Below, piece after piece: positions 1 to 64,000 of a DNA stretch of 64,000 bases. The position numbers and the translations under genes are program-made. The notes beneath the pieces were generated by a model. The model was not told the origin of the DNA, did no database searches, and saw only the letters and a program-made list of their open reading frames with translations. Within the stretch, counting starts at the first letter, position 1. Every line of letters starts with the position of its first letter. Source of the DNA: Microbacterium forte (GTDB lineage: Bacteria; Actinomycetota; Actinomycetes; Actinomycetales; Microbacteriaceae); NCBI RefSeq assembly GCF_031885415.1, contig NZ_CP116871.1, positions 2,480,001 through 2,544,000 of the forward strand, read 5' to 3'.

Positions 1-71
1 AGCGCCTTCGCCTCTCGCGCCCGAGCCTCCGCCCGAATCTGGGTTTGGGTCTTGCCTTTGGTGGTCGTCAT
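1..71 (-). CDS. Small protein of the integrated element, partial
   Basis: An open frame begins with ATG at 71 and runs off the left edge. The visible N-terminus starts MTTTKGKTQTQ and continues as a charged, Arg/Ala/Glu-rich helix-like stretch. Its ATG overlaps the TGA of the gene to the right in an ATGA arrangement, which supports translation as part of the same leftward operon. No family is recognisable from the 23 visible residues. Confidence 0.5.
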   Translation of the reverse strand, partial: MTTTKGKTQTQIRAEARAREAKA

Positions 72-343
72 GGCTGAACCTCCGATGTGTCTTGCTCCAT
101 GTGTGTCTTGCTCCCGGGCTCGGTCCGGGCGATCTCCTCCAAGCGGAGACGGTGGGTGCGGGCCTCGACCCGGTACGCCGCCGCCTCGGCGCGGAGCGCT
201 GAGCAGTAGTCGCGGATCGCTTCGCGGACCCAGGCCGGGGAGGCGTCCATCGCCTTCTGGAACGCGGGCGTCCTTTGCTGGCGGTGACGGCTGGCATCCC
301 GGACGGGCGCGTAGGCGTCGTCGGTACGGCGGGGGAGGTTCAT
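68..343 (-). CDS. Hypothetical protein of the integrated element
   Basis: This 91-residue product starts MNLPRRTDDAYAPV. The start at 343 is chosen because its ATG overlaps the TGA of the replication-initiator-like gene (ATGA), and its own TGA overlaps the next start at 71. The frame is open further upstream, but that extension lies inside the neighbouring gene. The sequence is polar and rich in Ala, Arg and Glu, with a probable long helix around residues 35-75 (AIRDYCSALRAEAAAYR). There is no signal peptide or membrane segment. I do not recognise a family. Tight translational coupling suggests a role in element replication or maintenance, which is inference. Confidence 0.6.
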   Translation of the reverse strand: MNLPRRTDDAYAPVRDASRHRQQRTPAFQKAMDASPAWVREAIRDYCSALRAEAAAYRVEARTHRLRLEEIARTEPGSKTHMEQDTSEVQP

Positions 344-1074
344 GCTTCGACCGCCTTCCGTGCGGCGTGGGCTTGCCCCTCGGGCGTCTCCAGCCACGCA
401 AGGTACTCCGCCGAGGGGCCTGTGATCTTGATCAGTTCCCAGCGCTTCTCGCGGAGCCACTTGTCGGCCTTCGGCACGTACTTGGGATCGGTCGTCGGGA
501 TCCAGGCTCGGAGACGGGCAATGACATCGGCGGGCGGTGGGATCTCCTCCCAGGCCGCTCGTGTGGGCTTCTTCGCTCCTCGGCGGTGAGCCGGGTAGAG
601 ATCCCAGAACTGTTCGAACTCATCGGCATCGGCCAGGGGCGGAGCCCCCTTGAAAGAGTTCTCTTCTAGATCGTCACCAGATTCTGGGGACTGAGGCACC
701 AGATTCTGGGGAGTGCCCACCAGATTCTGGGGACTGAGATCTCCCGGTCCCCGATTATTGGTCACCAGATTCTGTGTACTGAGCGCCTCGGGGATCATGC
801 CGACGCGGTACAGGTGGGGTCGGTTGATCCCGCGCTCATGGATCGCCACGACGCCCGCGCCGACGAGTCGCTTGATCGACGCCTCGGCGGTCGTCGCGGA
901 CCTCATCAGCGCAAGCCGCGCAATCGTCGCCATGCTGACGCGGCGGGTGATCCCGCTCCTCCAGTCACACTCGTGGAGGAGCGCGGCGTAGACGCCGAGA
1001 TCCGCGCTCTGGAGTCCGAGCACGGAGCCGTGCTCTTGGAGCCAGTGCGGGATCCGTGACGTGTGCCCGCTCAT
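340..1074 (-). CDS. Replication-initiator-like helix-turn-helix protein of the element
   Basis: The protein has 244 residues. Residues 1-100 look like a winged helix-turn-helix domain (IARLALMRSATTAEASIKRL, then a wing-like VVAIHERG). This is followed by a Pro/Gln/Ser-rich linker with a repeated QNLV motif at about 100-135. The C-terminal domain resembles those of phage and plasmid replication proteins (FEQFWDLYPAHRRGAKKPTR, then ADKWLREKRWE). The two-domain layout with a disordered linker matches initiators such as lambda O or DnaD-like replisome organisers; this assignment is by pattern only. The linker DNA carries four direct repeats (675-783) that may be its own binding sites. Start and stop codons overlap both neighbours (ATGA). 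A plain transcriptional regulator remains possible. Confidence 0.6.
   Translation of the reverse strand: MSGHTSRIPHWLQEHGSVLGLQSADLGVYAALLHECDWRSGITRRVSMATIARLALMRSATTAEASIKRLVGAGVVAIHERGINRPHLYRVGMIPEALSTQNLVTNNRGPGDLSPQNLVGTPQNLVPQSPESGDDLEENSFKGAPPLADADEFEQFWDLYPAHRRGAKKPTRAAWEEIPPPADVIARLRAWIPTTDPKYVPKADKWLREKRWELIKITGPSAEYLAWLETPEGQAHAARKAVEA
675..783. repeat. Iteron-like direct repeats inside the initiator-like gene
   Basis: Four direct copies of CACCAGATTCTGGGGACTGAG or close variants lie at 675-695, 697-712 (truncated), 718-738 and 763-783. The spacings are 22, 21 and 45 bp, so all copies fall on roughly one face of the helix, with one position skipped. The last gap contains a short AT-rich patch (CCGATTATTGG). 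The repeats encode the QNLV linker of the surrounding gene. Iterons inside the initiator gene are the known arrangement of the lambda origin, so this is a candidate replication origin of the element. Confidence 0.6.
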
Positions 1075-1223
1075 CGGTCGCCCTCCTCGATCCCAGGAAG
1101 GTCGAACAGCGGCGGGCTCAGTCGCCGCGTCTGCTCTCGCTCGCGCGCCCCCTGGCGTTCGCGGGCGATTCGCTGGCGAGCTCTTTGGAACCGCTTCACG
1201 TCCTGGCGGCTTGACTTGTTCAT
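1071..1223 (-). CDS. Small hypothetical protein of the element
   Basis: This 50-residue frame starts at ATG 1223 (MNKSSRQDVKRF) and ends with a TGA at 1071-1073 that overlaps the ATG of the initiator-like gene. It is very basic and highly charged (RARQRIARERQGARERE) and ends in an acidic tail. The exact ATGA junction at its 3' end, matching the other junctions of this operon, is the main reason to accept such a short gene. The function is unknown; a DNA-associated accessory peptide is possible. Confidence 0.5.
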   Translation of the reverse strand: MNKSSRQDVKRFQRARQRIARERQGAREREQTRRLSPPLFDLPGIEEGDR

Positions 1224-1289
1224 TATCGGCACCCCTGGTTGCTCGATCCGGACCGATCGGGGGCGGTCAGATGCGTTGGTTGGTCTTGG

Positions 1290-1511
1290 TCAGGCTTCTG
1301 CGCCAAGGAGGGCGCGGAGGCGAGGGACGGGGATGAGGATCCGCTTGCCGATCCGGAGGACGGGGATCTCTTCTCGCTTGATCGCCTCATAGGCACTCCA
1401 GGTGCCGATGCCGAGAATCTGCGCGGCTTCCGGGACGGTGCATGTCGCGCGCCCGTTGAGGTCCTCGATCGTTAGGACGTGCCGCTCGTTGGCGGGGGCA
1501 GTCGTGGTCAT
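1290..1511 (-). CDS. Excisionase-like helix-turn-helix protein
   Basis: The product has 73 residues from ATG 1511 (MTTTAPANERHVL). The core TVPEAAQILGIGTWSAYEAI followed by PVLRIGKRILIPVPRLRALL is the standard excisionase or MerR-like DNA-binding domain of actinobacterial mobile elements. In that fold a helix-turn-helix is followed by a short basic wing and a C-terminal helix. An in-frame upstream ATG at 1577 has a better GAGG ribosome-binding site and would add 22 residues. The gene diverges from the integrase, the usual xis/int layout. Its likely job is to direct excision by the recombinase and perhaps to repress the operon that follows. Confidence 0.7.
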   Translation of the reverse strand: MTTTAPANERHVLTIEDLNGRATCTVPEAAQILGIGTWSAYEAIKREEIPVLRIGKRILIPVPRLRALLGAEA

Positions 1512-1606
1512 CTCTTGGCTCCGTTCGTTCGGTTCGGACCGGTGTCCTGGGACCAGAATAGGGTGTCTTAGGGACATGGAAACCTCATCTGAACTGGGAT
1601 TTATAT

Positions 1607-1640
1607 GACTGGGCAGTCGTATGTATGCGACTACCCAGTC
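1607..1640. promoter_or_regulatory. Inverted repeat in the xis-int intergenic region
   Basis: Left arm GACTGGGCAGTCG (1607-1619) and right arm CGACTACCCAGTC (1628-1640) match at 12 of 13 positions around an 8-nt spacer. The repeat lies between the divergent excisionase-like gene and the integrase. It is a candidate operator or recombinase/excisionase arm site. Confidence 0.45.
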
Positions 1641-1721
1641 CTCTCAAGGTGAGATCCACCCATGACGCAGGAAAGATCAGATCAGGGGCCAAAACCAGGC
1701 ACTCTTCGCGAAAGGCATCCC

Positions 1722-2927
1722 ATGACCCAGACCAGCCGAAAGGCATCCAGAATCGACTTCGGATCAGTTCGAAAACTTCCCTCGGGTCGGTGGCAAGCCC
1801 GATATCTCGACCCGGCAGGACGACCGATGACCGGTCCTCAGACGTTCCAGACGAAGCGGGAGGCGCTCGACCATCTCGCTGCCGTCCGCTCCGACCGAAT
1901 GCGCGGAACCTACATCGACCATCGCGCGGGACTCGTCCCCTTCGGCCCCTACGCCGCCGACTGGATCGCTCACGGCGGACGCCGAGGAGCCCTCGCACCC
2001 AAAACTCGAGATCTCTACGAGACGACTCTCGCCGGTCCACTCGCCCCTCTCCGGGAGATGCCGATCGCCTCGATCACTCCCTCGCAGGTCCGCGCCTGGT
2101 ACACCAAGACGGGCCGAGCCCTTGCGGCATCCGCCAAGCGGCAGGGCGGGGACGGATCATCCCGGCTCCGTCAGGCGTACAGTCTCCTCCGGGCGGTCAT
2201 GGCAACCGCTGTCCGAGATGGAATGATCCCCGCCAACCCATGCCAAATCGACCGCGCTGGAGCCGTGAAGCATGCGGAGCGGCCCTACCTCAGCCCGGAC
2301 GACCTCGCCCGGATCCTGGTTCACATGTCGGCGAAGTGGCATCTGCCGCTCCGGGTCGCGCTCGGCGCGCATCTCCGGCTGGGCGAGCTCCTCGGACTCC
2401 AGCGGCGCGACTACGTAGGAGGAGTGCTCACGGTGGAGCGGCAGATCGTTCGGGTTGGCGGGGAGGAGATCGAGACGGGCACCAAGTCAGGAAAGCCGCG
2501 AAAGGTGGTCCTCCCACCAAGCATCGCCGCCGCGCTGGAGGCTCACCTTTTGGCATCGTCCGGATTCGGCCTGGAGCCCATGTTCCCCGGTCCGGGCGGC
2601 GAGCGGTTCACGGGCGGGGCGATCGGTCAGGCGTGGCGGAAGGCGGCGGGTCGTGCGGGGTTGTCGGGGATCCGCCTCCACGATCTCCGCCACGCGAGCC
2701 TCACGCTGGCGGCTCAGGCTGGCGCTACGACCCGCGAACTCATGGATCGTGCTGGGCACTCCACTGCCCGAGCGGCGCTGATCTATCAGCACGCGGCGGA
2801 GGAGCGATCAGGAGCGATCGCCGCCGCCATGGATGCTCTCTCCGGAGGGTCGATGATGACCGCTACTGGCACGACTATGGCACGACAGGCGATTTCGGCT
2901 AGCGATCTCGAGGTGGACTTGCGATGA
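1722..2927 (+). CDS. Tyrosine recombinase / integrase
   Basis: This site-specific recombinase is expected to integrate and excise the element. The N-terminal part has an AP2-like arm-binding segment (DFGSVRKLPSGRWQARYLD) and a SAM-like core-binding domain. The C-terminal catalytic domain shows the family residues in order: Arg in LRLGELLGL, a Lys in the TKSGKPRKVVLP hairpin, HDLRH, GHST and the nucleophile Tyr in IYQHAAEER. All catalytic positions are present, so the enzyme is probably active. ATG 1722 has AAAGG upstream and gives a typical N-terminus (MTQTSRKASR). An in-frame ATG at 1662 with AAGGTGAG upstream is an alternative. The gene ends 78 bp from the 3' end of tRNA-Ala, the usual place for an integrase beside its attachment site. 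Confidence 0.92.
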   Translation: MTQTSRKASRIDFGSVRKLPSGRWQARYLDPAGRPMTGPQTFQTKREALDHLAAVRSDRMRGTYIDHRAGLVPFGPYAADWIAHGGRRGALAPKTRDLYETTLAGPLAPLREMPIASITPSQVRAWYTKTGRALAASAKRQGGDGSSRLRQAYSLLRAVMATAVRDGMIPANPCQIDRAGAVKHAERPYLSPDDLARILVHMSAKWHLPLRVALGAHLRLGELLGLQRRDYVGGVLTVERQIVRVGGEEIETGTKSGKPRKVVLPPSIAAALEAHLLASSGFGLEPMFPGPGGERFTGGAIGQAWRKAAGRAGLSGIRLHDLRHASLTLAAQAGATTRELMDRAGHSTARAALIYQHAAEERSGAIAAAMDALSGGSMMTATGTTMARQAISASDLEVDLR

Positions 2928-2947
2928 CTTCGCACGGCCACAGACGC

Positions 2948-2985
2948 GACGAAGGCCCTGGGCAGTAGAGCCCAAGGCCTTCGTC
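2948..2985. terminator. Strong hairpin between integrase and tRNA-Ala
   Basis: Arms GACGAAGGCCCTGGGC and GCCCAAGGCCTTCGTC form a 16-bp stem with one mismatch and the 6-nt loop AGTAGA. Neither strand has a clear T-run. It probably terminates the integrase and/or the tRNA transcript. Whether it belongs to the element or to the ancestral tRNA locus cannot be decided here. Confidence 0.6.
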
Positions 2986-3004
2986 ATACTGTCTCAACAC
3001 AGTG

Positions 3005-3077
3005 TGGAGCCTAGGAGATTCGAACTCCTGACATCCTGCTTGCAAAGCAGGCGCTCTACCAACTGAGCTAAGGCCCC
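3005..3077 (-). tRNA. tRNA-Ala (anticodon TGC)
   Basis: The complementary strand folds as a tRNA. The acceptor stem GGGGCCT pairs with AGGCTCC (one G-T wobble). The D-arm contains TAGCTCAGTTGGTAGAGC, the anticodon loop is TTTGCAA, and the T-loop is GTTCGAATC. The discriminator base is A and CCA is not encoded. Its 3' end faces the integrase gene, so it is the likely attachment site of the element to its left. Confidence 0.95.
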
Positions 3078-3102
3078 GTGAGGGAATTGTTAAGTTGAAA
3101 AG

Positions 3103-3176
3103 TGGGCCCACCAGGACTTGAACCTGGGACCTCTTCATTATCAGTGAAGCGCTCTAACCGCCTGAGCTATGGGCCC
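3103..3176 (-). tRNA. tRNA-Ile (anticodon GAT)
   Basis: The acceptor stem GGGCCCA pairs perfectly with TGGGCCC. The anticodon stem CTTCA/TGAAG encloses the loop CTGATAA with anticodon GAT, and the T-loop is GTTCAAGTC. CCA is not encoded. It lies 25 bp upstream of tRNA-Ala on the same strand. Ile and Ala tRNAs downstream of gyrA are a common bacterial arrangement. Confidence 0.95.
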
Positions 3177-3219
3177 GTCAACCTCCGAAACTTTACCGGA
3201 GATTTCCGGAAATACCCAA

Positions 3220-3254
3220 TCGAGGGCGGGGCACCGGCGCGCCCCTGCCCTCGA
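3220..3254 (-). terminator. Terminator-like hairpin after the DUF4097 operon
   Basis: TCGAGGGC-GGGGC pairs with GCCCCTGCCCTCGA around a short loop with a one-base bulge, directly after the stop codon at 3261. On the minus strand it is followed by TTGGGTATTT. Confidence 0.5.
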
Positions 3255-3260
3255 TCATGG

Positions 3261-4202
3261 TCAGCGCCCCGGGCGGATGGTCACGCTGCCCGCCGAAAGC
3301 GAGACGTCGATCGCGTTCCGGGTGTCGGATGACTGGTCGACCTTCGCGTCGAGCGACCCCGCGCTGACGTCCTGGGTGATCGAGTACGACTCGTCAGGAA
3401 CAGTGAGGTCGACCGACCCCGCGCTCACGTCGATCGTCGTCTGCGACGGCGCACGTCCGGTCAGCTCGACGTTGAGATCGCCTGCCGAGACGCTGAGATC
3501 CGCGTCGTCGACGCCGTCGAGCAGCGCGTCCGCACGTCCGGCACTCATGTCGATGGTGAGGCTCCGTGCGGCTGCTTCGACATCGAGCGCGCCCGCGTTG
3601 ACCGTGATGTCGAGAGCGCCGAACTCGCCGACCACATCGAGGCTGCCCGCGTCGAGGGTGAGATCGGCATCGAGCTGCACGTCGAGAAGGTCTTCGGGGA
3701 GAGTCAGCACGGCTGACTGGTCGTCGCCGAACCAGCTGCCGAACCACCATCCGAACCGGAACTCGGGACTGCGCACCACCAGGTCGTCGCCGTCGCGCTC
3801 GAGAGTCCACGCCGGGCCACGGGCGTCGGTGACGGCCAGCCGGGCCTCGTCGACATCCCCGAACTCGATGCGCATGTTTCCCGCATCCACGTCCAGGTCG
3901 AGGCCCTTGATTCCCGATGCATCCTCGGTCAGCACCGAGTCGCTGCCCTGCGTGGAGCCCATCATGCTGCCGGTCGCCGCGAATGCCGCAGACCCTCCCG
4001 CGCCGAGGAGCGCGATACCGCCGACGATCGCCGTCACGATCATGATCGCCGTCGTTCCCGATGAACGGCCGGCATCGGCGGGCGCCGCCTGAGCAACGGG
4101 AGCAGTGGTGGGCGCCGGTGCCGGCTCGTGGCCCTGAGGCGCGGACGCCGGCGGGGGAGTGAGGGGGGTGTGCCCGCCCTGGAAGTCGTCGTTGGAGGTC
4201 AT
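3261..4202 (-). CDS. DUF4097 family beta-repeat membrane-anchored protein
   Basis: The protein has 313 residues. A Pro/Ala-rich cytoplasmic N-terminus (about 1-48) is followed by one membrane helix (about 50-77, TAIMIVTAIVGGIALLGAGG). The extracellular region is built of repeating short beta units such as LDVDAGNMRIEF, LSVSAGDLNVEL and IDVSAGSVDLTV, typical of the DUF4097 (adhesin-like) beta-helix. Such proteins often accompany PspC/LiaFSR-type two-component systems. The ATG overlaps the TGA of the response regulator upstream (ATGA), so the gene is the last of a three-gene operon. It is probably an envelope sensor, modulator or output of that system; the molecular activity is unknown. Confidence 0.8.
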   Translation of the reverse strand: MTSNDDFQGGHTPLTPPPASAPQGHEPAPAPTTAPVAQAAPADAGRSSGTTAIMIVTAIVGGIALLGAGGSAAFAATGSMMGSTQGSDSVLTEDASGIKGLDLDVDAGNMRIEFGDVDEARLAVTDARGPAWTLERDGDDLVVRSPEFRFGWWFGSWFGDDQSAVLTLPEDLLDVQLDADLTLDAGSLDVVGEFGALDITVNAGALDVEAAARSLTIDMSAGRADALLDGVDDADLSVSAGDLNVELTGRAPSQTTIDVSAGSVDLTVPDESYSITQDVSAGSLDAKVDQSSDTRNAIDVSLSAGSVTIRPGR

Positions 4203-4885
4203 CGTCCCAGTCCTGTCTGTCCGGTCGGCGTGGTGCCGCCCGTGTTCTCGATGTGTGCGAGCGCCGCCAGCACGCGTCGGTTGCCCGACTCGCCCTGCTC
4301 GAAGCCCAGTTTCTGGAAGATCGCGGTGATGTGCTTCTCGACGCTCGCCTCCGAGAGGAAGAGCAGGCCCGCGATCGCCTGATTCGACTTGCCTTCGGCG
4401 ATGAGCGACAGCACGGTGCGCTCGCGCTCGGTGAGACGCTGCATGCGGTCGTCGCGGTTGCGACGGGTGAGCAGCTGAGCCACGACCTCGGGGTCGAGCA
4501 CCGTCGCGCCCTCAGAGATCCTCTGCACCGAGGCGAGGAACTCCGAGACGTCGGCGACTCGATCCTTGAGCAGGTAGCCCAGCGGCCCGCCCTGCGCGGA
4601 GATGAGGTCGGACGCATAGCGCTCCTCGACATACTGCGAGAGAACGAGCAGCGGGAGCGCAGGGTGCGTGACGCGCAGTCCGAGCGCCGCGCGGATGCCC
4701 TCGTCGGTGAACGTCGGGGGCAGCCGCACGTCGAGGATGCAGAGCTCCGGATCGGTCTCGATCACGGCTTCACTGAGACCGTCGGTGTCGGCGAGAGCGG
4801 CGACCACACTGTGGCCGGCATCCTCGAGCAGTCGCACCAGTCCCTCCCGCAGCAGGACGGAGTCCTCGCAGATCAGGATGCGCAT
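4199..4885 (-). CDS. LuxR/NarL-family response regulator
   Basis: This 228-residue regulator has an N-terminal receiver domain with the acidic pair at ED (7-8), phospho-acceptor Asp52 in CILDVRLPP, and the conserved Lys in LLKDR near residue 107. A linker follows. The C-terminal LuxR-type helix-turn-helix includes LTERERTVLSLIAEGKSNQA and SEASVEKHITAIFQKLG. The gene overlaps the histidine kinase upstream by 13 bp and the DUF4097 gene downstream by 4 bp, so it is almost certainly the cognate regulator of that kinase. Its targets cannot be read from the sequence; autoregulation of this operon is common in the family. Confidence 0.93.
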   Translation of the reverse strand: MRILICEDSVLLREGLVRLLEDAGHSVVAALADTDGLSEAVIETDPELCILDVRLPPTFTDEGIRAALGLRVTHPALPLLVLSQYVEERYASDLISAQGGPLGYLLKDRVADVSEFLASVQRISEGATVLDPEVVAQLLTRRNRDDRMQRLTERERTVLSLIAEGKSNQAIAGLLFLSEASVEKHITAIFQKLGFEQGESGNRRVLAALAHIENTGGTTPTGQTGLGR

Positions 4886-6141
4886 GGCACGTTCACCTCC
4901 AGGCTGGTCGGCCCGCCCACGGGGCTCTCGAGACGGAAGGTCCCGCCCGCTGCCAGGACGCGGTTCGCGATGCCGTCGAGGCCACCGCCCGGTTGCACCT
5001 GTGCGCCGCCCATGCCGTTGTCTTCGACACGTGCCCAGAGCACTCCACCGTCGCGAAGACGAACGGTGACCCGGGCCTCACTGGCTCGTGAATGCTTGGC
5101 GGCGTTCGTGAGCGACTCGGCGATCGAGAAGTACACGGCGGCCTCGGCCTCACGGCTGCAGCGTCCGTCCATCCTCACGTCCAGACTCACGGGGATGTGG
5201 GATCGCCCTGCGAGGGCGGACAGGGCTGCGTCGAGGCCTCGATCGTCGAGGACGGATGCATGGATGCCTCGGGCGAGCTGTCGCAGCTCGGTGATCGCTG
5301 CCTTGGTCGAGGTGTGCGCTTCAGCGATCAGCTCTTTCGCGGCATCCGGATCGTTGTCGATCTTCTGCTGTGCGAGTCCCAGGGTCATGCCGACCGACAC
5401 GAGGCGGGGCTGGACGCCGTCGTGCAGATCCCGCTCGATGCGGGTGCGCTCGACGTCTGCGGCGCGCACGGCGCCTTCGCGCTGAGCGGTGCTGGTGCGC
5501 ACTCGCTCCGTGAGCTCTGCTTCACGGCTGCGAACGACGATGGCGAGCGAGAGCACCCGGTTCAGCAGTGCCAGGCCGATCATTCCGGCGATGCAGGCGG
5601 CGATGCCGAGGATGCCGACGAGCGGCGCCCACGCAGGGTCGATGCCGCCCCCGCCGAACGGGCCCATCACGGCGTCCGCTCCGGTGAGGGGTGCGAACGA
5701 GATCGTGATCGACCAGACGAGGCCGAAGGCGAGGCGCAGCACGATCCAGCCGAGCACAGCGGTGATCGCGAAGTTCGCGAGGGCGCGCCACATGCGGCCG
5801 TCGATGGCCTGGCGTCCGAGCGAGCGCAGCCAGCCCACGAATCCGGGGCGGTCCCGCGGGCGCCACCGGAGCGGCGTGATCGGCGACCGGTAGAGGGCGC
5901 TGACCCGGGCCACCTCGAACCAGCCCACGCCGAAGAGGGCGTAGACGAGTCCGACGAGCAGCACGATGCCGACGCCCGCCGCGAAGAGCAGGCCGAGCCC
6001 GGTGCCGAGGAGTCCGGAAAGAGTCGCGAAGATGAAGCCGCCGATGACTCCGATGCCTGCGAGGTGCAGGATCGTGAGCACGATGCGCAACGGCGGCTTC
6101 GTGGCCGTCGCCGGTGGTGGCGTGGCAGTGTGTGTCGTCAT
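4873..6141 (-). CDS. NarL-type sensor histidine kinase
   Basis: The protein has 422 residues. The N-terminal half is a membrane domain with about four hydrophobic segments (roughly 20-45, 50-75, 120-150 and 170-200). A coiled linker leads into a HisKA_3 dimerisation domain with phospho-acceptor His in ERTRIERDLHDGVQ. A GHKL ATPase follows, with the N-box ESLTNAAKHS and the G-box EDNGMGG. This is the NarX/LiaS/DesK class that works with LuxR-type regulators, matching the next gene. There is no large extracellular sensor loop, which suggests sensing within the membrane or through the DUF4097 partner (inference). It is the first gene of the operon. Confidence 0.92.
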   Translation of the reverse strand: MTTHTATPPPATATKPPLRIVLTILHLAGIGVIGGFIFATLSGLLGTGLGLLFAAGVGIVLLVGLVYALFGVGWFEVARVSALYRSPITPLRWRPRDRPGFVGWLRSLGRQAIDGRMWRALANFAITAVLGWIVLRLAFGLVWSITISFAPLTGADAVMGPFGGGGIDPAWAPLVGILGIAACIAGMIGLALLNRVLSLAIVVRSREAELTERVRTSTAQREGAVRAADVERTRIERDLHDGVQPRLVSVGMTLGLAQQKIDNDPDAAKELIAEAHTSTKAAITELRQLARGIHASVLDDRGLDAALSALAGRSHIPVSLDVRMDGRCSREAEAAVYFSIAESLTNAAKHSRASEARVTVRLRDGGVLWARVEDNGMGGAQVQPGGGLDGIANRVLAAGGTFRLESPVGGPTSLEVNVPCAS

Positions 6142-6230
6142 GGTTCAAAGGTACGGCGGCGCCGATCGGGCCGACACCGAGCCAACCAGACACCCGGCTT
6201 CGGGTTTTCCCTACTCCGTCGGAGAGCACA

Positions 6231-6266
6231 GAAGAGGGGCGGATGCCGAAGCACCCGCCCCTCTTC
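6231..6266. terminator. Terminator hairpin of the gyrase operon
   Basis: GAAGAGGGGCGGATGC pairs with GCACCCGCCCCTCTTC over 16 bp (one G-T type mismatch) around a CGAA loop, 13 bp past the DUF3566 stop codon. It closes the leftward dnaN-gyrA-DUF3566 block and separates it from the two-component operon. Confidence 0.7.
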
Positions 6267-6278
6267 GAATCCGGAGGA

Positions 6279-6683
6279 TCAGTTCGACATGAAGCCGACG
6301 AGCAGACCGCCCGTCACCTTCACGGCGACGTTGTAGATGCCGGCCACGACCGCGCCGAGCACCGTGAACACGATGAGGTTCAGGATCGAGACGACAGCGG
6401 CGAACGCCATCACCTGCGGCAGACCTGCCACCTCGGAGATGCGCACCGAGTTGTCGGTGATCGCGCCGACGATCTCGTCGGCCTGAGTGAGGAGGCCCGT
6501 GGCCTGGAGCACCAGGAAGATCAGGAAGAACGACACCATGGTGACGATCGCGAGTGCGACCGCTCCGAGGAACGAGAGCTTCACGGCCGACCAGAAGTCG
6601 ACATAGACGAGACGCAGGCGCACCTGCTTGCCACTGGTCTTGCGCGTGGACTTCTTCGCCAGCTTGTCGGCTACTGTGCTCAT
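6279..6683 (-). CDS. DUF3566 domain membrane protein
   Basis: This 134-residue protein has a basic N-terminus ([20 protein letters not shown]) and two hydrophobic segments, about 35-62 ([20 protein letters not shown]) and 88-118 ([20 protein letters not shown]). DUF3566 proteins regularly follow gyrA in actinobacteria and have been linked to cell-envelope or division functions, but the role is not firmly established. Its ATG overlaps the gyrA stop codon, so it is translationally coupled to gyrase. The identification by context and sequence pattern is secure; the function is not. Confidence 0.88.
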
Positions 6684-9244
6684 GCGTCTGCTTCCTCAGG
6701 GTTCTCGTTCGTCTCGGGGGCGGTGGACTCGGCGTCCACCTCAGCCTCATCCGATTCGTCTTCCTCGGTGAGGCCCCGCTCGCCGTTGCGGGCGATGGCG
6801 AGGATCCGGTCGGCTTCCGTCGTCCGTGCGAACACCACTCCCATGGTGTCTCGGCCCTTGGCGGGCACCTCGGCCACGGCAGAGCGTACCACCTTGCCGC
6901 TGGACAGAACCACAAGGACCTCGTCGTCGGCCGAGACCATCAGACCACCCGCGAGAGTGCCCCGATCGTCGTGCAGCTTGGCCACCTTGATGCCGAAACC
7001 ACCGCGTCCCTGGACGCGATATTCCTCGACGGCCGTGCGCTTCGCGTACCCGCCGTCCGTCACCACGAACACGAACTGACCGGGAGCGGCGACGGATGCC
7101 GACAGCAGGCTGTCGCCCTCACGGAACTTCATGCCCTTCACTCCGGCGGTCGCGCGTCCCATCGGTCGCAGCGCATCGTCGGTCGCGCTGAACCTGACCG
7201 ACATGCCCCGGCGGCTGATGAGCAGGATGTCGTCCTCGGCGTTGACCATGAGCGCCGAGACCAGCTCGTCCTCGTCGTTCAGACGGATCGCGATGACGCC
7301 GCCCTGGCGGTTGGTGTCATACGTGTCGAGGCGCGTCTTCTTGACGAGACCGTCGCGCGTCGCGAGCACCAGATAGTCGGCGACCGCGTAGTCGCGGATG
7401 TCGAGCACCTGCGCGATGTTCTCGTCGGGCTGCAGTGCGAGCAGGTTCGCGACGTGCGTCCCCTTCGCGTCGCGCCCGGCCTCGGGGACCTCATAGGTCT
7501 TCGCGCGGTAGACGCGTCCCTTGTCGGTGAAGAACAGCAGCCAGTGGTGGGTCGTCGTCACGAAGAAGTGCTCGACGATGTCATCCGCCCGCAGCTGCGC
7601 GCCCTTGATGCCCTTGCCGCCGCGGTGCTGCGAACGGTAGTTGTCGCTCCGCGTGCGCTTGATGTAGCCGGCGCGGGTGATGGTGACGACCATCTCCTCC
7701 TCGGCGATGAGGTCTTCCATCGAGACATCGCCGTCGAAGCCGTGCAGGATGTGCGTGCGGCGGTCGTCGCCGAAGCGCTCGACGATGCCGGTGAGCTCTT
7801 CGCGGATGATGTCGCGCTGCAGCATCTCGTCGGCCAGGATCGCCTGGTATTCGGCGATGAGCCGCTCGAGCTCGGCCGCCTCGTCGAGGATCTTCTGCCG
7901 TTCGAGAGCCGCGAGGCGACGGAGCTGCATGTCGAGGATGGCCTGCGCCTGGTCGTCGTCGATGTCGAGGAGCTTCTTCAGTCCCTCGCGCGCGTCGTCG
8001 ACCGTGGCCGACCGACGGATCAGAGCGATGACCTCGTCGAGCGCATCGAGCGCCTTGAGGTAGCCGCGCAGGATGTGCATGCGACGCTCGGCCTTCGCCA
8101 GACGGAAGCGCGTGCGACGGACGATCACTTCGAGCTGGTGGGTGATCCAGTAGGTCACGAACCCGTCGATCGCCAGCGTGCGCGGCACGCCGTCGACGAT
8201 CGCCAGCATGTTCGCGCCGAAGTTCTCCTGCAGCTGCGTGTGCTTGTACAGGTTGTTGAGCACGACCTTCGCGACCGCGTCGCGCTTGAGCACGACGACG
8301 AGGCGCTGACCCGTGCGGTCGGACGACTCGTCGCGGATGTCGGCGATGCCGCTGATCTTGCCGTCGCGCACGAGATCGCCGATCTTCACGGCGACGTTGT
8401 CGGGGTTGACCTGGTAGGGCAGCTCCGTGATCACGAGGCACGTGCGGCCCTGGATCTCCTCGACGTTGACGACCGCGCGCATCGTGATCGATCCGCGGCC
8501 GGTGCGATAGGCCTCGTGGATTCCCTTGGTGCCCAGGATCTGAGCGCCGGTCGGGAAGTCGGGGCCCGGAACGCGCTGGATCAGCCCGTCGAGGAGCTCT
8601 TCACGCGGAAGGCCGGGGTTGTCGAGCGCCCAGAGCGCAGCATCCGAGATCTCGCGCAGGTTGTGCGGGGGGATGTTCGTCGCCATGCCGACGGCGATTC
8701 CGACCGAGCCGTTGACGAGCAGGTTAGGGAACCGCGCCGGAAGGACCGTCGGCTCCTGGGTCTGGCCGTCGTAGTTGTCCTGGAAGTCGACGGTGTCTTC
8801 TTCGATGTCGCGCACCATCTCGAGCGCGAGCGGAGCCATCTTCGTCTCGGTGTATCGAGGAGCGGCGGCTCCCATGTTCCCGGGGGACCCGAAGTTGCCC
8901 TGACCCAGCGCGAGCGGGTACCGCAGCGCCCACGGCTGCACGAGACGCACGAGGGCGTCGTAGATCGCCGAGTCACCGTGGGGGTGGTACTGACCCATGA
9001 CCTCGCCCACGACACGGGCGCACTTCGAGAACGACTTGTCGGGGCGGAACCCGCCGTCGTACATGCCGTAGATCACGCGGCGATGCACAGGCTTCAGACC
9101 ATCGCGCACGTCGGGCAGGGCACGTCCGACGATGACGGCCATCGCGTAGTCGAGATAGCTGCGCTCCATCTCGAACTTCAGGTCGACCTGGTCGATGTTC
9201 CCGTGGTCGTGGGCCGGGGGCTCGGGGCGTACTTCGTCAGTCAT
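6680..9244 (-). CDS. gyrA: DNA gyrase subunit A
   Basis: GyrA is the breakage-reunion subunit of DNA gyrase, which introduces negative supercoils with GyrB and ATP. The 854-residue product has the usual length. The catalytic tyrosine is Tyr131 in [10 protein letters not shown]. The quinolone-determining region reads [13 protein letters not shown], with Ser92 and Asp96 at the positions equivalent to E. coli Ser83 and Asp87, so no classical resistance change is visible. The C-terminal half has the repeated beta-pinwheel blades with a GyrA-box-like QGRGGFGIK segment and ends in an acidic tail. It lies 52 bp downstream of gyrB and overlaps the DUF3566 gene by 4 bp. Confidence 0.98.
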
Positions 9245-9296
9245 GTGTGTTGTCGATTCCGGTCGTTATTCGAGCGAATGCAGGGCGCGGAGCGCC

Positions 9297-11411
9297 TCAG
9301 ATGTCGAGGAAGCGGACGTCCTTGGCGTTGCGCTGGATGAAGCTGCGTCGTGATTCGACGTCCTCACCCATCAGCACGCTGAAGATCTCGTCTGCCGCCG
9401 CGGCATCCTCGATGGTCACCTGGCGGAGCGTCCGCGTCGTGTGATCCATCGTGGTCTCCCACAGCTCCTTGGCGTTCATCTCGCCGAGACCCTTGTAGCG
9501 CTGGATGCCGGCATCCTTCGGGATGCGCTTGCCGTTGTCGAGGCCGAACTTGAGCAGCGCATCGCGCTCTGCGTCGCTGAACACGTACTCGTGCGGCTGG
9601 TTCGACCACTTGAGGCGGTACAGCGGCGGCATCGCGAGGTACACGAAGCCTGCCTCGATGAGGCCGCGCATGTAGCGGAACAGCAGCGTGAGCAGCAGCG
9701 TCGTGATGTGCTGCCCGTCGACGTCGGCATCCGCCATCAGCACGATCTTGTGATAGCGCGCCTTCTCGATGTCGAAGTCCTCGCCGATGCCCGTGCCGAA
9801 GGCCTGGATCATCGCCTGGACCTCGCGGTTGCCCAGCGCCTTGTCGAGGCGAGCGCGCTCGACGTTGAGGATCTTGCCGCGGAGCGCGAGGATCGCCTGC
9901 GTGTGCGGGTCACGTCCCTGCACTGCCGAACCGCCGGCCGAGTCACCCTCGACGAGGAAGATCTCGCTGATCGAAGGGTCCTTGCTGGTGCAGTCCTTGA
10001 GCTTGTCGGGCATCGCGGCCGACTCGAACACGCTCTTGCGCCGTGCGGTCTCGCGCGCCTTGCGCGCGGCCAGGCGCGCGGTCGCGGCGTCGAGCGCCTT
10101 GCGGATGATGTTCTTCGCCTGGGCCGGGTTGCGGTCGAACCAGTCGCCGAGCTGATCGCCCACGACCTTCTGCACGAACGCCTTGGCCTCGGTGTTGCCC
10201 AGCTTGGTCTTGGTCTGACCCTCGAACTGGGGCTCGCCCAGTTTGATCGAGATGACGGCGGTCAATCCCTCGCGGACGTCGTCTCCGGAGAGGTTGTCGT
10301 CCTTCTCCTTGAGGATGTTGTTCGCACGCGCGTACTTGTTCACCAGCGTGGTGAGCGCGGCGCGGAAGCCCTCTTCGTGGGTTCCACCCTCGTGGGTGTT
10401 GATCGTGTTCGCATAGGTGAAGACGTTCTCGGTGTACGACGTGGTCCACTGCATCGCGACCTCGAGCGAGATCTTGCGCGCCGTGTCCTCGGACTCGAAC
10501 GCGATGATCTCCTCGTTGACGACCTCGGCGTGACGCACCTTGTTCAGGTACTCGACGTAGTCGACGAGTCCGCGCTCGTAGAAGAAGACATCACCGGGCT
10601 GCTTCGTGACGGTCACACCGGATTCTTCGACCTCGTAGGCCGAGGACGCGCGCTCATCGAGCAGCTCGATGCGAAGACCCTTGTTGAGGAACGCCATCTG
10701 CTGGAAGCGCGTGCGCAGGGTGTCGTAGTCGAAGTCGATCGACTCGGTGAAGATCGAGGCATCCGGCCAGAACGTGATGCTCGTGCCGGTGTCGTCGGTC
10801 GCCTCGCCCTTGATGAGCTTCTGCTGCGGCACTCCGCCGTCGGCGAAGCTGTGCCGCCAGACGAAGCCCTTCTGCTTGACCTCGACGTCGAAGCGGGTCG
10901 ACAGGGCGTTCACGACAGAGGAGCCGACGCCGTGCAGACCACCGGAGACGGCATACGCGCCGCCACCGAACTTGCCACCGGCGTGCAGGATCGTCAGCAC
11001 GACCTCGACCGTGGACTTCGACGGGTCGGAGGAGTGCGGGTCGACCGGGATTCCGCGGCCGTTGTCGATGACGCGCACGCCGCCGTCTTCGAGCAGCGTC
11101 ACGTGGATCGTGTCTGCGTAGCCGGCGAGAGCCTCATCGACCGAGTTGTCGACGATCTCGTAGACCAGGTGGTGCAGACCGCGCGGACCCGTGGAACCGA
11201 TGTACATTCCGGGTCGCTTGCGCACCGCCTCGAGTCCCTCGAGGATCTGGATCGAGTCGGCGCCGTACTCGCCGGGCTGCTTGATCTTGGGGGAGATCGA
11301 TGTGGACCTCGTCTCCGCTTCCGCGGGAGCCTGGGTCTCTGCGCCCTGTGAGGGGTCAGGGGTTTCCCCGGTGGTCGATTCCGTCTCGTCAGCAGGGAAT
11401 TCAGGCGTCAT
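9297..11411 (-). CDS. gyrB: DNA gyrase subunit B
   Basis: GyrB is the ATPase subunit of gyrase. The 704 residues begin with about 45 poorly conserved, acidic residues. The GHKL ATPase domain follows ([16 protein letters not shown], then [11 protein letters not shown]), then a transducer domain. The Toprim domain has EGDSAGGSA and DADVDGQHI for metal binding, and the C-terminal GyrA-contacting region includes YKGLGEMNA. The stop codon lies 52 bp before gyrA. The start at ATG 11411 follows a possible TAGAAT -10 element at 11448-11453. It is the standard single gyrase B next to recF. Confidence 0.98.
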
Positions 11412-11447
11412 CAGAGGGCATTCTCCACATCAATATCACGAACTCCC

Positions 11448-11453
11448 ATTCTA
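11448..11453 (-). promoter_or_regulatory. gyrB: Possible gyrB -10 element
   Basis: On the minus strand TAGAAT lies about 37 bp before the gyrB start codon, in a locally AT-richer patch. A matching -35 is weak, so this is tentative. Confidence 0.25.
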
Positions 11454-11529
11454 GCGGTCTTTCGACTCAAAATCCCGCTGAACGGCCGTGTGTGGCCCTC
11501 TGAGCCTCTTGAACCCCCTGAACGGTGCC

Positions 11530-12033
11530 CTACCCGTAGGTATCGCGCGGGCCCCGTCCTGGAACGACTCTGGGACCCCATTTCCATGAGGGTACGTCCG
11601 GTCCGATGAAGCGGAGGTTCTCGACCCCCGCATCCGGATACCGTCGGCCGATCTCGGTGAGGATGGTTCCGCGCATGTACTGCAGGTTCTTCGCCCAGGC
11701 CGTCGAATCGCACTTCACGGTGAGCACTCCGCGTTCGAGCGAGACGGGTTCGGAGTGCTTCGCCGTGTCCGTACCCGCAAGATCGGCCCACTGCCTGACC
11801 AGGTCTTCACGGGCAAGAGTCTTCTGCCACCCGGAGTCGCGGCTGAGCTTGTCGAGCACCGCTCCGAGGGGACCGGGGTCACGTCCGGGCGTGAAGGGGG
11901 CGTTGTCATCGTCGGTGACGATGCGCCGCTTGCGCTTCCACGTCTTCGAGCTCGGTGCGAGACCGCGCAGACGCAGATACGTCGCGACCGTCTCGGGAGT
12001 CTCGGATGCCGGAACGGGTGCGGCGTCACTCAT
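11530..12033 (-). CDS. DciA-type DUF721 protein
   Basis: The protein has 167 residues. The N-terminus is variable and basic (SSKTWKRKRRIV). The conserved DUF721 region starts near residue 50 (LGAVLDKLSRDSGWQKTLA), includes LVRQWADLAG, and ends with the beta-rich core GVLTVKCDSTAWAKNLQYM. DUF721 proteins of the DciA group help load the replicative helicase in bacteria that lack DnaC, which fits its place between recF and gyrB next to the origin. The gene overlaps recF by 8 bp and is followed by a 118-bp gap before gyrB. Confidence 0.85.
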   Translation of the reverse strand: MSDAAPVPASETPETVATYLRLRGLAPSSKTWKRKRRIVTDDDNAPFTPGRDPGPLGAVLDKLSRDSGWQKTLAREDLVRQWADLAGTDTAKHSEPVSLERGVLTVKCDSTAWAKNLQYMRGTILTEIGRRYPDAGVENLRFIGPDVPSWKWGPRVVPGRGPRDTYG

Positions 12034-13186
12034 GCGGCACCTCCCTCTCGTCGCTGATGGTTCCGGCCGAGATCCTCACCACATGCGCGTGGAGCACCTC
12101 GGGGATATCCTCCTCCACGGCCGCGGTCACGACCACCTGCTCGTACCCTGCCGTCAGCGCGGCGAGGCGCTGACGGCGCTCGGCATCGAGTTCGGCGAAC
12201 ACGTCGTCGAGGATGAGCACGGGGTCGCCGGCGGGGGACTCGCTGCGCAGCAGCTCGGCCGAGGCGAGGCGCAGGGCGAGAGCAACCGACCACGATTCCC
12301 CATGCGACGCATAGCCCTTCACGGGCAGCCCGCGAACGCGGAGAACGAGATCGTCGCGATGGGGTCCGGTGAGGGTGAGCCCGCGGTCGAGCTCGTTAGA
12401 CCGCTTGGCGAGCAGTGCGGCGTGGAACATCTCGGCGATGTCTCCCGAGGTCTCGGCCGGCGCATCGACCCCCTCTTCGGGGTCTGCACCTCGCACCGAG
12501 AGCGCCCAGTCGAGCTGGGGACGATGGTCTTCGCCGGCGATCGCCGCATACGCCTCTGCCACCGGGGTCTGGAGGTCGGCCGCCAGACGCTGTCGTGCCG
12601 TGATGATCTCTGCTCCGAGGGAGACCAGCTTGTCGTCCCACACATCGAGGGTGCTCAGGCCCTCGCCCTTGATGCCGCGCGCTCGGGCCGACTTGAGAAG
12701 GGCGTTGCGCTGCTTGAGTACACGGTCGTAGTCGGCGAGCACCGACGACATGCGAGGAGTGCGCTGTATGAGCAGCTGGTCGACAAAGCGACGCCGAGAA
12801 GACGGGTCGCCACGCACGATCTGCAGATCCTCCGGGGCGAACAGCACCACATGGGCATACCGGGGAAGCTCGTTGGTCTTCGACGGCGAGCCGTTGATGC
12901 GTGCCTTGTTCGAGCCCTGCTTGTTGAGCTGAACCTCGATCAGCACTTTGCGTTCGCCGTGCGAGAGGCGCGCGCGGATGATCGCGAAATCCTGACCTTC
13001 ACGCACCATCGGCGCATCCGACGAGACCCTGTGAGAGCCGAGCGTGGCGAGGAAGACGACGGCCTCGGCGAGGTTGGTCTTGCCCTGACCGTTGCGGCCG
13101 ACCAGGACGTTGGGCCCCTTGTGCAGTGCGAGATCCGCGGTCGCGTAGTTGCGGAAGTCGACCAGGCTCAGGTGTTCCACAATCAC
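12026..13186 (-). CDS. recF: DNA replication and repair protein RecF
   Basis: RecF is an SMC-like ATPase that promotes RecA loading at single-strand gaps. The 386 residues show the Walker A motif VGRNGQGKTNLAEAV near residue 35, a central helical arm region, a signature region (KGYASHGESWSVALALRLAS) and the Walker B segment DPVLILDDVFAELD followed by the D-loop. The length is typical. It lies 63 bp downstream of dnaN and overlaps the DciA-type gene. No gnd gene interrupts dnaN and recF, although one does in some actinobacteria. Confidence 0.96.
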   Translation of the reverse strand: MIVEHLSLVDFRNYATADLALHKGPNVLVGRNGQGKTNLAEAVVFLATLGSHRVSSDAPMVREGQDFAIIRARLSHGERKVLIEVQLNKQGSNKARINGSPSKTNELPRYAHVVLFAPEDLQIVRGDPSSRRRFVDQLLIQRTPRMSSVLADYDRVLKQRNALLKSARARGIKGEGLSTLDVWDDKLVSLGAEIITARQRLAADLQTPVAEAYAAIAGEDHRPQLDWALSVRGADPEEGVDAPAETSGDIAEMFHAALLAKRSNELDRGLTLTGPHRDDLVLRVRGLPVKGYASHGESWSVALALRLASAELLRSESPAGDPVLILDDVFAELDAERRQRLAALTAGYEQVVVTAAVEEDIPEVLHAHVVRISAGTISDEREVPHE

Positions 13187-13249
13187 GGTGTCAGCCTACC
13201 TTCGGGGTCTGACACCGCTGTCGCCGCGCGGAGCGCGCCCGTCGCAGGA

Positions 13250-14392
13250 TCAGCGGAGCAGCAGGTTGGGCTGCAGCAGGTACTTGAACGAGTCGAGTCC
13301 GGCCTGATCGACCGAGGTCTGGCTCGTGATCAGCACGGGGCTGAGCTTGTTCGCGTTGTCGCTCGAGGTGAACGTGACGCGCACGAACTCGCTCTTGACC
13401 GCTCCGAGTGCCTCGATGAGGTACTGCGGGTTGAGACCGAGAGTGACATCGTCGCCACCGTTCAGGATCGCGTCGACGGACTCCGATGCACGGGCGTGCT
13501 CACTGCCCGATGCGTCCATCGTGACGCTGTCGGACGTGAACGTGAAGCGCAGCGGAGCTGCACGATCCAGCACGAGCGACACACGGCGCACCGCTTCGAC
13601 CAGGTCGGCGGTGTTGACGACCGCGTAGTGCTCGGTCTGCTCGGGGAAGAGACGACGGACAGGCGGGAAGTTGCCCTTGATCAGCAGCGAGGTGACGGTC
13701 TTGTTGCCCGCCGTGAAGGCGATGATCTCACGATCGCCGGCTCCGGAGAACGCGATCTGGATCGTCCCGGCGTGACCGAAGGTCTTTCCGACCTCGAGAA
13801 GCGTGCGTGCGGGAACCAGTGCGCTCGCCTCGACGGCCTCGCCATCCCACGGCACGTCCCTGAGCGAGACGCGGTAGCGGTCGGTGGCGACCAGGCTGAG
13901 CGTGTGCCCGGAGACTTCGAGCTGGACACCGGTGAGCACAGGGGTGACGTCATCGCGTGATGCGGCGAAGCCGACCTGGGCGATCGCCGTTCCGAAGTCG
14001 TCGGCGGGAACCACACCGGACGAGCCGGACACCTCGGGGATCGAGGGATATTCCTCGACCGGCATGGCGGCCAGGGTGAATCGTGCGGAGCCGCAGGTGA
14101 CCGTGATGCTGCCGTCGTCCTCGACGGCGATCTCGATCGGCGCGTTCGGAAGGCGGCTGGCGATGTCGGAGAGCAGTCGACCGTGGACGAGGATCGTGCC
14201 GGGAGTGTCGACCGTGGCTTCGATGGTGGTCCGAGCGGATGCTTCGTAGTCGAAAGCGGAGAGAGTCAGTCCGGATCCGTCTGCCTCGATCAGGACTCCG
14301 GCGAGGATCGGCTGCGGGTTGCGCTGCGGAAGGAGCTTGACGACGAAGGACACAGCCTCGCTGAAGACATCGCGGTTGACCTGAAACCTCAC
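13250..14392 (-). CDS. dnaN: DNA polymerase III sliding clamp (beta subunit)
   Basis: The 380-residue protein has the three-fold repeated clamp architecture and the usual length. It begins MRFQVNRDVFSEAVSFVVKL and has recognisable domain boundaries near residues 120 and 250. It dimerises into the ring that tethers DNA polymerase III, and is the first gene of the leftward origin-proximal cluster. The non-coding oriC segment lies directly upstream. The C-terminal end (KYLLQPNLLLR) lacks the common MPMR motif but is consistent with other actinobacterial clamps. Confidence 0.97.
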   Translation of the reverse strand: MRFQVNRDVFSEAVSFVVKLLPQRNPQPILAGVLIEADGSGLTLSAFDYEASARTTIEATVDTPGTILVHGRLLSDIASRLPNAPIEIAVEDDGSITVTCGSARFTLAAMPVEEYPSIPEVSGSSGVVPADDFGTAIAQVGFAASRDDVTPVLTGVQLEVSGHTLSLVATDRYRVSLRDVPWDGEAVEASALVPARTLLEVGKTFGHAGTIQIAFSGAGDREIIAFTAGNKTVTSLLIKGNFPPVRRLFPEQTEHYAVVNTADLVEAVRRVSLVLDRAAPLRFTFTSDSVTMDASGSEHARASESVDAILNGGDDVTLGLNPQYLIEALGAVKSEFVRVTFTSSDNANKLSPVLITSQTSVDQAGLDSFKYLLQPNLLLR

Positions 14393-14539
14393 GGGTGCTC
14401 CCTTGTCGTCATTCTGAGACGGTTCGTCATCGGTCCTGCCTGTGCAGGGCTTCCCATGCTAGCCCCACAGTCGGGCGGATCCCTACGAGCGGCGCAAACC
14501 TCCGTCCCGTCGGACTTTCCCCACCGTCTGGTGATCGGA

Positions 14540-14780
14540 TCGCCCTTGAATTGAATTAACTCCTTAACGGTGTTAACACCTGTGGATACTGTGGATAACT
14601 CGGTGGAAAGCAGACGCGAGTAAGGAACTACACGGTTGTCAGTTGTGGAAACCCTGAGGAATCCGCGGGTGGACACCTTCCCCTCGGTCCGACCGTCTCC
14701 CCTAGTTATCCACAGGTTCGGTGGTTTCACACACATCCGTCCCGATCTCGAGGCGAGTCATCCACAAGTTATCCACATGT
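14540..14780. other. oriC: Chromosomal origin of replication (oriC)
   Basis: The dnaA-dnaN intergenic region carries at least six DnaA-box-like 9/10-mers: 14580-14589 and 14589-14598 (overlapping CTGTGGATAC/CTGTGGATAA), 14643-14651 (TTGTGGAAA), 14706-14715 (TTATCCACAG), 14758-14767 (TCATCCACAA) and 14769-14777 (TTATCCACA). The AT-rich stretch GAATTGAATTAACTCCTTAA next to the leftmost pair, at about 14548-14567, is a candidate unwinding element. Position, box density and flanking genes all fit oriC. The rest of 14393-14885 holds only the dnaN promoter region and the dnaA terminator. Confidence 0.9.
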
Positions 14781-14830
14781 GCAAACTGGCATCGATCGAG
14801 CCGGCCGTATGCCGCTCACACGCACAGAAA

Positions 14831-14869
14831 GGGGGTCGTAGCGTCCCAACGGAAGCTACGACCCCCTTT
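14831..14869. terminator. dnaA terminator
   Basis: Perfect 12-bp arms GGGGGTCGTAGC and GCTACGACCCCC enclose a 12-nt loop, with TTTT on the plus-strand side and TTTC on the minus-strand side. It lies just past the dnaA stop codon and insulates oriC from the dnaA transcript. Confidence 0.8.
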
Positions 14870-14885
14870 TCGAGGTGTCGTGAGG

Positions 14886-16277
14886 TCAGCGCCGACCGAG
14901 CTGCGTGGTGATCTCGGTCACCTGGTTGTAGATCGAACGACGCTCTTTCATGAGCTCACTGATCTTCTTGTAGGCGTACATGACCGTGGTGTGATCTCGG
15001 TTGCCGAACAGCTGCCCGATCTTCGGCAGTGACAGGCTCGTGCGCTCCCGACACAGGTACATGGCGATCTGACGCGACGTGGCGATCTGCTGCGACCTGC
15101 TCGAGCCATAGAGGTCATCGACGGTCAGCTTGAAGTACTGCGCGGTGGCGGTGATGATGTCGGTCGGCGAGATGATGTTGTCTTCCGCCGTGTCGATGAT
15201 GTCGCGCAGCACCGTCTGAGCGAGGGAGATGTCGAGAGCCGAGCGGTTCAGGCTGGCGAAGGCCGAGACCCGGATCAGCGCGCCCTCGAGTTCGCGGATG
15301 TTCGACGACACCACCGTGGCGATGTACTCGAGTACCTCGTCGGGAATATGAAGGGCTTCGCTCTGCGCCTTCTTGCGCAGGATCGCGATTCTGGTCTCGA
15401 GGTCGGGAGCCTGGACGTCGGTGATCAGGCCCCACTCGAACCGGCTGCGCATGCGGTCCTCGAAGCCGGTCAGGTGCTTCGGGGCGACGTCGCTCGTGAT
15501 CACGACCTGCTTGTTGTGGTCGTGGAGCGTGTTGAAGGTGTGGAAGAAGGCTTCCTGCGTCTCGGCGCGACCCTGGAGGAACTGGATGTCATCGATCAGG
15601 AGGATGTCGACATCGCGGTAACGAGCCTGGAAGGCCGCGCCTCGGTTGTTCGCGATCGAGTTGATGAAGTCGTTCGTGAACTCCTCACTCGACACGTACC
15701 TGACCTTGACGCCGGCGTAGAGCGACTGGGCGTAGTCTCCGATCGCGTGCAGCAGGTGGGTCTTGCCCAGGCCCGAGTCACCGTAGATGAAGAGCGGGTT
15801 GTATGCCTTGGCCGGCGCCTCGGCGACCGCGACTGCTGCGGCATGAGCGAACCTGTTGGACTGGCCGATGACGAAGTTGTCGAAGGTGTACTTGGGGTTG
15901 AGGCGTGATTCGTGACGCTGCTGCGTCGGCTGCTCCATCGGAGATTCGACGCGCGTCTGCTCCTGGCGGCCGTAGTCCGCAACGGCGATGGGCGCCGTCG
16001 GCTGCTCGGCGAGTTCGTGGTTGACCACCACTCGGTAGGAGGTGACCTCGTCGCCGATGTGTGAGAGAGCCTCCATGATCGGCAGCCGCAGCCGCTTGTT
16101 GATCTGCGCCGCGGTGAGATCGTTGGGTACCTCGAGATAGAGCGTCGCCGCCATCACACCGGCGGGAACCGCGAGGCTGAGGAATCCCTGGAGCTGAGGG
16201 GTGACTCGGTCATCCGCTTCGAGGAGCTCCTGCACCGTGGTCCAGATCGGAACGTCGGGCTGGGCAGGTGATGACAT
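14886..16277 (-). CDS. dnaA: Chromosomal replication initiator protein DnaA
   Basis: DnaA binds DnaA boxes at oriC, melts the DNA and recruits the helicase. From ATG 16277 (MSSPAQPDVPIWTTV) the product has 463 residues. It has an N-terminal domain I, a short Gln/Pro-rich linker (about 110-125), the AAA+ domain with Walker A GDSGLGKTHLLHAIG and Walker B DILLIDDIQF, and the C-terminal DNA-binding domain with the signature RDHTTVMYAYKKI. The open frame extends 44 residues upstream, but that extension runs through the promoter and a DnaA box, so the internal ATG is preferred. DnaA boxes upstream suggest autoregulation. Confidence 0.97.
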   Translation of the reverse strand: MSSPAQPDVPIWTTVQELLEADDRVTPQLQGFLSLAVPAGVMAATLYLEVPNDLTAAQINKRLRLPIMEALSHIGDEVTSYRVVVNHELAEQPTAPIAVADYGRQEQTRVESPMEQPTQQRHESRLNPKYTFDNFVIGQSNRFAHAAAVAVAEAPAKAYNPLFIYGDSGLGKTHLLHAIGDYAQSLYAGVKVRYVSSEEFTNDFINSIANNRGAAFQARYRDVDILLIDDIQFLQGRAETQEAFFHTFNTLHDHNKQVVITSDVAPKHLTGFEDRMRSRFEWGLITDVQAPDLETRIAILRKKAQSEALHIPDEVLEYIATVVSSNIRELEGALIRVSAFASLNRSALDISLAQTVLRDIIDTAEDNIISPTDIITATAQYFKLTVDDLYGSSRSQQIATSRQIAMYLCRERTSLSLPKIGQLFGNRDHTTVMYAYKKISELMKERRSIYNQVTEITTQLGRR

Positions 16278-16325
16278 GACGCTCCGTGCTGAGGGGCGAC
16301 GGGCCGTCGGGATGACGCGGCTCGC

Positions 16326-16335
16326 CTGTGGATAA
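16326..16335. promoter_or_regulatory. DnaA box in the dnaA upstream region
   Basis: CTGTGGATAA differs by one base from the consensus TTGTGGATAA. It lies 49 bp upstream of the dnaA start codon, a common position for autoregulation of dnaA. Confidence 0.6.
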
Positions 16336-16425
16336 CTTCGGATGCCACGGTAGTCACCACGGCTGTGAACGGCAACCTGCCCTGAGAAATCCGCGCGCGT
16401 GTTGCGCATACGTGCACGCGGCAGG

Positions 16426-16435
16426 TTGTGGATAA
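16426..16435. promoter_or_regulatory. Consensus DnaA box between dnaA and rpmH
   Basis: TTGTGGATAA is the perfect consensus. With the box at 16326 it lies in the 315-bp divergent dnaA/rpmH promoter region and could tie both promoters to DnaA levels. Confidence 0.65.
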
Positions 16436-16479
16436 TAGCTGTGCGGATCCTGTCTGGGTCCGTGACGAAGCGCGCAGAT

Positions 16480-16508
16480 TTGCTCTGTGGGCCGCCAGGA
16501 CGTACCCT
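16480..16508 (+). promoter_or_regulatory. Candidate rpmH promoter
   Basis: TTGCTC (16480-16485) and TACCCT (16503-16508) are separated by 17 bp and lie about 85 bp upstream of rpmH. The spacing is ideal but both hexamers are imperfect. A second TTGACT occurs near 16515 without a well-spaced -10. Confidence 0.35.
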
Positions 16509-16592
16509 TAATCGGTTGACTTATGCCTGAATGGCAGATCCCTATGTCTCCGGTCAAAATGATCCCGGTGGCAGCATTCCCGGAGTGATTTC

Positions 16593-16730
16593 ATGAGCAA
16601 GCGCACCTTCCAGCCCAACAACCGTCGTCGCGCCAAGAAGCACGGCTTCCGTCTTCGCATGCGCACGCGCGCCGGTCGTTCGATCCTCTCGGCCCGTCGC
16701 GCGAAGGGCCGCACCGAGCTCTCCGCGTAA
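16593..16730 (+). CDS. rpmH: 50S ribosomal protein L34
   Basis: The protein has 45 residues and starts [19 protein letters not shown]. It is the short, very basic L34 of the large ribosomal subunit, with the family hallmark [24 protein letters not shown] C-terminus. It is too short for long-ORF detection, but its position between dnaA and rnpA is conserved in nearly all bacteria. The stop codon lies 6 bp before the rnpA GTG. Confidence 0.98.
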
Positions 16731-16736
16731 ACCGCT

Positions 16737-17081
16737 GTGCTCGCCCGCCCGTTTCGTGTGACCCGCGGGAGCGACTATCGCCTGGTCGTTCGACGCGGAT
16801 CCCGTTGTGGCGGAGCCAAAGTCGTCACATCGATGCTGACGACGGGCAAGAGCAGAGCCGCGAGGTTCGGATTCATCATCAGCAAGCAGGTGGGCACCGC
16901 TGTGGTGCGCAACACCGTGCGTCGGCGACTCAAAGCCGTGTGTGCGGATGCGCTGTCGCGGGTCCCCGAGGGCACGGATGTCGTCATCCGTGCCCTTCCT
17001 GCATCCGCGACAGCCACCTACGCAGAGCTGAGCGCCGATGTGAATCGCTGCCTCGACCGCCTCGGGCAGGGTCGAGCATGA
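16737..17081 (+). CDS. rnpA: Ribonuclease P protein component
   Basis: This 114-residue protein cofactor of RNase P binds the catalytic RNA and the 5' leader of pre-tRNA. The GTG start at 16737 is chosen because it lies 6 bp after rpmH and gives the normal N-terminus MLARPFRVTRGSDYRLVVRRG. The family signature is present as FIISKQVGTAVVRNTVRRRL (about 45-64). Its TGA overlaps the yidD ATG. Confidence 0.96.
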   Translation: MLARPFRVTRGSDYRLVVRRGSRCGGAKVVTSMLTTGKSRAARFGFIISKQVGTAVVRNTVRRRLKAVCADALSRVPEGTDVVIRALPASATATYAELSADVNRCLDRLGQGRA

Positions 17082-17428
17082 CCGCCCTTCCGGCATCTTC
17101 GATCGGCAGCGCTCATCTGCAGACCGGGGACGTGCTGCGCAGCATCCCGCTGATTCCGAGGAATCTCGTTCTGGGGTTCCTCACCGGGTATCGCAAGGTG
17201 ATCTCCCCCATGTACGGAGATGTCTGCGCCTATTACCCATCCTGTTCCGCTTACGCTGTAGGTGCGGTGCAACAGCACGGCGCGGTGAAGGGAGCGATGC
17301 TCTCGGCATGGCGCATCCTTCGTTGCAATCCCTGGAGCCACGGCGGCGTCGACGACGTCCGTCCGCACCAACACTTCCGTTATGACCTGACCGCTCGCGG
17401 TTTCGTCGTCCCTGCCCGAAAGGATTGA
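17078..17428 (+). CDS. yidD: Membrane protein insertion efficiency factor YidD
   Basis: The protein has 116 residues from ATG 17078, which overlaps the rnpA stop codon. The longer open frame upstream lies inside rnpA and is ignored. The YidD core follows an N-terminal amphipathic helix: GYRKVISPMYGDVCAYYPSCSAYAVGAVQQHG with its conserved cysteines, then RILRCNPWSHGGVDDV. The protein sits at the inner face of the membrane and assists YidC-dependent insertion. It lies 3 bp upstream of yidC. Confidence 0.95.
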   Translation: MTALPASSIGSAHLQTGDVLRSIPLIPRNLVLGFLTGYRKVISPMYGDVCAYYPSCSAYAVGAVQQHGAVKGAMLSAWRILRCNPWSHGGVDDVRPHQHFRYDLTARGFVVPARKD

Positions 17429-17431
17429 TCG

Positions 17432-18502
17432 GTGGGTCTTGACCTTCTGCTCGCCAGCGCAACACCGTCGCCGGAGCCTGCCTCCGGCGGCTTCGATCTG
17501 ATCGGAACCATTCTCTGGCCCCTCAAGTGGGTCGTCGAGCTCGTCCTCGTCGCCTGGCACTGGCTTCTGACCGCCGTCGGTCTGCCGGCAGCATCCGGTC
17601 TGACCTGGGTGCTCTCGATCGTCGGCCTCGTGATCGTGGTGCGCGCTGCCCTGATCCCGCTCTTCGTGAAGCAGATCAAGAGCCAGCGAAAGATGATGGA
17701 AATCGCTCCTGAACTGCGAAAAGTTCAGGAGAAGTACCGGGGCAAGAAGGATCAGCTGTCTCGTGAGGCGATGAGCCGCGAGACCATGGGCCTCTATAAG
17801 AAGCACGGCACGACGCCGATGTCGAGCTGTCTGCCGCTCCTCGTGCAGATGCCGATCTTCTTCTCTCTGTTCAGTGTGCTGAGCGATGTCTCGAAGCACC
17901 ACAATCAGGGTGTCGGCGGCGTGGGCCTGCTGAATGCAGAGCTCACCGAGCAGTTCTACAACGCGGAGCTCTTCGGGGTCGCGTCTCTTCACGAGACGCT
18001 CGGCAACGCAGTGGACGCCGGCAACACCACCGCGATCATCATCCTGGTCACGCTCGTCGTGCTCATGATCGCGTCGCAGTTCTTCACGCAGCTGCAGATC
18101 ATCTCGAAGAACCTGTCGCCCGAGGCCAAGACCGGCCAGGCGTACCAGATGCAGAAGATCATGCTCTACGTGCTGCCGCTCGGCTTCATCTTCTCGGGCA
18201 TCTTCTTCCCGCTCGGCGTCGTCGTGTACTGGTTCATCTCGAACCTGTGGACCATGGGTCAGCAGTTCCTGGTCATCCGCGAGATGCCGACTCCCGGTTC
18301 TGAAGCCGCGAAGGCGCGTGAAGAGCGACTCGCCCGCAAGGGCAAGGCGATCGATTCCTCGGGCAAGGTCGTTCCCATGGCCGCCTACGAAGCAGAGCAG
18401 CAGCGGCTGCTCGAAGAGGCGGAGCGCGCCAAGGCGCAGACTCCGAAGCGCCAGCAGCCCGTGGGCAAGAAGCGTGCCAAGAAGAAGGGGAGCGGTTCGT
18501 GA
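17432..18502 (+). CDS. yidC: Membrane protein insertase YidC
   Basis: The 356-residue Oxa1/YidC/Alb3 insertase starts with GTG at 17432. It lacks the large periplasmic domain of Gram-negative YidC, as expected. Hydrophobic segments occur at about 35-55, 60-80 (GLPAASGLTWVLSIVGLVIV), 130-150, 205-225 and 245-270. The conserved hydrophilic-groove Arg lies in VVRAALIPLFVKQIKSQRKM. The C-terminus is a long basic tail (GKKRAKKKGSGS) that can contact the ribosome. Its TGA overlaps the GTG of the following jag/khpB gene. Confidence 0.96.
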   Translation: MGLDLLLASATPSPEPASGGFDLIGTILWPLKWVVELVLVAWHWLLTAVGLPAASGLTWVLSIVGLVIVVRAALIPLFVKQIKSQRKMMEIAPELRKVQEKYRGKKDQLSREAMSRETMGLYKKHGTTPMSSCLPLLVQMPIFFSLFSVLSDVSKHHNQGVGGVGLLNAELTEQFYNAELFGVASLHETLGNAVDAGNTTAIIILVTLVVLMIASQFFTQLQIISKNLSPEAKTGQAYQMQKIMLYVLPLGFIFSGIFFPLGVVVYWFISNLWTMGQQFLVIREMPTPGSEAAKAREERLARKGKAIDSSGKVVPMAAYEAEQQRLLEEAERAKAQTPKRQQPVGKKRAKKKGSGS

Positions 18503-18990
18503 CCGACAACATGACCGAGACCGTGGAGCCCACGGTCGCCGAGCTCGAGAACGAGGGCGACGTCGCCGCTGACTACCTCGAAGAGCTGCTCGACATCGCT
18601 GACATCGACGGTGACCTCAACCTCGATGTCCGCCAGGGCCGCGCCTACGTGTCGGTCGAGGCTGAGGGAGATGGACTTGCTCTGCTGTCGGCTCCCGACA
18701 CGGTGCAGGCTCTTCAGGAACTGACCCGCCTGGCTGTTCAGAACAAGACCGGTTCGTTCTCGCGACTGATCCTCGATGTCGGCGGGTCTCGCGACGCACG
18801 CCGTCGCCAGCTCGAGACGCTGGTGAATGCGGCGGCCGCGAAGCTCGATGATGGAGCGACTCAGGCATCGTTGCCCGCGATGTCCAGCTATGAGCGCAAG
18901 CTTGTGCACGATATTGCCGCTGATCAGGGACTTGTTTCCGAGTCGTACGGCGAGGGTGCCGACCGCCACACGGTTCTGCGGCGTCGTTGA
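18499..18990 (+). CDS. R3H/KH RNA-binding protein Jag (KhpB)
   Basis: The product has 163 residues from GTG 18499 (GTGA overlap with yidC). It has an acidic N-terminus, a KH-like domain around 30-95 (DYLEELLDIADIDGDLNLDV, then GGSRDARRRQLETLVNAA), and a C-terminal R3H domain with ERKLVHDIAADQGLVSES. Jag/KhpB binds RNA and is linked to cell elongation and division in Gram-positive bacteria. Position directly after yidC is conserved. The stop codon is immediately followed by a parS-like site. Confidence 0.93.
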   Translation: MTDNMTETVEPTVAELENEGDVAADYLEELLDIADIDGDLNLDVRQGRAYVSVEAEGDGLALLSAPDTVQALQELTRLAVQNKTGSFSRLILDVGGSRDARRRQLETLVNAAAAKLDDGATQASLPAMSSYERKLVHDIAADQGLVSESYGEGADRHTVLRRR

Positions 18991-19006
18991 CGTTTCACGT
19001 GGAACA
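18991..19006. other. parS site 1 (jag-rsmG gap)
   Basis: CGTTTCACGTGGAACA matches the parS consensus TGTTTCACGTGAAACA at 14 of 16 positions. It sits between the jag stop codon and the rsmG start codon. Confidence 0.75.
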
Positions 19007-19024
19007 TCTGAGCGGGATGCTGTC

Positions 19025-19654
19025 GTGAGTGATGTCGATGTCGAGGTCGAGCCCTCCGTCGCGCCCGAGCTTTTCGGAGACCGGATCGAGCTGGCACGCC
19101 GGTTCGCAGCAGCCCTGACTGAGCATGGGGAAGAGAGGGGTCTGATCGGCCCCCTCGAGCTTCCGCGTCTGTGGACCAGGCACATTCTGAACAGCGTCAT
19201 CGCTGCTCCTCTGTTCCACGGATCGGTTGCGGATATCGGCTCCGGTGCGGGACTGCCTGGAATCGTGCTCGCGATCGCCCGCCCTGACGTGGAGTGGACG
19301 CTCATCGAACCGATGGAGCGTCGCACCACGTGGCTGAACGAGCAGGTGGCGGAGTTGAGCCTGGACAACGTCGAGGTCGTGCGCGCACGTGCTGAGGACG
19401 TGCCTCGTCCGGCGGGGTTCGATGTCGTCACCGCGCGCGCGGTCAGCGCGCTCAAGACGCTCATCCCGATCACCGCTCCTCTCGTTCGTGATGGGGGAGA
19501 GCTCCTGCTGCTCAAGGGGATGAACGCCGACAACGAGATCGAAGCGGCGCAGAAGCAGATCAAGAAGTTCCGCCTCTCAGACGTCCGTGTCGAAGTCCTC
19601 GGAGAGGGAGTCCTCGCTGAGAGCACCCGCGTCGTTCGGGCTCGGGTTCGGTAG
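19025..19654 (+). CDS. rsmG: 16S rRNA (guanine-527-N7) methyltransferase RsmG (GidB)
   Basis: The enzyme transfers a methyl group from SAM to G527 of 16S rRNA, and its loss gives low-level streptomycin resistance in many bacteria. GTG 19025 (MSDVDVEVEPSVAPELF) gives 209 residues, the usual length. The in-frame extension upstream would lie in jag and across a parS site. The SAM motif is VADIGSGAGLPGIVLAIARP, preceded by LWTRHILNSVIAAP and followed by ARAEDVPRPAGFDVVTARAV. In most actinobacteria parA follows within about 200 bp; here about 3.9 kb intervene. Confidence 0.95.
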   Translation: MSDVDVEVEPSVAPELFGDRIELARRFAAALTEHGEERGLIGPLELPRLWTRHILNSVIAAPLFHGSVADIGSGAGLPGIVLAIARPDVEWTLIEPMERRTTWLNEQVAELSLDNVEVVRARAEDVPRPAGFDVVTARAVSALKTLIPITAPLVRDGGELLLLKGMNADNEIEAAQKQIKKFRLSDVRVEVLGEGVLAESTRVVRARVR

Positions 19655-20131
19655 ACAAAGCCGCGCACTGCAGCTCCTAAGGGATCTTGGCCAGACGCGC
19701 CGGGAATCGTCGGAATACAGGGTCCGCCTTTTCGGACGTGGCACCCACTCCAGTGCTGAGTGGTCCGGCTGAGATGGACGGTTCGGATCTACGCGCGGGG
19801 GCGTTTGACCCCCACGTCCCTGTCGGCGGGCGATAGGTCTACGACAACTCCTGCGGTTCTGACGTTCTCGGTGAAGTCTTCTCTGGTGGCGCCCCTGCCG
19901 CGGCATCGCAGGCGAACCCTCGCGGCAACTGAGGTCACCCGCCTGGTTCCAGGACGAACGGTGCCCGCGTGTCACCGGTCCGCGCTCGTGCATCGCGACG
20001 TCAGCGTCCGCGGGAGGTGGATGCCGAGGAGGTGCAGGAGCCCTCGGAGATCCTGCGCGCCGTGAGTGGCGCTGATCTGGGGCGATGGGGAGTGCACGAG
20101 GGACTTCGGCTGGCGTGGCGAGTGTATTCGA

Positions 20132-20147
20132 TGTTTCACGTGAAACA
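20132..20147. other. parS site 2
   Basis: Perfect consensus TGTTTCACGTGAAACA. Confidence 0.9.
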
Positions 20148-20306
20148 CACACCGGAGTCGATGCTCTTCGACCGGGAGCGCCAGCGGGTGCAGGAGCGGG
20201 AGCGGGCGTGGGCTGCGCCGGCGAACCCGCTCGTCCACCCTGATCTTCGCCGTGGGCAGTGAAGGTGAGTCATAGTGGCAGCGTGGTTCGGTCACGCGTC
20301 GGTGGG

Positions 20307-20340
20307 AACAAGGAGTGTTTCACGTGAAGCACTCCTTGTT
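20307..20340. other. 34-bp palindrome enclosing parS site 3
   Basis: Outer arms AACAAGGAGTG and CACTCCTTGTT match perfectly and enclose TTTCACGTGAAG. The parS-like core at 20316-20331 is TGTTTCACGTGAAGCA. Only one base pair of the whole 34-bp palindrome is mismatched. It could act as a specialised ParB site or, when transcribed, as a hairpin terminator. Confidence 0.75.
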
Positions 20341-20522
20341 TATGCCGCTGCTTTTTGGTCTTAGGCGTCGCGGTGTACTTCGCGAAGTTCACTTGCCGGC
20401 CTGCGCGATCCGAGTCGCAATCGACACAGGTGTTGAACCGGTGTCGCGGTCGCATGCGACTTCTCGTCGTGAGTATGGGAGGTGACCGGGTGTCACTGCC
20501 CGGTCGGCCCGTTCGAGGGTTT

Positions 20523-20612
20523 GGTGGATCGGCATGGTGTTTCACGTGAAACGCTTCTGACGCGGGAGCAGTGGTCCGCTCATAGGGCTCGACACCCGCC
20601 GTGAGCGTCACT
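20523..20612. repeat. Direct duplication copy A (contains a parS site)
   Basis: This segment of about 90 bp shares GGTGGATCGGC, the parS site, CGCTTCTG, GCTCATAGGGCTCGAC and GAGCGTCACT with copy B, 115 bp downstream, with scattered substitutions. Confidence 0.75.
20538..20553. other. parS site 4
   Basis: TGTTTCACGTGAAACG, 15 of 16 matches, inside duplication copy A. Confidence 0.88.
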
Positions 20613-20637
20613 ATCCGCTCCGGCAGTCCGGGGGATG

Positions 20638-20727
20638 GGTGGATCGGCGTCGTGTTTCACGTGAAACGCTTCTGGTGAAGGAGCTGTGGTTTGCTCATAG
20701 GGCTCGACGCCCGCCGCGAGCGTCACT
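20638..20727. repeat. Direct duplication copy B (contains a parS site)
   Basis: Second copy of the roughly 90-bp segment, offset by 115 bp from copy A. The parS core is identical while the flanks have diverged. Confidence 0.75.
20653..20668. other. parS site 5
   Basis: TGTTTCACGTGAAACG, 15 of 16 matches, inside duplication copy B. Confidence 0.88.
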
Positions 20728-20999
20728 CCCCCTGTTCGGCCTGGGCCGGGTCAACGAAGTCGCCGGGCATTGAGCCTGCGCGGCGAGATCTCATGAAGGC
20801 GCGGGCATGCGTCATGTGCACGTCCCTGGAGTAGATCCTTTTCAGTGAGAGGTATCTATCCACCCCGGTTGACAGTGGTGACAATGCTCTGTCGACCGCA
20901 CCGAGCCGGAGGGACCGGACCGATCCGAGTAGTCAGGGCGGGCGGGGTGCTATCTCGTTATGTCTTCAGCTGCGCTTTCAATAGGGGATCCTTTGAGCA

Positions 21000-21015
21000 T
21001 GTTTCACGTGAAACG
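21000..21015. other. parS site 6
   Basis: TGTTTCACGTGAAACG, 15 of 16 matches to the consensus. Confidence 0.88.
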
Positions 21016-21291
21016 CACCTCTCTGCCCCTCGGGGGAGAGACCCTCGTCCGGAGTGACTCGTTCGTCCAGCGTCAGTGGAGTCGGCGAAATACCTGAACG
21101 TAGTGCCGCGATTCGAGATCTGGTCGTGCCGCTGACACGCCTTCGCGACCTTCCAATCAGCCCGGCTGCCTACGTGCATAGTGGCTGTTCGTAGCCGCGA
21201 TAACGGTGCTCGTGGCGTGAGGAGTCGAACCGCGACAGGTGGCGGTGAGGTGTGACCACATCTAACACGCACCATCTGGGTATGGGACGGG

Positions 21292-21307
21292 TGTTTCACG
21301 TGAAACG
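21292..21307. other. parS site 7
   Basis: TGTTTCACGTGAAACG, 15 of 16 matches to the consensus. Confidence 0.88.
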
Positions 21308-21633
21308 TCATTGTGAGAAGCGTCGTCTACCCCAGAAGGCTCGAGTGCGCCCGCACCAGTCGGCGCGTACAGCCATGAGATGGCGATAACAGTGGCAGCC
21401 GAGAGGGTTCGTACCTCTTAGCGATGCCGCGGTGCGTTGCGGCATCGTCTCCTCACCAGAGGAACATGGAGGAGTCCTTTGGAGCGTGCTTCCACACACC
21501 CAGCGGAACCGCAGGGTCGTGTTGGGAGTGTCACACGTCCGTTGTGTCCTATGGCGAACGAGCCGTAGGCGCGAGATTGGAGGTCTGGACCTGATTGGGG
21601 GGGAGGGGCTGCACAGAGGATGATCATCAAGGG

Positions 21634-21649
21634 CGTTTCACGTGAAACA
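21634..21649. other. parS site 8
   Basis: CGTTTCACGTGAAACA, 15 of 16 matches. It is followed within 36 bp by two degenerate copies. Confidence 0.88.
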
Positions 21650-21651
21650 TC

Positions 21652-21685
21652 GCGCTCACGTGAAGCAGCTGTCTCACGTGGAACA
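21652..21685. other. Two degenerate parS-like sites
   Basis: GCGCTCACGTGAAGCA (21652-21667) and TGTCTCACGTGGAACA (21670-21685) keep the CACGTG core but lose several flanking positions. They may be weak ParB sites or decaying copies. Confidence 0.45.
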
Positions 21686-22318
21686 CCGTGGTCGCGTGAC
21701 TCTCATATACGTGACTCGAGCGGTCCGATCAGATTCTGAGTGCGACTGGGACTATGGGCCGCGGGAGTTCGAGCCCCACAGGAGGCCACCTCTTGGGGTT
21801 ACGTGAAGTGCAGGCGACCCGTTTTAATCGCGGGATGTGCGATCCCACGACGGTGGGTGGTCGGGCTTTCCGGCCTTGGTGGCTGACCCAAGCACGGGGA
21901 AGTGGGGATACGCGCTGGGTAGGAGGCCGTTCCTATTCCGAAGACTCACTTCACGCGTTTGGGGCCAACACACGCTGTGGCAACAGAGGGTAGGTGAGCG
22001 ATTTGCGAGGCTCTTCAGGACGGCCGAACTACGGAGAGCTCTCGCGCGTAGACCGTGAGCGGCGCGGCCACATCAGGAAAAGGGGTCTCTGACCCAACTA
22101 CCCCGATGACCGGAGACCGAGTCAGTGCGACGGTGCCCGAGAGCGCCGGAGTCACCCGGCGCATCGATCGTGGAGGAGCCGAACGGAACGCAGGGACCGT
22201 CGCGACGATAGGGGTCGACGATAGGGGTCACAGTGAGTCGCGCGATCCGTAGAGGGGCAAGCCAGCCGATGTGCCGTCAGCATGGGTACAGTCGGGTGGC
22301 ACTGACGCGGAGAGCCAA

Positions 22319-22334
22319 TGTTCCACGTGAAACA
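22319..22334. other. parS site 9 (upstream of the kinase gene)
   Basis: TGTTCCACGTGAAACA, 15 of 16 matches, 16 bp before the kinase start codon. Confidence 0.85.
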
Positions 22335-22350
22335 TCGGTATCGTGAGCAC

Positions 22351-22809
22351 ATGGTTCGCTTGCTCATCACTGGTATGTCGGGTGTCGGCAAGTCGAGCGT
22401 ACTCCGCGAGTTGGAGGAGCGGGGCTACCCCGTGGTCGATACGGACTACGGCCACTGGACCACCGAGGCGGGGCTGTGGGACGACGTTCTCATGGGTGCT
22501 CTGTTGGGGGAGAGTACCGAAGTGGTCGTGTCCGGCACCGTCGAGAATCAAGGCGACTTCTACGACCGCTTCGATCACGTGGTTCTGTTGTCGGCGCCCA
22601 TCGCGGTACTTCTCGACAGGGTACGGCGACGCACCACGAACCCCTACGGCTCGACCGCAGCTGAGCAGGAAGAGATCACGTCGAATCAGGCGTCGGTTGA
22701 ACCACGGCTCCGTGCGACGGCGACGGTGGAGATCGACGCTACGCAATCCCTCGAATATGTGGTCGATCGGATCGAAGAGCTCTTGCGCGGCGCTGACCGT
22801 TCCACGTGA
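22351..22809 (+). CDS. P-loop nucleotide kinase-like protein
   Basis: The protein has 152 residues from ATG 22351 (MVRLLITGMSGVGKSSVLRE). An in-frame ATG at 22318 would add MFHVKH... encoded by a parS site and is not preferred. Walker A is GMSGVGKSS (8-16). A Walker B-like hydrophobic strand ends in VVLLSAP (about 83-90), and an Arg-rich lid follows (DRVRRRTTNPYGSTAAEQ). This pattern fits small shikimate-kinase/AAA_18-type kinases of unknown substrate found in actinobacteria. It is the only credible gene between rsmG and parA and is framed by parS sites on both sides. Substrate and role are unknown. Confidence 0.8.
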   Translation: MVRLLITGMSGVGKSSVLRELEERGYPVVDTDYGHWTTEAGLWDDVLMGALLGESTEVVVSGTVENQGDFYDRFDHVVLLSAPIAVLLDRVRRRTTNPYGSTAAEQEEITSNQASVEPRLRATATVEIDATQSLEYVVDRIEELLRGADRST

Positions 22810-22813
22810 AACA
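22798..22813. other. parS site 10 (3' end of the kinase gene)
   Basis: CGTTCCACGTGAAACA, 14 of 16 matches, overlapping the kinase stop codon. Confidence 0.8.
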
Positions 22814-23563
22814 CACCGACTTCGTTCGCTCGCGAGGATGCACGCGCGAGAACGATGGCAGAGGCCGACAAGGCTCCGCGGCGCCGACAGGGATGACCCA
22901 GCCGTTGTCCCATAGCTGTGCGCAGGCTGCCGGCAGCGCAGCGGATGCGCAGTTCAGGAGGTGATTCGGCTGATCTCCACCGGTATGAGCGCGCATCACA
23001 ACGATGGTGAGGATGAGCCCAGCCCGCACATCGCGTGCCGCACGGGATGATGCGTTCCTGCTGTTCGACCACTTCGCGTGTGAGGCCCACGATGCAGAGG
23101 GCGAGGGCTGGTCACAGTCGGCGATGCTCCAGCGGACGACGACGCAGCCGTGATCCCCCGCCGGCGTGTGTGCAGCCCAGGACGGGAGACGAGACGCCAC
23201 GCCAAGGCAACACACACAGAGCGTGATCCATCTTCCGTGCCACCATCGTGCACACCATGCGAGGGAGTCGATGATGACGAAGGCGCGGGGACCGCAATCG
23301 CGCACATCCACCGGGAGTGAAGGTCCGGGACCAGCTCGTGCTCCGATCCCGCGCACGACGGAGCGCCTCTGAGCCCTACCCATGCTTCGCCCCCAGAACC
23401 TGAGCGCGCAGCGGGGCGTGTGCGCCGCGAGACTCGCTGCTCCCGGGCGAGTTGACCCGGAGAGACTCTCGGAAATCGCCACCGATCCCGCCGCCAGCGC
23501 CAGCTCCGACGCAGCAACGTCCCCCGCAGCGATTAGAGTGGAGGACGGCCCCGAAAGGAGTGG
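22814..23563. other. Gene-poor stretch before parA
   Basis: About 750 bp without a convincing gene. A leftward open frame spans most of it, but it has no recognisable domain and an unusual, Cys/Trp/Ser-rich composition, and rightward frames are short. Apart from the parA ribosome-binding region (AAAGGAG at 23554-23560) I see no conserved element. Confidence 0.55.
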
Positions 23564-24490
23564 ATGTTTCACGTGAAACAGCCCGAAAAGGCATCACCGA
23601 AGGACTCTTTCGGGATGGATACGCCGCTCGCGCGGGAACTCGCCGACCTCTCCGCTCGACGCCGTGCGCTCGAGACGGTGAACATCGATTTCACCGGAGA
23701 CACTCGCATCCTCACGGTCTCGAACCAGAAGGGCGGTGTCGGCAAGACCACGAGCGCCGTCAACGTCGCTTCGGCACTGGCGGGTCTTGGCGCCAAGGTC
23801 CTGGTGATCGACCTCGACCCACAGGGCAACGCATCGACCGCTCTCGGTGTGCCGCACAACGCCGATACCCCGAGTGTGTACGACGTTCTGATCGACGACG
23901 TCCCGCTCGCCGACATCGTGCAGCAGAGCCCGGAAGACGAGAACCTCTTCTGCGCTCCGAGCACCATCCACCTCGCCGGGGCTGAGATCGAGCTCGTGGC
24001 TCAGGTCGCGCGTGAGCATCGCCTGCGACGAGCGCTCGACGCTTATCTCGTCGACAGCCCGATGGATTTCGTCATCATCGACTGCCCTCCTTCTCTGGGT
24101 CTGCTCACGATCAACGCCTTCACGGCGGCGAGTGAGGTCTTCATCCCGATCCAGTGCGAGTACTACGCACTCGAGGGGCTGAGCCAGCTTCTCGGCAGCA
24201 TCCAGATGATCCAGAAGCACCTGAATCCTGGGCTTCATCTCTCCACGATCCTGCTGACGATGTTCGACGGCCGCACGCGGCTGGCGCAGCAGGTCGCTGA
24301 CGAGGTCCGCACACACTTCCCCGATCAGGTGCTCGACACCGTCATCCCACGCTCGGTGCGGGTGTCGGAGGCACCGAGTTTCGGTCAGACCGTGATCGCC
24401 TACGATGGGCAATCCGCCGGCGCCGTCGCGTATCGCGAGGCCGCTGTCGAGATCGCGTCGCGGACGGCGACGCAGAGCAAGGAGAAATGA
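23564..24490 (+). CDS. parA: Chromosome partitioning ATPase ParA (Soj)
   Basis: ParA is a deviant Walker-type ATPase that moves ParB-parS complexes on the nucleoid. The 308 residues have a variable N-terminus of about 47 residues. The deviant Walker A KGGVGKT is at 56-62 (SNQKGGVGKTTSAVNVA), the A' motif is VIDLDPQGNASTALG, and Walker B is FVIIDCPPSLG. The C-terminus contains TVIPRSVRVSEAPSFGQTV. The start at ATG 23564 follows AAAGGAG. The first codons (MFHVKQ) are formed by a perfect parS site, so ParB binding could affect expression. Its TGA overlaps the parB ATG. Confidence 0.97.
   Translation: MFHVKQPEKASPKDSFGMDTPLARELADLSARRRALETVNIDFTGDTRILTVSNQKGGVGKTTSAVNVASALAGLGAKVLVIDLDPQGNASTALGVPHNADTPSVYDVLIDDVPLADIVQQSPEDENLFCAPSTIHLAGAEIELVAQVAREHRLRRALDAYLVDSPMDFVIIDCPPSLGLLTINAFTAASEVFIPIQCEYYALEGLSQLLGSIQMIQKHLNPGLHLSTILLTMFDGRTRLAQQVADEVRTHFPDQVLDTVIPRSVRVSEAPSFGQTVIAYDGQSAGAVAYREAAVEIASRTATQSKEK
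23565..23580. other. parS site 11 overlapping the parA start codon
   Basis: Perfect TGTTTCACGTGAAACA. It begins at the second base of the parA ATG and encodes residues 1-6. Confidence 0.92.
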
Positions 24491-25458
24491 TGGCGAAGCG
24501 CACTGGACTGGGTCGGGGCATCGGTGCTCTCATTCCCACAGCAGATCAGTCCGAGCGTCCCGTGGATGTGTTCTTCCCCGGTGCCAACCTGCGTCCGGCG
24601 ACGGATCAGACCAGCGACCAGCCTGCCGCTGAAGCCGACCTCGAGGTCGTGCCCGGCATCCACCTGATTCAGGTCGACCCGCAGAAGATCGTGCCGAACC
24701 CGCGCCAGCCGCGTACGCACTTCAATGCGGAGGATCTCGCGGAGCTTGTGCACAGCGTGCGCGAGTTCGGCGTGCTGCAGCCGGTCGTGGTGCGCAAGAA
24801 CAGTGACGGCGAGTACGAGCTGATCATGGGGGAGCGGCGCACCCGCGCTGCCCGTGAAGCCGGCCTGGAGAAGATCCCCGCCATCGTCCGCGAGACAGCC
24901 GACGAAGATCTCCTGCGCGACGCACTGCTCGAGAACCTGCACCGCTCCGAGCTGAACCCCCTCGAAGAGGCCTCGGCCTACCAGCAGCTGCTCGAGGACT
25001 TCGGCATCACCCAGGAGGAGCTGGCTACTCGGATCGGCCGATCGCGCCCGCAGATCAGCAACACCATCCGCCTGCTCAAGCTGCCCATGCCCGTGCAGCA
25101 GCGCGTGGCCGCAGGTGTGCTGACCGCTGGACACGCTCGCGCGATCCTCAGCCTGGAGACGCCGGAGGCGATGCAGCGTCTTGCTGACAAGGTCGTGAAC
25201 GAAGACCTGTCGGTACGAGCCACCGAGGTCGCCGCGAAGACCGAGCCGGCGAGTCCTGGTCGCACCGCGAAGCCGACCCCCGGCGCCCGCCGAGCCTATC
25301 TCGATGAGGTCGCCGGCACCCTCGGGGATCGCCTCAACACCCGGGTCAAGGTCTCGCTGGGTGCACGAAAAGGCCAGGTCATCATCGATTTCGCTTCGAT
25401 CCAGGACCTGAACCGGATCCTCAGCGAACTCGGCGAATCGGGGTATGGCCCGGCGTGA
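24487..25458 (+). CDS. parB: Chromosome partitioning protein ParB
   Basis: ParB is a CTP-dependent DNA clamp that loads at parS and spreads. The 323 residues start at ATG 24487, overlapping the parA stop codon. An N-terminal ParA-interacting segment (MAKRTGLGRGIGALIP) is followed by a disordered acidic linker. The CTPase/ParB N domain carries NPRQPRTHF and GERRTRAAREAG. A helix-turn-helix (ITQEELATRIGRSRPQISNT) reads parS, and a C-terminal dimerisation domain follows (VKVSLGARKGQVIIDF). Its target sites are the cluster immediately upstream of parA. Confidence 0.97.
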   Translation: MMAKRTGLGRGIGALIPTADQSERPVDVFFPGANLRPATDQTSDQPAAEADLEVVPGIHLIQVDPQKIVPNPRQPRTHFNAEDLAELVHSVREFGVLQPVVVRKNSDGEYELIMGERRTRAAREAGLEKIPAIVRETADEDLLRDALLENLHRSELNPLEEASAYQQLLEDFGITQEELATRIGRSRPQISNTIRLLKLPMPVQQRVAAGVLTAGHARAILSLETPEAMQRLADKVVNEDLSVRATEVAAKTEPASPGRTAKPTPGARRAYLDEVAGTLGDRLNTRVKVSLGARKGQVIIDFASIQDLNRILSELGESGYGPA

Positions 25459-25520
25459 TGCCGCGCCGCAGCCACTGACCGGTCGTAGACTCTCGACATC
25501 GCGATGACGAGAGGGATGCC

Positions 25521-26969
25521 ATGTCCAAAGCGCTGAATCCGGAAGGCGTCAGGCGACGCGTCATCGCGGTGAGTATCGCCGCAGCTCTCGGAGGGTTCCT
25601 CTTCGGTTTCGACACTGCCGTGATCAACGGCGCCGTCGATGCCCTGGCCGGCGATGTCTCGGGCTTCGACCTCGGGGTCGGGCTCAAGGGCTTCGCCGTC
25701 TCGTCGGCTCTGATCGGCTGCGCGGTGGGAGCATGGTTCGCAGGCCCCATCGCGAACAAACGGGGGCGCATCCCCGTGATGGTCGTCGCCGCAGCGATGT
25801 TCTTCATCTCGGCGATCGGATCAGGACTCGCCTTCAGCGTCGTCGACCTGATCATCTGGCGGGTCATCGGCGGACTCGGCGTCGGTGCGGCATCCGTCAT
25901 CGCCCCTGCATACATCGCTGAGGTCTCACCTGCCGCGATTCGAGGACGACTGGGGTCTTTGCAGCAGCTCGCCATCGTCACGGGTATCTTCGCTGCGCTG
26001 CTGTCCGACGCCCTGCTCGCGAACATCGCAGGGGCAGCGGACCAGCCCCTGTGGGGGCTCACGGCATGGCGCTGGATGTTCATGGTCGCGGCGATCCCCG
26101 CGCTGGTCTACGGGCTGGTGTCTCTGCGGCTTCCGGAGTCACCGAGGTATCTCGTGCGCAAGGGCGATATGACACGTGCCGCAGAGGTGCTGGAGACCGT
26201 CACAGGCGCCATCGACGTCGACGCGAAGATCAAAGAGATCACCAGCACGATCGACACGGAGCGCAAGGAGTCGCTGCGCGACCTCCGCGGCAGCCGTCTC
26301 GGGCTCAAGCCGATCGTCTGGGTCGGCATCCTGCTGTCGGTGTTCCAGCAGTTCGTCGGCATCAACGTCATCTTCTACTACTCGACGACGCTGTGGCAGT
26401 CGGTCGGATTCGACGAGTCGAGCGCTCTGCTGACCTCGGTCATCACGTCGGTGACGAACATCGTGGTGACGATCATCGCGATCCTGCTCGTCGACAAGGT
26501 GGGGCGCCGCATCATGCTCCTGGTCGGTTCGGTGGGCATGACAGTGACCCTCGGGCTCATGGCCCTGGCCTTCTCGTTCGGCACTCTCGACGCCGAAGGC
26601 GCGGCGACGCTTCCCGATCCATGGGCGACAGTGGCCCTGATCTGCGCCAACGGCTTCGTGGTGTTCTTCGGAGCCACCTGGGGTCCGCTCGTGTGGGTTC
26701 TTCTGGGCGAGATCTTCCCGAACTCGATCCGTGCCGGTGCCCTTGCCGTCGCTGCGGCCGCGCAGTGGGCGGCCAACTTCTTCATCTCGACGACGTTCCC
26801 GATCTTCGCCGACATCGGCCTCACGTTCGCGTACGGCTTCTACGCGTTCTTCGCTCTGCTGTCGTTCTTCTTCGTGTACTTCAAGGTGCCGGAGACCAAA
26901 GGCAAAGAGCTCGAGGAGATGACCGACGAGCTGACGGTGGAGCGCCGGGGCACGCGCAAGGCGACGTAG
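25521..26969 (+). CDS. Sugar porter family MFS transporter
   Basis: This 482-residue permease has about 12 membrane segments. Sugar-porter signatures include the N-terminal GGFLFGFDTAVINGA, the mid-protein RLPESPRYLVRKGD after helix 6, QQFVGINVIFYYS in helix 7 and the C-terminal PETKGKELEEM. It probably imports a hexose or pentose by proton symport at the plasma membrane; the exact sugar cannot be inferred. Start at ATG 25521 follows AGAGGG. A putative -10 to -35 region would lie in the 62-bp gap after parB. No sugar-catabolic enzyme is adjacent. Confidence 0.9.
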   Translation: MSKALNPEGVRRRVIAVSIAAALGGFLFGFDTAVINGAVDALAGDVSGFDLGVGLKGFAVSSALIGCAVGAWFAGPIANKRGRIPVMVVAAAMFFISAIGSGLAFSVVDLIIWRVIGGLGVGAASVIAPAYIAEVSPAAIRGRLGSLQQLAIVTGIFAALLSDALLANIAGAADQPLWGLTAWRWMFMVAAIPALVYGLVSLRLPESPRYLVRKGDMTRAAEVLETVTGAIDVDAKIKEITSTIDTERKESLRDLRGSRLGLKPIVWVGILLSVFQQFVGINVIFYYSTTLWQSVGFDESSALLTSVITSVTNIVVTIIAILLVDKVGRRIMLLVGSVGMTVTLGLMALAFSFGTLDAEGAATLPDPWATVALICANGFVVFFGATWGPLVWVLLGEIFPNSIRAGALAVAAAAQWAANFFISTTFPIFADIGLTFAYGFYAFFALLSFFFVYFKVPETKGKELEEMTDELTVERRGTRKAT

Positions 26970-26978
26970 GCTGGAAGC

Positions 26979-27314
26979 ATGACAGAGTCCGTTCCGCGCC
27001 GCGCCAGCCTCGAAGTGCTGAGAGCAGAAGCGTCGGACGAACTCGCCGTGCTGATCCAGGAGAGGCTTCTGAGCGGAGAAGACCCCTGGGAGTTCATGGA
27101 GGAGCTGCCGAGCGTCGACGAGCTCGTCGTCTACCTGCTGCGCGCCGACAACATCACGGCGAACGACGGCGTGCGCCCGAACGCCGCCCGGCACTACCGT
27201 GTGCTTCGCCAGATCGCGCTGGAGTACCCGGAGCTCACTCCGGCGGTCTGGGGCCTTCTCGACGAGAAGCAGCGCCACCGCCGCTGGGATCCCTCGGTCG
27301 CCGACGCCTCCTGA
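26979..27314 (+). CDS. Hypothetical protein
   Basis: The product has 111 residues, starts MTESVPRRASLEVLRAEASD and lies 9 bp downstream of the sugar porter on the same strand. It is predicted soluble, acidic and mostly helical, with no signal peptide or cysteine pair. I do not recognise the family. The segment DPWEFMEELPSVDELVVYLL and the C-terminal ALEYPELTPAVWGLLDEKQR look like ordered helices of a real protein. A short gap suggests co-transcription with the transporter. Confidence 0.7.
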   Translation: MTESVPRRASLEVLRAEASDELAVLIQERLLSGEDPWEFMEELPSVDELVVYLLRADNITANDGVRPNAARHYRVLRQIALEYPELTPAVWGLLDEKQRHRRWDPSVADAS

Positions 27315-27327
27315 GGGCCGCGGAATC

Positions 27328-27855
27328 GTGCCTCGGATGCTTGTCGGCTACGACCCCACCTGGCCGGAGCAGTTCGAGAGGATCGCACGGCAGATCCGCG
27401 CTCTCGGGGATGCCGACTGGACGATCGAGCACATCGGTTCGACGGCGATCCCGGGGATGCGGGCGAAGCCCATCATCGATGTGGCCGTCAGGATCAGGGA
27501 CCTCGACGACTTCGAGATCCACAGCCAAGCTCTGCATGCCGGTGGCTGGCGGCGGGGCAGCGCCGTGCGCTCGCATCCGGTGATGATCCTCGAAGCCGAC
27601 GGCATCCGCAGTGCGATCGCGCACTTCTTCGTCGAGGGGGAGTGGGATGCCGTGCATCAGCGGCTGCTCAGGGACTGGCTGCGGTCGCATCCCGACGATG
27701 CCGACCGTTACTCCCACGCCAAGTGCGACGCGGTGGCCGCCGCCGCACGCGGTGCGTCGACTTACAACGCCGCGAAGACTCCCGTGATCCAGGAGATCGT
27801 CGACCGAGCGCGCGCAGCCCGAGGACTGCCCTCGGTGCCGGTCTACGACAAGTAG
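27328..27855 (+). CDS. GrpB family (UPF0157) nucleotidyltransferase-like protein
   Basis: The product has 175 residues from GTG 27328; ATG 27337 is the alternative. The nucleotidyltransferase-like core has YDPTWPEQFERIARQIRAL, IEHIGSTAIPGMRAKPIIDV with the conserved H-x-GST and D residues, and a helical C-terminal half. GrpB/UPF0157 proteins are occasionally fused to dephospho-CoA kinase (CoaE) but also occur alone, as here. A substrate is not established. It closes the rightward block and faces trxA, with a hairpin between. Confidence 0.85.
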   Translation: MPRMLVGYDPTWPEQFERIARQIRALGDADWTIEHIGSTAIPGMRAKPIIDVAVRIRDLDDFEIHSQALHAGGWRRGSAVRSHPVMILEADGIRSAIAHFFVEGEWDAVHQRLLRDWLRSHPDDADRYSHAKCDAVAAAARGASTYNAAKTPVIQEIVDRARAARGLPSVPVYDK

Positions 27856-27869
27856 GCGGCACGAAGAAA

Positions 27870-27899
27870 GGGCCGCCACTCCCGGAGGAGTGACGGCCC
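27870..27899. terminator. Bidirectional terminator between grpB-like gene and trxA
   Basis: GGGCCGCCACTCC pairs with GGAGTGACGGCCC (one mismatch) around CGGA. On the minus strand it is followed by TTTCTTC, a U-rich tail suited to ending the trxA transcript. Confidence 0.8.
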
Positions 27900-27913
27900 G
27901 TGTCTACGCGGGA

Positions 27914-28237
27914 TCAGCCGATGAACGCGGCGAGATCCTGCTCGAGGGCCGGCTTCGGCTTGGCGCCGATGATGGTCGTCTTGACCTCACCGCCCTGGAA
28001 CACCTTCATCGCGGGGATCGAGGTGATCTGGTACTTCATCGCCAGCTGCGGGTTCTCGTCCACGTTCAGCTTGAGGATGGTGATCTTGTCGGGGTTGTCG
28101 GCCTGGATCTGGTCCAGCACCGGCGCGACCATGCGACAGGGTCCGCACCACTCGGCCCAGAAGTCCACGAGGACGGGACCTTCGGCCTGCAGAACGTCCT
28201 GCTCCCAGGTCGCCTGGCTCGTAGCCTTTGCACTCAT
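27914..28237 (-). CDS. trxA: Thioredoxin
   Basis: This 107-residue cytosolic thioredoxin has the active site WCGPC (Cys31-Cys34) in VDFWAEWCGPCRMVAPVL, the structural Asp within VDFWAEW, and the cis-Pro loop ITSIPAMKVFQGGE. It reduces disulfides in ribonucleotide reductase, peroxiredoxins and others, and is recycled by the thioredoxin reductase encoded just upstream. The two genes are 66 bp apart in the same direction. Confidence 0.97.
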   Translation of the reverse strand: MSAKATSQATWEQDVLQAEGPVLVDFWAEWCGPCRMVAPVLDQIQADNPDKITILKLNVDENPQLAMKYQITSIPAMKVFQGGEVKTTIIGAKPKPALEQDLAAFIG

Positions 28238-28303
28238 CAGAGTTCTCCTTGTTCGAGGTTCGCCTGCTACAACAGCAGACGAGGTGAAACTGTTCCCTGC
28301 CGC

Positions 28304-29278
28304 TCAGGCGGTGATGATCTCGGCGGCCTCCGCAGCCGGGAACTCGACCGAGGCGTCTTCGAGATCGGCCAGGAAGTGCTCGGCGTCGAGGGCCGCGACC
28401 GTTCCCGAGCCCGCGGCCGTGATGGCCTGGCGGTAGGTGGGGTCGATGACGTCACCGGCGGCGAAGACACCGGGAACCGACGTGACCGACGAGCGGCCGT
28501 CGACCCAGATGGTGCCCTCTGCGGTCAGCTCGAGCTTGTCGTGCACGAGGTGCGTGCGCGGGTCGTTGCCGATCGCGATGAACAGACCGTCGAGGGCGAG
28601 ATCGCTGAGCGTGCCGTCGACCGTGTTGCGCAGCTGCACGCCCGAGACGGAGTCGCCACCGAGGATCTCGGCGACCTCGCTGTTCCACACGAACTCGATC
28701 TTCTCGTTCGCGAACGCGCGCTCCTGCATGATCTTCGACGCACGCAGGGAGTCCTTGCGGTGGATGACGTAGACCTTCTCGGCGAAGCGGGTGAGGAACG
28801 TGGCCTCTTCCATCGCCGAGTCGCCGCCGCCGACGACAGCGATCGTCTTCTCTCGGAAGAAGAAGCCGTCGCACGTGGCGCACCACGAGACGCCGTAGCC
28901 CGAGAGACGCTCTTCGCCCTCGATGCCGAGCTTGCGGTAGGCCGAGCCGGTCGCGTAGATCAGCGCCTGGGCCTCGTGCACGGTGCCACTGCCCAGCGTG
29001 ACCTTCTTGACGGGGCCGGCGAGGTCGAGCTCGGTGACGTCGTCGTAGACGACCTCGGTGCCGAACTTCTCAGCCTGCTCCTGGAACTTGGCCATGAGCT
29101 CGGGTCCCTGGATCCCCTCGGGGAAGCCGGGGTAGTTCTCGACCTCGGTGGTGTTCATCAGCTCTCCGCCGACCTCGACCGTGCTCGCGATGAGCAGCGG
29201 CTTGAGGTTCGCGCGCGCCGCGTAGATGGCGGCGGTGAATCCGGCGGGACCCGAACCGATGATGATGACCTGACGCAT
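28304..29278 (-). CDS. trxB: Thioredoxin reductase
   Basis: This FAD-dependent enzyme transfers electrons from NADPH to thioredoxin. From ATG 29278 (MRQVIIIGSGPAGFTAAIYA, preceded by GGAG) it has 324 residues. The FAD motif GSGPAG is at 8-13, the redox-active CATC at 133-136 in SWCATCDGFFF, and the NADPH-binding GGGDSAMEEATFL follows. The C-terminal FAD motif GVFAAGDVIDPTYRQ completes the fold. An open frame extends 26 codons upstream, but its sequence is not conserved-looking. The gene lies 89 bp downstream of the murJ stop codon. Confidence 0.97.
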   Translation of the reverse strand: MRQVIIIGSGPAGFTAAIYAARANLKPLLIASTVEVGGELMNTTEVENYPGFPEGIQGPELMAKFQEQAEKFGTEVVYDDVTELDLAGPVKKVTLGSGTVHEAQALIYATGSAYRKLGIEGEERLSGYGVSWCATCDGFFFREKTIAVVGGGDSAMEEATFLTRFAEKVYVIHRKDSLRASKIMQERAFANEKIEFVWNSEVAEILGGDSVSGVQLRNTVDGTLSDLALDGLFIAIGNDPRTHLVHDKLELTAEGTIWVDGRSSVTSVPGVFAAGDVIDPTYRQAITAAGSGTVAALDAEHFLADLEDASVEFPAAEAAEIITA

Positions 29279-29367
29279 GTGCTCTCCGTCGTAGATGCTG
29301 AGACGCCGAAAGACGTTCGACTGCTTCAACCAATGGTAGCCGCGCGACATTCCCACGCGAGGAGCGG

Positions 29368-30981
29368 TCAGCGACCTGGCAGGAACCGCCGCAGCATGGA
29401 GCCCGCGACCTTGAGCTCGGGGGCACGCAGCAGGGCCAGGATGCCGATGTAGACCGCCACGACGGCGATGCCGATGATGCAGGTGCCCAGGGCACCGAAG
29501 AGCTGACTCCGGAGTGTCCAGCCGTCGTCACCGCCCATGAGGAGGAACACGCCCCAGCCGGCGGCTCCCGCCGGGATCGCCGCGAGAGCGAACCGGCCGA
29601 TGGACAGCATCCACGACGCGATCTGCAGCCCGCCGATCTTGCGGTGCAGCAACCAGATCGCGAGCAGCGTCTGCGCCGTGCTCGCGATGGACTGGCCGAG
29701 GGCGACTGCTGCGGCGAGCAGGCTCGCGGGGAGAACATCGGCGGTGTAGAGGAATGACGCGAGTAGGGCCGTGCCGACGACGAGCGTGCACTGGAAGATC
29801 GTGAACCAGAAAGGCGTACGGGTGTCGTCGTAGGCGTAGAACGTCCGCTGCACGATGAACAGGATCGTCAGGGGCAGCAGTCCGATGAGGTACGCGATCA
29901 GCACCGGGGCTGCCTGGAACGTCTCGTCTATGGAACGCGTGAACACCCGGGATGCGGGAAGAGCGGCCGCTGCGACCGCGGCGATCGCGGCGATGATGAA
30001 GAACACCAGGGTGCGGATGCTGCGGCTGATGTCGGCACGCACCTCGTCGTCCCGACCGGCCGCCGCGTGCTCGCTGATCTGAGTGAAGTACGGGGTGCCG
30101 ATCGAGAGCACGATCACCGAGTACGGGAGCATGAAGACGAGCCATGCGTTCGCCATCACCGTGGTCGAAGCGTCGGTGCCCGACACCGTCGTAGCGATGC
30201 TGGTCTGGAAGAACCCCGCCGCGATGCCGGCGAGAGCCATCAGCAGGGTCCACCCGGCCAGTCGTCCCACAGTGCCGAGGCCCGCGCCTCGCCAGCGGAA
30301 GTCTGGGCGGAGCGAGAGGCCGGTGCGCCGCCAGAAGACGAGCAGAACCAGCGCCTGCAGCATGATGCCCAGGGTGGCCGTGCCTCCGAGCATCGCGGTC
30401 ATCTCGGGCGTCCAGGCGGCGGCTCTCGTAGGCACGTTGCCGAACAGGGCACCGAGCGCCAGGAAGCCGGCGATCGACGCGACGTTGTTGATGACGGGCG
30501 CCCACGTGAACGGGCCGAAGATGCGACGCGCATTGAGTGTCTCGCCGAGGAGCGCATAGATGCCGTAGAAGAGGATCTGTGGGAGACACCAATACGCGAG
30601 CGCGGTCGCCAGTGCGCGCAGCTCCTGCTGCTTGTCGGACGTCGCGAGGGCGACGAGTCCGGGGGCGGCGATCATCGCGATCGCCGTACAGACGAGGAGC
30701 ACCACCACGCCCAGCGTGAACATCTTCGAGATGAAGGCGCCGCCGCCATCGGGCTTTGCGGTGGCCTTGACGATCTGGGGCACGATGACAGCCGTCAGCA
30801 CGCCGACGGAGATCAGTTGAAAGACGCTGTTGGGGAGCTGATTCGCCACCGTGAAGGCGTCGGCAGCCTGAGAGATGGATCCGAGTACTCCGACGAGCAC
30901 GATGCTTCGGAGGAGGCCCGTCACCCGAGAGACCATGGTGCCGGCCGCGATGACGGCGCTGGCGCGCCCGAGACTACTCAT
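29368..30981 (-). CDS. murJ: Lipid II flippase MurJ family protein
   Basis: The MOP-superfamily membrane protein has 537 residues and about 14 hydrophobic helices. It begins with the typical MurJ N-terminus ASAVIAAGTMVSRVTGLLRS, with the conserved SR-x-TG region. Further features are ADAFTVANQLPNSVFQLISV and the central QRTFYAYDDTRTPF. It moves lipid II across the plasma membrane for peptidoglycan synthesis. There is no C-terminal kinase-like domain of the mycobacterial type. The gene overlaps the upstream DUF6049-type gene by 8 bp, a pairing common in actinobacteria. Confidence 0.93.
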   Translation of the reverse strand: MSSLGRASAVIAAGTMVSRVTGLLRSIVLVGVLGSISQAADAFTVANQLPNSVFQLISVGVLTAVIVPQIVKATAKPDGGGAFISKMFTLGVVVLLVCTAIAMIAAPGLVALATSDKQQELRALATALAYWCLPQILFYGIYALLGETLNARRIFGPFTWAPVINNVASIAGFLALGALFGNVPTRAAAWTPEMTAMLGGTATLGIMLQALVLLVFWRRTGLSLRPDFRWRGAGLGTVGRLAGWTLLMALAGIAAGFFQTSIATTVSGTDASTTVMANAWLVFMLPYSVIVLSIGTPYFTQISEHAAAGRDDEVRADISRSIRTLVFFIIAAIAAVAAAALPASRVFTRSIDETFQAAPVLIAYLIGLLPLTILFIVQRTFYAYDDTRTPFWFTIFQCTLVVGTALLASFLYTADVLPASLLAAAVALGQSIASTAQTLLAIWLLHRKIGGLQIASWMLSIGRFALAAIPAGAAGWGVFLLMGGDDGWTLRSQLFGALGTCIIGIAVVAVYIGILALLRAPELKVAGSMLRRFLPGR

Positions 30982-33187
30982 TCATCTCCTCGACGGCATC
31001 GGACTCGGATGTCGTCTCCTGTTCGTTCTCAGCGATGGCCTCGCGGCGCCGACGTCGGACGGTGCGGATGATGCCGAGACCGAGAAGCAGCACGATGAGG
31101 CCGCCGAAGACTCCGAGACCGATCGCCTCCCATTCGGCCCGCACCGAGACGCGGACGCTCTCCGGCTGACTGATGGGCACGCCGGTGGGGCTCGAGAGCG
31201 ACAGCGTCAGGGTGACCTCGCCGCTACCGACACGGGCCGATACGGGGACCTTGACCCTCGTGGTGGTTCCGGGCTGGATCGTCCACGGCGTCACCGACTG
31301 CACGTCGAGACGCGGGTCGCTCGGCTTGACGCTGAGCTGGATGTTCACCGGCCACGGCAGATCGTTGCGCACCGAGAACGGCAGGTCGGCGTTGGCGGAG
31401 AGCAGCTGGATGGTGCTTGCCGGAGGGATGTCGACGGCGTTCAGGGTCTCTGTCGTCGCGATGTTCACGTCGGAGACGGCGTCGTCGAATCCCTTCTCCG
31501 TGAGGCCGACCGCAGTCGCCCGCATGATCTGGATGCGCTTGGGGCTCAGCAGCAGCTGACTGTCGTCGAGGATCGTGGAGAAATCGCCGAGCACGATCTC
31601 GCTCTCGAGCATCCGCTGCAGAGCCGTCGCACGAGCCTGATCGGGATCGGTCGAGAGCGTCGCCGGAGTCTCCGGGACTGCCAGCACCTCGGCGAGACCG
31701 AATCCGAGGGAGTCGACCGACGCGACGGCCTCTCTGAGCGCCTCGGCCGTGCGCGTCTCGTCGCGGTCGAGTCCGATCAGGAGCGGTGCGGTCGGGTTCG
31801 ACTGGCCCGTCAGGGAGATGTGGGCGCTCGCCTCGGCGAGCCACTGCTGACGCGCGGCGGTGTCGTCTTCCCCTGCGGCCTGCGACAGGGCATCGGATGC
31901 TGCAGCCGAGGTGACCAGCACGCTGCGCCCATCCACACCGGCGTGCGCACCGACGGCGCCTTCGATGGCCGACGACGACAGGACCGTGACCGCGCCGTCG
32001 CTCATATACGTCGAGAAGACGTCGAGGTCGGCGGCGGACACATCGCTGCGCGGCCACAGGATTCCCGGGGTCGTTCCCTCGATGGCGGTGAGTCCGGCAT
32101 CATCGGGCAGCACAGGGCCATCGGTGGGCGGCGACGTCGGTTCGTCACTCGGTGTCGGCGCCGGCGTCGGCGCAGTGCCTTCTGACGGCACAGCGCCCTC
32201 TGTCGGTACCGAGGCCGGAGTCGGCTCAGCAGTCGCGGTGGGGGTGGGGGTGGGAGTCTCGTCTGCGGGCTCGGTGAAGTTGCTCGGGTTGAGGAACGGC
32301 GCGAGCGTCGTGGGCTGCAGGAGCGTGGGAAGGCCAGCCTGAGCCTGCGTGGTGACGTCGGCATCGGCGAACTGCAGAGCGAAGCGCTCGTTGGGCAATG
32401 CGTCGAGAAGGCGCAGCCACTCGCGGGCGCTCTGCGGCGCGGAGGATCCGAGCACCCGGATGGCGGCAGGAATCGCCGGGTCGATCGCCAGGATCGCCGA
32501 GGTTCCGCGAACTCCTTCGACGGCCGCGGTGAGTGCGCCGTCGGGGGCGGTGAGGGCACTGAGTTCGTCTGCGGTCAGGAGGGCACCGTTGTCGGGCGTG
32601 GCCGTGATCGGCACCATCACGGCGATGGGAGGGTTCGCGGCGGCGGTCACGACGAGCACCGTTGTCGACGTCACCGATCGCGCATCGTCCTGAGCATCGG
32701 TCTGTGCTCCGCTGAGGGTCGCTCGCAACGGGTAGACGCCGGGGGCGAGGTCGCCCAGAACCTCGGGCGGCAGGAAGAGGCTCGAGGTCACGGATCCCTC
32801 GGCGTCGACGGGCGCAGTCGTCTCAGAGCCGAGCTGTTCGAAGCCGCCCGTGGCGTCTGCCTCGTCGAGCCATGTCGAGACGGCGGCCTCGTCGGTGAGG
32901 GGGGTGCGGTTGAGCTCCACGGTGACGCGACCGGACGAGAGCTCGGTCCGGGAGTCGTTCTGCACGGTGATCGAGGCCGTCGTCGCGGCCCCAGGAGCGA
33001 CCGTGCCGCGGACACCGGCAGAGACGAGCAGATCGATCGACGAGCCCTCGGACTCGGCATCGGTGGCGGCGAACGCGCTGCCGGCCCCCGCGCCGGCCAG
33101 GCCGAGAACGATCGCCGAGATGACGGATCCGCGTGCCAGGCGGTGCAGGCGCGTGCGGAGGCCGTTCTCGGGGGTGGTCGCGGTCAT
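30974..33187 (-). CDS. Large secreted/membrane protein paired with MurJ (DUF6049-like)
   Basis: ATG 33187 (after GAGGAAG) gives 737 residues; the frame is open further upstream, but that part overlaps the methyltransferase gene on the other strand. A signal peptide (about 15-40, VISAIVLGLAGAGAGSAFA) leads into a large extracellular region of beta-rich domains. A low-complexity Pro/Thr stretch (around residues 300-345, TPTPTATAEPTPASVPTEG) interrupts it. A single C-terminal helix (IGLGVFGGLIVLLLGLGII) and a basic, acidic-ended tail anchor the protein. It sits immediately upstream of murJ, as DUF6049 proteins do, and is probably an envelope-biogenesis partner. The activity is unknown. Confidence 0.82.
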   Translation of the reverse strand: MTATTPENGLRTRLHRLARGSVISAIVLGLAGAGAGSAFAATDAESEGSSIDLLVSAGVRGTVAPGAATTASITVQNDSRTELSSGRVTVELNRTPLTDEAAVSTWLDEADATGGFEQLGSETTAPVDAEGSVTSSLFLPPEVLGDLAPGVYPLRATLSGAQTDAQDDARSVTSTTVLVVTAAANPPIAVMVPITATPDNGALLTADELSALTAPDGALTAAVEGVRGTSAILAIDPAIPAAIRVLGSSAPQSAREWLRLLDALPNERFALQFADADVTTQAQAGLPTLLQPTTLAPFLNPSNFTEPADETPTPTPTATAEPTPASVPTEGAVPSEGTAPTPAPTPSDEPTSPPTDGPVLPDDAGLTAIEGTTPGILWPRSDVSAADLDVFSTYMSDGAVTVLSSSAIEGAVGAHAGVDGRSVLVTSAAASDALSQAAGEDDTAARQQWLAEASAHISLTGQSNPTAPLLIGLDRDETRTAEALREAVASVDSLGFGLAEVLAVPETPATLSTDPDQARATALQRMLESEIVLGDFSTILDDSQLLLSPKRIQIMRATAVGLTEKGFDDAVSDVNIATTETLNAVDIPPASTIQLLSANADLPFSVRNDLPWPVNIQLSVKPSDPRLDVQSVTPWTIQPGTTTRVKVPVSARVGSGEVTLTLSLSSPTGVPISQPESVRVSVRAEWEAIGLGVFGGLIVLLLGLGIIRTVRRRRREAIAENEQETTSESDAVEEMNE

Positions 33188-33295
33188 GAAGGTCTTCCTC
33201 GAACGCCGGGGATCCCAGGCTGCTCGTGAGTGCTGACCTTGTGATTCTAGGCGGCTGGCTGAATGAGAACCCTGAAGACGCGTAGAGTGACGGCC

Positions 33296-34819
33296 GTGTC
33301 CGACACCCTCGCCCCCACGCCCGATCCGCTCCGCAGCACCGCGCTCGCCGCGGATCTCGACGACGCGGATCTGCGTTCGGAGCCTCTTCGCCGACTGTGG
33401 GGAGAAGAGGAGGACGACGCGCTGGCCAGAGGCATGCGTGAGCCGATCCTGCGCTCGATCGCCGGTGACGGCGGTGTGCTCGCCACGCTCGGCAGGCTGC
33501 TGGTGCTCGGAATGCCGCAGCCGCTCGCCGCGGTGACCGCGGCTCTGCCGAGACTCGGCGCCGACGGCCTCGCCGCTCTCGGTCTCGCACGCATCGAGGG
33601 GAGCGACGTGGTTCCCACCTCGCTTCTGCGGCCGCAGTCGTTCGTCGACTCGGATGGGTTCGGTGAATGGTGGATCGCCAGCGATCTGGATGAGGTGGCG
33701 CTCGACGGCGCGCTTCCGGCGGATCACGTTCTCGGCGTCGGCGGAGCCTCGCGCACCCTCGCCGAGATCATCATGCCGATCGAGGTCGACCGCGCTCTCG
33801 ATCTGGGCACAGGGTGCGGCATCCAGGCACTTCTGGTCGCTCGCCACGCAGGCTCGGTCGTGGCCACCGACATCTCGGCGCGTGCCCTCGCCTATGCCGA
33901 GTTGAACGCCCAGCTGAACGGCGTCACGAACATCGAGTTCCGCCTGGGCAGCATGTTCGACCCGGTGGAGGGGGAGGCGTTCGACCTGATCGTCTCGAAC
34001 CCGCCCTTCGTGATCACCCCGCGCGCAGAGGGCGTGCCCGAATACGAGTACCGCGACGGAGGGCTCGTCGGCGACGCCCTCGTCGAGCAGTTCCTGCGCG
34101 CGGTTCCGTCCTTCCTGACTCCTGGGGGTGTGGCGCAGCTGCTCGGCAACTGGGAGTCACGCGGGGGTCAGGTGGCGTTGACCGGACGTTCCGGTTTCGA
34201 CCGCCTCTCTTCCTGGGTTCCCGCCGACCTCGACCTGTGGGTGATCCAGCGTGAAGAGCTCTCGCCGCTCGGATACGCAGAACTGTGGATCCGGGATGGG
34301 GGCACGACGCCGCGGGATGCCGCGTTCACTCCGCTCCTCACGGCGTGGCTCGATGACTTCACCGCCCGCGGCGTCACCGCGGTCGGATTCGGCTACATCC
34401 TGGTGCGCCGGCCGGTTGCCGACGGCATCCCGCTGCGCCGTCTCGAGCGCGTGACGCAACCCGTCTCGAATGTGGGCGCCGCACTGCGCGCGGGCCTCGC
34501 CGCACACGATGTCCTCGCGGCCGGACTGCCCGCCACGCTGCTCGTCGCTCCCGACGTCACCGAGGCACGCCATCTGCTCCCCGGCAACGACGACCCGAGC
34601 ATCATCGAACTCCGACAGGGCGGGGGATTCGCCCGCACGATCACGGTCGATCCCGCGCTCGCCGGTTTCGTCGGAGCGTGCGACGGCGACCTCACCGTCG
34701 TGCAGATCGTCTCGGCCCTCGCCGACCTGTTCGAGGTGCCGCTCGTCGAGCTGTGGGCCGACCTCGAACCCCGTATCCGGCAGCTCGTGCTCGACGGCCT
34801 GCTGGTTCCGGGGGAGTGA
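33296..34819 (+). CDS. SAM-dependent methyltransferase with N6-adenine/glutamine-type NPPF motif
   Basis: This 507-residue protein starts at GTG 33296 (MSDTLAPTPDPL). An N-terminal winged-helix-like domain (about 20-150) precedes a class I methyltransferase fold: ALDLGTGCGIQALLVARHAG binds SAM, VVATDISARALAYAELNA follows, and FDLIVSNPPFVI supplies the NPPF catalytic motif. That motif is typical of enzymes that methylate planar nitrogens in nucleic acid bases or Gln side chains (RlmG/RsmC/PrmC-like). A long C-terminal extension is specific to an actinobacterial subfamily. The substrate is probably rRNA, but this cannot be proven. It is divergent from the DUF6049-like gene. Confidence 0.85.
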   Translation: MSDTLAPTPDPLRSTALAADLDDADLRSEPLRRLWGEEEDDALARGMREPILRSIAGDGGVLATLGRLLVLGMPQPLAAVTAALPRLGADGLAALGLARIEGSDVVPTSLLRPQSFVDSDGFGEWWIASDLDEVALDGALPADHVLGVGGASRTLAEIIMPIEVDRALDLGTGCGIQALLVARHAGSVVATDISARALAYAELNAQLNGVTNIEFRLGSMFDPVEGEAFDLIVSNPPFVITPRAEGVPEYEYRDGGLVGDALVEQFLRAVPSFLTPGGVAQLLGNWESRGGQVALTGRSGFDRLSSWVPADLDLWVIQREELSPLGYAELWIRDGGTTPRDAAFTPLLTAWLDDFTARGVTAVGFGYILVRRPVADGIPLRRLERVTQPVSNVGAALRAGLAAHDVLAAGLPATLLVAPDVTEARHLLPGNDDPSIIELRQGGGFARTITVDPALAGFVGACDGDLTVVQIVSALADLFEVPLVELWADLEPRIRQLVLDGLLVPGE

Positions 34820-34859
34820 TGACGGAATACCGCACCCCATCTATGCGTTCGAATACACC

Positions 34860-35915
34860 ATGAAGGCTTTCGGATTCCTCTCCTTCGGGCACTATGCAGA
34901 CGTGCCCGGTTCGGCGACCCGCACCGCGGGAGACATGCTGAAGCAGACCATCGAGATCGCGGAGGGTGCAGACGAGATCGGCGTGAACGGCGCCTCGGTG
35001 CGCGTTCACCACTGGGCACGGCAGGCCGCCTCGCCCATGCCGCTGCTGTCGGCCATGGCCGCGCGCACGAAGCGCATCGAGGTCGGCACCGGCGTGATCG
35101 ACATGCGGTACGAGAACCCCTTCCAGTTCGCCGAAGAGGCCGCCGCCCTCGACCTGATCGCCGACGGGCGCATCGCGCTCGGCGTGAGCCGGGGGTCACC
35201 CGAGACGGCTCTGCGCGGCTACGAGACCTTCGGCTTCCATGACGAGGAAGACCCCGAGCGGGGCAGCGTGATCGCTCGCGAGAAGTTCGATCTCTTCCTC
35301 CGTGCCATCGATGGTGAGGGTCTCGCCCCCGGCGACCCCCGCATGGTCGGCGCCGGGCGCTATCTCGCGATCGAGCCGCAGTCGCCGACTCTGCGCGACC
35401 ACATCTGGTGGGGCTCCGGGTCACGGGCCACGGCTGAGGAGACCGGACGCAAGGGCCTGAACATGATGAGCTCCACGCTTCTCACCGAGGCGACAGGCGT
35501 GCCTTTCCACCAGCTGCAGCGCGAGCAGATCGACCTCTTCCGCGCCGCCTACAAAGAGGCCGGTCACACCGGTGCACCGCGAGTCTCGGTCAGCCGCAGC
35601 GTGTTCCCGCTGGTCTCCGACATGGACAGGGCGTACTTCGGCCTGCGCAGCGAGGAGAACGCCGACCAGATCGGCATCATCGACGGCTTCCGCTCGACGT
35701 TCGGCAAGACGTATGCGGCCGAGCCGGACGTGCTCATCCAGCAGCTCCTGGCCGACGAGGCGGTCATGTCGGCAGACACACTGCTGCTGACGATCCCGAA
35801 CCAGTTGGGGCCCGCCTACAACCTCCACGTGCTCGAGTCGTTCGCGACGCACGTCGCTCCGGCACTCGGCTGGAAGCCGAACACCGAAGGGCCTGTGCAG
35901 GGCGATCCGGTCTGA
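34860..35915 (+). CDS. LLM class flavin-dependent oxidoreductase
   Basis: The start at ATG 34860 (MKAFGFLSFGHYADV) gives 351 residues; no in-frame start exists nearer to the preceding gene, and a Shine-Dalgarno is not obvious. The bacterial luciferase-like TIM barrel is recognised from EIGVNGASVRVHHWA, KRIEVGTGVIDMRYENP and ALGVSRGSPETALRGYE. Such enzymes use FMN or F420 to oxidise or reduce aldehydes and other small compounds. The substrate is unknown. It lies 40 bp downstream of the methyltransferase and could be co-transcribed; a terminator hairpin follows. Confidence 0.88.
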   Translation: MKAFGFLSFGHYADVPGSATRTAGDMLKQTIEIAEGADEIGVNGASVRVHHWARQAASPMPLLSAMAARTKRIEVGTGVIDMRYENPFQFAEEAAALDLIADGRIALGVSRGSPETALRGYETFGFHDEEDPERGSVIAREKFDLFLRAIDGEGLAPGDPRMVGAGRYLAIEPQSPTLRDHIWWGSGSRATAEETGRKGLNMMSSTLLTEATGVPFHQLQREQIDLFRAAYKEAGHTGAPRVSVSRSVFPLVSDMDRAYFGLRSEENADQIGIIDGFRSTFGKTYAAEPDVLIQQLLADEAVMSADTLLLTIPNQLGPAYNLHVLESFATHVAPALGWKPNTEGPVQGDPV

Positions 35916-35937
35916 CGACCTGTCGGCTCGGGCGACG

Positions 35938-35968
35938 AAAGGGCGGATGCTGACAGCGTCCGCCCTTT
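35938..35968. terminator. Terminator between the LLM oxidoreductase and ASCH genes
   Basis: AAAGGGCGGATGCT pairs with AGCGTCCGCCCTTT (one mismatch) around a GAC loop. Flanking A- and T-runs make it usable from both directions between the convergent genes. Confidence 0.8.
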
Positions 35969-36025
35969 CCTTGTCGCGGACCGCGGATTCCGGGCTGACC
36001 GTGCTCTGCGGTGCGGAGGCGTCGG

Positions 36026-36487
36026 TCAGGCGGGGTGGACGACGCGAAAGCGCTCGCAGATGATCGGCATGTCGGCCTCGAATCCCCGGGGGTTCTCGGA
36101 GTGGGCGCGCCAGTACCGCTCGTGCGATTCGCGCCAGTAGGTGAGGGTGCGGTCTCCCTCTCCTTCCGCGTGCGCGTGCTCGTCGGTGACCTCGTCGAAG
36201 GGCACAGTACGGACCGCGGTCGTCTCGAGCACGGCGCGCGGAGCGCCGGATCCGTCGAGGATGATGCTCAGCTCTCCGACGTACGGCTCGGGGTCACCCG
36301 TCTCGTCGTAGTCCCACTGCGAGGAGGCGGTGCCGGTCTTCACGCCGGCGAGGACGAGCGCGAGCAGAGAATCGGCATGGTCGGGCGTCGCGCCGAAGGC
36401 CCAGGCGCCGGGCGTCTGCTCCGGAAGCGCAGGATTCTCTGCGCGGACATGGTTCCAGAAGGCGGTGAGCGCGGCACTGTCGGTCAT
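36026..36487 (-). CDS. ASCH domain protein
   Basis: The 153-residue ASCH-family protein has a beta-barrel related to PUA. Recognisable elements are the conserved GVKTGTAS (K/T binding loop), EPYVGELSIILDGSG, AVRTVPFDEVTDEHAHAEGE and the C-terminal PIICERFRVV. ASCH proteins bind RNA or modified nucleosides, and some act as cytidine-derivative amidohydrolases; the function here is not fixed. It is a single gene, convergent with the LLM oxidoreductase and 20 bp downstream of the phosphoesterase gene. Confidence 0.88.
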   Translation of the reverse strand: MTDSAALTAFWNHVRAENPALPEQTPGAWAFGATPDHADSLLALVLAGVKTGTASSQWDYDETGDPEPYVGELSIILDGSGAPRAVLETTAVRTVPFDEVTDEHAHAEGEGDRTLTYWRESHERYWRAHSENPRGFEADMPIICERFRVVHPA

Positions 36488-36507
36488 GCGGCAAGCCTAT
36501 TGCCGTG

Positions 36508-38265
36508 CTACTTGGCCGCGGGGCCGAACAGCTCCTCGCCGTGCTCGTGCAGCAGCCGGTAGGCGTCGGCGAACGTCTCGGGCTCGGGTTCGCCCGGCTT
36601 GCCGTACTTGGCGATCAGCAGACCGAGCAGACCTCGGGCAGGCGGGGTGAGCGGTTTCATCTCGGTGGGGTCACCGGGCTTCGGCTCCGCACGCTCGGGG
36701 TTCGGCGGCGTGTAGGCGGGTGTCGTGACGGGCCAGTCGGCGGGATGCCGGGGCTGGTCGAGGTTCACGGCGGCGAAGAGCGTGTTCGCCGACTGGTCGC
36801 GGTCGTTGAGCGGCTTCAGGCCGTGCAGGCGCGAGAGGGTGGCCGTGACCGACCCGTGGTGCATCTCGTCGTGGACGATGGTTCCTCGACGCGTGTACGC
36901 CGACACCGCGATCGCCGGCACACGGCATCCGAGTCGATCGAACGTGAAACCCATCTCGCCCGCCCCGGTGTCCTTCGTCGGCTTCGTCGCCGAGGGGGGA
37001 GGCACATGGTCGTAGCACCCGCCGTGCTCGTCGAAGGTGATGAGCAGCAGGGTGTTGACCGCGTTCGAGCCCTGGGGCGACGCGCTGGTGCGCACCGCCT
37101 CGTAGATGTCGTGGATCAGACGGTCTCCGGCCCGGACATCGGAGATCGCGCTGTCGTAGACGGGCTCGCCGTCGACGACACTCTCGCGAGGCGACCCGAA
37201 CGGCGGGTGGAAGTCGTTGTGGTCGTAGACCATGCGCGGTTCGATGAACGCGTATGCCGGCAGGGTGCCGTTCTTCGCCTCTGCGTAGAAGTCCTCCATC
37301 GTGCCGAAGTGCTCGGTGCGCCAGTACTTCTCGAGCACTGCGGCGTGCAGCATCCCCGTGAACGACACCAGCTGGAGCTTGTCGATGTAGATCTTCCAGC
37401 TGACCTTCTCGTCTTCGAGCCGATTGAACACCGTCGGCGCCGCAGGGGCGTCGAGCCACTTGCGGTAGCCGCCGCCCGCCTGGTTGGTGACGAAGCCGTG
37501 CGAGGTCGACGCGTGGAAGAACGACCGGTTGCAGAACGTCTGCGACGGAACCCCGGCATACCAGTGGTCGAACACCGCGAACTCGGAGGCGAGCGTCGAC
37601 AGCACGGGCAGCATCTCAGGGGAGAAGGAGCCCATGATGTGCGCGGCCTCCTCGGGCTTGGGCTCGACGCCCTTGCGCAGGCGGCGGAAGTTGATGATGT
37701 AATCCTCGAGGAACCCCGACATCGTCGCCTTCTCGCCGTGTGTCGGTGCGTTGAACGGGGCCGACATCTGATCGACGAACAGGTCGGCGTTGTCCTTCGG
37801 GTCGACCGTGCCGAAGATCTGCGTGTTGACGTGCGGATACTCCTCGCCCGGGTCGGGGTCGGGCAGGCTCATGATCCGGTCGGTGTCTCCGGTGTAGACG
37901 TGTGCGTCGACGACCGTGCCGTCGGCCGCGGTGTTGCTGTGCGTGCCGAAAGCGAGACCCTCGAACTTCTCGCCTTTCGGAAGCGTCTCCTTTGAGTACA
38001 GATAGCCGAGCAGGTTGTCGAACGACCGGTTCTCGCCCATCACCACGACGAGGTGGTCGAAGCCGGGTTCGCTGCGCGGAGTCAGCGCGGCGAACGGATC
38101 GGGGTCGGAGGCGAAGCCCTTTCGCTGATTCGCGACGTTCACACCGATCGCCGCACCTCCGGCGCCGCCGATCACGGCGCCGGCCAGTGCGGCGCCGCCC
38201 ATCTTGAGGAATCCTCGCCGGGAGGGCTCAGGCGCGGTGGGGGACTCGCTCTGTTCTCCGGTCAC
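36508..38265 (-). CDS. Tat-exported phospholipase C-like phosphoesterase
   Basis: From GTG 38265 the protein has 585 residues. A twin-arginine signal (PSRRGFLKMGGAALAGAVIG) marks it for export by the Tat pathway. The phosphoesterase (PF04185) fold shows the N-terminal MGENRSFDNLLGYL metal/active-site motif, central SPEMLPVLSTLASEFAVFDHW, and TFDEHGGCYDHVPPP. The C-terminus contains the conserved HHGSVTATLSRLHGL. The family includes phospholipase C and AcpA-like acid phosphatases, so the likely role is cleavage of phosphate esters or phospholipids outside the cell, perhaps for phosphate supply. Which substrate cannot be decided. Confidence 0.88.
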   Translation of the reverse strand: MTGEQSESPTAPEPSRRGFLKMGGAALAGAVIGGAGGAAIGVNVANQRKGFASDPDPFAALTPRSEPGFDHLVVVMGENRSFDNLLGYLYSKETLPKGEKFEGLAFGTHSNTAADGTVVDAHVYTGDTDRIMSLPDPDPGEEYPHVNTQIFGTVDPKDNADLFVDQMSAPFNAPTHGEKATMSGFLEDYIINFRRLRKGVEPKPEEAAHIMGSFSPEMLPVLSTLASEFAVFDHWYAGVPSQTFCNRSFFHASTSHGFVTNQAGGGYRKWLDAPAAPTVFNRLEDEKVSWKIYIDKLQLVSFTGMLHAAVLEKYWRTEHFGTMEDFYAEAKNGTLPAYAFIEPRMVYDHNDFHPPFGSPRESVVDGEPVYDSAISDVRAGDRLIHDIYEAVRTSASPQGSNAVNTLLLITFDEHGGCYDHVPPPSATKPTKDTGAGEMGFTFDRLGCRVPAIAVSAYTRRGTIVHDEMHHGSVTATLSRLHGLKPLNDRDQSANTLFAAVNLDQPRHPADWPVTTPAYTPPNPERAEPKPGDPTEMKPLTPPARGLLGLLIAKYGKPGEPEPETFADAYRLLHEHGEELFGPAAK

Positions 38266-38336
38266 GATGCCGATCCTAGGACGCGGAGGGTGTCGACGCA
38301 CGGGATGCGGAACGCGGCGCCGCTACGGTGGGGGGC

Positions 38337-38630
38337 ATGAGCTACGCAGGAGAGTCCTCGATCGAGGCGCGCGTCCGGGCGGTCAACGCCGATTTCGGTC
38401 GCCGTCAGACGCGGCTGTTCGTCACGTTCGCGCTGATCGAGGGCCCGGTGCTGCTTCTCCTCGCTGTCGCGATCTACGGCTTCGAGCTGATCGACCCCGA
38501 GATCGGGATCTGGTTCATCGTCGCCGTCGCGGTGATCGGCGGGTTCCTGATGAGCATGCTCCTCATGCGGCTGGTGCAGGCGAGAGCTCGCGCGGTCGCG
38601 CAGGCCAAGGGCGAGAACCCCTTGTTCTGA
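38337..38630 (+). CDS. Small two-helix membrane protein
   Basis: The 97-residue product starts at ATG 38337 behind a GGGGG run. An N-terminal soluble amphipathic segment precedes two membrane helices, about 30-50 (FVTFALIEGPVLLLLAVAIY) and 58-80 (IWFIVAVAVIGGFLMSMLLM), and a basic Ala-rich C-terminal helix. No family is recognised. It is divergently transcribed from the phosphoesterase and lies 62 bp upstream of the CCA nucleotidyltransferase gene. Confidence 0.7.
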   Translation: MSYAGESSIEARVRAVNADFGRRQTRLFVTFALIEGPVLLLLAVAIYGFELIDPEIGIWFIVAVAVIGGFLMSMLLMRLVQARARAVAQAKGENPLF

Positions 38631-38692
38631 CACCCTGCCCGGACACACCAGCCGCCGACGGATGACACCCGCACCCCGGTACGCTGGAACCC

Positions 38693-40120
38693 ATGCTCAA
38701 TATGGCTGACGGCCTCGTCCGTCTCGGCGCGCTCGCCGAGAACCCGGTCGTCCGCACCCTCGCCGGGGCGTTCGAGGCAGCGGGCTTCGACCTCGCCGTG
38801 GTCGGCGGACCCGTGCGTGACGCGCTGATCGGCAGGCCGACGCACGACCTCGACTTCACGACGAACGCGATGCCGGACGACATCCTGCGCATCGTCAAGC
38901 CGATCTCGACCGCCCAGTGGGACATCGGCCGCGCATTCGGCACCATCGGCGCGCGTGTGCAGGGCGAACAGGTCGAGGTCACGACGTACCGGGCCGACAG
39001 CTATGACGGCGTGACCCGCAAGCCGACCGTCGAGTTCGGCGACACGATCGAGGCCGACCTGCACCGACGCGACTTCACCGTCAACGCGATGGCGCTGCTC
39101 GTGCCGGCTGTGAAGCTCGTGGACCCGACCGGGGGAGTCGAAGACCTCATCGCAGGTGTCCTGCGCACGCCGGCGAGCCCTCACGTGTCGTTCGGCGACG
39201 ACCCGCTGCGCATGCTGCGCGCCGCGCGCTTCAGCGCTCAGCTCGGCTTCCGCATCGACGACGACACGTTCGACGCGATCACTCAGCTGCGAGCGACTCT
39301 CGAGATCGTGAGCCCGGAGCGCATCCAGTCGGAGCTCGTGCGGCTCATGCAGACCGACGACCCCGTGCGCGGCATCCGCGTGCTCGTCGAGACAGGTCTG
39401 ATCGAGGAGTTCCTGCCCGAGGTGAGCGCTCTGCGGCTCGAGGTCGACGAGCACCACCACCACAAGGACGTCTACGAGCACTCGCTCACGGTGCTCAACC
39501 AGGCGATCTCGCTCGAGCAGTCGCGCAACCCCGGGGCTGAACCTGACGTCGCACTGCGCATCGCCGCGCTTCTGCACGACATCGGCAAGCCCCGCACTCG
39601 CAAGCTCGAAGACGGCGGCGTCGTCACCTTCCACCACCACGACGTGGTCGGGGCGAGAATGGCGCGCAAGCGTCTGCAGGCGCTGCGGTTCGACACGGAC
39701 ACGACCGAGGCCGTGTCGAAGCTGATCGAACTGCATCTGCGGTTCTTCGGCTACGCCGAGGGCGCCTGGACGGATGCCGCGGTGCGCCGCTACGTGCGCG
39801 ATGCGGGCGACCAGCTCGAACGCCTGCACATCCTCACTCGCGCCGACGTCACCACGCGGAACAAGCGCAAGGCAGGGCGGCTCGCCTCGGCCTACGACGA
39901 CATCGAGTCGCGCATCGCCGCGTTGCGCGAGCAGGAGGAGCTCGACTCCATCCGCCCGGAGCTCGACGGCAACCAGATCCAGAGCATCCTCGGCATCGCG
40001 CCCGGCCGCGAGGTCGGCGAGGCCTACCGATTCCTGCTCGAGCTGCGCCTCGACGAGGGTGTCATCGGAACGGATGCCGCTGAGCAGCGCCTTCGCGAAT
40101 GGTGGGCCGCCCGGGCCTGA
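38693..40120 (+). CDS. cca: CCA tRNA nucleotidyltransferase
   Basis: The enzyme adds or repairs the 3' CCA of tRNAs; both tRNAs seen here lack an encoded CCA, so it is needed. The 475 residues have a class II nucleotidyltransferase head with VVGGPVRDALIG and the catalytic HDLDFTTNAMP (D-x-D), then RRDFTVNAMAL and GDDPLRMLRAARFS. A C-terminal HD domain (HHHHKDVYEHSLTVL, LLHDIGKPRTRK) is typical of actinobacterial members, sometimes labelled pcnB. Start is ATG 38693; ATG 38702 is possible. Confidence 0.94.
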   Translation: MLNMADGLVRLGALAENPVVRTLAGAFEAAGFDLAVVGGPVRDALIGRPTHDLDFTTNAMPDDILRIVKPISTAQWDIGRAFGTIGARVQGEQVEVTTYRADSYDGVTRKPTVEFGDTIEADLHRRDFTVNAMALLVPAVKLVDPTGGVEDLIAGVLRTPASPHVSFGDDPLRMLRAARFSAQLGFRIDDDTFDAITQLRATLEIVSPERIQSELVRLMQTDDPVRGIRVLVETGLIEEFLPEVSALRLEVDEHHHHKDVYEHSLTVLNQAISLEQSRNPGAEPDVALRIAALLHDIGKPRTRKLEDGGVVTFHHHDVVGARMARKRLQALRFDTDTTEAVSKLIELHLRFFGYAEGAWTDAAVRRYVRDAGDQLERLHILTRADVTTRNKRKAGRLASAYDDIESRIAALREQEELDSIRPELDGNQIQSILGIAPGREVGEAYRFLLELRLDEGVIGTDAAEQRLREWWAARA

Positions 40121-40319
40121 GCTCGCTCCGCGGGCGGGCACACCTGGGGATGCCCGTACGGCAGGTGCATGCCCAGAACACGCATGTCACCCTGCATCCG
40201 TGATCCGAGCATTCACCTGCGCGTGGATCTGAGTGCGCAACCGGAATATCGCGGGTACCGCCCGCGGCATCCGGCTCCTACACTGAGGTAACGCTCCACC
40301 GACGACGAATGGAGACGCC

Positions 40320-41645
40320 GTGGTTGTGTCGTGGCAGGTGTCACGTGATGGCCCTCCTGAGGCCTCTCGTCTCCTGATCGAGCGCGCGCATGAAGAGCTG
40401 ATCGCCGGCAACCTCGAAGATCATCGACTGCAGCAGGTGCGTCCTCTCGTCCGTGAGTCGTGGGTGCGGTCGTGGCGAGGCCGGGTCGGGCCCGAGGAGG
40501 CGCCGCGGATCGAGCTGGTGACCGAGGAGCTCGAGGCCTATCGACTCGCGCATCCGCTCGCATCCGCCATGGACATGATCCGCGCGCTGCTCCTGCCCGG
40601 CACCCCCGAGGAGGCGGGGGTCGTCGTCGCCGTGGGCGATCAGGCCGGTCGGCTGCTGTGGATCGAAGGCGACCGCCAACTGCAGTCGCTCACCGAGGGC
40701 ATGGGATTCGTCGCCGGCGCGAACTGGGCAGAGAACGCCGTCGGCACGACGGCACCGGGCACGGCTCTCACCCTCGATCAGTCGGTGCAGATCCGCGGGG
40801 CCGAGCACTACAACCGGCTGGTGCATCCGTGGTCGTGCACCGCGGCACCGGTCCGCGACCCCGAGACGCGGCGGGTGCTCGGAGTGATCGATGTCACGGG
40901 TGGTGACGAGGTCGTCTCGACCCAGGCGCGGTTGCTGGTCGACGCCACGGCGCGCGCCGTCGAGTCCGAGCTGATGGTGGCGCGGCTTCGGGCGCGCAGC
41001 GAGGCCCCACGCCCCGCGACGTTCTCGTCGCGCGCCAAGCCCACGACCCGCGCGACCCTGCACGTGCTCGGGCGAGACAGAGCGCGTCTCGAGACCGAGA
41101 CCGAGCTCGAGGAGTCGATGATCGAGCTGAGCGCCCGACATGCCGCGATCCTGCTCATGCTCGCAGTGAACCGCCAGGGCCTGTCTGCCGAGCGACTGAG
41201 CGAACTCGTGTACGGACCCGAAGCGTCTGCCGACACGCTGCGTCCTGAGATGGTGCGCCTGCGCAAGGTTCTCGAGAAGCACGCGCCCAGCCTCGTTCCG
41301 GAGTCCCGGCCCTACCGACTGACGGTGCCGCTCGAGACCGATGCGCACGACGTGCTCTCGCTGCTCGACCGAGGCGCACATCGTGTCGCCCTCACCGCCT
41401 ATCGCGGCCCTGTGCTTCCCGAGTCGACCTCGCCGGGTGTGGAGGAGTTCCGTGAGTCGGTGAGAGCGGCGCTGCGCGAGACGATGCTGTCGGAGGCGAG
41501 CCTCGACGTTCTGTTGGAATACGCGGAGATCCCGGAAGGGCAGGGGGATGCCGCGGCGCTGCGTCTCGCTCTCGAGATGCTGCCGGCCCGGTCTCCGAAG
41601 CGCGCCGGACTCGTCGCGCGCATCGAACGCATCGAAGATCGCTGA
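40320..41645 (+). CDS. GAF-domain transcriptional regulator
   Basis: The protein has 441 residues from GTG 40320. The N-terminal helix region ([14 protein letters not shown]) and the GAF domain (about 90-220, [20 protein letters not shown], then [10 protein letters not shown]) match the sensor half of AcoR/MimR-type activators. The AAA+ and Fis domains of those sigma-54 activators are absent. A C-terminal winged helix-turn-helix-like module is used instead ([37 protein letters not shown]), as in an actinobacterial subgroup. It lies 212 bp upstream of an aldehyde dehydrogenase, which it probably controls in response to an alcohol, aldehyde or acetoin-like ligand. Confidence 0.8.
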
Positions 41646-41763
41646 CCCGGGGTCATCCGGCTGACGGATCCCCGCCCGGCCGCCCACACGCCGACGGCAT
41701 ACCCGCCATCCGGGGAAGTATCAGCCGTTCGACGGATGCCGCCATGCCCGCCCCGCAACCGTT

Positions 41764-41794
41764 CGCAACGTTGCGCATCGGGACGCAACGTGCG
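41764..41794. promoter_or_regulatory. Candidate operator upstream of the aldehyde dehydrogenase
   Basis: CGCAACGTTGCG is a perfect 12-bp palindrome (41764-41775). A half-site CGCAACGTGCG follows at 41784-41794, and a GCAAC precedes it. The group lies 64-94 bp before the dehydrogenase start codon, a suitable place for binding by the neighbouring GAF regulator. Confidence 0.45.
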
Positions 41795-41857
41795 GCGACC
41801 TACCGTCGGATCACAGCCGCACGGCATCGGAGCCGCGGCCCGTCGAAGGAGTCACCG

Positions 41858-43423
<1,566 letters not shown>

Positions 43424-43466
43424 GTCAGGCCCCCGCCGCTATTTGCTCGAGCAGCGAAGCCCGCCT

Positions 43467-43565
43467 CCGGTCATTGAGCGAGGAGCGGAGCCCCGAGACG
43501 AAACGCGCTGAGCCGCTCGCCGCGTTTCGTCTCGGTCGGCTTCGCCGTCCTCGCTCAACGACCGG
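43467..43565. repeat. Long intergenic inverted repeat
   Basis: Left arm starts CCGGTCATTGAGCGAGGA and ends GAGACGAAACGCG; right arm is the imperfect reverse complement (CGCGTTTCGTCTCGG to CGACCGG) with a 13-nt loop. Each arm has about 41-45 nt. Related pieces occur at 52224-52266 and 52716-52759, so this is a dispersed palindromic element. Confidence 0.8.
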
Positions 43566-43587
43566 GAGCTGACGAAAGGTACGAATC

Positions 43588-44004
43588 ATGGTGAGCATCG
43601 GCACCTATCAGCGGGTCGACGTGACGGATGCCGCGGCATCCCTCATCCGCGACCTCACCGTGCAGCATGGGCCGCTGATGTTCCACCAGTCGGGCGGATG
43701 CTGCGACGGATCGTCGCCCATGTGCTACCCCGTGGGGATGTTCATCACAGGTCCGGGCGATGTGCTGCTGGGCGCACTCGACGTGGGGGTGGACTCCCCG
43801 GTCGAGGTCTTCATGTCGGAGTCGCAGTTCGAGTACTGGAAGTACACGCACCTCACGATCGACGTCGTGCCGGGGCGTGGCGCGGGGTTCTCGGTCGAGG
43901 GACCGACGGGAATGCGGTTCCTGATCCGCTCGCGGATGCTGAACGACGCGGAGCTGGAGTACTTCGGGCTCGCGGGTTCGGCGGGATCCACGGCTGCGGA
44001 CTGA
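43588..44004 (+). CDS. DUF779 domain protein
   Basis: The 138-residue protein begins MVSIGTYQRVDVTDAAASLI. The conserved core MFHQSGGCCDGSSPMCYPVG has a Cys-Cys pair and a further Cys that could bind metal or react with an aldehyde adduct. The rest is beta-rich. DUF779 genes consistently accompany aldehyde dehydrogenases of the preceding type, implying an accessory or maturation role that is not defined biochemically. The gene lies 164 bp after the dehydrogenase, separated by the inverted repeat, and is convergent with the ABC operon that follows. Confidence 0.85.
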   Translation: MVSIGTYQRVDVTDAAASLIRDLTVQHGPLMFHQSGGCCDGSSPMCYPVGMFITGPGDVLLGALDVGVDSPVEVFMSESQFEYWKYTHLTIDVVPGRGAGFSVEGPTGMRFLIRSRMLNDAELEYFGLAGSAGSTAAD

Positions 44005-44029
44005 TGCCACGTCACGCCGCAGGCGGCGC

Positions 44030-44785
44030 TCAGCGGGGGAGGCGCGGAACGGCGTCGACCAGCGCCCGCGTGTACGGATCCTGCGGGGCGTGCAGCACGG
44101 ATGCCGTGGCACCCTGCTCCACCACGTGACCGTTCTTCAGCACGACTGTCCGGTCGCACGCCGAGGCGATGGCCGTGAGGTCGTGCGACACCATCACGAG
44201 CGACAGGCCGTTCTCGCGGCGCAGGCGGTCGAGCAGCTCGAGCACCTGCACCCGGGTGGTGACGTCGAGAGCGCTCACGGGCTCATCGGCGAGCAGAACC
44301 CGCGGACGGGAGACGACGGCCCGTGCGATGGCGATGCGCTGACGCTGTCCGCCCGAGAACTCGTGGGGATAACGGTGCGCGGTGTCGGCGGGAAGGCCGA
44401 CCGACTCGAGGGATTCGGCGATGCGGCGCTGGGCGTCGGCACCGGATGCCAGGCGCAGTGACCGAAGCGGCTCGCCGATGATGCGGTCGATGCGCTGACG
44501 GGGGTCGAGCGACGAATACGGGTCTTGGAACACGGGCTGTACGCTCGCGCGGAAGCGACGCATCTGCGCGCGATCGCGCAGCGACAGGAGCTCGCCGTCG
44601 AACAGCACCTGCCCCTCCCGAGGCACGGCGAGGCCGAGCAGCAGACGCAGGATCGTCGATTTGCCGGCACCCGACTCGCCCACGAGCCCGAGGGAGTCGC
44701 CTTCATCGAGGCTCAGCGAGATGTCGTCGAGCACTCGATGAGAGCCGTACGCGAAGCCGGCGCCGCGCAGTTCGAGAAGGCTCAT
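44030..44785 (-). CDS. Peptide-type ABC transporter ATP-binding protein (DppF-like)
   Basis: The ATPase has 251 residues. Walker A is GESGAGKST near residue 37, the Q-loop is QPVFQDPYSSLDP, the signature FSGGQRQRIAIARAV, and Walker B VLLADEPVSALD, followed by the switch His in MVSHDLTAI. It lacks the extended C-terminal oligopeptide domain except for a short DPYTRALVDAV element. It is the last gene of the leftward peptide importer and shares an ATGA junction with the other ATPase gene. It powers uptake with 44782-45579. Confidence 0.93.
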   Translation of the reverse strand: MSLLELRGAGFAYGSHRVLDDISLSLDEGDSLGLVGESGAGKSTILRLLLGLAVPREGQVLFDGELLSLRDRAQMRRFRASVQPVFQDPYSSLDPRQRIDRIIGEPLRSLRLASGADAQRRIAESLESVGLPADTAHRYPHEFSGGQRQRIAIARAVVSRPRVLLADEPVSALDVTTRVQVLELLDRLRRENGLSLVMVSHDLTAIASACDRTVVLKNGHVVEQGATASVLHAPQDPYTRALVDAVPRLPR

Positions 44786-45579
44786 GCGCCCGCCTCCGTC
44801 GCATCGAGGAACGCGTCGAGTGCGCGAGCGCTGTCGACCAGCATCCGCGTATACGGCTCCACAGGGTTCCGCAGCACCTGGGCGACCGTGCCCTCTTCGA
44901 CCACGAGCCCATCGCGCAGGACGACGATGCGATCGACCATGCGCGACACGACGGCGAGATCGTGGCTGATGAACAGCAGCGCCATGCCTCGCTCGGCGAC
45001 GAGACGCTCGAGCAGGGCAAGCACGGCGTCCTGCACCGTCACGTCGAGAGCGGTCGTCGGCTCGTCGGCGATGAGCAGCTGCGGCTTGGCGGCGAGGGCG
45101 ATCGCGATAGCGACCCGCTGCCGCTGACCACCCGAGAGCTCGTGCGGGTAGGCGCGAGCGATGCGCGGGTCGGTGAGAGCGACCTCGTCGAGGGCGGCCG
45201 CCACCGCAGAACGCAGCTCGGCACCGCGCAGGCCGAGGTGTCGACGCAGCGGTTCGGCGATCTGGCGTCCCACCCGCATCAGCGGATCGAGCGCGGTGAG
45301 CGGCTCCTGGAACACGATCTGCGCGACGGGTCCGCGCAGAGGCCTGAGGTCGGCATCCCGCGCACCGACCACCTGGTGTTCGTCGAGCAGCACCGACCCG
45401 GAGGCCGTGAGCGAATCAGGAAGCAGACCGGTGACGGCGAGCGAGGTGAGCGACTTGCCCGACCCGGATTCGCCGATCAGGCCCAGACGCTCGCCGGGTG
45501 CGAGTGAGAACGACACATCGCGCACGAGTGCGCCCGATGCCGAACGCACGGTGAGGCCTGAGACGTCGAGGATGCTCAT
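44782..45579 (-). CDS. Peptide-type ABC transporter ATP-binding protein (DppD-like)
   Basis: ATG 45579 (MSILDVSGLTVRSASGAL) gives 265 residues; an open frame continues upstream only within the permease gene. Walker A is GESGSGKSLT, the Q-loop VFQEPLTALDP, the signature LSGGQRQRVAIAIALA, Walker B LLIADEPTTALD and the His switch FISHDLAVVS. The C-terminal PYTRMLVDSARALDAF is typical of the oligopeptide group. It overlaps both neighbours by 4 bp. Two different ATPases per importer are the norm in this family. Confidence 0.93.
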   Translation of the reverse strand: MSILDVSGLTVRSASGALVRDVSFSLAPGERLGLIGESGSGKSLTSLAVTGLLPDSLTASGSVLLDEHQVVGARDADLRPLRGPVAQIVFQEPLTALDPLMRVGRQIAEPLRRHLGLRGAELRSAVAAALDEVALTDPRIARAYPHELSGGQRQRVAIAIALAAKPQLLIADEPTTALDVTVQDAVLALLERLVAERGMALLFISHDLAVVSRMVDRIVVLRDGLVVEEGTVAQVLRNPVEPYTRMLVDSARALDAFLDATEAGA

Positions 45580-46436
45580 CGGCTCCTCCTGCGGGTCGGG
45601 TCGGCGAGATCGCGCAGGCCGTCGGCGAGGAAGTTGACTCCGAGCACCAGGGCGATGATCGCGATGCCGGGGGCGATCGCGCCCACCGGGGCGGTGAGCA
45701 CGGTGCCTTGCGCCTCCTGCAGCATCCGACCCCACGAGGCGTTGGGCGGCGGGGCGCCGAGTCCGAGGTACGACAGGCTCGCCTCGGCGAGCACGGCGGC
45801 ACCGAACTGCAGCGCGAGACTGACGGCGAGTGTCGGCGCGATGTTGGGCAGCACGTGCTGCATCACGATGCCGAGAACACCCGTGCCGCTGGTGCGCGCG
45901 GCGGTGACGAACTGCTCCTGCAGCACGCGGCGCGAGAGGATGCGGGTGAGACGCGCGACGACTGCCGACATCGCGAGACCGATCGCGAGCACCGCAGACC
46001 AGAGCGAGGCGCCCTGCACGGCGACGACGAGCATCGCGAGCAGCAGCACGGGGAACGCGATGACGACGTCGAGCCCCGCTGAGAGCGTGTCGTCGACCCA
46101 GGGGCGAGAGAAGGCGGCGATCAGGCCGACGATCGTGCCGAGCACGGCGGCGATCGCGACAGAGCAGGTGCCGACGATCAGAGCGATCCGCGCACCCCAC
46201 ATGAGCTGCGACAGCAGGTCACGGCCGAGACGGTCGGTGCCGAGCAGGTGCAGGGCGCTCGGGCCCTCGAGGCGGCTGCCACTGGTGTCGGCGAGCGGGT
46301 ACGGCAGCCAGAACAGCGAGACGAGGGCGATCAGCACGATGACGCCGGTGAGCGCGAGTCCGATCAGCAGGGTCGCCTTCGGTCGGCGCCGCACGGGGAC
46401 GGAGCCGGTGATCAACTGCTCGGCGACGCGGCTCAT
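45576..46436 (-). CDS. Peptide-type ABC transporter permease (DppC-like)
   Basis: This 286-residue inner-membrane permease has an N-terminal helix (LIGLALTGVIVLIALVSLFW) and five to six further helices. The LGTDRLGRDLLSQLMWGARI region and the cytoplasmic coupling loop EASLSYLGLGAPPPNASWG are typical of OppC/DppC. It pairs with the DppB-like permease. Start and stop codons overlap the neighbouring genes by 4 bp each. Confidence 0.93.
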   Translation of the reverse strand: MSRVAEQLITGSVPVRRRPKATLLIGLALTGVIVLIALVSLFWLPYPLADTSGSRLEGPSALHLLGTDRLGRDLLSQLMWGARIALIVGTCSVAIAAVLGTIVGLIAAFSRPWVDDTLSAGLDVVIAFPVLLLAMLVVAVQGASLWSAVLAIGLAMSAVVARLTRILSRRVLQEQFVTAARTSGTGVLGIVMQHVLPNIAPTLAVSLALQFGAAVLAEASLSYLGLGAPPPNASWGRMLQEAQGTVLTAPVGAIAPGIAIIALVLGVNFLADGLRDLADPTRRRSR

Positions 46437-47395
46437 CGGTTGCCCGAGACGCTCGTGCGCAGACGCGGATCGATCAGGCGCTGCACGATGTCGGCGGCGA
46501 ATCCGACGAGCAGCACGAAGAGGGTGCTGACCACGAGGACGCCCTGGATGACCTGGAAGTCGTGCTGCTCGATGGCCGACAGCAGCAGGCTGCCGAGACC
46601 GGGGAGAGTGAAGACGCTCTCGACCACGACCGCGCCGAGGAGCGTCGTCGACAGCTCGATTCCGAGGATCGCGACGACGGGCACCGAGCCGTTGCGCACA
46701 CCGTGACGCAGAAGCGCTTCGGCAGTGCCGGAACCCCCGGCCCGGGCGGTGCGCAGGTAGTCGCTGCCGATCACGTCGAGGGTGGCCGACCGCACGTACC
46801 GGCTGAGAGAGGCGCTCATCACGATCACGATGGTGATCACCGGCAGGGCGAGCGAGCGCAGGGCATCGGCCGGATCCTCCCAGTCGTCTCGGGGGAAGCC
46901 GCCCGAAGGCAGCAGGCCGAGTCCGAGAGCGAAGACCCAGACGAGCACGACGCCCACCCAGAAGACGGGAACCGCGACGCCGAGCTGCGCGAAACCGGAG
47001 AGCGCGATGCCGTACCAGCGGTCGGACTTCACAGCCGCGGTGATGCCGATCACGAGCGAGACGAGCAGCGCGACGGCGAACGCGATGAGCGTGAGCGGAA
47101 GGGTCACGGCGAGGCGGTCGGCGATGTCGGGGCCGACCGGACGCGAGCTCAGGAAGGACTCACCGAGGTCGAATCGCAGCAGCTGCCCCGCCCAGGTCGT
47201 GAACTGCTGCAGCAGGGGCTGGTCGGAACCGACCTGCGCGCGGGCCGCGGCGATCTGCTCAGAAGTGGCATTGACCGAGAGCAGGGCGTTCGCCGGGTCG
47301 CCGGGAAGCAGGCGCAGCAGCACGAAGATCGCGATCATCGCGACGACGAGCGACACCACGAGGAAGGCGAGACGGCGGATCAGATAAGCGAGCAT
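46433..47395 (-). CDS. Peptide-type ABC transporter permease (DppB-like)
   Basis: The permease has 320 residues and six membrane helices. The N-terminus MLAYLIRRLAFLVVSLVVAM and the following FVLLRLLPGDPANALL are hallmarks of DppB/OppB, as is the coupling loop with RTARAGGSGTAEALLRHGVR (EAA-type). It is 52 bp downstream of the substrate-binding protein gene and overlaps the DppC-like gene by 4 bp. Confidence 0.94.
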   Translation of the reverse strand: MLAYLIRRLAFLVVSLVVAMIAIFVLLRLLPGDPANALLSVNATSEQIAAARAQVGSDQPLLQQFTTWAGQLLRFDLGESFLSSRPVGPDIADRLAVTLPLTLIAFAVALLVSLVIGITAAVKSDRWYGIALSGFAQLGVAVPVFWVGVVLVWVFALGLGLLPSGGFPRDDWEDPADALRSLALPVITIVIVMSASLSRYVRSATLDVIGSDYLRTARAGGSGTAEALLRHGVRNGSVPVVAILGIELSTTLLGAVVVESVFTLPGLGSLLLSAIEQHDFQVIQGVLVVSTLFVLLVGFAADIVQRLIDPRLRTSVSGNR

Positions 47396-47447
47396 GGCTG
47401 TTCAGGATGAGGAGGGGGATGCCGACGCGCGGCATCCCCCTCGCGCG

Positions 47448-48941
47448 TCAGGACTTGACGATGTCGTAGGCGAAGAACTGGGAGTTCAGGCCGTTGACCG
47501 GGTATCCGCTGAGGTCACTCGAGGCGACCACGATCTGCGGGTAGAGGTACAACCATACGCTCGCGGCATCCTCGGCGATCTTCTCGTTGACCTGCTTCAG
47601 CAGGGCGGTCTGCTCGTCGGTCGTGGCTGCCTGCTCGGCCTCCGCGACCCACTGCTGCACCTGGGCGTCGTTGTATCCCCAGTAGAAGTCGGGGTTGCCG
47701 TACCAGACCACGTCACGGTCGTTCACGTGCTCCTGGAGCGTGGCCTCGAAGTCCTGCTCCTTGAACACCTTCGTGTACCACTCGTCGGCGCTGATCGTGT
47801 TGATCTCGACCGTGATGCCGACCTCCGCGAGCTGTGACTGCAGGAACTCCGCCACGGCGGGGTGCGGGTCGTAGCTCGGGGTGTCGAGCGTGAACGTGAA
47901 GCCGTCGGCGTAGCCGGCCTGAGCGAGCAGATCCTTCGACAGCTCGACGTCGTAGGGGTTCACCGCGGTGAGGTCCTCGTACCAGGGGTCGGTCGGCGGC
48001 ACCATCGAGCCGATGAGCGTGCCGTAGTCGCCCCAGATCGACTCGAGGAGCTTCTGGGTGTCGATCGCCGAGTAGATCGCCTTGCGCACGAGTGCGTTGT
48101 CGAAGGGGGCGACGCGGTCGTTGAAGGCGAGCAGCTCCTTCGTGGTCGAGGTTCCCTCGCTGATCACGTAGTCGTCGTTGTCGAACTGCGCGAGCGAATC
48201 CGGGCTCTGCACGCTCGTGATCACGTCGATCTCGCCCGTGGCCAGAGCGTTGTTCTCGGCGGTCGCGTCGGTGAAGTAGGTGTAGACGACCTCGGCGTTC
48301 TTGGCCGGCTCGCCCCAGTAGTCGTCCCAGCGCTCGAGCGTCAGGGTCGAGCCCTTCTTCCACTCGTCGAGCGTGTAGGGCCCGGTGCCGTCTTCCGACC
48401 CGGTGATGTCGCCGGCCTCGTCGTTCACGACCCAGACGTAGCTGAGGTTGTAGAGGAACGAGATCGACCGCTGCGACAGCGTGAAGACGACGGTCTGGTC
48501 GTCGGGGGTCGCGATGTCGGCGATCGTCTTGAAGCTCGACTTGCGGGCAGAGACCGAGTCCTCGGCGGTGACGGCCTCGACGCTCGACTTCACATCGGCG
48601 GAGGTCAGCGGGTCACCGGAGTGGAAGGTCACGTCGTCGCGCAGCGTGATCGTGTAGGTGAGGCCGTCGTCGGACACCTGAGCGTCTTCGGCGAGAAGCG
48701 GCTCGACCTCGCCGTCGTCGGTCAGGCGGTAGAGGCCCTCATAGACGTTGCCGGTCAGGGCCTCGGTCACGCCCTGGCCGCCGCCTTGCGTGTTGCTCAG
48801 GTTGGTGGGCTCGTACAGAGACCCGATGAAGATCGTGGCGTCTTCGTTCGTGGCGTCGTCGGTGGCGCCCGACGCGCATCCGGCCACGAGGGCGAGCGTG
48901 GCCACGGCGCCGAGCGCGCCGAGGATGCGGGTTCTTCTCAT
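47448..48941 (-). CDS. Peptide-type ABC substrate-binding lipoprotein
   Basis: The family 5 solute-binding protein has 497 residues from ATG 48941. The signal peptide ends in the lipobox LVAGCAS with the lipid-bearing Cys near residue 22. Typical blocks are LTDDGEVEPLLAEDAQVSDD, GDPLTSADVKSSVEAVTAED and a C-terminal RDVVWYGNPDFYWGYND. It captures peptides or similar ligands outside the membrane for the permeases encoded downstream. Ligand specificity cannot be read directly. Confidence 0.94.
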   Translation of the reverse strand: MRRTRILGALGAVATLALVAGCASGATDDATNEDATIFIGSLYEPTNLSNTQGGGQGVTEALTGNVYEGLYRLTDDGEVEPLLAEDAQVSDDGLTYTITLRDDVTFHSGDPLTSADVKSSVEAVTAEDSVSARKSSFKTIADIATPDDQTVVFTLSQRSISFLYNLSYVWVVNDEAGDITGSEDGTGPYTLDEWKKGSTLTLERWDDYWGEPAKNAEVVYTYFTDATAENNALATGEIDVITSVQSPDSLAQFDNDDYVISEGTSTTKELLAFNDRVAPFDNALVRKAIYSAIDTQKLLESIWGDYGTLIGSMVPPTDPWYEDLTAVNPYDVELSKDLLAQAGYADGFTFTLDTPSYDPHPAVAEFLQSQLAEVGITVEINTISADEWYTKVFKEQDFEATLQEHVNDRDVVWYGNPDFYWGYNDAQVQQWVAEAEQAATTDEQTALLKQVNEKIAEDAASVWLYLYPQIVVASSDLSGYPVNGLNSQFFAYDIVKS

Positions 48942-48969
48942 GAGTGCTCCAGGGTGAGGGTGTGCGGCG

Positions 48970-49665
48970 TCACGCCGCGTAGATGTCGAAGCCGTCGCGG
49001 AAGACGACGTTCTTCTCGCCTGCTCGGATAGGCAGGGGGAAGCGGTTGGATGCCGGCGGCAACGGGCAGTTGTACTGGGCGCTGAACCCGCACGGCGGCA
49101 CGAAGGCGCGGTTGAAGTCGAGCACCACGGTGCCCTCGTCGTCGCGCAGCTCGACGAACAGGAAGCGGCCGGATCCGTAGGTCTCGGCGCCGTTCGTCTC
49201 ATCACCGAACACGAGCAGCAGGGTGCCGCCGTCGTCGAAGGCGGCCAGATCGTATTCACGGCCGTCGAGCTCGAAGTGGATGTCGCCGGGGACGACGAGC
49301 TCGCGTGTGCCGCCGTTGTCGCGGATGTGCTCGAACGACACTCGGCGATCGCCGGACACCGGGGTGAAGTGGCCCTCGAGCACCCACGCAGGGTCGTAGT
49401 CGTAGGTGTCGATGCGGTCGAAGGCGCGGATCGCCGGTGCATCGGCATCCCACAGACGCAGTCCGTGCTCGGCCTCGCCGGTCTCGATGTTCGTGCGCTG
49501 GATCCGCGTCACGGTCACCGTGTCGGATGCCGCCTGCTGCTCGGCATCCAGATCAGGCGCCTCGCCCGTCCAGCGGGTCTCGATCAGGGCGAGGTTGCCC
49601 GTCGCGGACGTGACGGAGGCGCGGCGCTCGGCCTGCCATTGGGTGTGATCTTCGCGTTCAGACAT
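48970..49665 (-). CDS. DUF1684 domain protein
   Basis: The product has 231 residues from ATG 49665 (GTG 49668 is adjacent). DUF1684 elements include WQAERRASVT near the N-terminus, YDYDPAWVLEGHF, GTLLLVFGDETNG and the hallmark FNRAFVPPCGFSAQYNCPLP with its conserved Cys pair. It has no signal peptide, so it is cytosolic. It is 28 bp upstream of the substrate-binding protein gene and leads the ABC operon, which suggests a role in processing or sensing the imported ligand. The function of the family is not established. Confidence 0.85.
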   Translation of the reverse strand: MSEREDHTQWQAERRASVTSATGNLALIETRWTGEAPDLDAEQQAASDTVTVTRIQRTNIETGEAEHGLRLWDADAPAIRAFDRIDTYDYDPAWVLEGHFTPVSGDRRVSFEHIRDNGGTRELVVPGDIHFELDGREYDLAAFDDGGTLLLVFGDETNGAETYGSGRFLFVELRDDEGTVVLDFNRAFVPPCGFSAQYNCPLPPASNRFPLPIRAGEKNVVFRDGFDIYAA

Positions 49666-50042
49666 CACCTTCCATTCTCTTGCATGCAGAAGAGGGTGGG
49701 GCCGGGTCCGTCACTCGAGGTAATGCGCGATGACAGGCATTCGCGAGAGTGCACGAATGCCGCCTTCCGGAGGGCCTTTCTGTCCGCATTTCGTGCATTA
49801 TTCCGCGGGATTCGACCGGTTCGGTCGAGTCTCTCCGACGCAACGGAATGCAACGTATGCCGGTATACCATTACTCATATACGCGCAGAGTTGTCAGTCC
49901 CCAGCTGACCCGCACGTATGGACGGTTCGACCGTCCTGCGGAGGGAGTGTCAGATCTCCTTCTGATCCCGAGGGGGGATGGGGTGGGAACGCTGATCCCC
50001 AGTCAGCACCCACCCCCACAACCCACCCTCGGGGGTTCCCGC
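49666..50042. other. Intergenic region with a large hairpin
   Basis: No gene is visible in this gap of about 375 bp. A GC-poor stretch with CGGTATACCATTACTCATAT near 49860-49880 may hold promoter elements of the DUF1684-led operon. A large imperfect hairpin lies at 49968-50037 (left CCCGAGGG..., right ...CCCTCGGG, with GGGTGGG/CCCACCC inside) just before the stop of the next leftward gene and probably terminates that transcript. Confidence 0.5.
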
Positions 50043-51176
50043 TCAGAACGATCTGGACCAGAACCAGAACGCCGCAAAGGCGATCATGAAGACCACCGGC
50101 ACCCACGGGAAGCTGCGCTTCAGTCTGCGTCCTTCGTGCGCGACGCCCGGCGGCGGCGACAGCAGGCCGGCCGGTGGCGCGAACGGAAGTCGCTCGTTCG
50201 CGAGCCGGGCTGAGGCGGCCGGGGACGCGGATGCCGCAGCCGTCTGATTCTCGAGGAGCAGACGCTCGTCTCTCCATCGTTCCCATTGATCGAGCTTCGT
50301 GATCAAGGCACCGACGGCGCCGAACAACCACGCCCAGGTCGCTGGGTCGAGCGTCGACACCCTGCGCTGCGTGTAGAGGAACATCCAGTCGTCGACGATC
50401 TCGACGTCGAGCTCGGCGGCGTTGTCGATGAACCGGGCCATGATGTCGGGGCTGAACAGATACAGCGCGTCTCGCTCGTATCCCTCGGGGCAGTAGAGGG
50501 TGAAGTACTCGTCGAAGTCGCCCTCGAGCGACAGCCGCTGCTCGCGCTGGAACGACGCCGGCAGGTTCGATCCGAATCCGTTGTTGCCCTTGGCGTCGAG
50601 CACGATATTGGGCAGCGGCACGTCGAGCTTCACCGCGACATAGCCCCAGCGGTAGGTGGTCGAGCTCTTGCCTCGCTTCACCGTGTACTGGTAATTGCCG
50701 AACTCGACGAACCGAGGCGTCGTGCCACGCACGAGATCCGTCGACATGCGCGAGCCGCCGAGGCTGAAGATCATCCCCGGCAGCGCGGGGGCAGTCACTC
50801 GTCCCTCGTACGACATCCCGTTCGCCTGAGCGAACCGGTGCAGTCGATAGCGCGTGACGCGGGCGCGCCGCCATCCGACGAACGACCCGATGGCGATCAC
50901 GACGGCGACGGCGCCGAAGATCACCAGCGGAACGATGGCGAACCCGGATCCGCCGGGCGTGGAGACCATGCCGACGATGGTCGTGAAGACCACAGGCACC
51001 ACGATGATGGCCATGAGCGCGATGACGACGATCGCGATGATGCTCGAGCCGTTCGTGCCGCTGGACGCTCGGGCTCGAAGCTCGGCGGCGAACGCGGTGA
51101 CCGCCTTCGGGTCGACCGGCTCGGTGAGCGGAGCGGCGTCGAAGGACGCCGCGGACGCGGGCCGCGGAGTCGTCAT
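50043..51176 (-). CDS. Membrane protein of unknown function
   Basis: ATG 51176 gives 377 residues. Two adjacent membrane helices lie at about 45-72 (SIIAIVVIALMAIIVVPVVF) and 80-103 (FAIVPLVIFGAVAVVIAIGS). A long cytoplasmic beta-rich domain follows with FAQANGMSYEGRVTAPALPG and WGYVAVKLDVPLPNIVLDAK. A last helix near the C-terminus (PWVPVVFMIAFAAFWFW) completes it. I do not recognise a named family, although the architecture recurs in actinobacterial proteins of about this size. Its ATG overlaps the stop codon of the gene upstream, so the two are coupled. Confidence 0.75.
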   Translation of the reverse strand: MTTPRPASAASFDAAPLTEPVDPKAVTAFAAELRARASSGTNGSSIIAIVVIALMAIIVVPVVFTTIVGMVSTPGGSGFAIVPLVIFGAVAVVIAIGSFVGWRRARVTRYRLHRFAQANGMSYEGRVTAPALPGMIFSLGGSRMSTDLVRGTTPRFVEFGNYQYTVKRGKSSTTYRWGYVAVKLDVPLPNIVLDAKGNNGFGSNLPASFQREQRLSLEGDFDEYFTLYCPEGYERDALYLFSPDIMARFIDNAAELDVEIVDDWMFLYTQRRVSTLDPATWAWLFGAVGALITKLDQWERWRDERLLLENQTAAASASPAASARLANERLPFAPPAGLLSPPPGVAHEGRRLKRSFPWVPVVFMIAFAAFWFWSRSF

Positions 51177-52144
51177 CGGTTCACCTCGTCGGCATCCCAG
51201 GTCAGGTCGGCGTTCTCGGGGATCGGGAAAGCCTCGAGACGCTCGTCGGCGCAGATCGCGGCGACGAGTTCGGCGGACCCCGCGACGATGGTCGAGTCGT
51301 AGTCGATCTCGCTCACGAGGGTCCACGCGTGGTCGTCCGGCCACAGGATCGTCGGGCTCTGCGCCGACGGCGGGAAGCCGTGCTCCTCGCCCGGACGGTC
51401 GCGCCAGGGTACGTCGAGCACCCAGTCCGCGCGGGCGAAGTCGCTGACCGCCCCGCGGAACAGCACGTGGTCGCGCCCGGGGAGGCGGAACCGCGGTCCT
51501 TCCGAGATCTCGCGTGACAGGATGCCCTCCTGCCACGTCGGCTTGCGGAAGGCGTTGTTGAGAGGGTCATGGATGCTGCGGTCGAGCATCGCCTGGTGAT
51601 TCGGCTCGTCGTTGAACGTGAAAAACATCCGGGACGGTGAATGGCCGAGGTGTCCGACGAGACCGCCCCGACCTTCCCAGAGCGCCGCGAAGCCGGCATC
51701 CGGAGTCGTCGTGTGGGTGGTGAGGTGCCCGGCGATCACGGAGAGCATCTCCGGAGAGACTTCGCCCTCCATCGGCCCCGTGAACTCTCGGCCGTCCGGT
51801 GACAGCCGCAGGTTCCAGTCACCGTCGATCGGGGTGCGCACGATGCGCTGCCACTGAGCCGACGGGTGCAGGGTCGTGCCGAAGGCGGATGCCGTCTCCG
51901 CCCACGTCGCGGGCTCGTCGACGTACTGATCTCTCAGGCTCAGATGCTCGGCCTCCGACATCCGCTCGTACTCCTCGTAGGAGGGCACGGGGCGGTCGGG
52001 CAGAGAGCGCACGGTCGCGGGATGCAGGATGCGGGCGTACGCGGGGAACCCGTGCGGCACGACGTCGTGCATCGTCGCTTTCCACGGATCGTCGAGGCGA
52101 TCGCGCAGCCAGTCGCCCGCCGAGGTGTCAGAGATCCACTGCAT
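51173..52144 (-). CDS. Soluble protein of unknown function
   Basis: ATG 52144 (MQWISDTSAGDWLRDRLDDP) gives 323 residues; the longer open frame upstream has no conserved-looking sequence. It is predicted cytosolic, acidic and Trp-rich, with repeated aromatic motifs (GFAALWEGRGGLVGHLGHSP, MFFTFNDEPNHQAMLDRS and a C-terminal SPTILWPDDHAWTLVSEIDY). These resemble actinobacterial proteins of unknown function. The TGA overlaps the start of the membrane protein gene (ATGA), implying a shared task. Confidence 0.72.
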   Translation of the reverse strand: MQWISDTSAGDWLRDRLDDPWKATMHDVVPHGFPAYARILHPATVRSLPDRPVPSYEEYERMSEAEHLSLRDQYVDEPATWAETASAFGTTLHPSAQWQRIVRTPIDGDWNLRLSPDGREFTGPMEGEVSPEMLSVIAGHLTTHTTTPDAGFAALWEGRGGLVGHLGHSPSRMFFTFNDEPNHQAMLDRSIHDPLNNAFRKPTWQEGILSREISEGPRFRLPGRDHVLFRGAVSDFARADWVLDVPWRDRPGEEHGFPPSAQSPTILWPDDHAWTLVSEIDYDSTIVAGSAELVAAICADERLEAFPIPENADLTWDADEVNR

Positions 52145-52223
52145 GCGACCCACGGTACCTGCGAGGCATCGGTTCACCTGCCCGCGCGGCGGAGGGGCGC
52201 ATGCTCGACGTCGAACGAGGGTC

Positions 52224-52266
52224 AGACGAAACGCCGAGGGCATCGGTGCCCGCGCCCGTTTCGTCT
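52224..52266. repeat. Short GAGACGAAACG-type hairpin
   Basis: AGACGAAACG pairs perfectly with CGTTTCGTCT around a 23-nt loop that includes GGGCATC/GGTGCCC. It shares the stem core of the long repeat at 43467-43565. Confidence 0.65.
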
Positions 52267-52351
52267 CACCCCGCCTGCTCCGCGAGCTGCCCGGGAAGAC
52301 GCTTGCCGAAGGGGCTTCAGTGCACCTTCGAGCGCCCTCCATAATCGGAGG

Positions 52352-52711
52352 GTGAGTTCGACTGCAACCATCCCCTCGCTCGACGGCCGCCGGTTCCTGA
52401 TGGTCTCCTCGACCACCTCGGCTGTCGACCCCGAGTCTCCCAGCGAGTTCGTCTATTGGGAGAAGGACGGTGCGATCTGGGGTGACTACTCCGGTGACAC
52501 CGTCACCTTCGGGCGCTTCGTCGGCACCCGCACCGGCGACACCATCTGGGTGTCGTTCGTGCACGTGCTCGTCTCAGACGGAGCCGTCGTGACCGGAGAC
52601 GGCGAGAGCCAGCTCGAACTCACGGATGACGGCCGCATCCGTCTCGTCGAGCACTACGAGATGCACGGACTGCCGCAGCTCAGCGTCTGCGAAGAGCCCG
52701 TCGCGGCCTGA
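52352..52711 (+). CDS. Hypothetical protein resembling N-acetylglutamate synthase-like small proteins
   Basis: The start is uncertain: GTG 52352 gives 119 residues, but GGAGG sits immediately before it; ATG 52400 is an alternative. The sequence SEFVYWEKDGAIWGDYSGDT, FGRFVGTRTGDTIWVSFVHV and GRIRLVEHYEM matches the pattern of small proteins often labelled N-acetylglutamate synthase, although enzymatic activity is not established and there is no GNAT motif. It is a stand-alone gene between repeat elements. Confidence 0.65.
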   Translation: MSSTATIPSLDGRRFLMVSSTTSAVDPESPSEFVYWEKDGAIWGDYSGDTVTFGRFVGTRTGDTIWVSFVHVLVSDGAVVTGDGESQLELTDDGRIRLVEHYEMHGLPQLSVCEEPVAA

Positions 52712-52715
52712 TCGG

Positions 52716-52759
52716 GCGTTTCGTCTCGGTCGGCTTCGTCGTCCTCGCTCGACCACCGG
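52716..52759. repeat. Half copy of the dispersed inverted repeat
   Basis: GCGTTTCGTCTCGGTCGGCT and the following CGTCCTCGCTCGACCACCGG correspond to the right arm of the element at 43467-43565 with a few substitutions; no left arm is present. Confidence 0.65.
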
Positions 52760-52767
52760 GTTCCGCG

Positions 52768-53355
52768 TCAGCGTGGCGGCAGCATGTCGCGACCCGGCGT
52801 CGCCGGAGTCCATCGCGTCATGCCCAGCGGCGTCGCCAGGTCGCGCTCCGGCAGGTCGCTCGGCAGCAGGAACGACCGGCGGATCACCTCGTCGAGCACG
52901 ACCACGCTGACGACGGTGCGCACCTCGGGCAGCTGCGCGACGACGCCGGTCGTGAACTCGTGCACGCCGCTCACGTCGACGGCACGGATGAGCAGCATGG
53001 CGTCGTGCTCGCCCGTGGTGATGGCGCACCACTCGACGTCGGGCATCTCGAGCACGCTCTCGCGGAACGACGCCCAGGCCTGCGGATGCACGGTGACGAA
53101 GACGAGCGCACCGATCGACAGCCCCGCCTTGGACTGATCGACCCGCGCGCTGAACCCGGTGATGACGCCGTCCTGCATGAGCGTCTCGACGCGCGTGTAG
53201 GCGTTCGCGCGAGAAATCCCCACGGTCTCGGCCAGCGCGGCGATCGAGATCCGACCGTTATCGCGCAGCGTCTCGAGGATTCTGTATCCGATGTCGTCCA
53301 GTGGGGCGGCACTTCGTCCAGATTGCTTCACGGCTTCGTCGCTCTTGGTGGACAC
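52768..53355 (-). CDS. Lrp/AsnC family transcriptional regulator
   Basis: GTG 53355 is chosen because AGGAG lies at ideal distance; ATG 53367 is the in-frame alternative. The protein has 195 residues. The N-terminal helix-turn-helix (DDIGYRILETLRDNGRISIA, then VGISRANAYTRVETL) is followed by the RAM effector domain (VTVHPQAWASFRESVLEM, EWCAITTGEHDAMLLIRA). Such proteins sense amino acids or small ligands. The gene diverges from a peptide ABC operon, which it probably controls, and its promoter region carries three TGGACA boxes. Confidence 0.93.
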   Translation of the reverse strand: MSTKSDEAVKQSGRSAAPLDDIGYRILETLRDNGRISIAALAETVGISRANAYTRVETLMQDGVITGFSARVDQSKAGLSIGALVFVTVHPQAWASFRESVLEMPDVEWCAITTGEHDAMLLIRAVDVSGVHEFTTGVVAQLPEVRTVVSVVVLDEVIRRSFLLPSDLPERDLATPLGMTRWTPATPGRDMLPPR

Positions 53356-53416
53356 AATGCTCCTCATGGGCGGGGTCTTGGACAGACTGTGATGACGTCT
53401 GCATTCTTGCTGGACA
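53349..53416. promoter_or_regulatory. Phased TGGACA boxes between the regulator and the ABC operon
   Basis: TGGACA occurs at 53349-53354, 53379-53384 and 53411-53416, spaced 30 and 32 bp, about three helical turns each. The first overlaps the regulator start codon. A possible -10 for the ABC operon, TACAAT, is at 53427-53432. The boxes are a plausible Lrp-type binding array. Confidence 0.45.
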
Positions 53417-53504
53417 CATAGTCCCATACAATGCGAATCTGATCACCGGTCGTCCACCCGGCGTCGACCGAACCCGATGAAACTCCTCGCCCCTGGAGGC
53501 CCAT

Positions 53505-55091
53505 ATGTCGTCACGTCGCAGCACGTCCGTCATCGCGATCGGAGCTGTCGCGCTCTTCGCTCTCGCCGGTTGCTCCGGTGGCAACTCGGCGAACACCGGG
53601 GGAGAATCCTCCGGTTCCGACTCGCTGGTCATCGACACCGCGTTCTCGATCGAGACCGCCGACCCCGGTCACACCTACGACCCGACCGGCAACATGATCG
53701 CGAAGGCGCTCTACGAGACCCTCGTCGACTTCGAGGGCTCGGATGTCTCGACCCCTGTGCCCGGCCTCGCGTCGTGGGAGCAGAACGATGAGGCGACCGA
53801 GTTCACCTTCACGCTCGAAGGCGACCGCGTCTTCTCCGACGGCACGCCGATCGAGGCGAAGGATGTCGTCTTCACCCTGCAGCGCATCCAGGGCATGACC
53901 GACGCCAAGCCGAACTTCCTCCTGGGCGGTCTGACGATCACCGAGGTCGACGAGAAGACGATCTCGATCACCTCCGAGACGCCGCTGCTGCAGCTGCCCG
54001 CGATCCTCGCCAACCCTGCGCTCGGCATCGTCAACTCCGATGTGGTCATCGAGAACGGCGGATCGATCGACGGCTCCGACAGTGCGCAGAGCTTCCTCGA
54101 CGGCGAGTCCGCCGGCTCCGGTCCGTTCGTGCTCGACACGCTCGACCTCTCGTCGCAGGTCGTGCTGACCAAGAGCGACGAGTACAACGGGGACGAAGAG
54201 GCGGCATACGGCCGCGTCGTCGTGCGCAACGTCTCGGAGAGCGCGACGCAGCTCGCGAACCTCAAGGGCGGCGACTCGATGGTCGCGATGGACCTCAACG
54301 GCGACCAGGTCTCCGGCCTCGGCGACGGACTGAACGTCGAGTCGGTGCCGTCGGGCCAGACGATCTTCCTGCTGCTCAACCAGTCGGAGGCCGTCGCGGG
54401 AGAGCTCGCGAACGTCAAGATCGCCGAGGCGATCCGCTACGCACTCGACTACGACGCGCTGCTCGAGCTCGCAGGTGCGGGAGCCGTGCAGGCGACCGGC
54501 GTGATCCCGCCCGGATTCGAGGGCGCCCTCGACACCGGTGTGGAGCAGGACCTCGACAAGGCCGAGGCTGCTCTCGCGGAAGCCGGCTACACGGGTCAGA
54601 CCCTCAAGCTGCAGTTCCCGAACGACTACCCGGTCGGCGGTGTGGAGTTCACCCCGCTCGCCGAGCGCATCCAGGCTCAGCTCGAGGATGCCGGCATCAC
54701 GGTCGAACTCGCACCGGCGCCGTTCGCCACCGAGCTCGACGCCTACGTCAACGGCACCGAGGGCTTCGGCCTGTGGTTCTGGGGCCCGGACTACGCCGAC
54801 TCGGCGAACTTCCTCCCGTTCGCTCCCGGCCTGAAGGTCGGTCTGCGCGCAGGCTGGGCCGCTGAGGCGAACCCCGAGATCGCAGGCATCGCAGCCGGTG
54901 CTGCCGCCGCGACCGACGAGGCCCAGCGCAGCGAGGCCTTCACCTCGTTCGCCGAGGCGATGCAGGCCGAGGGCCCCTTCGTGCCGCTGATCGTCCCCGG
55001 CCGCAACATCGCCACGGCGGATGCCGTCACCGGCGCCGTGTACAACTCGGTGTGGGAGATGGACATCGCCGAGATCACGCCTGCCGGCTGA
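53505..55091 (+). CDS. Peptide-type ABC substrate-binding lipoprotein
   Basis: This 528-residue family 5 solute-binding lipoprotein has a signal peptide with lipobox FALAGCSGG (Cys near residue 23). Characteristic blocks are DPGHTYDPTGNMIAKALYET, the VFSDGTPIEAKDVVFTLQRI motif and the C-terminal GFGLWFWGPDYADSANFLPF. It binds a peptide-like ligand for the rightward importer encoded by the next four genes. Compared with the binding protein at 47448-48941 it is clearly a paralogue and not a duplicate. Confidence 0.94.
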   Translation: MSSRRSTSVIAIGAVALFALAGCSGGNSANTGGESSGSDSLVIDTAFSIETADPGHTYDPTGNMIAKALYETLVDFEGSDVSTPVPGLASWEQNDEATEFTFTLEGDRVFSDGTPIEAKDVVFTLQRIQGMTDAKPNFLLGGLTITEVDEKTISITSETPLLQLPAILANPALGIVNSDVVIENGGSIDGSDSAQSFLDGESAGSGPFVLDTLDLSSQVVLTKSDEYNGDEEAAYGRVVVRNVSESATQLANLKGGDSMVAMDLNGDQVSGLGDGLNVESVPSGQTIFLLLNQSEAVAGELANVKIAEAIRYALDYDALLELAGAGAVQATGVIPPGFEGALDTGVEQDLDKAEAALAEAGYTGQTLKLQFPNDYPVGGVEFTPLAERIQAQLEDAGITVELAPAPFATELDAYVNGTEGFGLWFWGPDYADSANFLPFAPGLKVGLRAGWAAEANPEIAGIAAGAAAATDEAQRSEAFTSFAEAMQAEGPFVPLIVPGRNIATADAVTGAVYNSVWEMDIAEITPAG

Positions 55092-55104
55092 TCGGGGCTG
55101 ACTG

Positions 55105-56166
55105 ATGACGACGGTGGCCGTGCGACGGCAGGCTCAGCGTCGCAGGTCACCGCTCGTCGGATACCTGCTGCGCCGGATCGGCACTTCGCTGCTCCTTCTC
55201 GTGGGCGTCACGATCGTGACCTTCGCGCTGACGAACCTCGTGCCCGGCGACCCCGTGTCGGCGGCGCTGGGCGAGGGAGCATCGCAGAACCCCGAGACGC
55301 GTGAGGCGTTCATCAAGGCCCAGGGCCTCGATCAGCCTCTCTTCGTGCAGTACTTCATCTACATGGGCAACCTGTTTCGAGGAGACCTCGGAACATCGCT
55401 GGTGACCGGGCGACCGGTCACCAGCGACCTGGCCACCGCGGTGCCGGCGACGATCGAGATCGCGATCGGGGCCATCATCCTCAGCCTCGCGGTGAGCGTC
55501 GTGCTCGGAACCCTCGCGGCCTACCGTCGCGGCCTCGTCACCGACCAGGTCATCCGCATCGTGACGCTGATCGGGCTGAGCGTCCCGACGTTCTGGCTCG
55601 CACTGGTCAGCTTCTACGTGTTCTTCCTCGAGTTGCGCATCGCGCCCGGCTCCGGTCGCATCTCTCCGTCGATCACGCCGCCACCACGCATCACCGGGCT
55701 CTACACGGTCGACTACCTCCTCAACGGAGACGGCGTCGGATTCGCCGATGCCCTCGCCCACCTCGCCCTCCCGGTCATGGTGCTGTCGCTCGTGACGATC
55801 GGTCTGCTGACGCGCTTCATCCGCACATCGGTGCTCGAGGTGCTCGGCAGCGACTACGTGCGCGCGGCCCGCGCCAAGGGCCTTCCGGCCATGCGCGTGA
55901 TCCTCGACTACGTGCTCCGAGGGGCATCCCTGCCGATCCTCACCATCGTCGGCGTCGCCTTCGGCTCGCTGCTCTCCGGCACCGTGCTCGTCGAGTCGGT
56001 GTTCGCGTGGCCCGGCCTGGGCACCTACGCCTACAACTCGGCGGCGAACCTCGACCTCCCCGGAATCATGGGCGTCGGTCTCGTCGTCGGCTTCATCTAC
56101 CTCCTCATCAACTTCGTCGTCGATCTGCTCTACGGCGTCCTCGACCCGAGAGTGAGGATCGCATGA
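55105..56166 (+). CDS. Peptide-type ABC transporter permease (DppB-like)
   Basis: The 353-residue permease starts at ATG 55105, 13 bp after the binding protein. Hallmarks are LLRRIGTSLLLLVGVTIVTF and ALTNLVPGDPVSAALG at the N-terminus, then six helices with the coupling loop VRAARAKGLPAMRVILDYVL. It forms the transmembrane pore with the next gene product, whose ATG overlaps its stop codon. Confidence 0.94.
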   Translation: MTTVAVRRQAQRRRSPLVGYLLRRIGTSLLLLVGVTIVTFALTNLVPGDPVSAALGEGASQNPETREAFIKAQGLDQPLFVQYFIYMGNLFRGDLGTSLVTGRPVTSDLATAVPATIEIAIGAIILSLAVSVVLGTLAAYRRGLVTDQVIRIVTLIGLSVPTFWLALVSFYVFFLELRIAPGSGRISPSITPPPRITGLYTVDYLLNGDGVGFADALAHLALPVMVLSLVTIGLLTRFIRTSVLEVLGSDYVRAARAKGLPAMRVILDYVLRGASLPILTIVGVAFGSLLSGTVLVESVFAWPGLGTYAYNSAANLDLPGIMGVGLVVGFIYLLINFVVDLLYGVLDPRVRIA

Positions 56167-57074
56167 GCCGCATCGACTCGGCATCCGGTCCCTGGCGGTT
56201 CCGGTTCCGCTGGCCCCGCGCCTGGCGCACGCCGCTCGGCGTGATCGGCACCGTCATCGCCGGAGCATGGATCATCGTCGCCTTCACCGCGCAGTGGTGG
56301 GTTCCCTACGGCCCCAATGCCCAGGTGCTTCCTCGTCTGCAGGCGCCGGGAATCGACACACTGCTCGGCACCGACGGCAACGGGCGAGACATCTTCTCGC
56401 GCCTGATGACCGGTGCGACGGTGAGCCTTCCGCTCGCCCTCATGCTCGTGATCGCCGCGATGATCATCGGCACCGTGATCGGCGCCGTCGCCGGCTACTT
56501 CGGCGGCTGGGTCGACGAGACGCTGATGCGAATCACCGATCTGTTCATGGCGTTCCCGACGGTCATCCTCGCGATGGTGGTGGCGGCATCCCTCGGGCCG
56601 TCGCTGTTCAACGCGGTGATCGCGGCGATCGTGGTCTCGTGGCCGCAGTACTCGCGAGTCACGCGCAGCATCGTGCTCGGACTCCGCGGGCAGAACTACG
56701 TCATCGCCGGTCGTCTGCTCGGACACTCGCCGCTGCGGACGCTGTTCATCGACATCCTTCCGAACATCGCCGGACCCGTGCTGGTGCTCGCCACCCTCGA
56801 CATCGGTGCGGCGATCCTGCTGCTCTCCGGCCTCTCGTTCCTCGGGCTCGGCGCGCAGCCCCCGACCGCAGAGTGGGGATCGATGATCTCCGCCGCCATG
56901 CAGAACTTCGATGCCTGGTGGCTCGGGGTCTTCCCCGGTCTCGCGATCCTCACCGTGGTGCTCGCCTTCAACTTCCTCGGTGACGCGATGCGCGACATCC
57001 TCGACCCGACGGCCGAGGTCACGCACGAGAAGCAGGCCGAGCACGTGGCGTCGGCGAAGGGGGCGGCAGCATGA
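56163..57074 (+). CDS. Peptide-type ABC transporter permease (DppC-like)
   Basis: ATG 56163 (ATGA overlap) gives 303 residues. Typical features are the N-terminal helix LGVIGTVIAGAWIIVAFTAQ, the LLGTDGNGRDIFSRLMTG segment and the C-terminal coupling region AAILLLSGLSFLGLGAQPPT. Five to six helices are visible. It is the partner permease of the DppB-like protein, and its TGA overlaps the start of the first ATPase. Confidence 0.94.
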   Translation: MSRIDSASGPWRFRFRWPRAWRTPLGVIGTVIAGAWIIVAFTAQWWVPYGPNAQVLPRLQAPGIDTLLGTDGNGRDIFSRLMTGATVSLPLALMLVIAAMIIGTVIGAVAGYFGGWVDETLMRITDLFMAFPTVILAMVVAASLGPSLFNAVIAAIVVSWPQYSRVTRSIVLGLRGQNYVIAGRLLGHSPLRTLFIDILPNIAGPVLVLATLDIGAAILLLSGLSFLGLGAQPPTAEWGSMISAAMQNFDAWWLGVFPGLAILTVVLAFNFLGDAMRDILDPTAEVTHEKQAEHVASAKGAAA

Positions 57075-57961
57075 CCGCCTCGACCCTCACGAGCGCGCTG
57101 AGCATCCGTGACCTGACGATCGACATCGGTCGCCCACTCGTGCACGGCATCTCGCTCGAGCTCGAAGCCGGTCGCATCCACGGCCTCGCCGGCGAATCCG
57201 GATCGGGCAAGACACTCACCGCGCTCGCCGTGCTCGGGCTGCTGCCCCGGCAGGCGCGCACCGGCGGATCCATCACGCTCGCGGGGGAGGAGCTCGTCGG
57301 CATGCGCCGCCGCGCCCTCAACCGCATCCGCGGCAAGCGCATCGCGATGATCTTCCAGGACCCGTCGGCGTCGCTGCACCCGCAGCTGCCGATCGGCCGG
57401 CAGCTCACCGACCACATGCGCGTGCATCTCGGTCTTCGGGGCGAGGCCGCGAAGGCCAGAGCCATCGAGCTGCTCGAGACGGTGCAGGTGCCGAATCCGG
57501 ATGCGGCACTGAAGCGCTACCCCCACCAGTTCTCCGGAGGTCAGCGCCAGCGCATCGCCATCGCGTGTGCGCTCGCGTGCGACCCCGAGGTGCTGCTGGC
57601 CGACGAGCCCACCACCGCGCTCGACGTCACGGTGCAGGCCGGCATCCTCCGGCTGCTGCGCGACCTCGCGACCGACCGCAATCTCGCCGTGCTGCTCGTC
57701 ACGCACGACCTGGGCGTCATGAGTGCGATCGCCGATGAGGTCGCCGTGATGAAGAACGGGCAGATCGTCGAGCGGGCAGACCGCGCGACCCTGTTCCGCG
57801 ACCCGCAGCACGAGTACACCCGCACGCTGCTCGCGGCCCTGCCGGGATCGAAGCTCGAGATCGCCTCACCGGATCCCGCGCTCATCGATCCGGTGATGTC
57901 GGATGCGGCGCTCTCGGATGCTGCCGTCAAGGATGCCGAAGAGGAGGCCGCAGATGAGTGA
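57071..57961 (+). CDS. Peptide-type ABC transporter ATP-binding protein (DppD-like)
   Basis: The ATPase has 296 residues with Walker A GESGSGKTLTALAVLG, Q-loop MIFQDPSASLHP, signature FSGGQRQRIAIACALA, Walker B VLLADEPTTALDV and switch His VTHDLGVMS. The C-terminus ends in an unusual Ala/Asp-rich tail built of repeated short units (DAALSDAAVKDAEEE). It overlaps the second ATPase by 8 bp. Confidence 0.93.
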   Translation: MTASTLTSALSIRDLTIDIGRPLVHGISLELEAGRIHGLAGESGSGKTLTALAVLGLLPRQARTGGSITLAGEELVGMRRRALNRIRGKRIAMIFQDPSASLHPQLPIGRQLTDHMRVHLGLRGEAAKARAIELLETVQVPNPDAALKRYPHQFSGGQRQRIAIACALACDPEVLLADEPTTALDVTVQAGILRLLRDLATDRNLAVLLVTHDLGVMSAIADEVAVMKNGQIVERADRATLFRDPQHEYTRTLLAALPGSKLEIASPDPALIDPVMSDAALSDAAVKDAEEEAADE

Positions 57962-58793
57962 GATCGCCGTCCTCGACGCGCAGGGAGTCGTCGTGCGCTA
58001 CCCCGGGAGCCCGCCGGTGGTCGCCGTCGACGGCGTCTCGCTGACCGTCGCCCCTGGAGAGACCGTCGCGCTCGTGGGCGAGTCCGGCAGCGGCAAGTCG
58101 AGCCTGGCCCGCGCGGTCGTCGGCATCGAGAAGCTCGCCGGGGGAGAGGTGCGGTTCCGCGGCGAGCCCGTGAAGCCGCTCGGCATCCGCCGGCGGGATC
58201 TCGCTCTCACCGGCATCCAGATGGTGTTCCAGGATCCGTCGACGTCGCTCAACCCGCGGCGTCGCGTGGGCGACCAGATCGCCGACGGCATCGCGACCGC
58301 CCGCGCTCGCGGCGCCGAAGGATCGACCGTCCCCGAGTGGCTCGACCGCGTCGGGCTGCCCACCGAGGTCGCCACGCGCTTCCCGCATCAGTTCTCGGGC
58401 GGTCAGAAGCAGCGGCTCGCGATCGCGCGGGCGCTCGCCGCGCGGCCGTCGCTGCTCGTCGCCGACGAGCCGATCTCCGCTCTGGATGCATCGACCCAGA
58501 CGAGCGTCGCCGGTCTCATGCGAGACCTCGTCGCCGAGGCCGGCGCGGGGATGCTGTTCATCTCGCACGACCTCGCCGTCGTCCGGCGCATCGCCGATCG
58601 GACCTTCGTGATGTTCGCCGGACGCGTGCTCGAAGCGGGGGCCACCGATCGTGTGTGGTCTGCGCCGCAGCATCCGTACACTCAGGCGCTGCTCGCGGCG
58701 ATCCCCGAGCCCGACGGAGCAGGTCGCATCCCGGTCGCGCCCTCGACGAACGAGCGCATCGTCTGGTCGGAGATCGCCCCCGTCATCGACTGA
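57954..58793 (+). CDS. Peptide-type ABC transporter ATP-binding protein (DppF-like)
   Basis: ATG 57954 gives 279 residues. Walker A is GESGSGKSSLARAVVG, Q-loop MVFQDPSTSLNP, signature FSGGQKQRLAIARALA, Walker B LLVADEPISALDA and switch His FISHDLAVVR. The C-terminal QHPYTQALLAAIPEPDGAGR is the oligopeptide-type tail. It is the last gene of the rightward importer; two hairpin repeats follow. Confidence 0.93.
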   Translation: MSEIAVLDAQGVVVRYPGSPPVVAVDGVSLTVAPGETVALVGESGSGKSSLARAVVGIEKLAGGEVRFRGEPVKPLGIRRRDLALTGIQMVFQDPSTSLNPRRRVGDQIADGIATARARGAEGSTVPEWLDRVGLPTEVATRFPHQFSGGQKQRLAIARALAARPSLLVADEPISALDASTQTSVAGLMRDLVAEAGAGMLFISHDLAVVRRIADRTFVMFAGRVLEAGATDRVWSAPQHPYTQALLAAIPEPDGAGRIPVAPSTNERIVWSEIAPVID

Positions 58794-58899
58794 CGTCTGT
58801 CGTCCGCCCGCTCGGGCGCTTGCCCGCTCGGCTGTTCGCTCGGCTGTTCGCTCGCTCGGCTGTGCGCTCGCTCGGACGACATCTGCCCCACTGCCCCCC

Positions 58900-58977
58900 G
58901 GGAGGAGATCTGCTCCTCGGGAGGACGGATGGGCGCGAAGCCTCCTCCCGTGGCGCAGTCGTCCTCCCGACGGGAGG
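58900..58977. repeat. Palindromic GGGAGGAGATCTG element, copy 1
   Basis: Starts GGGAGGAGATCTG. Inside, CGGGAGGACG faces CGTCCTCCCG-type arms, with a nested CCTCCTCCCG. It forms a long G+A-rich/T+C-rich hairpin downstream of the ABC operon. Confidence 0.7.
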
Positions 58978-59051
58978 GCCCTCGAGGCCTCAGCCTGATC
59001 GGCGGGTCACGGCGCCGCTGAACACGGCTGGTGCGTTCGCGTCCGCCCCTC

Positions 59052-59120
59052 GGGAGGAGATCTGTCTCCGGGGAGGAGGTTCCGAACCCGATCCTCCTCC
59101 CGAAGCGCAGATCTCCTCCC
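59052..59120. repeat. Palindromic GGGAGGAGATCTG element, copy 2
   Basis: Outer arms GGGAGGAGATCTG and CAGATCTCCTCCC match perfectly over 13 bp, and inner arms CGGGGAGGAGG and CCTCCTCCCG form a second stem. Related to copy 1 about 150 bp to the left. Confidence 0.75.
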
Positions 59121-59237
59121 AGGGGATGGCCCGAGAGGGTGGGTCGAGGGATGACCCGAGCGGATGCTGCGCCAGCAGAGCCCGGAACGCACCGCGGGCC
59201 GAGGCGATCGCCCCGGCCCGCAGCATCTGCTGGTGGA

Positions 59238-59936
59238 TCAGAGAGGTGCGACGATGTCCTGCTCGACGTCCCACTCGGTGATCTCGAGCGAGGTCTCGAT
59301 CATCTGGCCGGCGGCCTCGGTGCTGCCGGTCGTCGCCAGCACCACGTAGTCGTCGGTGACCTCGAACACCACGTCGACGGCGACGCCCTGCGCCTCGGAC
59401 GTGCCGCTCACGAGGTAGACGTCCTGACCCAGGCGGCTGCCGGTTCCGGTCACGGTGAACTCGCCGGTGAGCGCGCCTGCGGCCGTGGCCGGGTCGGTGC
59501 CCGCCGCCGTCGCCGCACCGCTGCTGAGCGCGGCGACAATCGGGTCGCTCGAGTTCGGGTCGGCGACCTGCCACTCGGTCGTAGGAGTCTTGACCCAGGC
59601 GTCGTCGCCGATGATGATCAGCGATCCCATCGGAGTGATGGTCTCGACGGCATCCGTCGCGGGGTTGTACCGGGCGGTCGTGTCCATGCCCAGGATCGAT
59701 GTCTTGGCCTGGTAGCCGGCGGTGTCGGTCATCGCCTCGGTGATGCAGGCGCCGAGCGCGGTGCCGTCGACGGTCGCGCCTTCGGTCAGCTCAGGGCAGT
59801 CGGACTCGGGTGCGGTGGTCTCCTCCGCGGCCGCTGTGGGCTCTTCTTCGGCGGGCTCCTCGGCACCCGCGGTGCACCCGGTGAGCAGTACGGTGGCGGT
59901 CAGGACGAGGCCGACCCCCCATTTGTTGACGCGCAT
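59238..59936 (-). CDS. Lipoprotein, LppX/LprG-like fold possible
   Basis: ATG 59936 gives 232 residues. The signal peptide ends in lipobox LLTGC (Cys near 21), followed by an acidic, Ala/Glu-rich stretch. The mature part is beta-rich with Tyr/Thr-rich segments (YNPATDAVETITPMGSLIII, DDAWVKTPTTEWQVADPNSS and VTDDYVVLATTG), a pattern seen in LppX/LprA-G type actinobacterial lipoproteins that bind acylated lipids. The assignment is by pattern and is tentative. It is monocistronic and faces the ABC repeats. Confidence 0.7.
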   Translation of the reverse strand: MRVNKWGVGLVLTATVLLTGCTAGAEEPAEEEPTAAAEETTAPESDCPELTEGATVDGTALGACITEAMTDTAGYQAKTSILGMDTTARYNPATDAVETITPMGSLIIIGDDAWVKTPTTEWQVADPNSSDPIVAALSSGAATAAGTDPATAAGALTGEFTVTGTGSRLGQDVYLVSGTSEAQGVAVDVVFEVTDDYVVLATTGSTEAAGQMIETSLEITEWDVEQDIVAPL

Positions 59937-60042
59937 GGCGTTCCCCCTTCGGTCGTGTGCGCACTGAGTGTCAGACCGCACGCACTCCAGCATGCCAACT
60001 GCCCGGCGAGAGGCGTGGGGGCAGGCCGAAGGTTTCTCCGCT

Positions 60043-60048
60043 AGACTG
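60043..60048 (+). promoter_or_regulatory. Possible rpsF operon -10
   Basis: TAGACT lies about 115 bp upstream of rpsF and resembles actinobacterial -10 hexamers. No clear -35 accompanies it. Confidence 0.3.
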
Positions 60049-60113
60049 TCAAGGTTGTCTGCCATCAGGCCCCCACTCGGGTGGCTCGGCGGATGACGTT
60101 CACACACCCTCCT

Positions 60114-60136
60114 GCTTCCGGGAAAGTCCCGGAAGC
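60114..60136 (+). promoter_or_regulatory. Leader hairpin upstream of rpsF
   Basis: GCTTCCGGG pairs with CCCGGAAGC around AAAGT, ending 26 bp before the rpsF GTG. Leaders of rpsF-rpsR operons often carry an S6:S18-binding structure, and this hairpin is a candidate. Confidence 0.4.
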
Positions 60137-60162
60137 CGTTCTAGTCCGAAGGAGGTGGGTAA

Positions 60163-60531
60163 GTGACGCACCAGTACGAACTCATGGTCATTCTGACCCC
60201 CGAGATCGACGAGCGCCAGGTAGCCCCTACGCTCGACAAGTTCCTGAAGGTCATCACCAACGATGGTGGCTCGATTGACAAGGTCGACATCTGGGGTAAG
60301 CGCCGTCTGGCTTACGAGATCCAGAAGAAGAACGAGGGCATCTACGCCGTCGTCAACTTCACCGCCACCAGCGAGGCCACGCAGGAGCTCGACCGTCAGC
60401 TGAAGCTGAACGAGCAGATCATGCGCACCAAGGTCCTCCGTTCTGAGGAAGCTCAGGCGATGGTCGCGTTCGAAGCGAAGCGCACCGAAGAGAAGGCTGC
60501 TCGCAAGGCCGCCAAGGCTGCGAAGGCCTGA
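60163..60531 (+). CDS. rpsF: 30S ribosomal protein S6
   Basis: The protein has 122 residues and starts at GTG 60163 behind AAGGAGGTG. The S6 fold is recognised from [40 protein letters not shown] and the C-terminal [15 protein letters not shown]. It binds S18 in the 30S platform. The Ala/Lys-rich C-terminus ([11 protein letters not shown]) is an actinobacterial extension. It heads the conserved rpsF-ssb-rpsR-rplI operon; ssb starts 5 bp downstream. Confidence 0.98.
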
Positions 60532-60536
60532 GTCCG

Positions 60537-61052
60537 ATGGCCGGCGAAACAGTCATCACCGTGGTGGGTAACCTCACGGCCGACCCCGAGCTGCGCTACA
60601 CGCAGAACGGACTGCCGGTGGCGAACTTCACCATCGCTTCGACGCCTCGGAACTTCGACCGCGCCGCCAACGAGTGGAAGGACGGCGAAGCGCTGTTCCT
60701 CCGTGCGTCGGTCTGGCGCGAGTTCGCCGAGCACGTGGCGGGTTCGCTGACCAAGGGCATGCGCGTCATGGCGCAGGGCCGTCTGCGTCAGCGCTCCTAC
60801 CAGGACCGCGAGGGCAACCAGCGCACCGCTATCGAGCTGGAGGTCGACGAGATCGGCCCCTCGCTTCGGTACGCGACCGCGCAGGTCACCCGTGCGGCGT
60901 CGACCGGTGGCGGCGGCGGTGGTGGCGGCGGACAGTCGCGCCCCGCTCAGCAGCAGCAGGTGTCGGAAGAGCCGTGGTCAACCCCCGGCTCGTCGACGAG
61001 CGCAGACGCCTGGAGCACTCCGGGCAGCTTCGGCGACGACACCCCCTTCTGA
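60537..61052 (+). CDS. ssb: Single-stranded DNA-binding protein
   Basis: The protein has 171 residues. The OB-fold (about 1-110) shows [40 protein letters not shown] and [14 protein letters not shown] Gly-rich linker and a Gln/Ser/Pro segment follow, and the acidic tip GDDTPF recruits repair and replication partners. It coats single-stranded DNA in replication and repair. A position between rpsF and rpsR is conserved in many bacteria. Confidence 0.97.
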
Positions 61053-61102
61053 AACAGGATCTCGGGATGCTTCGGCATCCGTCTCATCATTAAGGAAAAA
61101 CA

Positions 61103-61357
61103 ATGGCTGGAAAGTCTAGCGGCGACCGCCGCAAGCCGCGGAAGGGTGGCAAGCCCACCGCTCCCGCGAAGTCGATCCGGGTCGGAGTCATCGATTACAA
61201 GGATGTCTCCACCCTCCGCAAGTTCGTCTCGGAGCGTGGCAAGATCCGCGCCCGTCGTATCACCGGTGTTTCGGTGCAGGAGCAGCGTCTGATCGCCACC
61301 GCGATCAAGAACGCACGCGAAATGGCACTCCTGCCCTACGCTGGCGCCGGCCGGTAA
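61103..61357 (+). CDS. rpsR: 30S ribosomal protein S18
   Basis: The protein has 84 residues. A basic Gly/Lys-rich N-terminus ([18 protein letters not shown]) precedes the S18 core [20 protein letters not shown] and [20 protein letters not shown]. It lacks the four Cys of zinc-binding S18 paralogues, so it is the zinc-independent form. It pairs with S6 in the 30S subunit. Gap to ssb 50 bp, to rplI 11 bp. Confidence 0.97.
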
Positions 61358-61368
61358 GGGGTATCGAG

Positions 61369-61821
61369 ATGGCAAAGCTGATTCTCACGAACGAGGTCGC
61401 CGGGCTTGGTAGCGCCGGTGACGTAGTCGAGGTCAAGAACGGGTTCGCCCGCAACTACCTCATCCCCCAGGGCTTCGCTACGGCGTGGACCCGCGGTGGC
61501 GAAAAGCAGGTCGCTTCGATCCAGGCTGCTCGTCAGGCTCGCGCGATCCACGACCGCGACGAGGCCGTGGCGCTGAAGAACTCCCTCGAGGCCACCAAGG
61601 TGCGCCTGGCCGTCAAGGCCGGCAACGAGGGTCGCCTCTTCGGTTCGGTCAAGACCGATCACATCGCGGATGCTGTCGCAGCCGCGGGTCTCGGCTCGAT
61701 CGACAAGCGCAAGGTGCACATCCCGTCGGCGATCAAGTCGGTCGGCGAGCACGAGGCCACCGTTCGTCTGCACGACGACGTGACCGCAGTCATCACGCTG
61801 CAGGTCGTCGCCGCCAAGTAA
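61369..61821 (+). CDS. rplI: 50S ribosomal protein L9
   Basis: The protein has 150 residues. The N-terminal RNA-binding domain is [36 protein letters not shown] long connecting helix ([20 protein letters not shown]) and the C-terminal domain ([20 protein letters not shown]) follow. It is the last gene of the operon and is followed by a strong terminator. Confidence 0.98.
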
Positions 61822-61835
61822 GGCGCGACGCTCTC

Positions 61836-61869
61836 GAACGCCCCCTGTCCTTCGGGACAGGGGGCGTTC
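61836..61869 (+). terminator. rplI operon terminator
   Basis: GAACGCCCCCTGTCC pairs perfectly with GGACAGGGGGCGTTC around a UUCG tetraloop. Confidence 0.85.
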
Positions 61870-61914
61870 TGCGTTCGCGGCCGGTCGGTGTTTCGGAGGG
61901 TCTGGTGAAGGCGG

Positions 61915-62406
61915 CTAGCGGGTGAGACCGAGTTCGGCGGCGCGACGGGGATTCGCGGGCAAAGTCTCATCGACGTCGACGGACCGTGACCACCCGTCGT
62001 CCTCGACAGGTATGCCGCGAGAGACGAGAGCGCGCACTGCTTCGTCGACCCCGTCCACGAAGTCCCCTCCGACGTGGGATCCGGCGACCAGTGAGACGAT
62101 CACGCGGATCGAGTGCGCGTCGACCGGGCCGATCCAGGTGACGGCGACGCCTCGGGCAGACAGCGGACCGAGCCTGGTCGTGAGGGTGGAGAGCCCACTT
62201 CCGCCGATGAGGACATCGCCGACAACCGACCCGCGCCGGTGGATTCGCTGCACCCCGGCCTCGGCACCGGGCACGTCTGCACGGAAGTGGGCAGCCTGCA
62301 TCGCACGGTCGATCTCGACCAGGGCGACATCGGCGGCATCAGTCGGGATATGGAATGTCCGTGCGCCGTTGACCGCCCACCGCAGACGGCGCGGATCTTC
62401 TGTCAC
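61915..62406 (-). CDS. Hypothetical protein
   Basis: GTG 62406 gives 163 residues beginning MTEDPRRLRWAVNGARTFHI. It is predicted soluble with no signal peptide; a Gly-rich segment (VVGDVLIGGSGLSTLTTRLG) and alternating strands suggest a small alpha/beta fold. I recognise no family. It is leftward, convergent with rplI and followed by the rplI terminator. Confidence 0.6.
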   Translation of the reverse strand: MTEDPRRLRWAVNGARTFHIPTDAADVALVEIDRAMQAAHFRADVPGAEAGVQRIHRRGSVVGDVLIGGSGLSTLTTRLGPLSARGVAVTWIGPVDAHSIRVIVSLVAGSHVGGDFVDGVDEAVRALVSRGIPVEDDGWSRSVDVDETLPANPRRAAELGLTR

Positions 62407-62512
62407 CGCGGCACCTGCGAGGCGAGCGCGTTCTGCATGATGACCTCCCCGGAGAGTCTAGGCGGATCGTCCTCGGCGTCATCCGACGCGCCTCGTGCGG
62501 GTTCCGGGCACG

Positions 62513-62547
62513 ACGGATGCCCCGCGCTGGGGACGCGGGGCATCCGT
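62513..62547. terminator. Perfect hairpin between unknown gene and surface-protein gene
   Basis: ACGGATGCCCCGCG and CGCGGGGCATCCGT pair perfectly over 14 bp around CTGGGGA. It lies downstream of the surface-protein stop codon, which it probably terminates. The rest of 62407-62669 holds no gene that I can see. Confidence 0.7.
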
Positions 62548-62669
62548 GAACTGTGCGGCATCGCAGACGCGGGCAGGTCTGGGGAACCTGCTCAGGGCAT
62601 CACGGGATCCGCACACCGGCGGTGTCGCATCTCCTCCCCCGAGGACGTCGACACCGCCGGGGTCTGCGG

Positions 62670-64000
62670 CTACGCCGTCACGGGGCGACGACGCAGCATT
62701 CCGGCTCCGAGGAGGAGCAGGAGTGCGGCGAGGAATGCGAAGCCGAAGGAGGAGGAACCACCGGTGGCGGCGAGTCCCTCAGCCGGGGCGGATGCCGTCA
62801 CGGCTACGCCGCTCGCGACAGCGGTCGCGGACGTGCCGGCGTCGGTGCCGACTCCCGTGACTGCGCCGGGAGTTGTGCCGGGGTCGGTGCCGGGATCGGT
62901 TCCGGGGTCCGTGCCCGGGTCGGTTCCAGGATCTGTGCCGGGGTCGGTTCCCGGGTCGGTGCCGGGGTCGGTGCCGGGGTCGGTTCCGGGGTCCGTGCCG
63001 GGGTCGGTTCCCGGGTCGGTGCCGGGGTCGGTTCCGGGGTCAGTGCCAGGATCCGTTCCCGGGTCGGTTCCGGGATCGCTCGGGGGAGCCGTGACGGTGC
63101 TCTCGCCTACCACGGAGATCGCGTTGCCGCCGATCGTGATCGGAAGAGTCACGGGGGCGGTGACCTGGGTTCCACCGAGGATTCCGTCGTCACCGGTGGT
63201 GGTGCTGCCGGTGGACGGGGTTCCTGTGATGGGTGCGGTGCTGCCGGCTCCTCCGTCGGCTTCGCTGTCTCCGATGACGGAGATCGCGTTTCCGGTGCCG
63301 GTGATCGGAGCGGTCACGGGTGCGGTGACCTGGGTTCCGCCGAGGATTCCGTCGTCACCGGTGGTGGTGCTGCCGGTGGACGGGGTTCCTGCGATGGGTG
63401 CGGTGCTGCCGGTTCCGCTCGTCGACTCGCTGTCTCCGATCACGGAGATCGCGTTACCGCCGACGGTGACGGGCGCCGTCACGGGTGCGGTCACCTGTGT
63501 GCCGCTCCCGACCGCGTCGGTACCCGAGGTCTCCGGTGCAGTGGTGCTGCCTCCGGATGCGGGTGCGGTGGTGCTGCCTCCGGTGCTCTCGCTGTCTCCG
63601 ATGACGGAGATCGCGTTGCCGGCGGCGGTGATCGGTGCGGTCACAGGTGCGGTCACCTGTGTGCCGCTCCCGACCGCGTCGGTACCCGAGGTCTCGGGTG
63701 CGGTGGAGCTGCCTCCGGATGCGGGTGCGGGGGTGCCGCTGCTTCCGGTGCTCTCGCTGTCTCCGATCACGGAGATCGCGTTGCCGCCGATCGTGACGGG
63801 TGCCGTCACGGGTGCGGTCACCTGCGTGCCGCTCGCGACGCCGTCGTCGCCCGACGTGGACGGCGCTGTGGATCCGATTGCGCTGCCGCTCGAGGGCGCC
63901 GGTGCTGCGGCATCCTGTCCGAGGGTCTCGCTGTCGCCGAGCACTGCGATCGAGTTGCCCGACACGGTGATGGGCGCGTCGACCTGAAGCAGGGCCTGGG
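62670..64000 (-). CDS. Chaplin-like repeat surface protein with sortase-type anchor, partial (5' end off window)
   Basis: The frame is open to the right edge, so the N-terminus is missing; about 443 residues are visible. Six imperfect modules contain QVTAPVTAPVT followed by GNAISVIGDSES or variants, the core of chaplin-type repeats, but without the cysteines of classical chaplins. Linkers between modules are Thr/Ser/Gly-rich. A DPGT tract of about 17 tetrapeptides (62877-63080) forms a stalk. The C-terminus is EGLAATGG, a hydrophobic helix (FGFAFLAALLLLLGAGML) and RRRP, a LAxTG cell-wall sorting signal for a class E-type sortase. It is probably a hydrophobic coat or adhesion protein on the cell wall. 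Confidence 0.8.
   Translation of the reverse strand, partial: QALLQVDAPITVSGNSIAVLGDSETLGQDAAAPAPSSGSAIGSTAPSTSGDDGVASGTQVTAPVTAPVTIGGNAISVIGDSESTGSSGTPAPASGGSSTAPETSGTDAVGSGTQVTAPVTAPITAAGNAISVIGDSESTGGSTTAPASGGSTTAPETSGTDAVGSGTQVTAPVTAPVTVGGNAISVIGDSESTSGTGSTAPIAGTPSTGSTTTGDDGILGGTQVTAPVTAPITGTGNAISVIGDSEADGGAGSTAPITGTPSTGSTTTGDDGILGGTQVTAPVTLPITIGGNAISVVGESTVTAPPSDPGTDPGTDPGTDPGTDPGTDPGTDPGTDPGTDPGTDPGTDPGTDPGTDPGTDPGTDPGTDPGTDPGTTPGAVTGVGTDAGTSATAVASGVAVTASAPAEGLAATGGSSSFGFAFLAALLLLLGAGMLRRRPVTA
62877..63080 (-). repeat. 12-bp minisatellite encoding (DPGT)n
   Basis: About 17 copies of a 12-bp unit (GGTCGGTGCCGG-like on the plus strand) encode DPGT repeats in the surface protein. Wobble positions vary between copies (GGTCGGTTCCGG, GGATCGGTTCCG), but the length is a candidate for slippage. 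Confidence 0.8.

Follow-up and report, generated by a model that had tools for sequence, protein, structure and literature searches.

A compact parS array of varying size upstream of parA, a probable chromosomal centromere of Microbacterium

A parS cluster between jag and parA

The window, a 64,000-nucleotide stretch of the Microbacterium forte chromosome whose own coordinates are used throughout, contains the origin landmarks dnaN (13250..14392, minus strand; Pfam DNA_pol3_beta, E=8.9e-44) and dnaA (14886..16409, minus strand; Bac_DnaA, E=1.8e-72). On the plus strand lie a jag-like gene (18499..18990; R3H, E=3.9e-16), the 16S rRNA methyltransferase gene rsmG (19025..19654; GidB, E=2.3e-48), parA (23564..24490; AAA_31, E=3.4e-58) and parB (24487..25458; ParB_N, HTH_ParB and ParB_C, with solved ParB/Spo0J relatives at a best E of 3.1e-51). 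A scan of the 64-kb window for TGTTTCACGTGAAACA at up to two mismatches returned 12 parS sites within 18991-23580 (two exact, seven with one mismatch and three with two), whereas 20 simulations under a second-order Markov model gave an expectation per 64 kb of 0 sites with no more than two mismatches and of 0.05 with exactly three. The locus thus combines the Spo0J-type motif with linked parA and parB, identified by Pfam and solved-structure matches, and a near-origin position, the first site lying 2.6 kb from dnaA, as expected of a ParABS centromere. The genome also encodes an SMC-family frame of 1,198 aa.

Ten of the 12 sites fall in the gap between rsmG and parA (19655..23563; 3,909 bp) and an eleventh marks the parA start. 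The remaining one, parS 1 (18991..19006, two mismatches), sits at the jag/rsmG junction directly after the jag stop codon. Within the gap, parS 2 (20132..20147) is exact, and one mismatch each is found in parS 3 (20316..20331), parS 4 (20538..20553), parS 5 (20653..20668), parS 6 (21000..21015), parS 7 (21292..21307), parS 8 (21634..21649) and parS 10 (22319..22334), where the longest reading frame of the kinase-like gene begins. Two mismatches are present in parS 9 (21670..21685) and in parS 11 (22798..22813), which overlaps the stop codon of the kinase-like gene. The exact parS 12 (23565..23580) overlaps the parA start codon. A degenerate parS-like site with five mismatches (21652..21667) lies 18 bp from each of its neighbours, parS 8 and parS 9. 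The half-site GTTTCAC occurs 18 times in the region and three times in the rest of the window, with full sites explaining nearly all of the excess, while GTTCCAC occurs five and eight times, respectively. Distances between sites below 400 bp showed no helical phasing at 10, 10.5 or 11 bp.

This clustering agrees with an earlier note on the same DNA, although that note had counted 11 sites and two degenerate ones where we find 12 and, inside the region, a single degenerate one. The whole-genome scan that it proposed revealed no equal density elsewhere. All 12 sites found at up to three mismatches in the 3,753,259-bp, one-contig genome belong to this region (one match for a reversed-pattern control), as do all seven exact TTTCACGTGAAA cores (none for the control). 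Genome-wide counts for 48 of the other 58 genomes in our Microbacterium sample show the same confinement: 363 of their 366 parS matches at up to two mismatches sit in the parA locus, 352 of the 366 between the jag end and the parA start, and in 47 of these genomes the parS of the locus span a median of 2.7 kb and at most 8.5 kb.

The note's description of about 3.9 kb of nearly gene-free DNA also holds. Open reading frames cover 0-12.6% of the gap, depending on which of three thresholds is used, versus 78.3-82.5% of the rest of the window. The only recognisable gene, a small P-loop kinase-like gene (22318..22809, plus strand; AAA_18, E=5.2e-12) with parS at both ends, takes up 12.6% of the gap, compared with 80.4% ORF cover elsewhere in the window. 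Across 71 genus loci (194 kb of gap DNA) the cover is 6.9% versus 71% in flanks scanned identically as a control. All these cover figures are approximate because the scan misses rsmG, where a long frame overlaps jag. G+C is 63.3% in the gap and 66.7% in the window. Pfam gave no match for three further gap ORFs (19969-20259, 22739-23569 on the minus strand and 23382-23573), and Rfam gave none at E up to 1 across 18900-23700 or, at gathering scores, in six long-gap relatives. Given these empty searches, we rejected the idea that the gap conceals an RNA or further genes. A promoter scan of 19600-23700, of a kind that covers high-GC promoters poorly, gave no sigma-70-like candidate. A k-mer scan of the 71 loci, in which parS and the kinase gene had been masked, yielded no other convincing shared spacer motif, the best 8-mer, TATCGAGA, occurring in seven genomes.

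Some sites keep a fixed relation to genes. Of 71 genus loci, 46 have a parS close to the start of rsmG, as do 40 of 60 other genera. At the parA start, 61 of 74 genus loci have a parS at an identical distance from the first aligned residue, with a start codon at this place in 53 of them and none in eight; in 43 of 60 other genera a parS falls within -16 to +24 of the parA start. Of 19 loci compared for the kinase gene, two of which (L190, L193) have seemingly incomplete matches or frames, 11 have a parS that overlaps its stop codon at one common offset. The position of this gene within the array differs among loci, and DNA matches to it also occur far from parA in other genomes (for example G010). 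As a side observation, a crude SD-like word precedes the parA-start parS in 57 of the 61 loci, a raw count made with no control.

Expansion of the gap as a trait of the genus

From a sample of 59 Microbacterium genomes we set aside three with only distant ParA matches (G016, G039, G041) and two with parA near a contig end (G003, G030), leaving 54; two of these have no rsmG on the contig (G009, G057), so that gap statistics refer to 52 loci. Adding 20 near relatives, picked by DNA match to the window's gap and including one without rsmG (G281), brought the total to 71 loci. Elsewhere in the family, 78 genera gave a ParA match, and we used 60 of them, leaving out G367, G417 and 16 low-ranked genera.

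In the 52 loci the rsmG-parA gap ranges from 85 to 11,388 bp (median about 2,108) and contains 2-17 parS (median 7, counting the site on the parA start), every gap having at least two. In the 60 other Microbacteriaceae genera the median gap is 103 bp with a median of one parS, although these medians lean toward genera nearer Microbacterium. The expectation that rsmG and parA lie close together in relatives is therefore borne out for other genera of the family but not within the genus, and the expanded, confined centromere proposed in the earlier note fits the sequence evidence but is not peculiar to this genome: the medians make the expansion a trait of Microbacterium. A comparable platform is present in most sampled Microbacterium species, with greatly varying size and sequence. 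At the lower extreme, three loci carry two sites in 85-115 bp. Longer gaps tend to contain more sites (Spearman 0.80 for the 52 loci, 0.76 for the 71), a covariation that persists after correction for relatedness (contrast r=0.70).

Duplication, spacing and persistence of the sites

The window contains one tandem duplication, with parS 4 in its first copy (20492..20612, plus strand) and parS 5 in its second (20607..20727, plus strand); the copies are 82.6% identical over 121 bp (E=1e-30). Self-comparison of the window's gap revealed no repeat beyond this pair, and TRF reported no tandem array in the window, so duplication leaves most of its sites unexplained. Nor is the window satellite-like, having one pair in place of many head-to-tail units with a parS in each. 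Elsewhere, tandem arrays with at least two parS occur in 11 of 74 loci (window counted), direct repeats sharing parS in 14 of 52, and direct repeats without a shared parS in 16 of 52. The suggestion that duplication of parS-bearing segments shaped the cluster thus applies to one pair in the window and to tandem arrays in relatives, but not to the majority of the window's sites.

Sites are also spaced more evenly than expected. For this test we excluded 16 loci, including the window, that have parS-bearing repeats, and thinned the remainder to 40. Among the 30 genomes of this set with at least five sites, 10 were over-even at p<0.05 (Fisher p=4.5e-12), and none of 184 relative gaps fell below 0.1 where about 17.5 were expected. 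The spacing in the window itself is not significantly even (p=0.125).

We assayed the persistence of individual sites by scrambling the parS letters before alignment, in two runs of five scrambles, and scoring success when flanking DNA placed a parS within 5 bp; plain MAFFT comparison, being circular where DNA is not alignable, was set aside. In a trio of loci (L181-L183) and a pair (L186/L187) whose DNA is 60-74% identical, flanking DNA predicted 6-9 of 9, 4-7 of 8, 7-8 of 9 and 5-6 of 8 sites in the trio and 2-4 of 5 in the pair, against 0-0.6% for control positions away from sites. Aligned cores identical at 13 or more of 14 bases numbered 3 of 6, 4 of 7, 5 of 8, 3 of 7 and 2 of 3, versus 12-21% of control windows; core identity is less tidy than placement because scrambling shifts the register. 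BLAST pieces obtained with parS masked covered few sites, namely three cores in one pair (one of them identical at 13 or more of 14) and none in seven pairs. In other comparisons persistence was not discernible: 1 of 7 sites were predicted between G100 and G297 and 1-2 of 5 between L191 and L193. The same held when the window was compared with its nearest relatives, where 0-1 of 7 G100 sites and 1 of 7 G297 sites were predicted (controls 2.8% and 3.2%), suggesting that whole arrays, sites included, may turn over. The full 14-base core is kept in 372 of 445 gap sites, a figure that selection of sites at up to two mismatches favours.

A probable centromere and its precedents

Taken as a whole, the region is probably the chromosomal centromere, a compact ParB-loading array present across the genus that grows and shrinks. 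Judging from the sequence, it would serve as a nucleation platform for ParB and SMC. The array may have grown inside a formerly short rsmG-parA spacer. ParB would bind each parS, close on CTP and slide away as a clamp, so that a dozen loading sites in 4.6 kb could fill the gene-poor stretch with clamps and condense a dense partition complex at one spot a few kb from dnaA. After replication ParA would pull the partition complexes apart, and ParB would load SMC from the same array. The scarcity of genes in the gap probably arises because a clamp-filled zone is unfavourable for transcription, and probably also because gene-free DNA between sites can change freely. Sites may be gained partly via tandem duplication of parS-bearing segments and lost via deletion, while over the short term single sites, perhaps including those of the window's own lineage, would be retained by selection and very close sites would be rare.

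An alternative that we consider unlikely holds that one or two ancestral parS are enough and that the rest are hitchhikers of random tandem duplication in a spacer whose genes, if any, could not be expressed under ParB. It is consistent with the sufficiency of a single site described for Corynebacterium glutamicum (PMC7083940), with the parS-free direct repeats noted above, with species that have only two gap sites, and with window sites that cannot be traced in their nearest relatives. It fits poorly, however, with the sites of the trio and the pair, which hold their position in diverged DNA, with over-even spacing where parS-bearing repeats are undetectable, and with retention of the full core, since unselected 16-mers should decay, even if the two-mismatch selection favours this last figure. 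Less likely still is a primary role in transcription, whereby ParB at the parS on the parA, kinase and rsmG-junction starts would regulate those genes. The fixed offset at the parA start, the uncontrolled SD-like word and the parS at both ends of the kinase gene agree with such a role, but most window sites lie in gene-free DNA away from recognised gene starts, the promoter scan, with its poor high-GC coverage, was empty, and some loci lack a start codon at the parA-start parS. Furthermore, A precedes parS in 45% of cases, so an ATG there is partly made by the motif. Gene regulation could be a side role of the sites. It is highly improbable that the gap was left behind by a mobile element or by decayed genes that were parS-rich by chance: the varying placement of the kinase gene, its matches far from parA and the slightly lower G+C would suit such an origin, but at least two parS occur in all 52 gaps despite very different lengths and sequences, the three further gap ORFs lack Pfam matches, and among the blastn matches listed (152 of 365 other genus genomes) only the kinase gene and the DNA before parA exceed about 140 bp.

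The nearest precedent for the centromere array is the cluster of Myxococcus xanthus, where the cited reports describe 22-24 densely packed parS upstream of parAB in the origin region, with ParB binding in vitro (PMC3899335, PMC3778016). Both clusters are dense and lie upstream of parA near the origin, and with 12 sites in 4.6 kb the window shares the feature of more than ten parS within a few kb. The M. xanthus cluster is described as packing 22 sites into 3 kb at a distance of some 4 kb from parA, features that the window does not share; the Microbacterium array runs up to the parA start and varies within the genus from 2 to 17 gap sites. In C. glutamicum, likewise an actinobacterium, ten parS form one ParB-bound cluster that serves, together with SMC, as the starting point of chromosome folding (PMC7083940), but parS1-10 are given as spread over 35 kb and 73 kb from oriC (PMC7083940), whereas the 12 sites here adjoin parA. 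Streptomyces also has several parS near parAB, among them a spacer site between rsmG and parA and another near the parA start; in seven loci (L091, L093, L094, L096-L098, L100), however, the gap is 338-493 bp, further sites lie 2.9-5.3 kb downstream and there is no spacer array. For S. coelicolor, 22 parS are described near the origin (PMC5815017). Bacillus subtilis has the same sort of 16-bp motif (PMC8299390, PMC8357415), and its ParB is described as condensing DNA in vitro according to site number, 7, 13 or 26 parS being enough where 1, 2 or 4 were too few (PMC8299390); its parS are scattered over the chromosome, unlike the compact set of the window. Clusters within 5-40 kb are said to hold for most bacteria (PMC8299390, PMC8357415), and in many the parS are more widely spread than in the compact Microbacterium array.

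The C. glutamicum result and the three two-site loci indicate that the genus can do without a long array, and the locus bears on the question of why there are many parS when one can suffice. With 2-17 parS and gaps that range from 85 bp to 11 kb, Microbacterium offers a natural series for testing how ParB loading, condensation and segregation fidelity depend on site number, spacing and gene-free DNA. More tentatively, and with the balance somewhat against it, the array may be a bacterial regional centromere of eukaryote-like character: fast-evolving, non-coding kilobases that turn over and are satellite-like in places, in which an evenly spaced motif is the sole shared feature and both length and site number are selected. 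The genus may thus provide a bacterial parallel to fast-evolving centromeric DNA.

The parS array and its confinement

The gene order in the window is jag, rsmG, a 3,909-bp spacer (19655..23563, hereafter the gap), parA and parB, with dnaN and dnaA at 13250-16409, so that the first parS, the 16-mer ParB site, is 2.6 kb from dnaA. Scanning the window at up to two mismatches to TGTTTCACGTGAAACA recovered 12 parS within 18991-23580, ten of them inside the gap and the other two at the jag/rsmG junction and across the parA start; second-order Markov simulation predicts 0 such matches by chance in 64 kb. A 13th parS-like site, at 21652, is degenerate. The earlier note, which had taken this cluster for an expanded centromere, called for a genome-wide scan; the whole 3.75-Mb genome holds no parS at up to three mismatches beyond those of the window array, and the outcome is therefore as strong as such a scan can give. 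Across 48 of 58 other genomes, the same scan at up to two mismatches gave 366 matches, 363 of them in the fetched parA locus, so that parS are nearly all confined there in those genomes. Of the three exceptions, one lies in G025, one in G047 and one in G009, where a contig end interrupts the parA locus. The closest named locus to the window is that of Microbacterium sp. MYb54 (ParA 90%), which places the window in Microbacterium.

Within the array, three parS-like sites at 21634-21685, the middle one degenerate, follow one another in exact 18-bp steps, tighter than nearly all adjacent parS pairs in arrays of the genus. Next to the gap in length, the longest window stretches without a scoring ORF are 1075-3260 (2.2 kb, at the strict threshold) and 57962-59237 (1.3 kb, at all three).

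Expansion across the genus and family

In the 52 genus loci with both rsmG and parA on the fetched DNA, gap length runs from 85 to 11,388 bp, with a median near 2,108 bp, and the gap holds 2-17 parS (median 7), counting the site on the parA start. Among 71 loci, comprising these and 19 further near relatives, the window ranks 12th by gap length and 5th by parS number, and its density of 2.8 parS per kb is ordinary (median 2.9). Gap length and parS number are correlated across the 71 (Spearman 0.76), and the association persists in independent contrasts on a FastTree tree built from five proteins (r=0.70, a value that none of 20,000 sign flips reached). Sixty other genera of the family have a median gap of 103 bp and a median of 1 parS; gaps exceed 1 kb in 14 and hold at least five parS in two, and seven named Streptomyces loci have gaps of 338-493 bp. 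In all six genera whose ParA matches best (G398, G408, G415, G421, G366 and G382) the gap is longer than 1 kb and holds 3-4 parS, so gap growth may be older than the genus Microbacterium.

At 23564-23580 of the window, parA begins within a parS, which thus encodes the start codon and the first residues, MFHVK. The parS offset at the parA start is identical in 61 of 74 genus loci, 53 of which have a start codon there, and ParB feedback on parAB through this site is possible. Outside the genus, parS occurs at the parA start in 43 of 60 genera and near the rsmG start in 40; these two positions are probably ancestral, the remaining sites constituting the expansion.

Probable turnover of gap DNA and possible origins of the sites

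Codon-based scanning of gap DNA, 194 kb in total, assigned 6.9% of it to ORFs (3.5% at a stricter threshold) versus 71% of the flanks, and the gaps of loci L052 (8.6 kb), L050 (7.8 kb) and L049 (6.7 kb) contain no ORF even at the looser threshold. The L052 gap, from G049, also carries about 6.4 tandem copies of a parS-free 148-bp unit, ~4.8-3.9 kb upstream of parA. Probable genes, by codon score only, lie in the L081 and L054 gaps of two other species (frames of 188-328 aa), which suggests that genes are able to settle in a parS array. A blastn search with the window gap matched at least once in 152 of 365 other genus genomes; the matches listed fell mostly on a small P-loop, kinase-like gene (22318-22809, + strand; AAA_18 Pfam match) and on the final 50-90 bases upstream of parA, the others being short. 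G100 is the closest relative of the window; the two differ at 27.5% of four-fold sites (five genes), and only 14-16% of the gap is alignable between them, less than simple drift at that divergence should leave. Among the nine pairs with parA identity of at least 92%, the alignable share of the gap stays below 45% in all but L181/L183 (86-93%). From these alignments we infer that gap DNA turns over through insertion, deletion and replacement, at an uneven pace.

We scrambled all parS letters, aligned the loci, and asked whether the DNA surrounding each parS predicted a parS of the other genome to within 5 bp (ranges span two runs of five scrambles). In the trio L181-L183, 6-9 of 9, 4-7 of 8, 7-8 of 9 and 5-6 of 8 sites were predicted in place, as were 2-4 of 5 in L186/L187, with a control rate of 0-0.6% at positions off parS. 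The DNA around these sites is just 60-74% identical, so parS outlast neighbouring DNA in these loci. Four more distant comparisons, including window/G100 and window/G297, placed 0-2 of 5-7 sites (controls 1.5-3.2%), the gap divergence there being too high to separate site gain or loss from failed alignment. The full 14-base core is intact in 372 of 445 gap parS, themselves selected at up to two mismatches.

Duplication of parS-bearing segments, proposed in the earlier note as having shaped the cluster, is partly borne out. A single tandem pair, 20492-20612 with 20607-20727 (82.6% identity), occurs in the window and has one parS per copy, and relatives carry parS-holding tandem units of near 290 bp (G052, G043), 183 bp (G190), 196 and 113 bp (G036), 142 bp (G012), 143-151 bp (G018) and 193 bp (G040). 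Tandem arrays with at least two parS occur in 11 of 74 loci, and direct repeats share parS in register in 14 of 52 loci but lack a shared parS in 16. Duplication is thus a real and recurrent route, although one unspecific to parS and insufficient for the window. Spacing was more even than random at p<0.05 in 10 of 30 genomes that lack parS-bearing repeats and had been thinned to a parA identity under 86% (Fisher p=4.5e-12), and 0 of 184 relative inter-site distances fell below 0.1 of the mean versus about 17.5 expected; evenness in the window itself is not significant (p=0.125). Old duplications, now decayed past recognition, could also explain the even spacing.

The kinase-like gene has a gap relative in 19 of 134 loci, window included, a count biased upwards because near relatives were chosen by DNA match to the window gap. 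A parS covers its stop codon, with an invariant offset, in 11 of the 19, starts just after the stop in four more, and marks the aligned frame start in 12; an ATG next to a parS is partly a motif property, since A precedes parS in 45% of cases. In the window (22318-22813), the longest frame of this gene opens at one parS and has its stop codon inside another. As the gene lies close to parA in some relatives and close to rsmG in others, segments delimited by parS may travel as units inside the array.

A candidate platform for ParB loading

According to established work on ParB, ParB-CTP clamps are loaded at each parS and then slide away. Such loading is consistent with the anatomy of the window, where the array would act as a compact ParB loading platform, and the genome encodes an SMC-family protein (1,198-aa frame). 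That gene-free DNA is under selection, since transcription would disturb the clamps, is our guess. Published work describes B. subtilis ParB condensing DNA in vitro with 7, 13 or 26 parS, not with 1, 2 or 4 (PMC8299390); the genus median of 7 lies on the condensing side of this range, which may be coincidence. A long array is perhaps unnecessary: C. glutamicum is described as growing like wild type with a single parS (PMC7083940), and G035, G037 and G054 have only three per whole genome.

Dense clustering has precedents in the 22 sites within 3 kb of M. xanthus (PMC3899335) and in an account of clustering within 5-40 kb as usual (PMC8357415). Titles and abstract openings among the matches listed for parS in the genus, the family, and arrays, repeats, number or evolution gave no description of the Microbacterium array; a 2007 survey of parS distribution may include member genomes. 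We rate the Microbacterium array as a new form of a known phenomenon, dense parS clustering.
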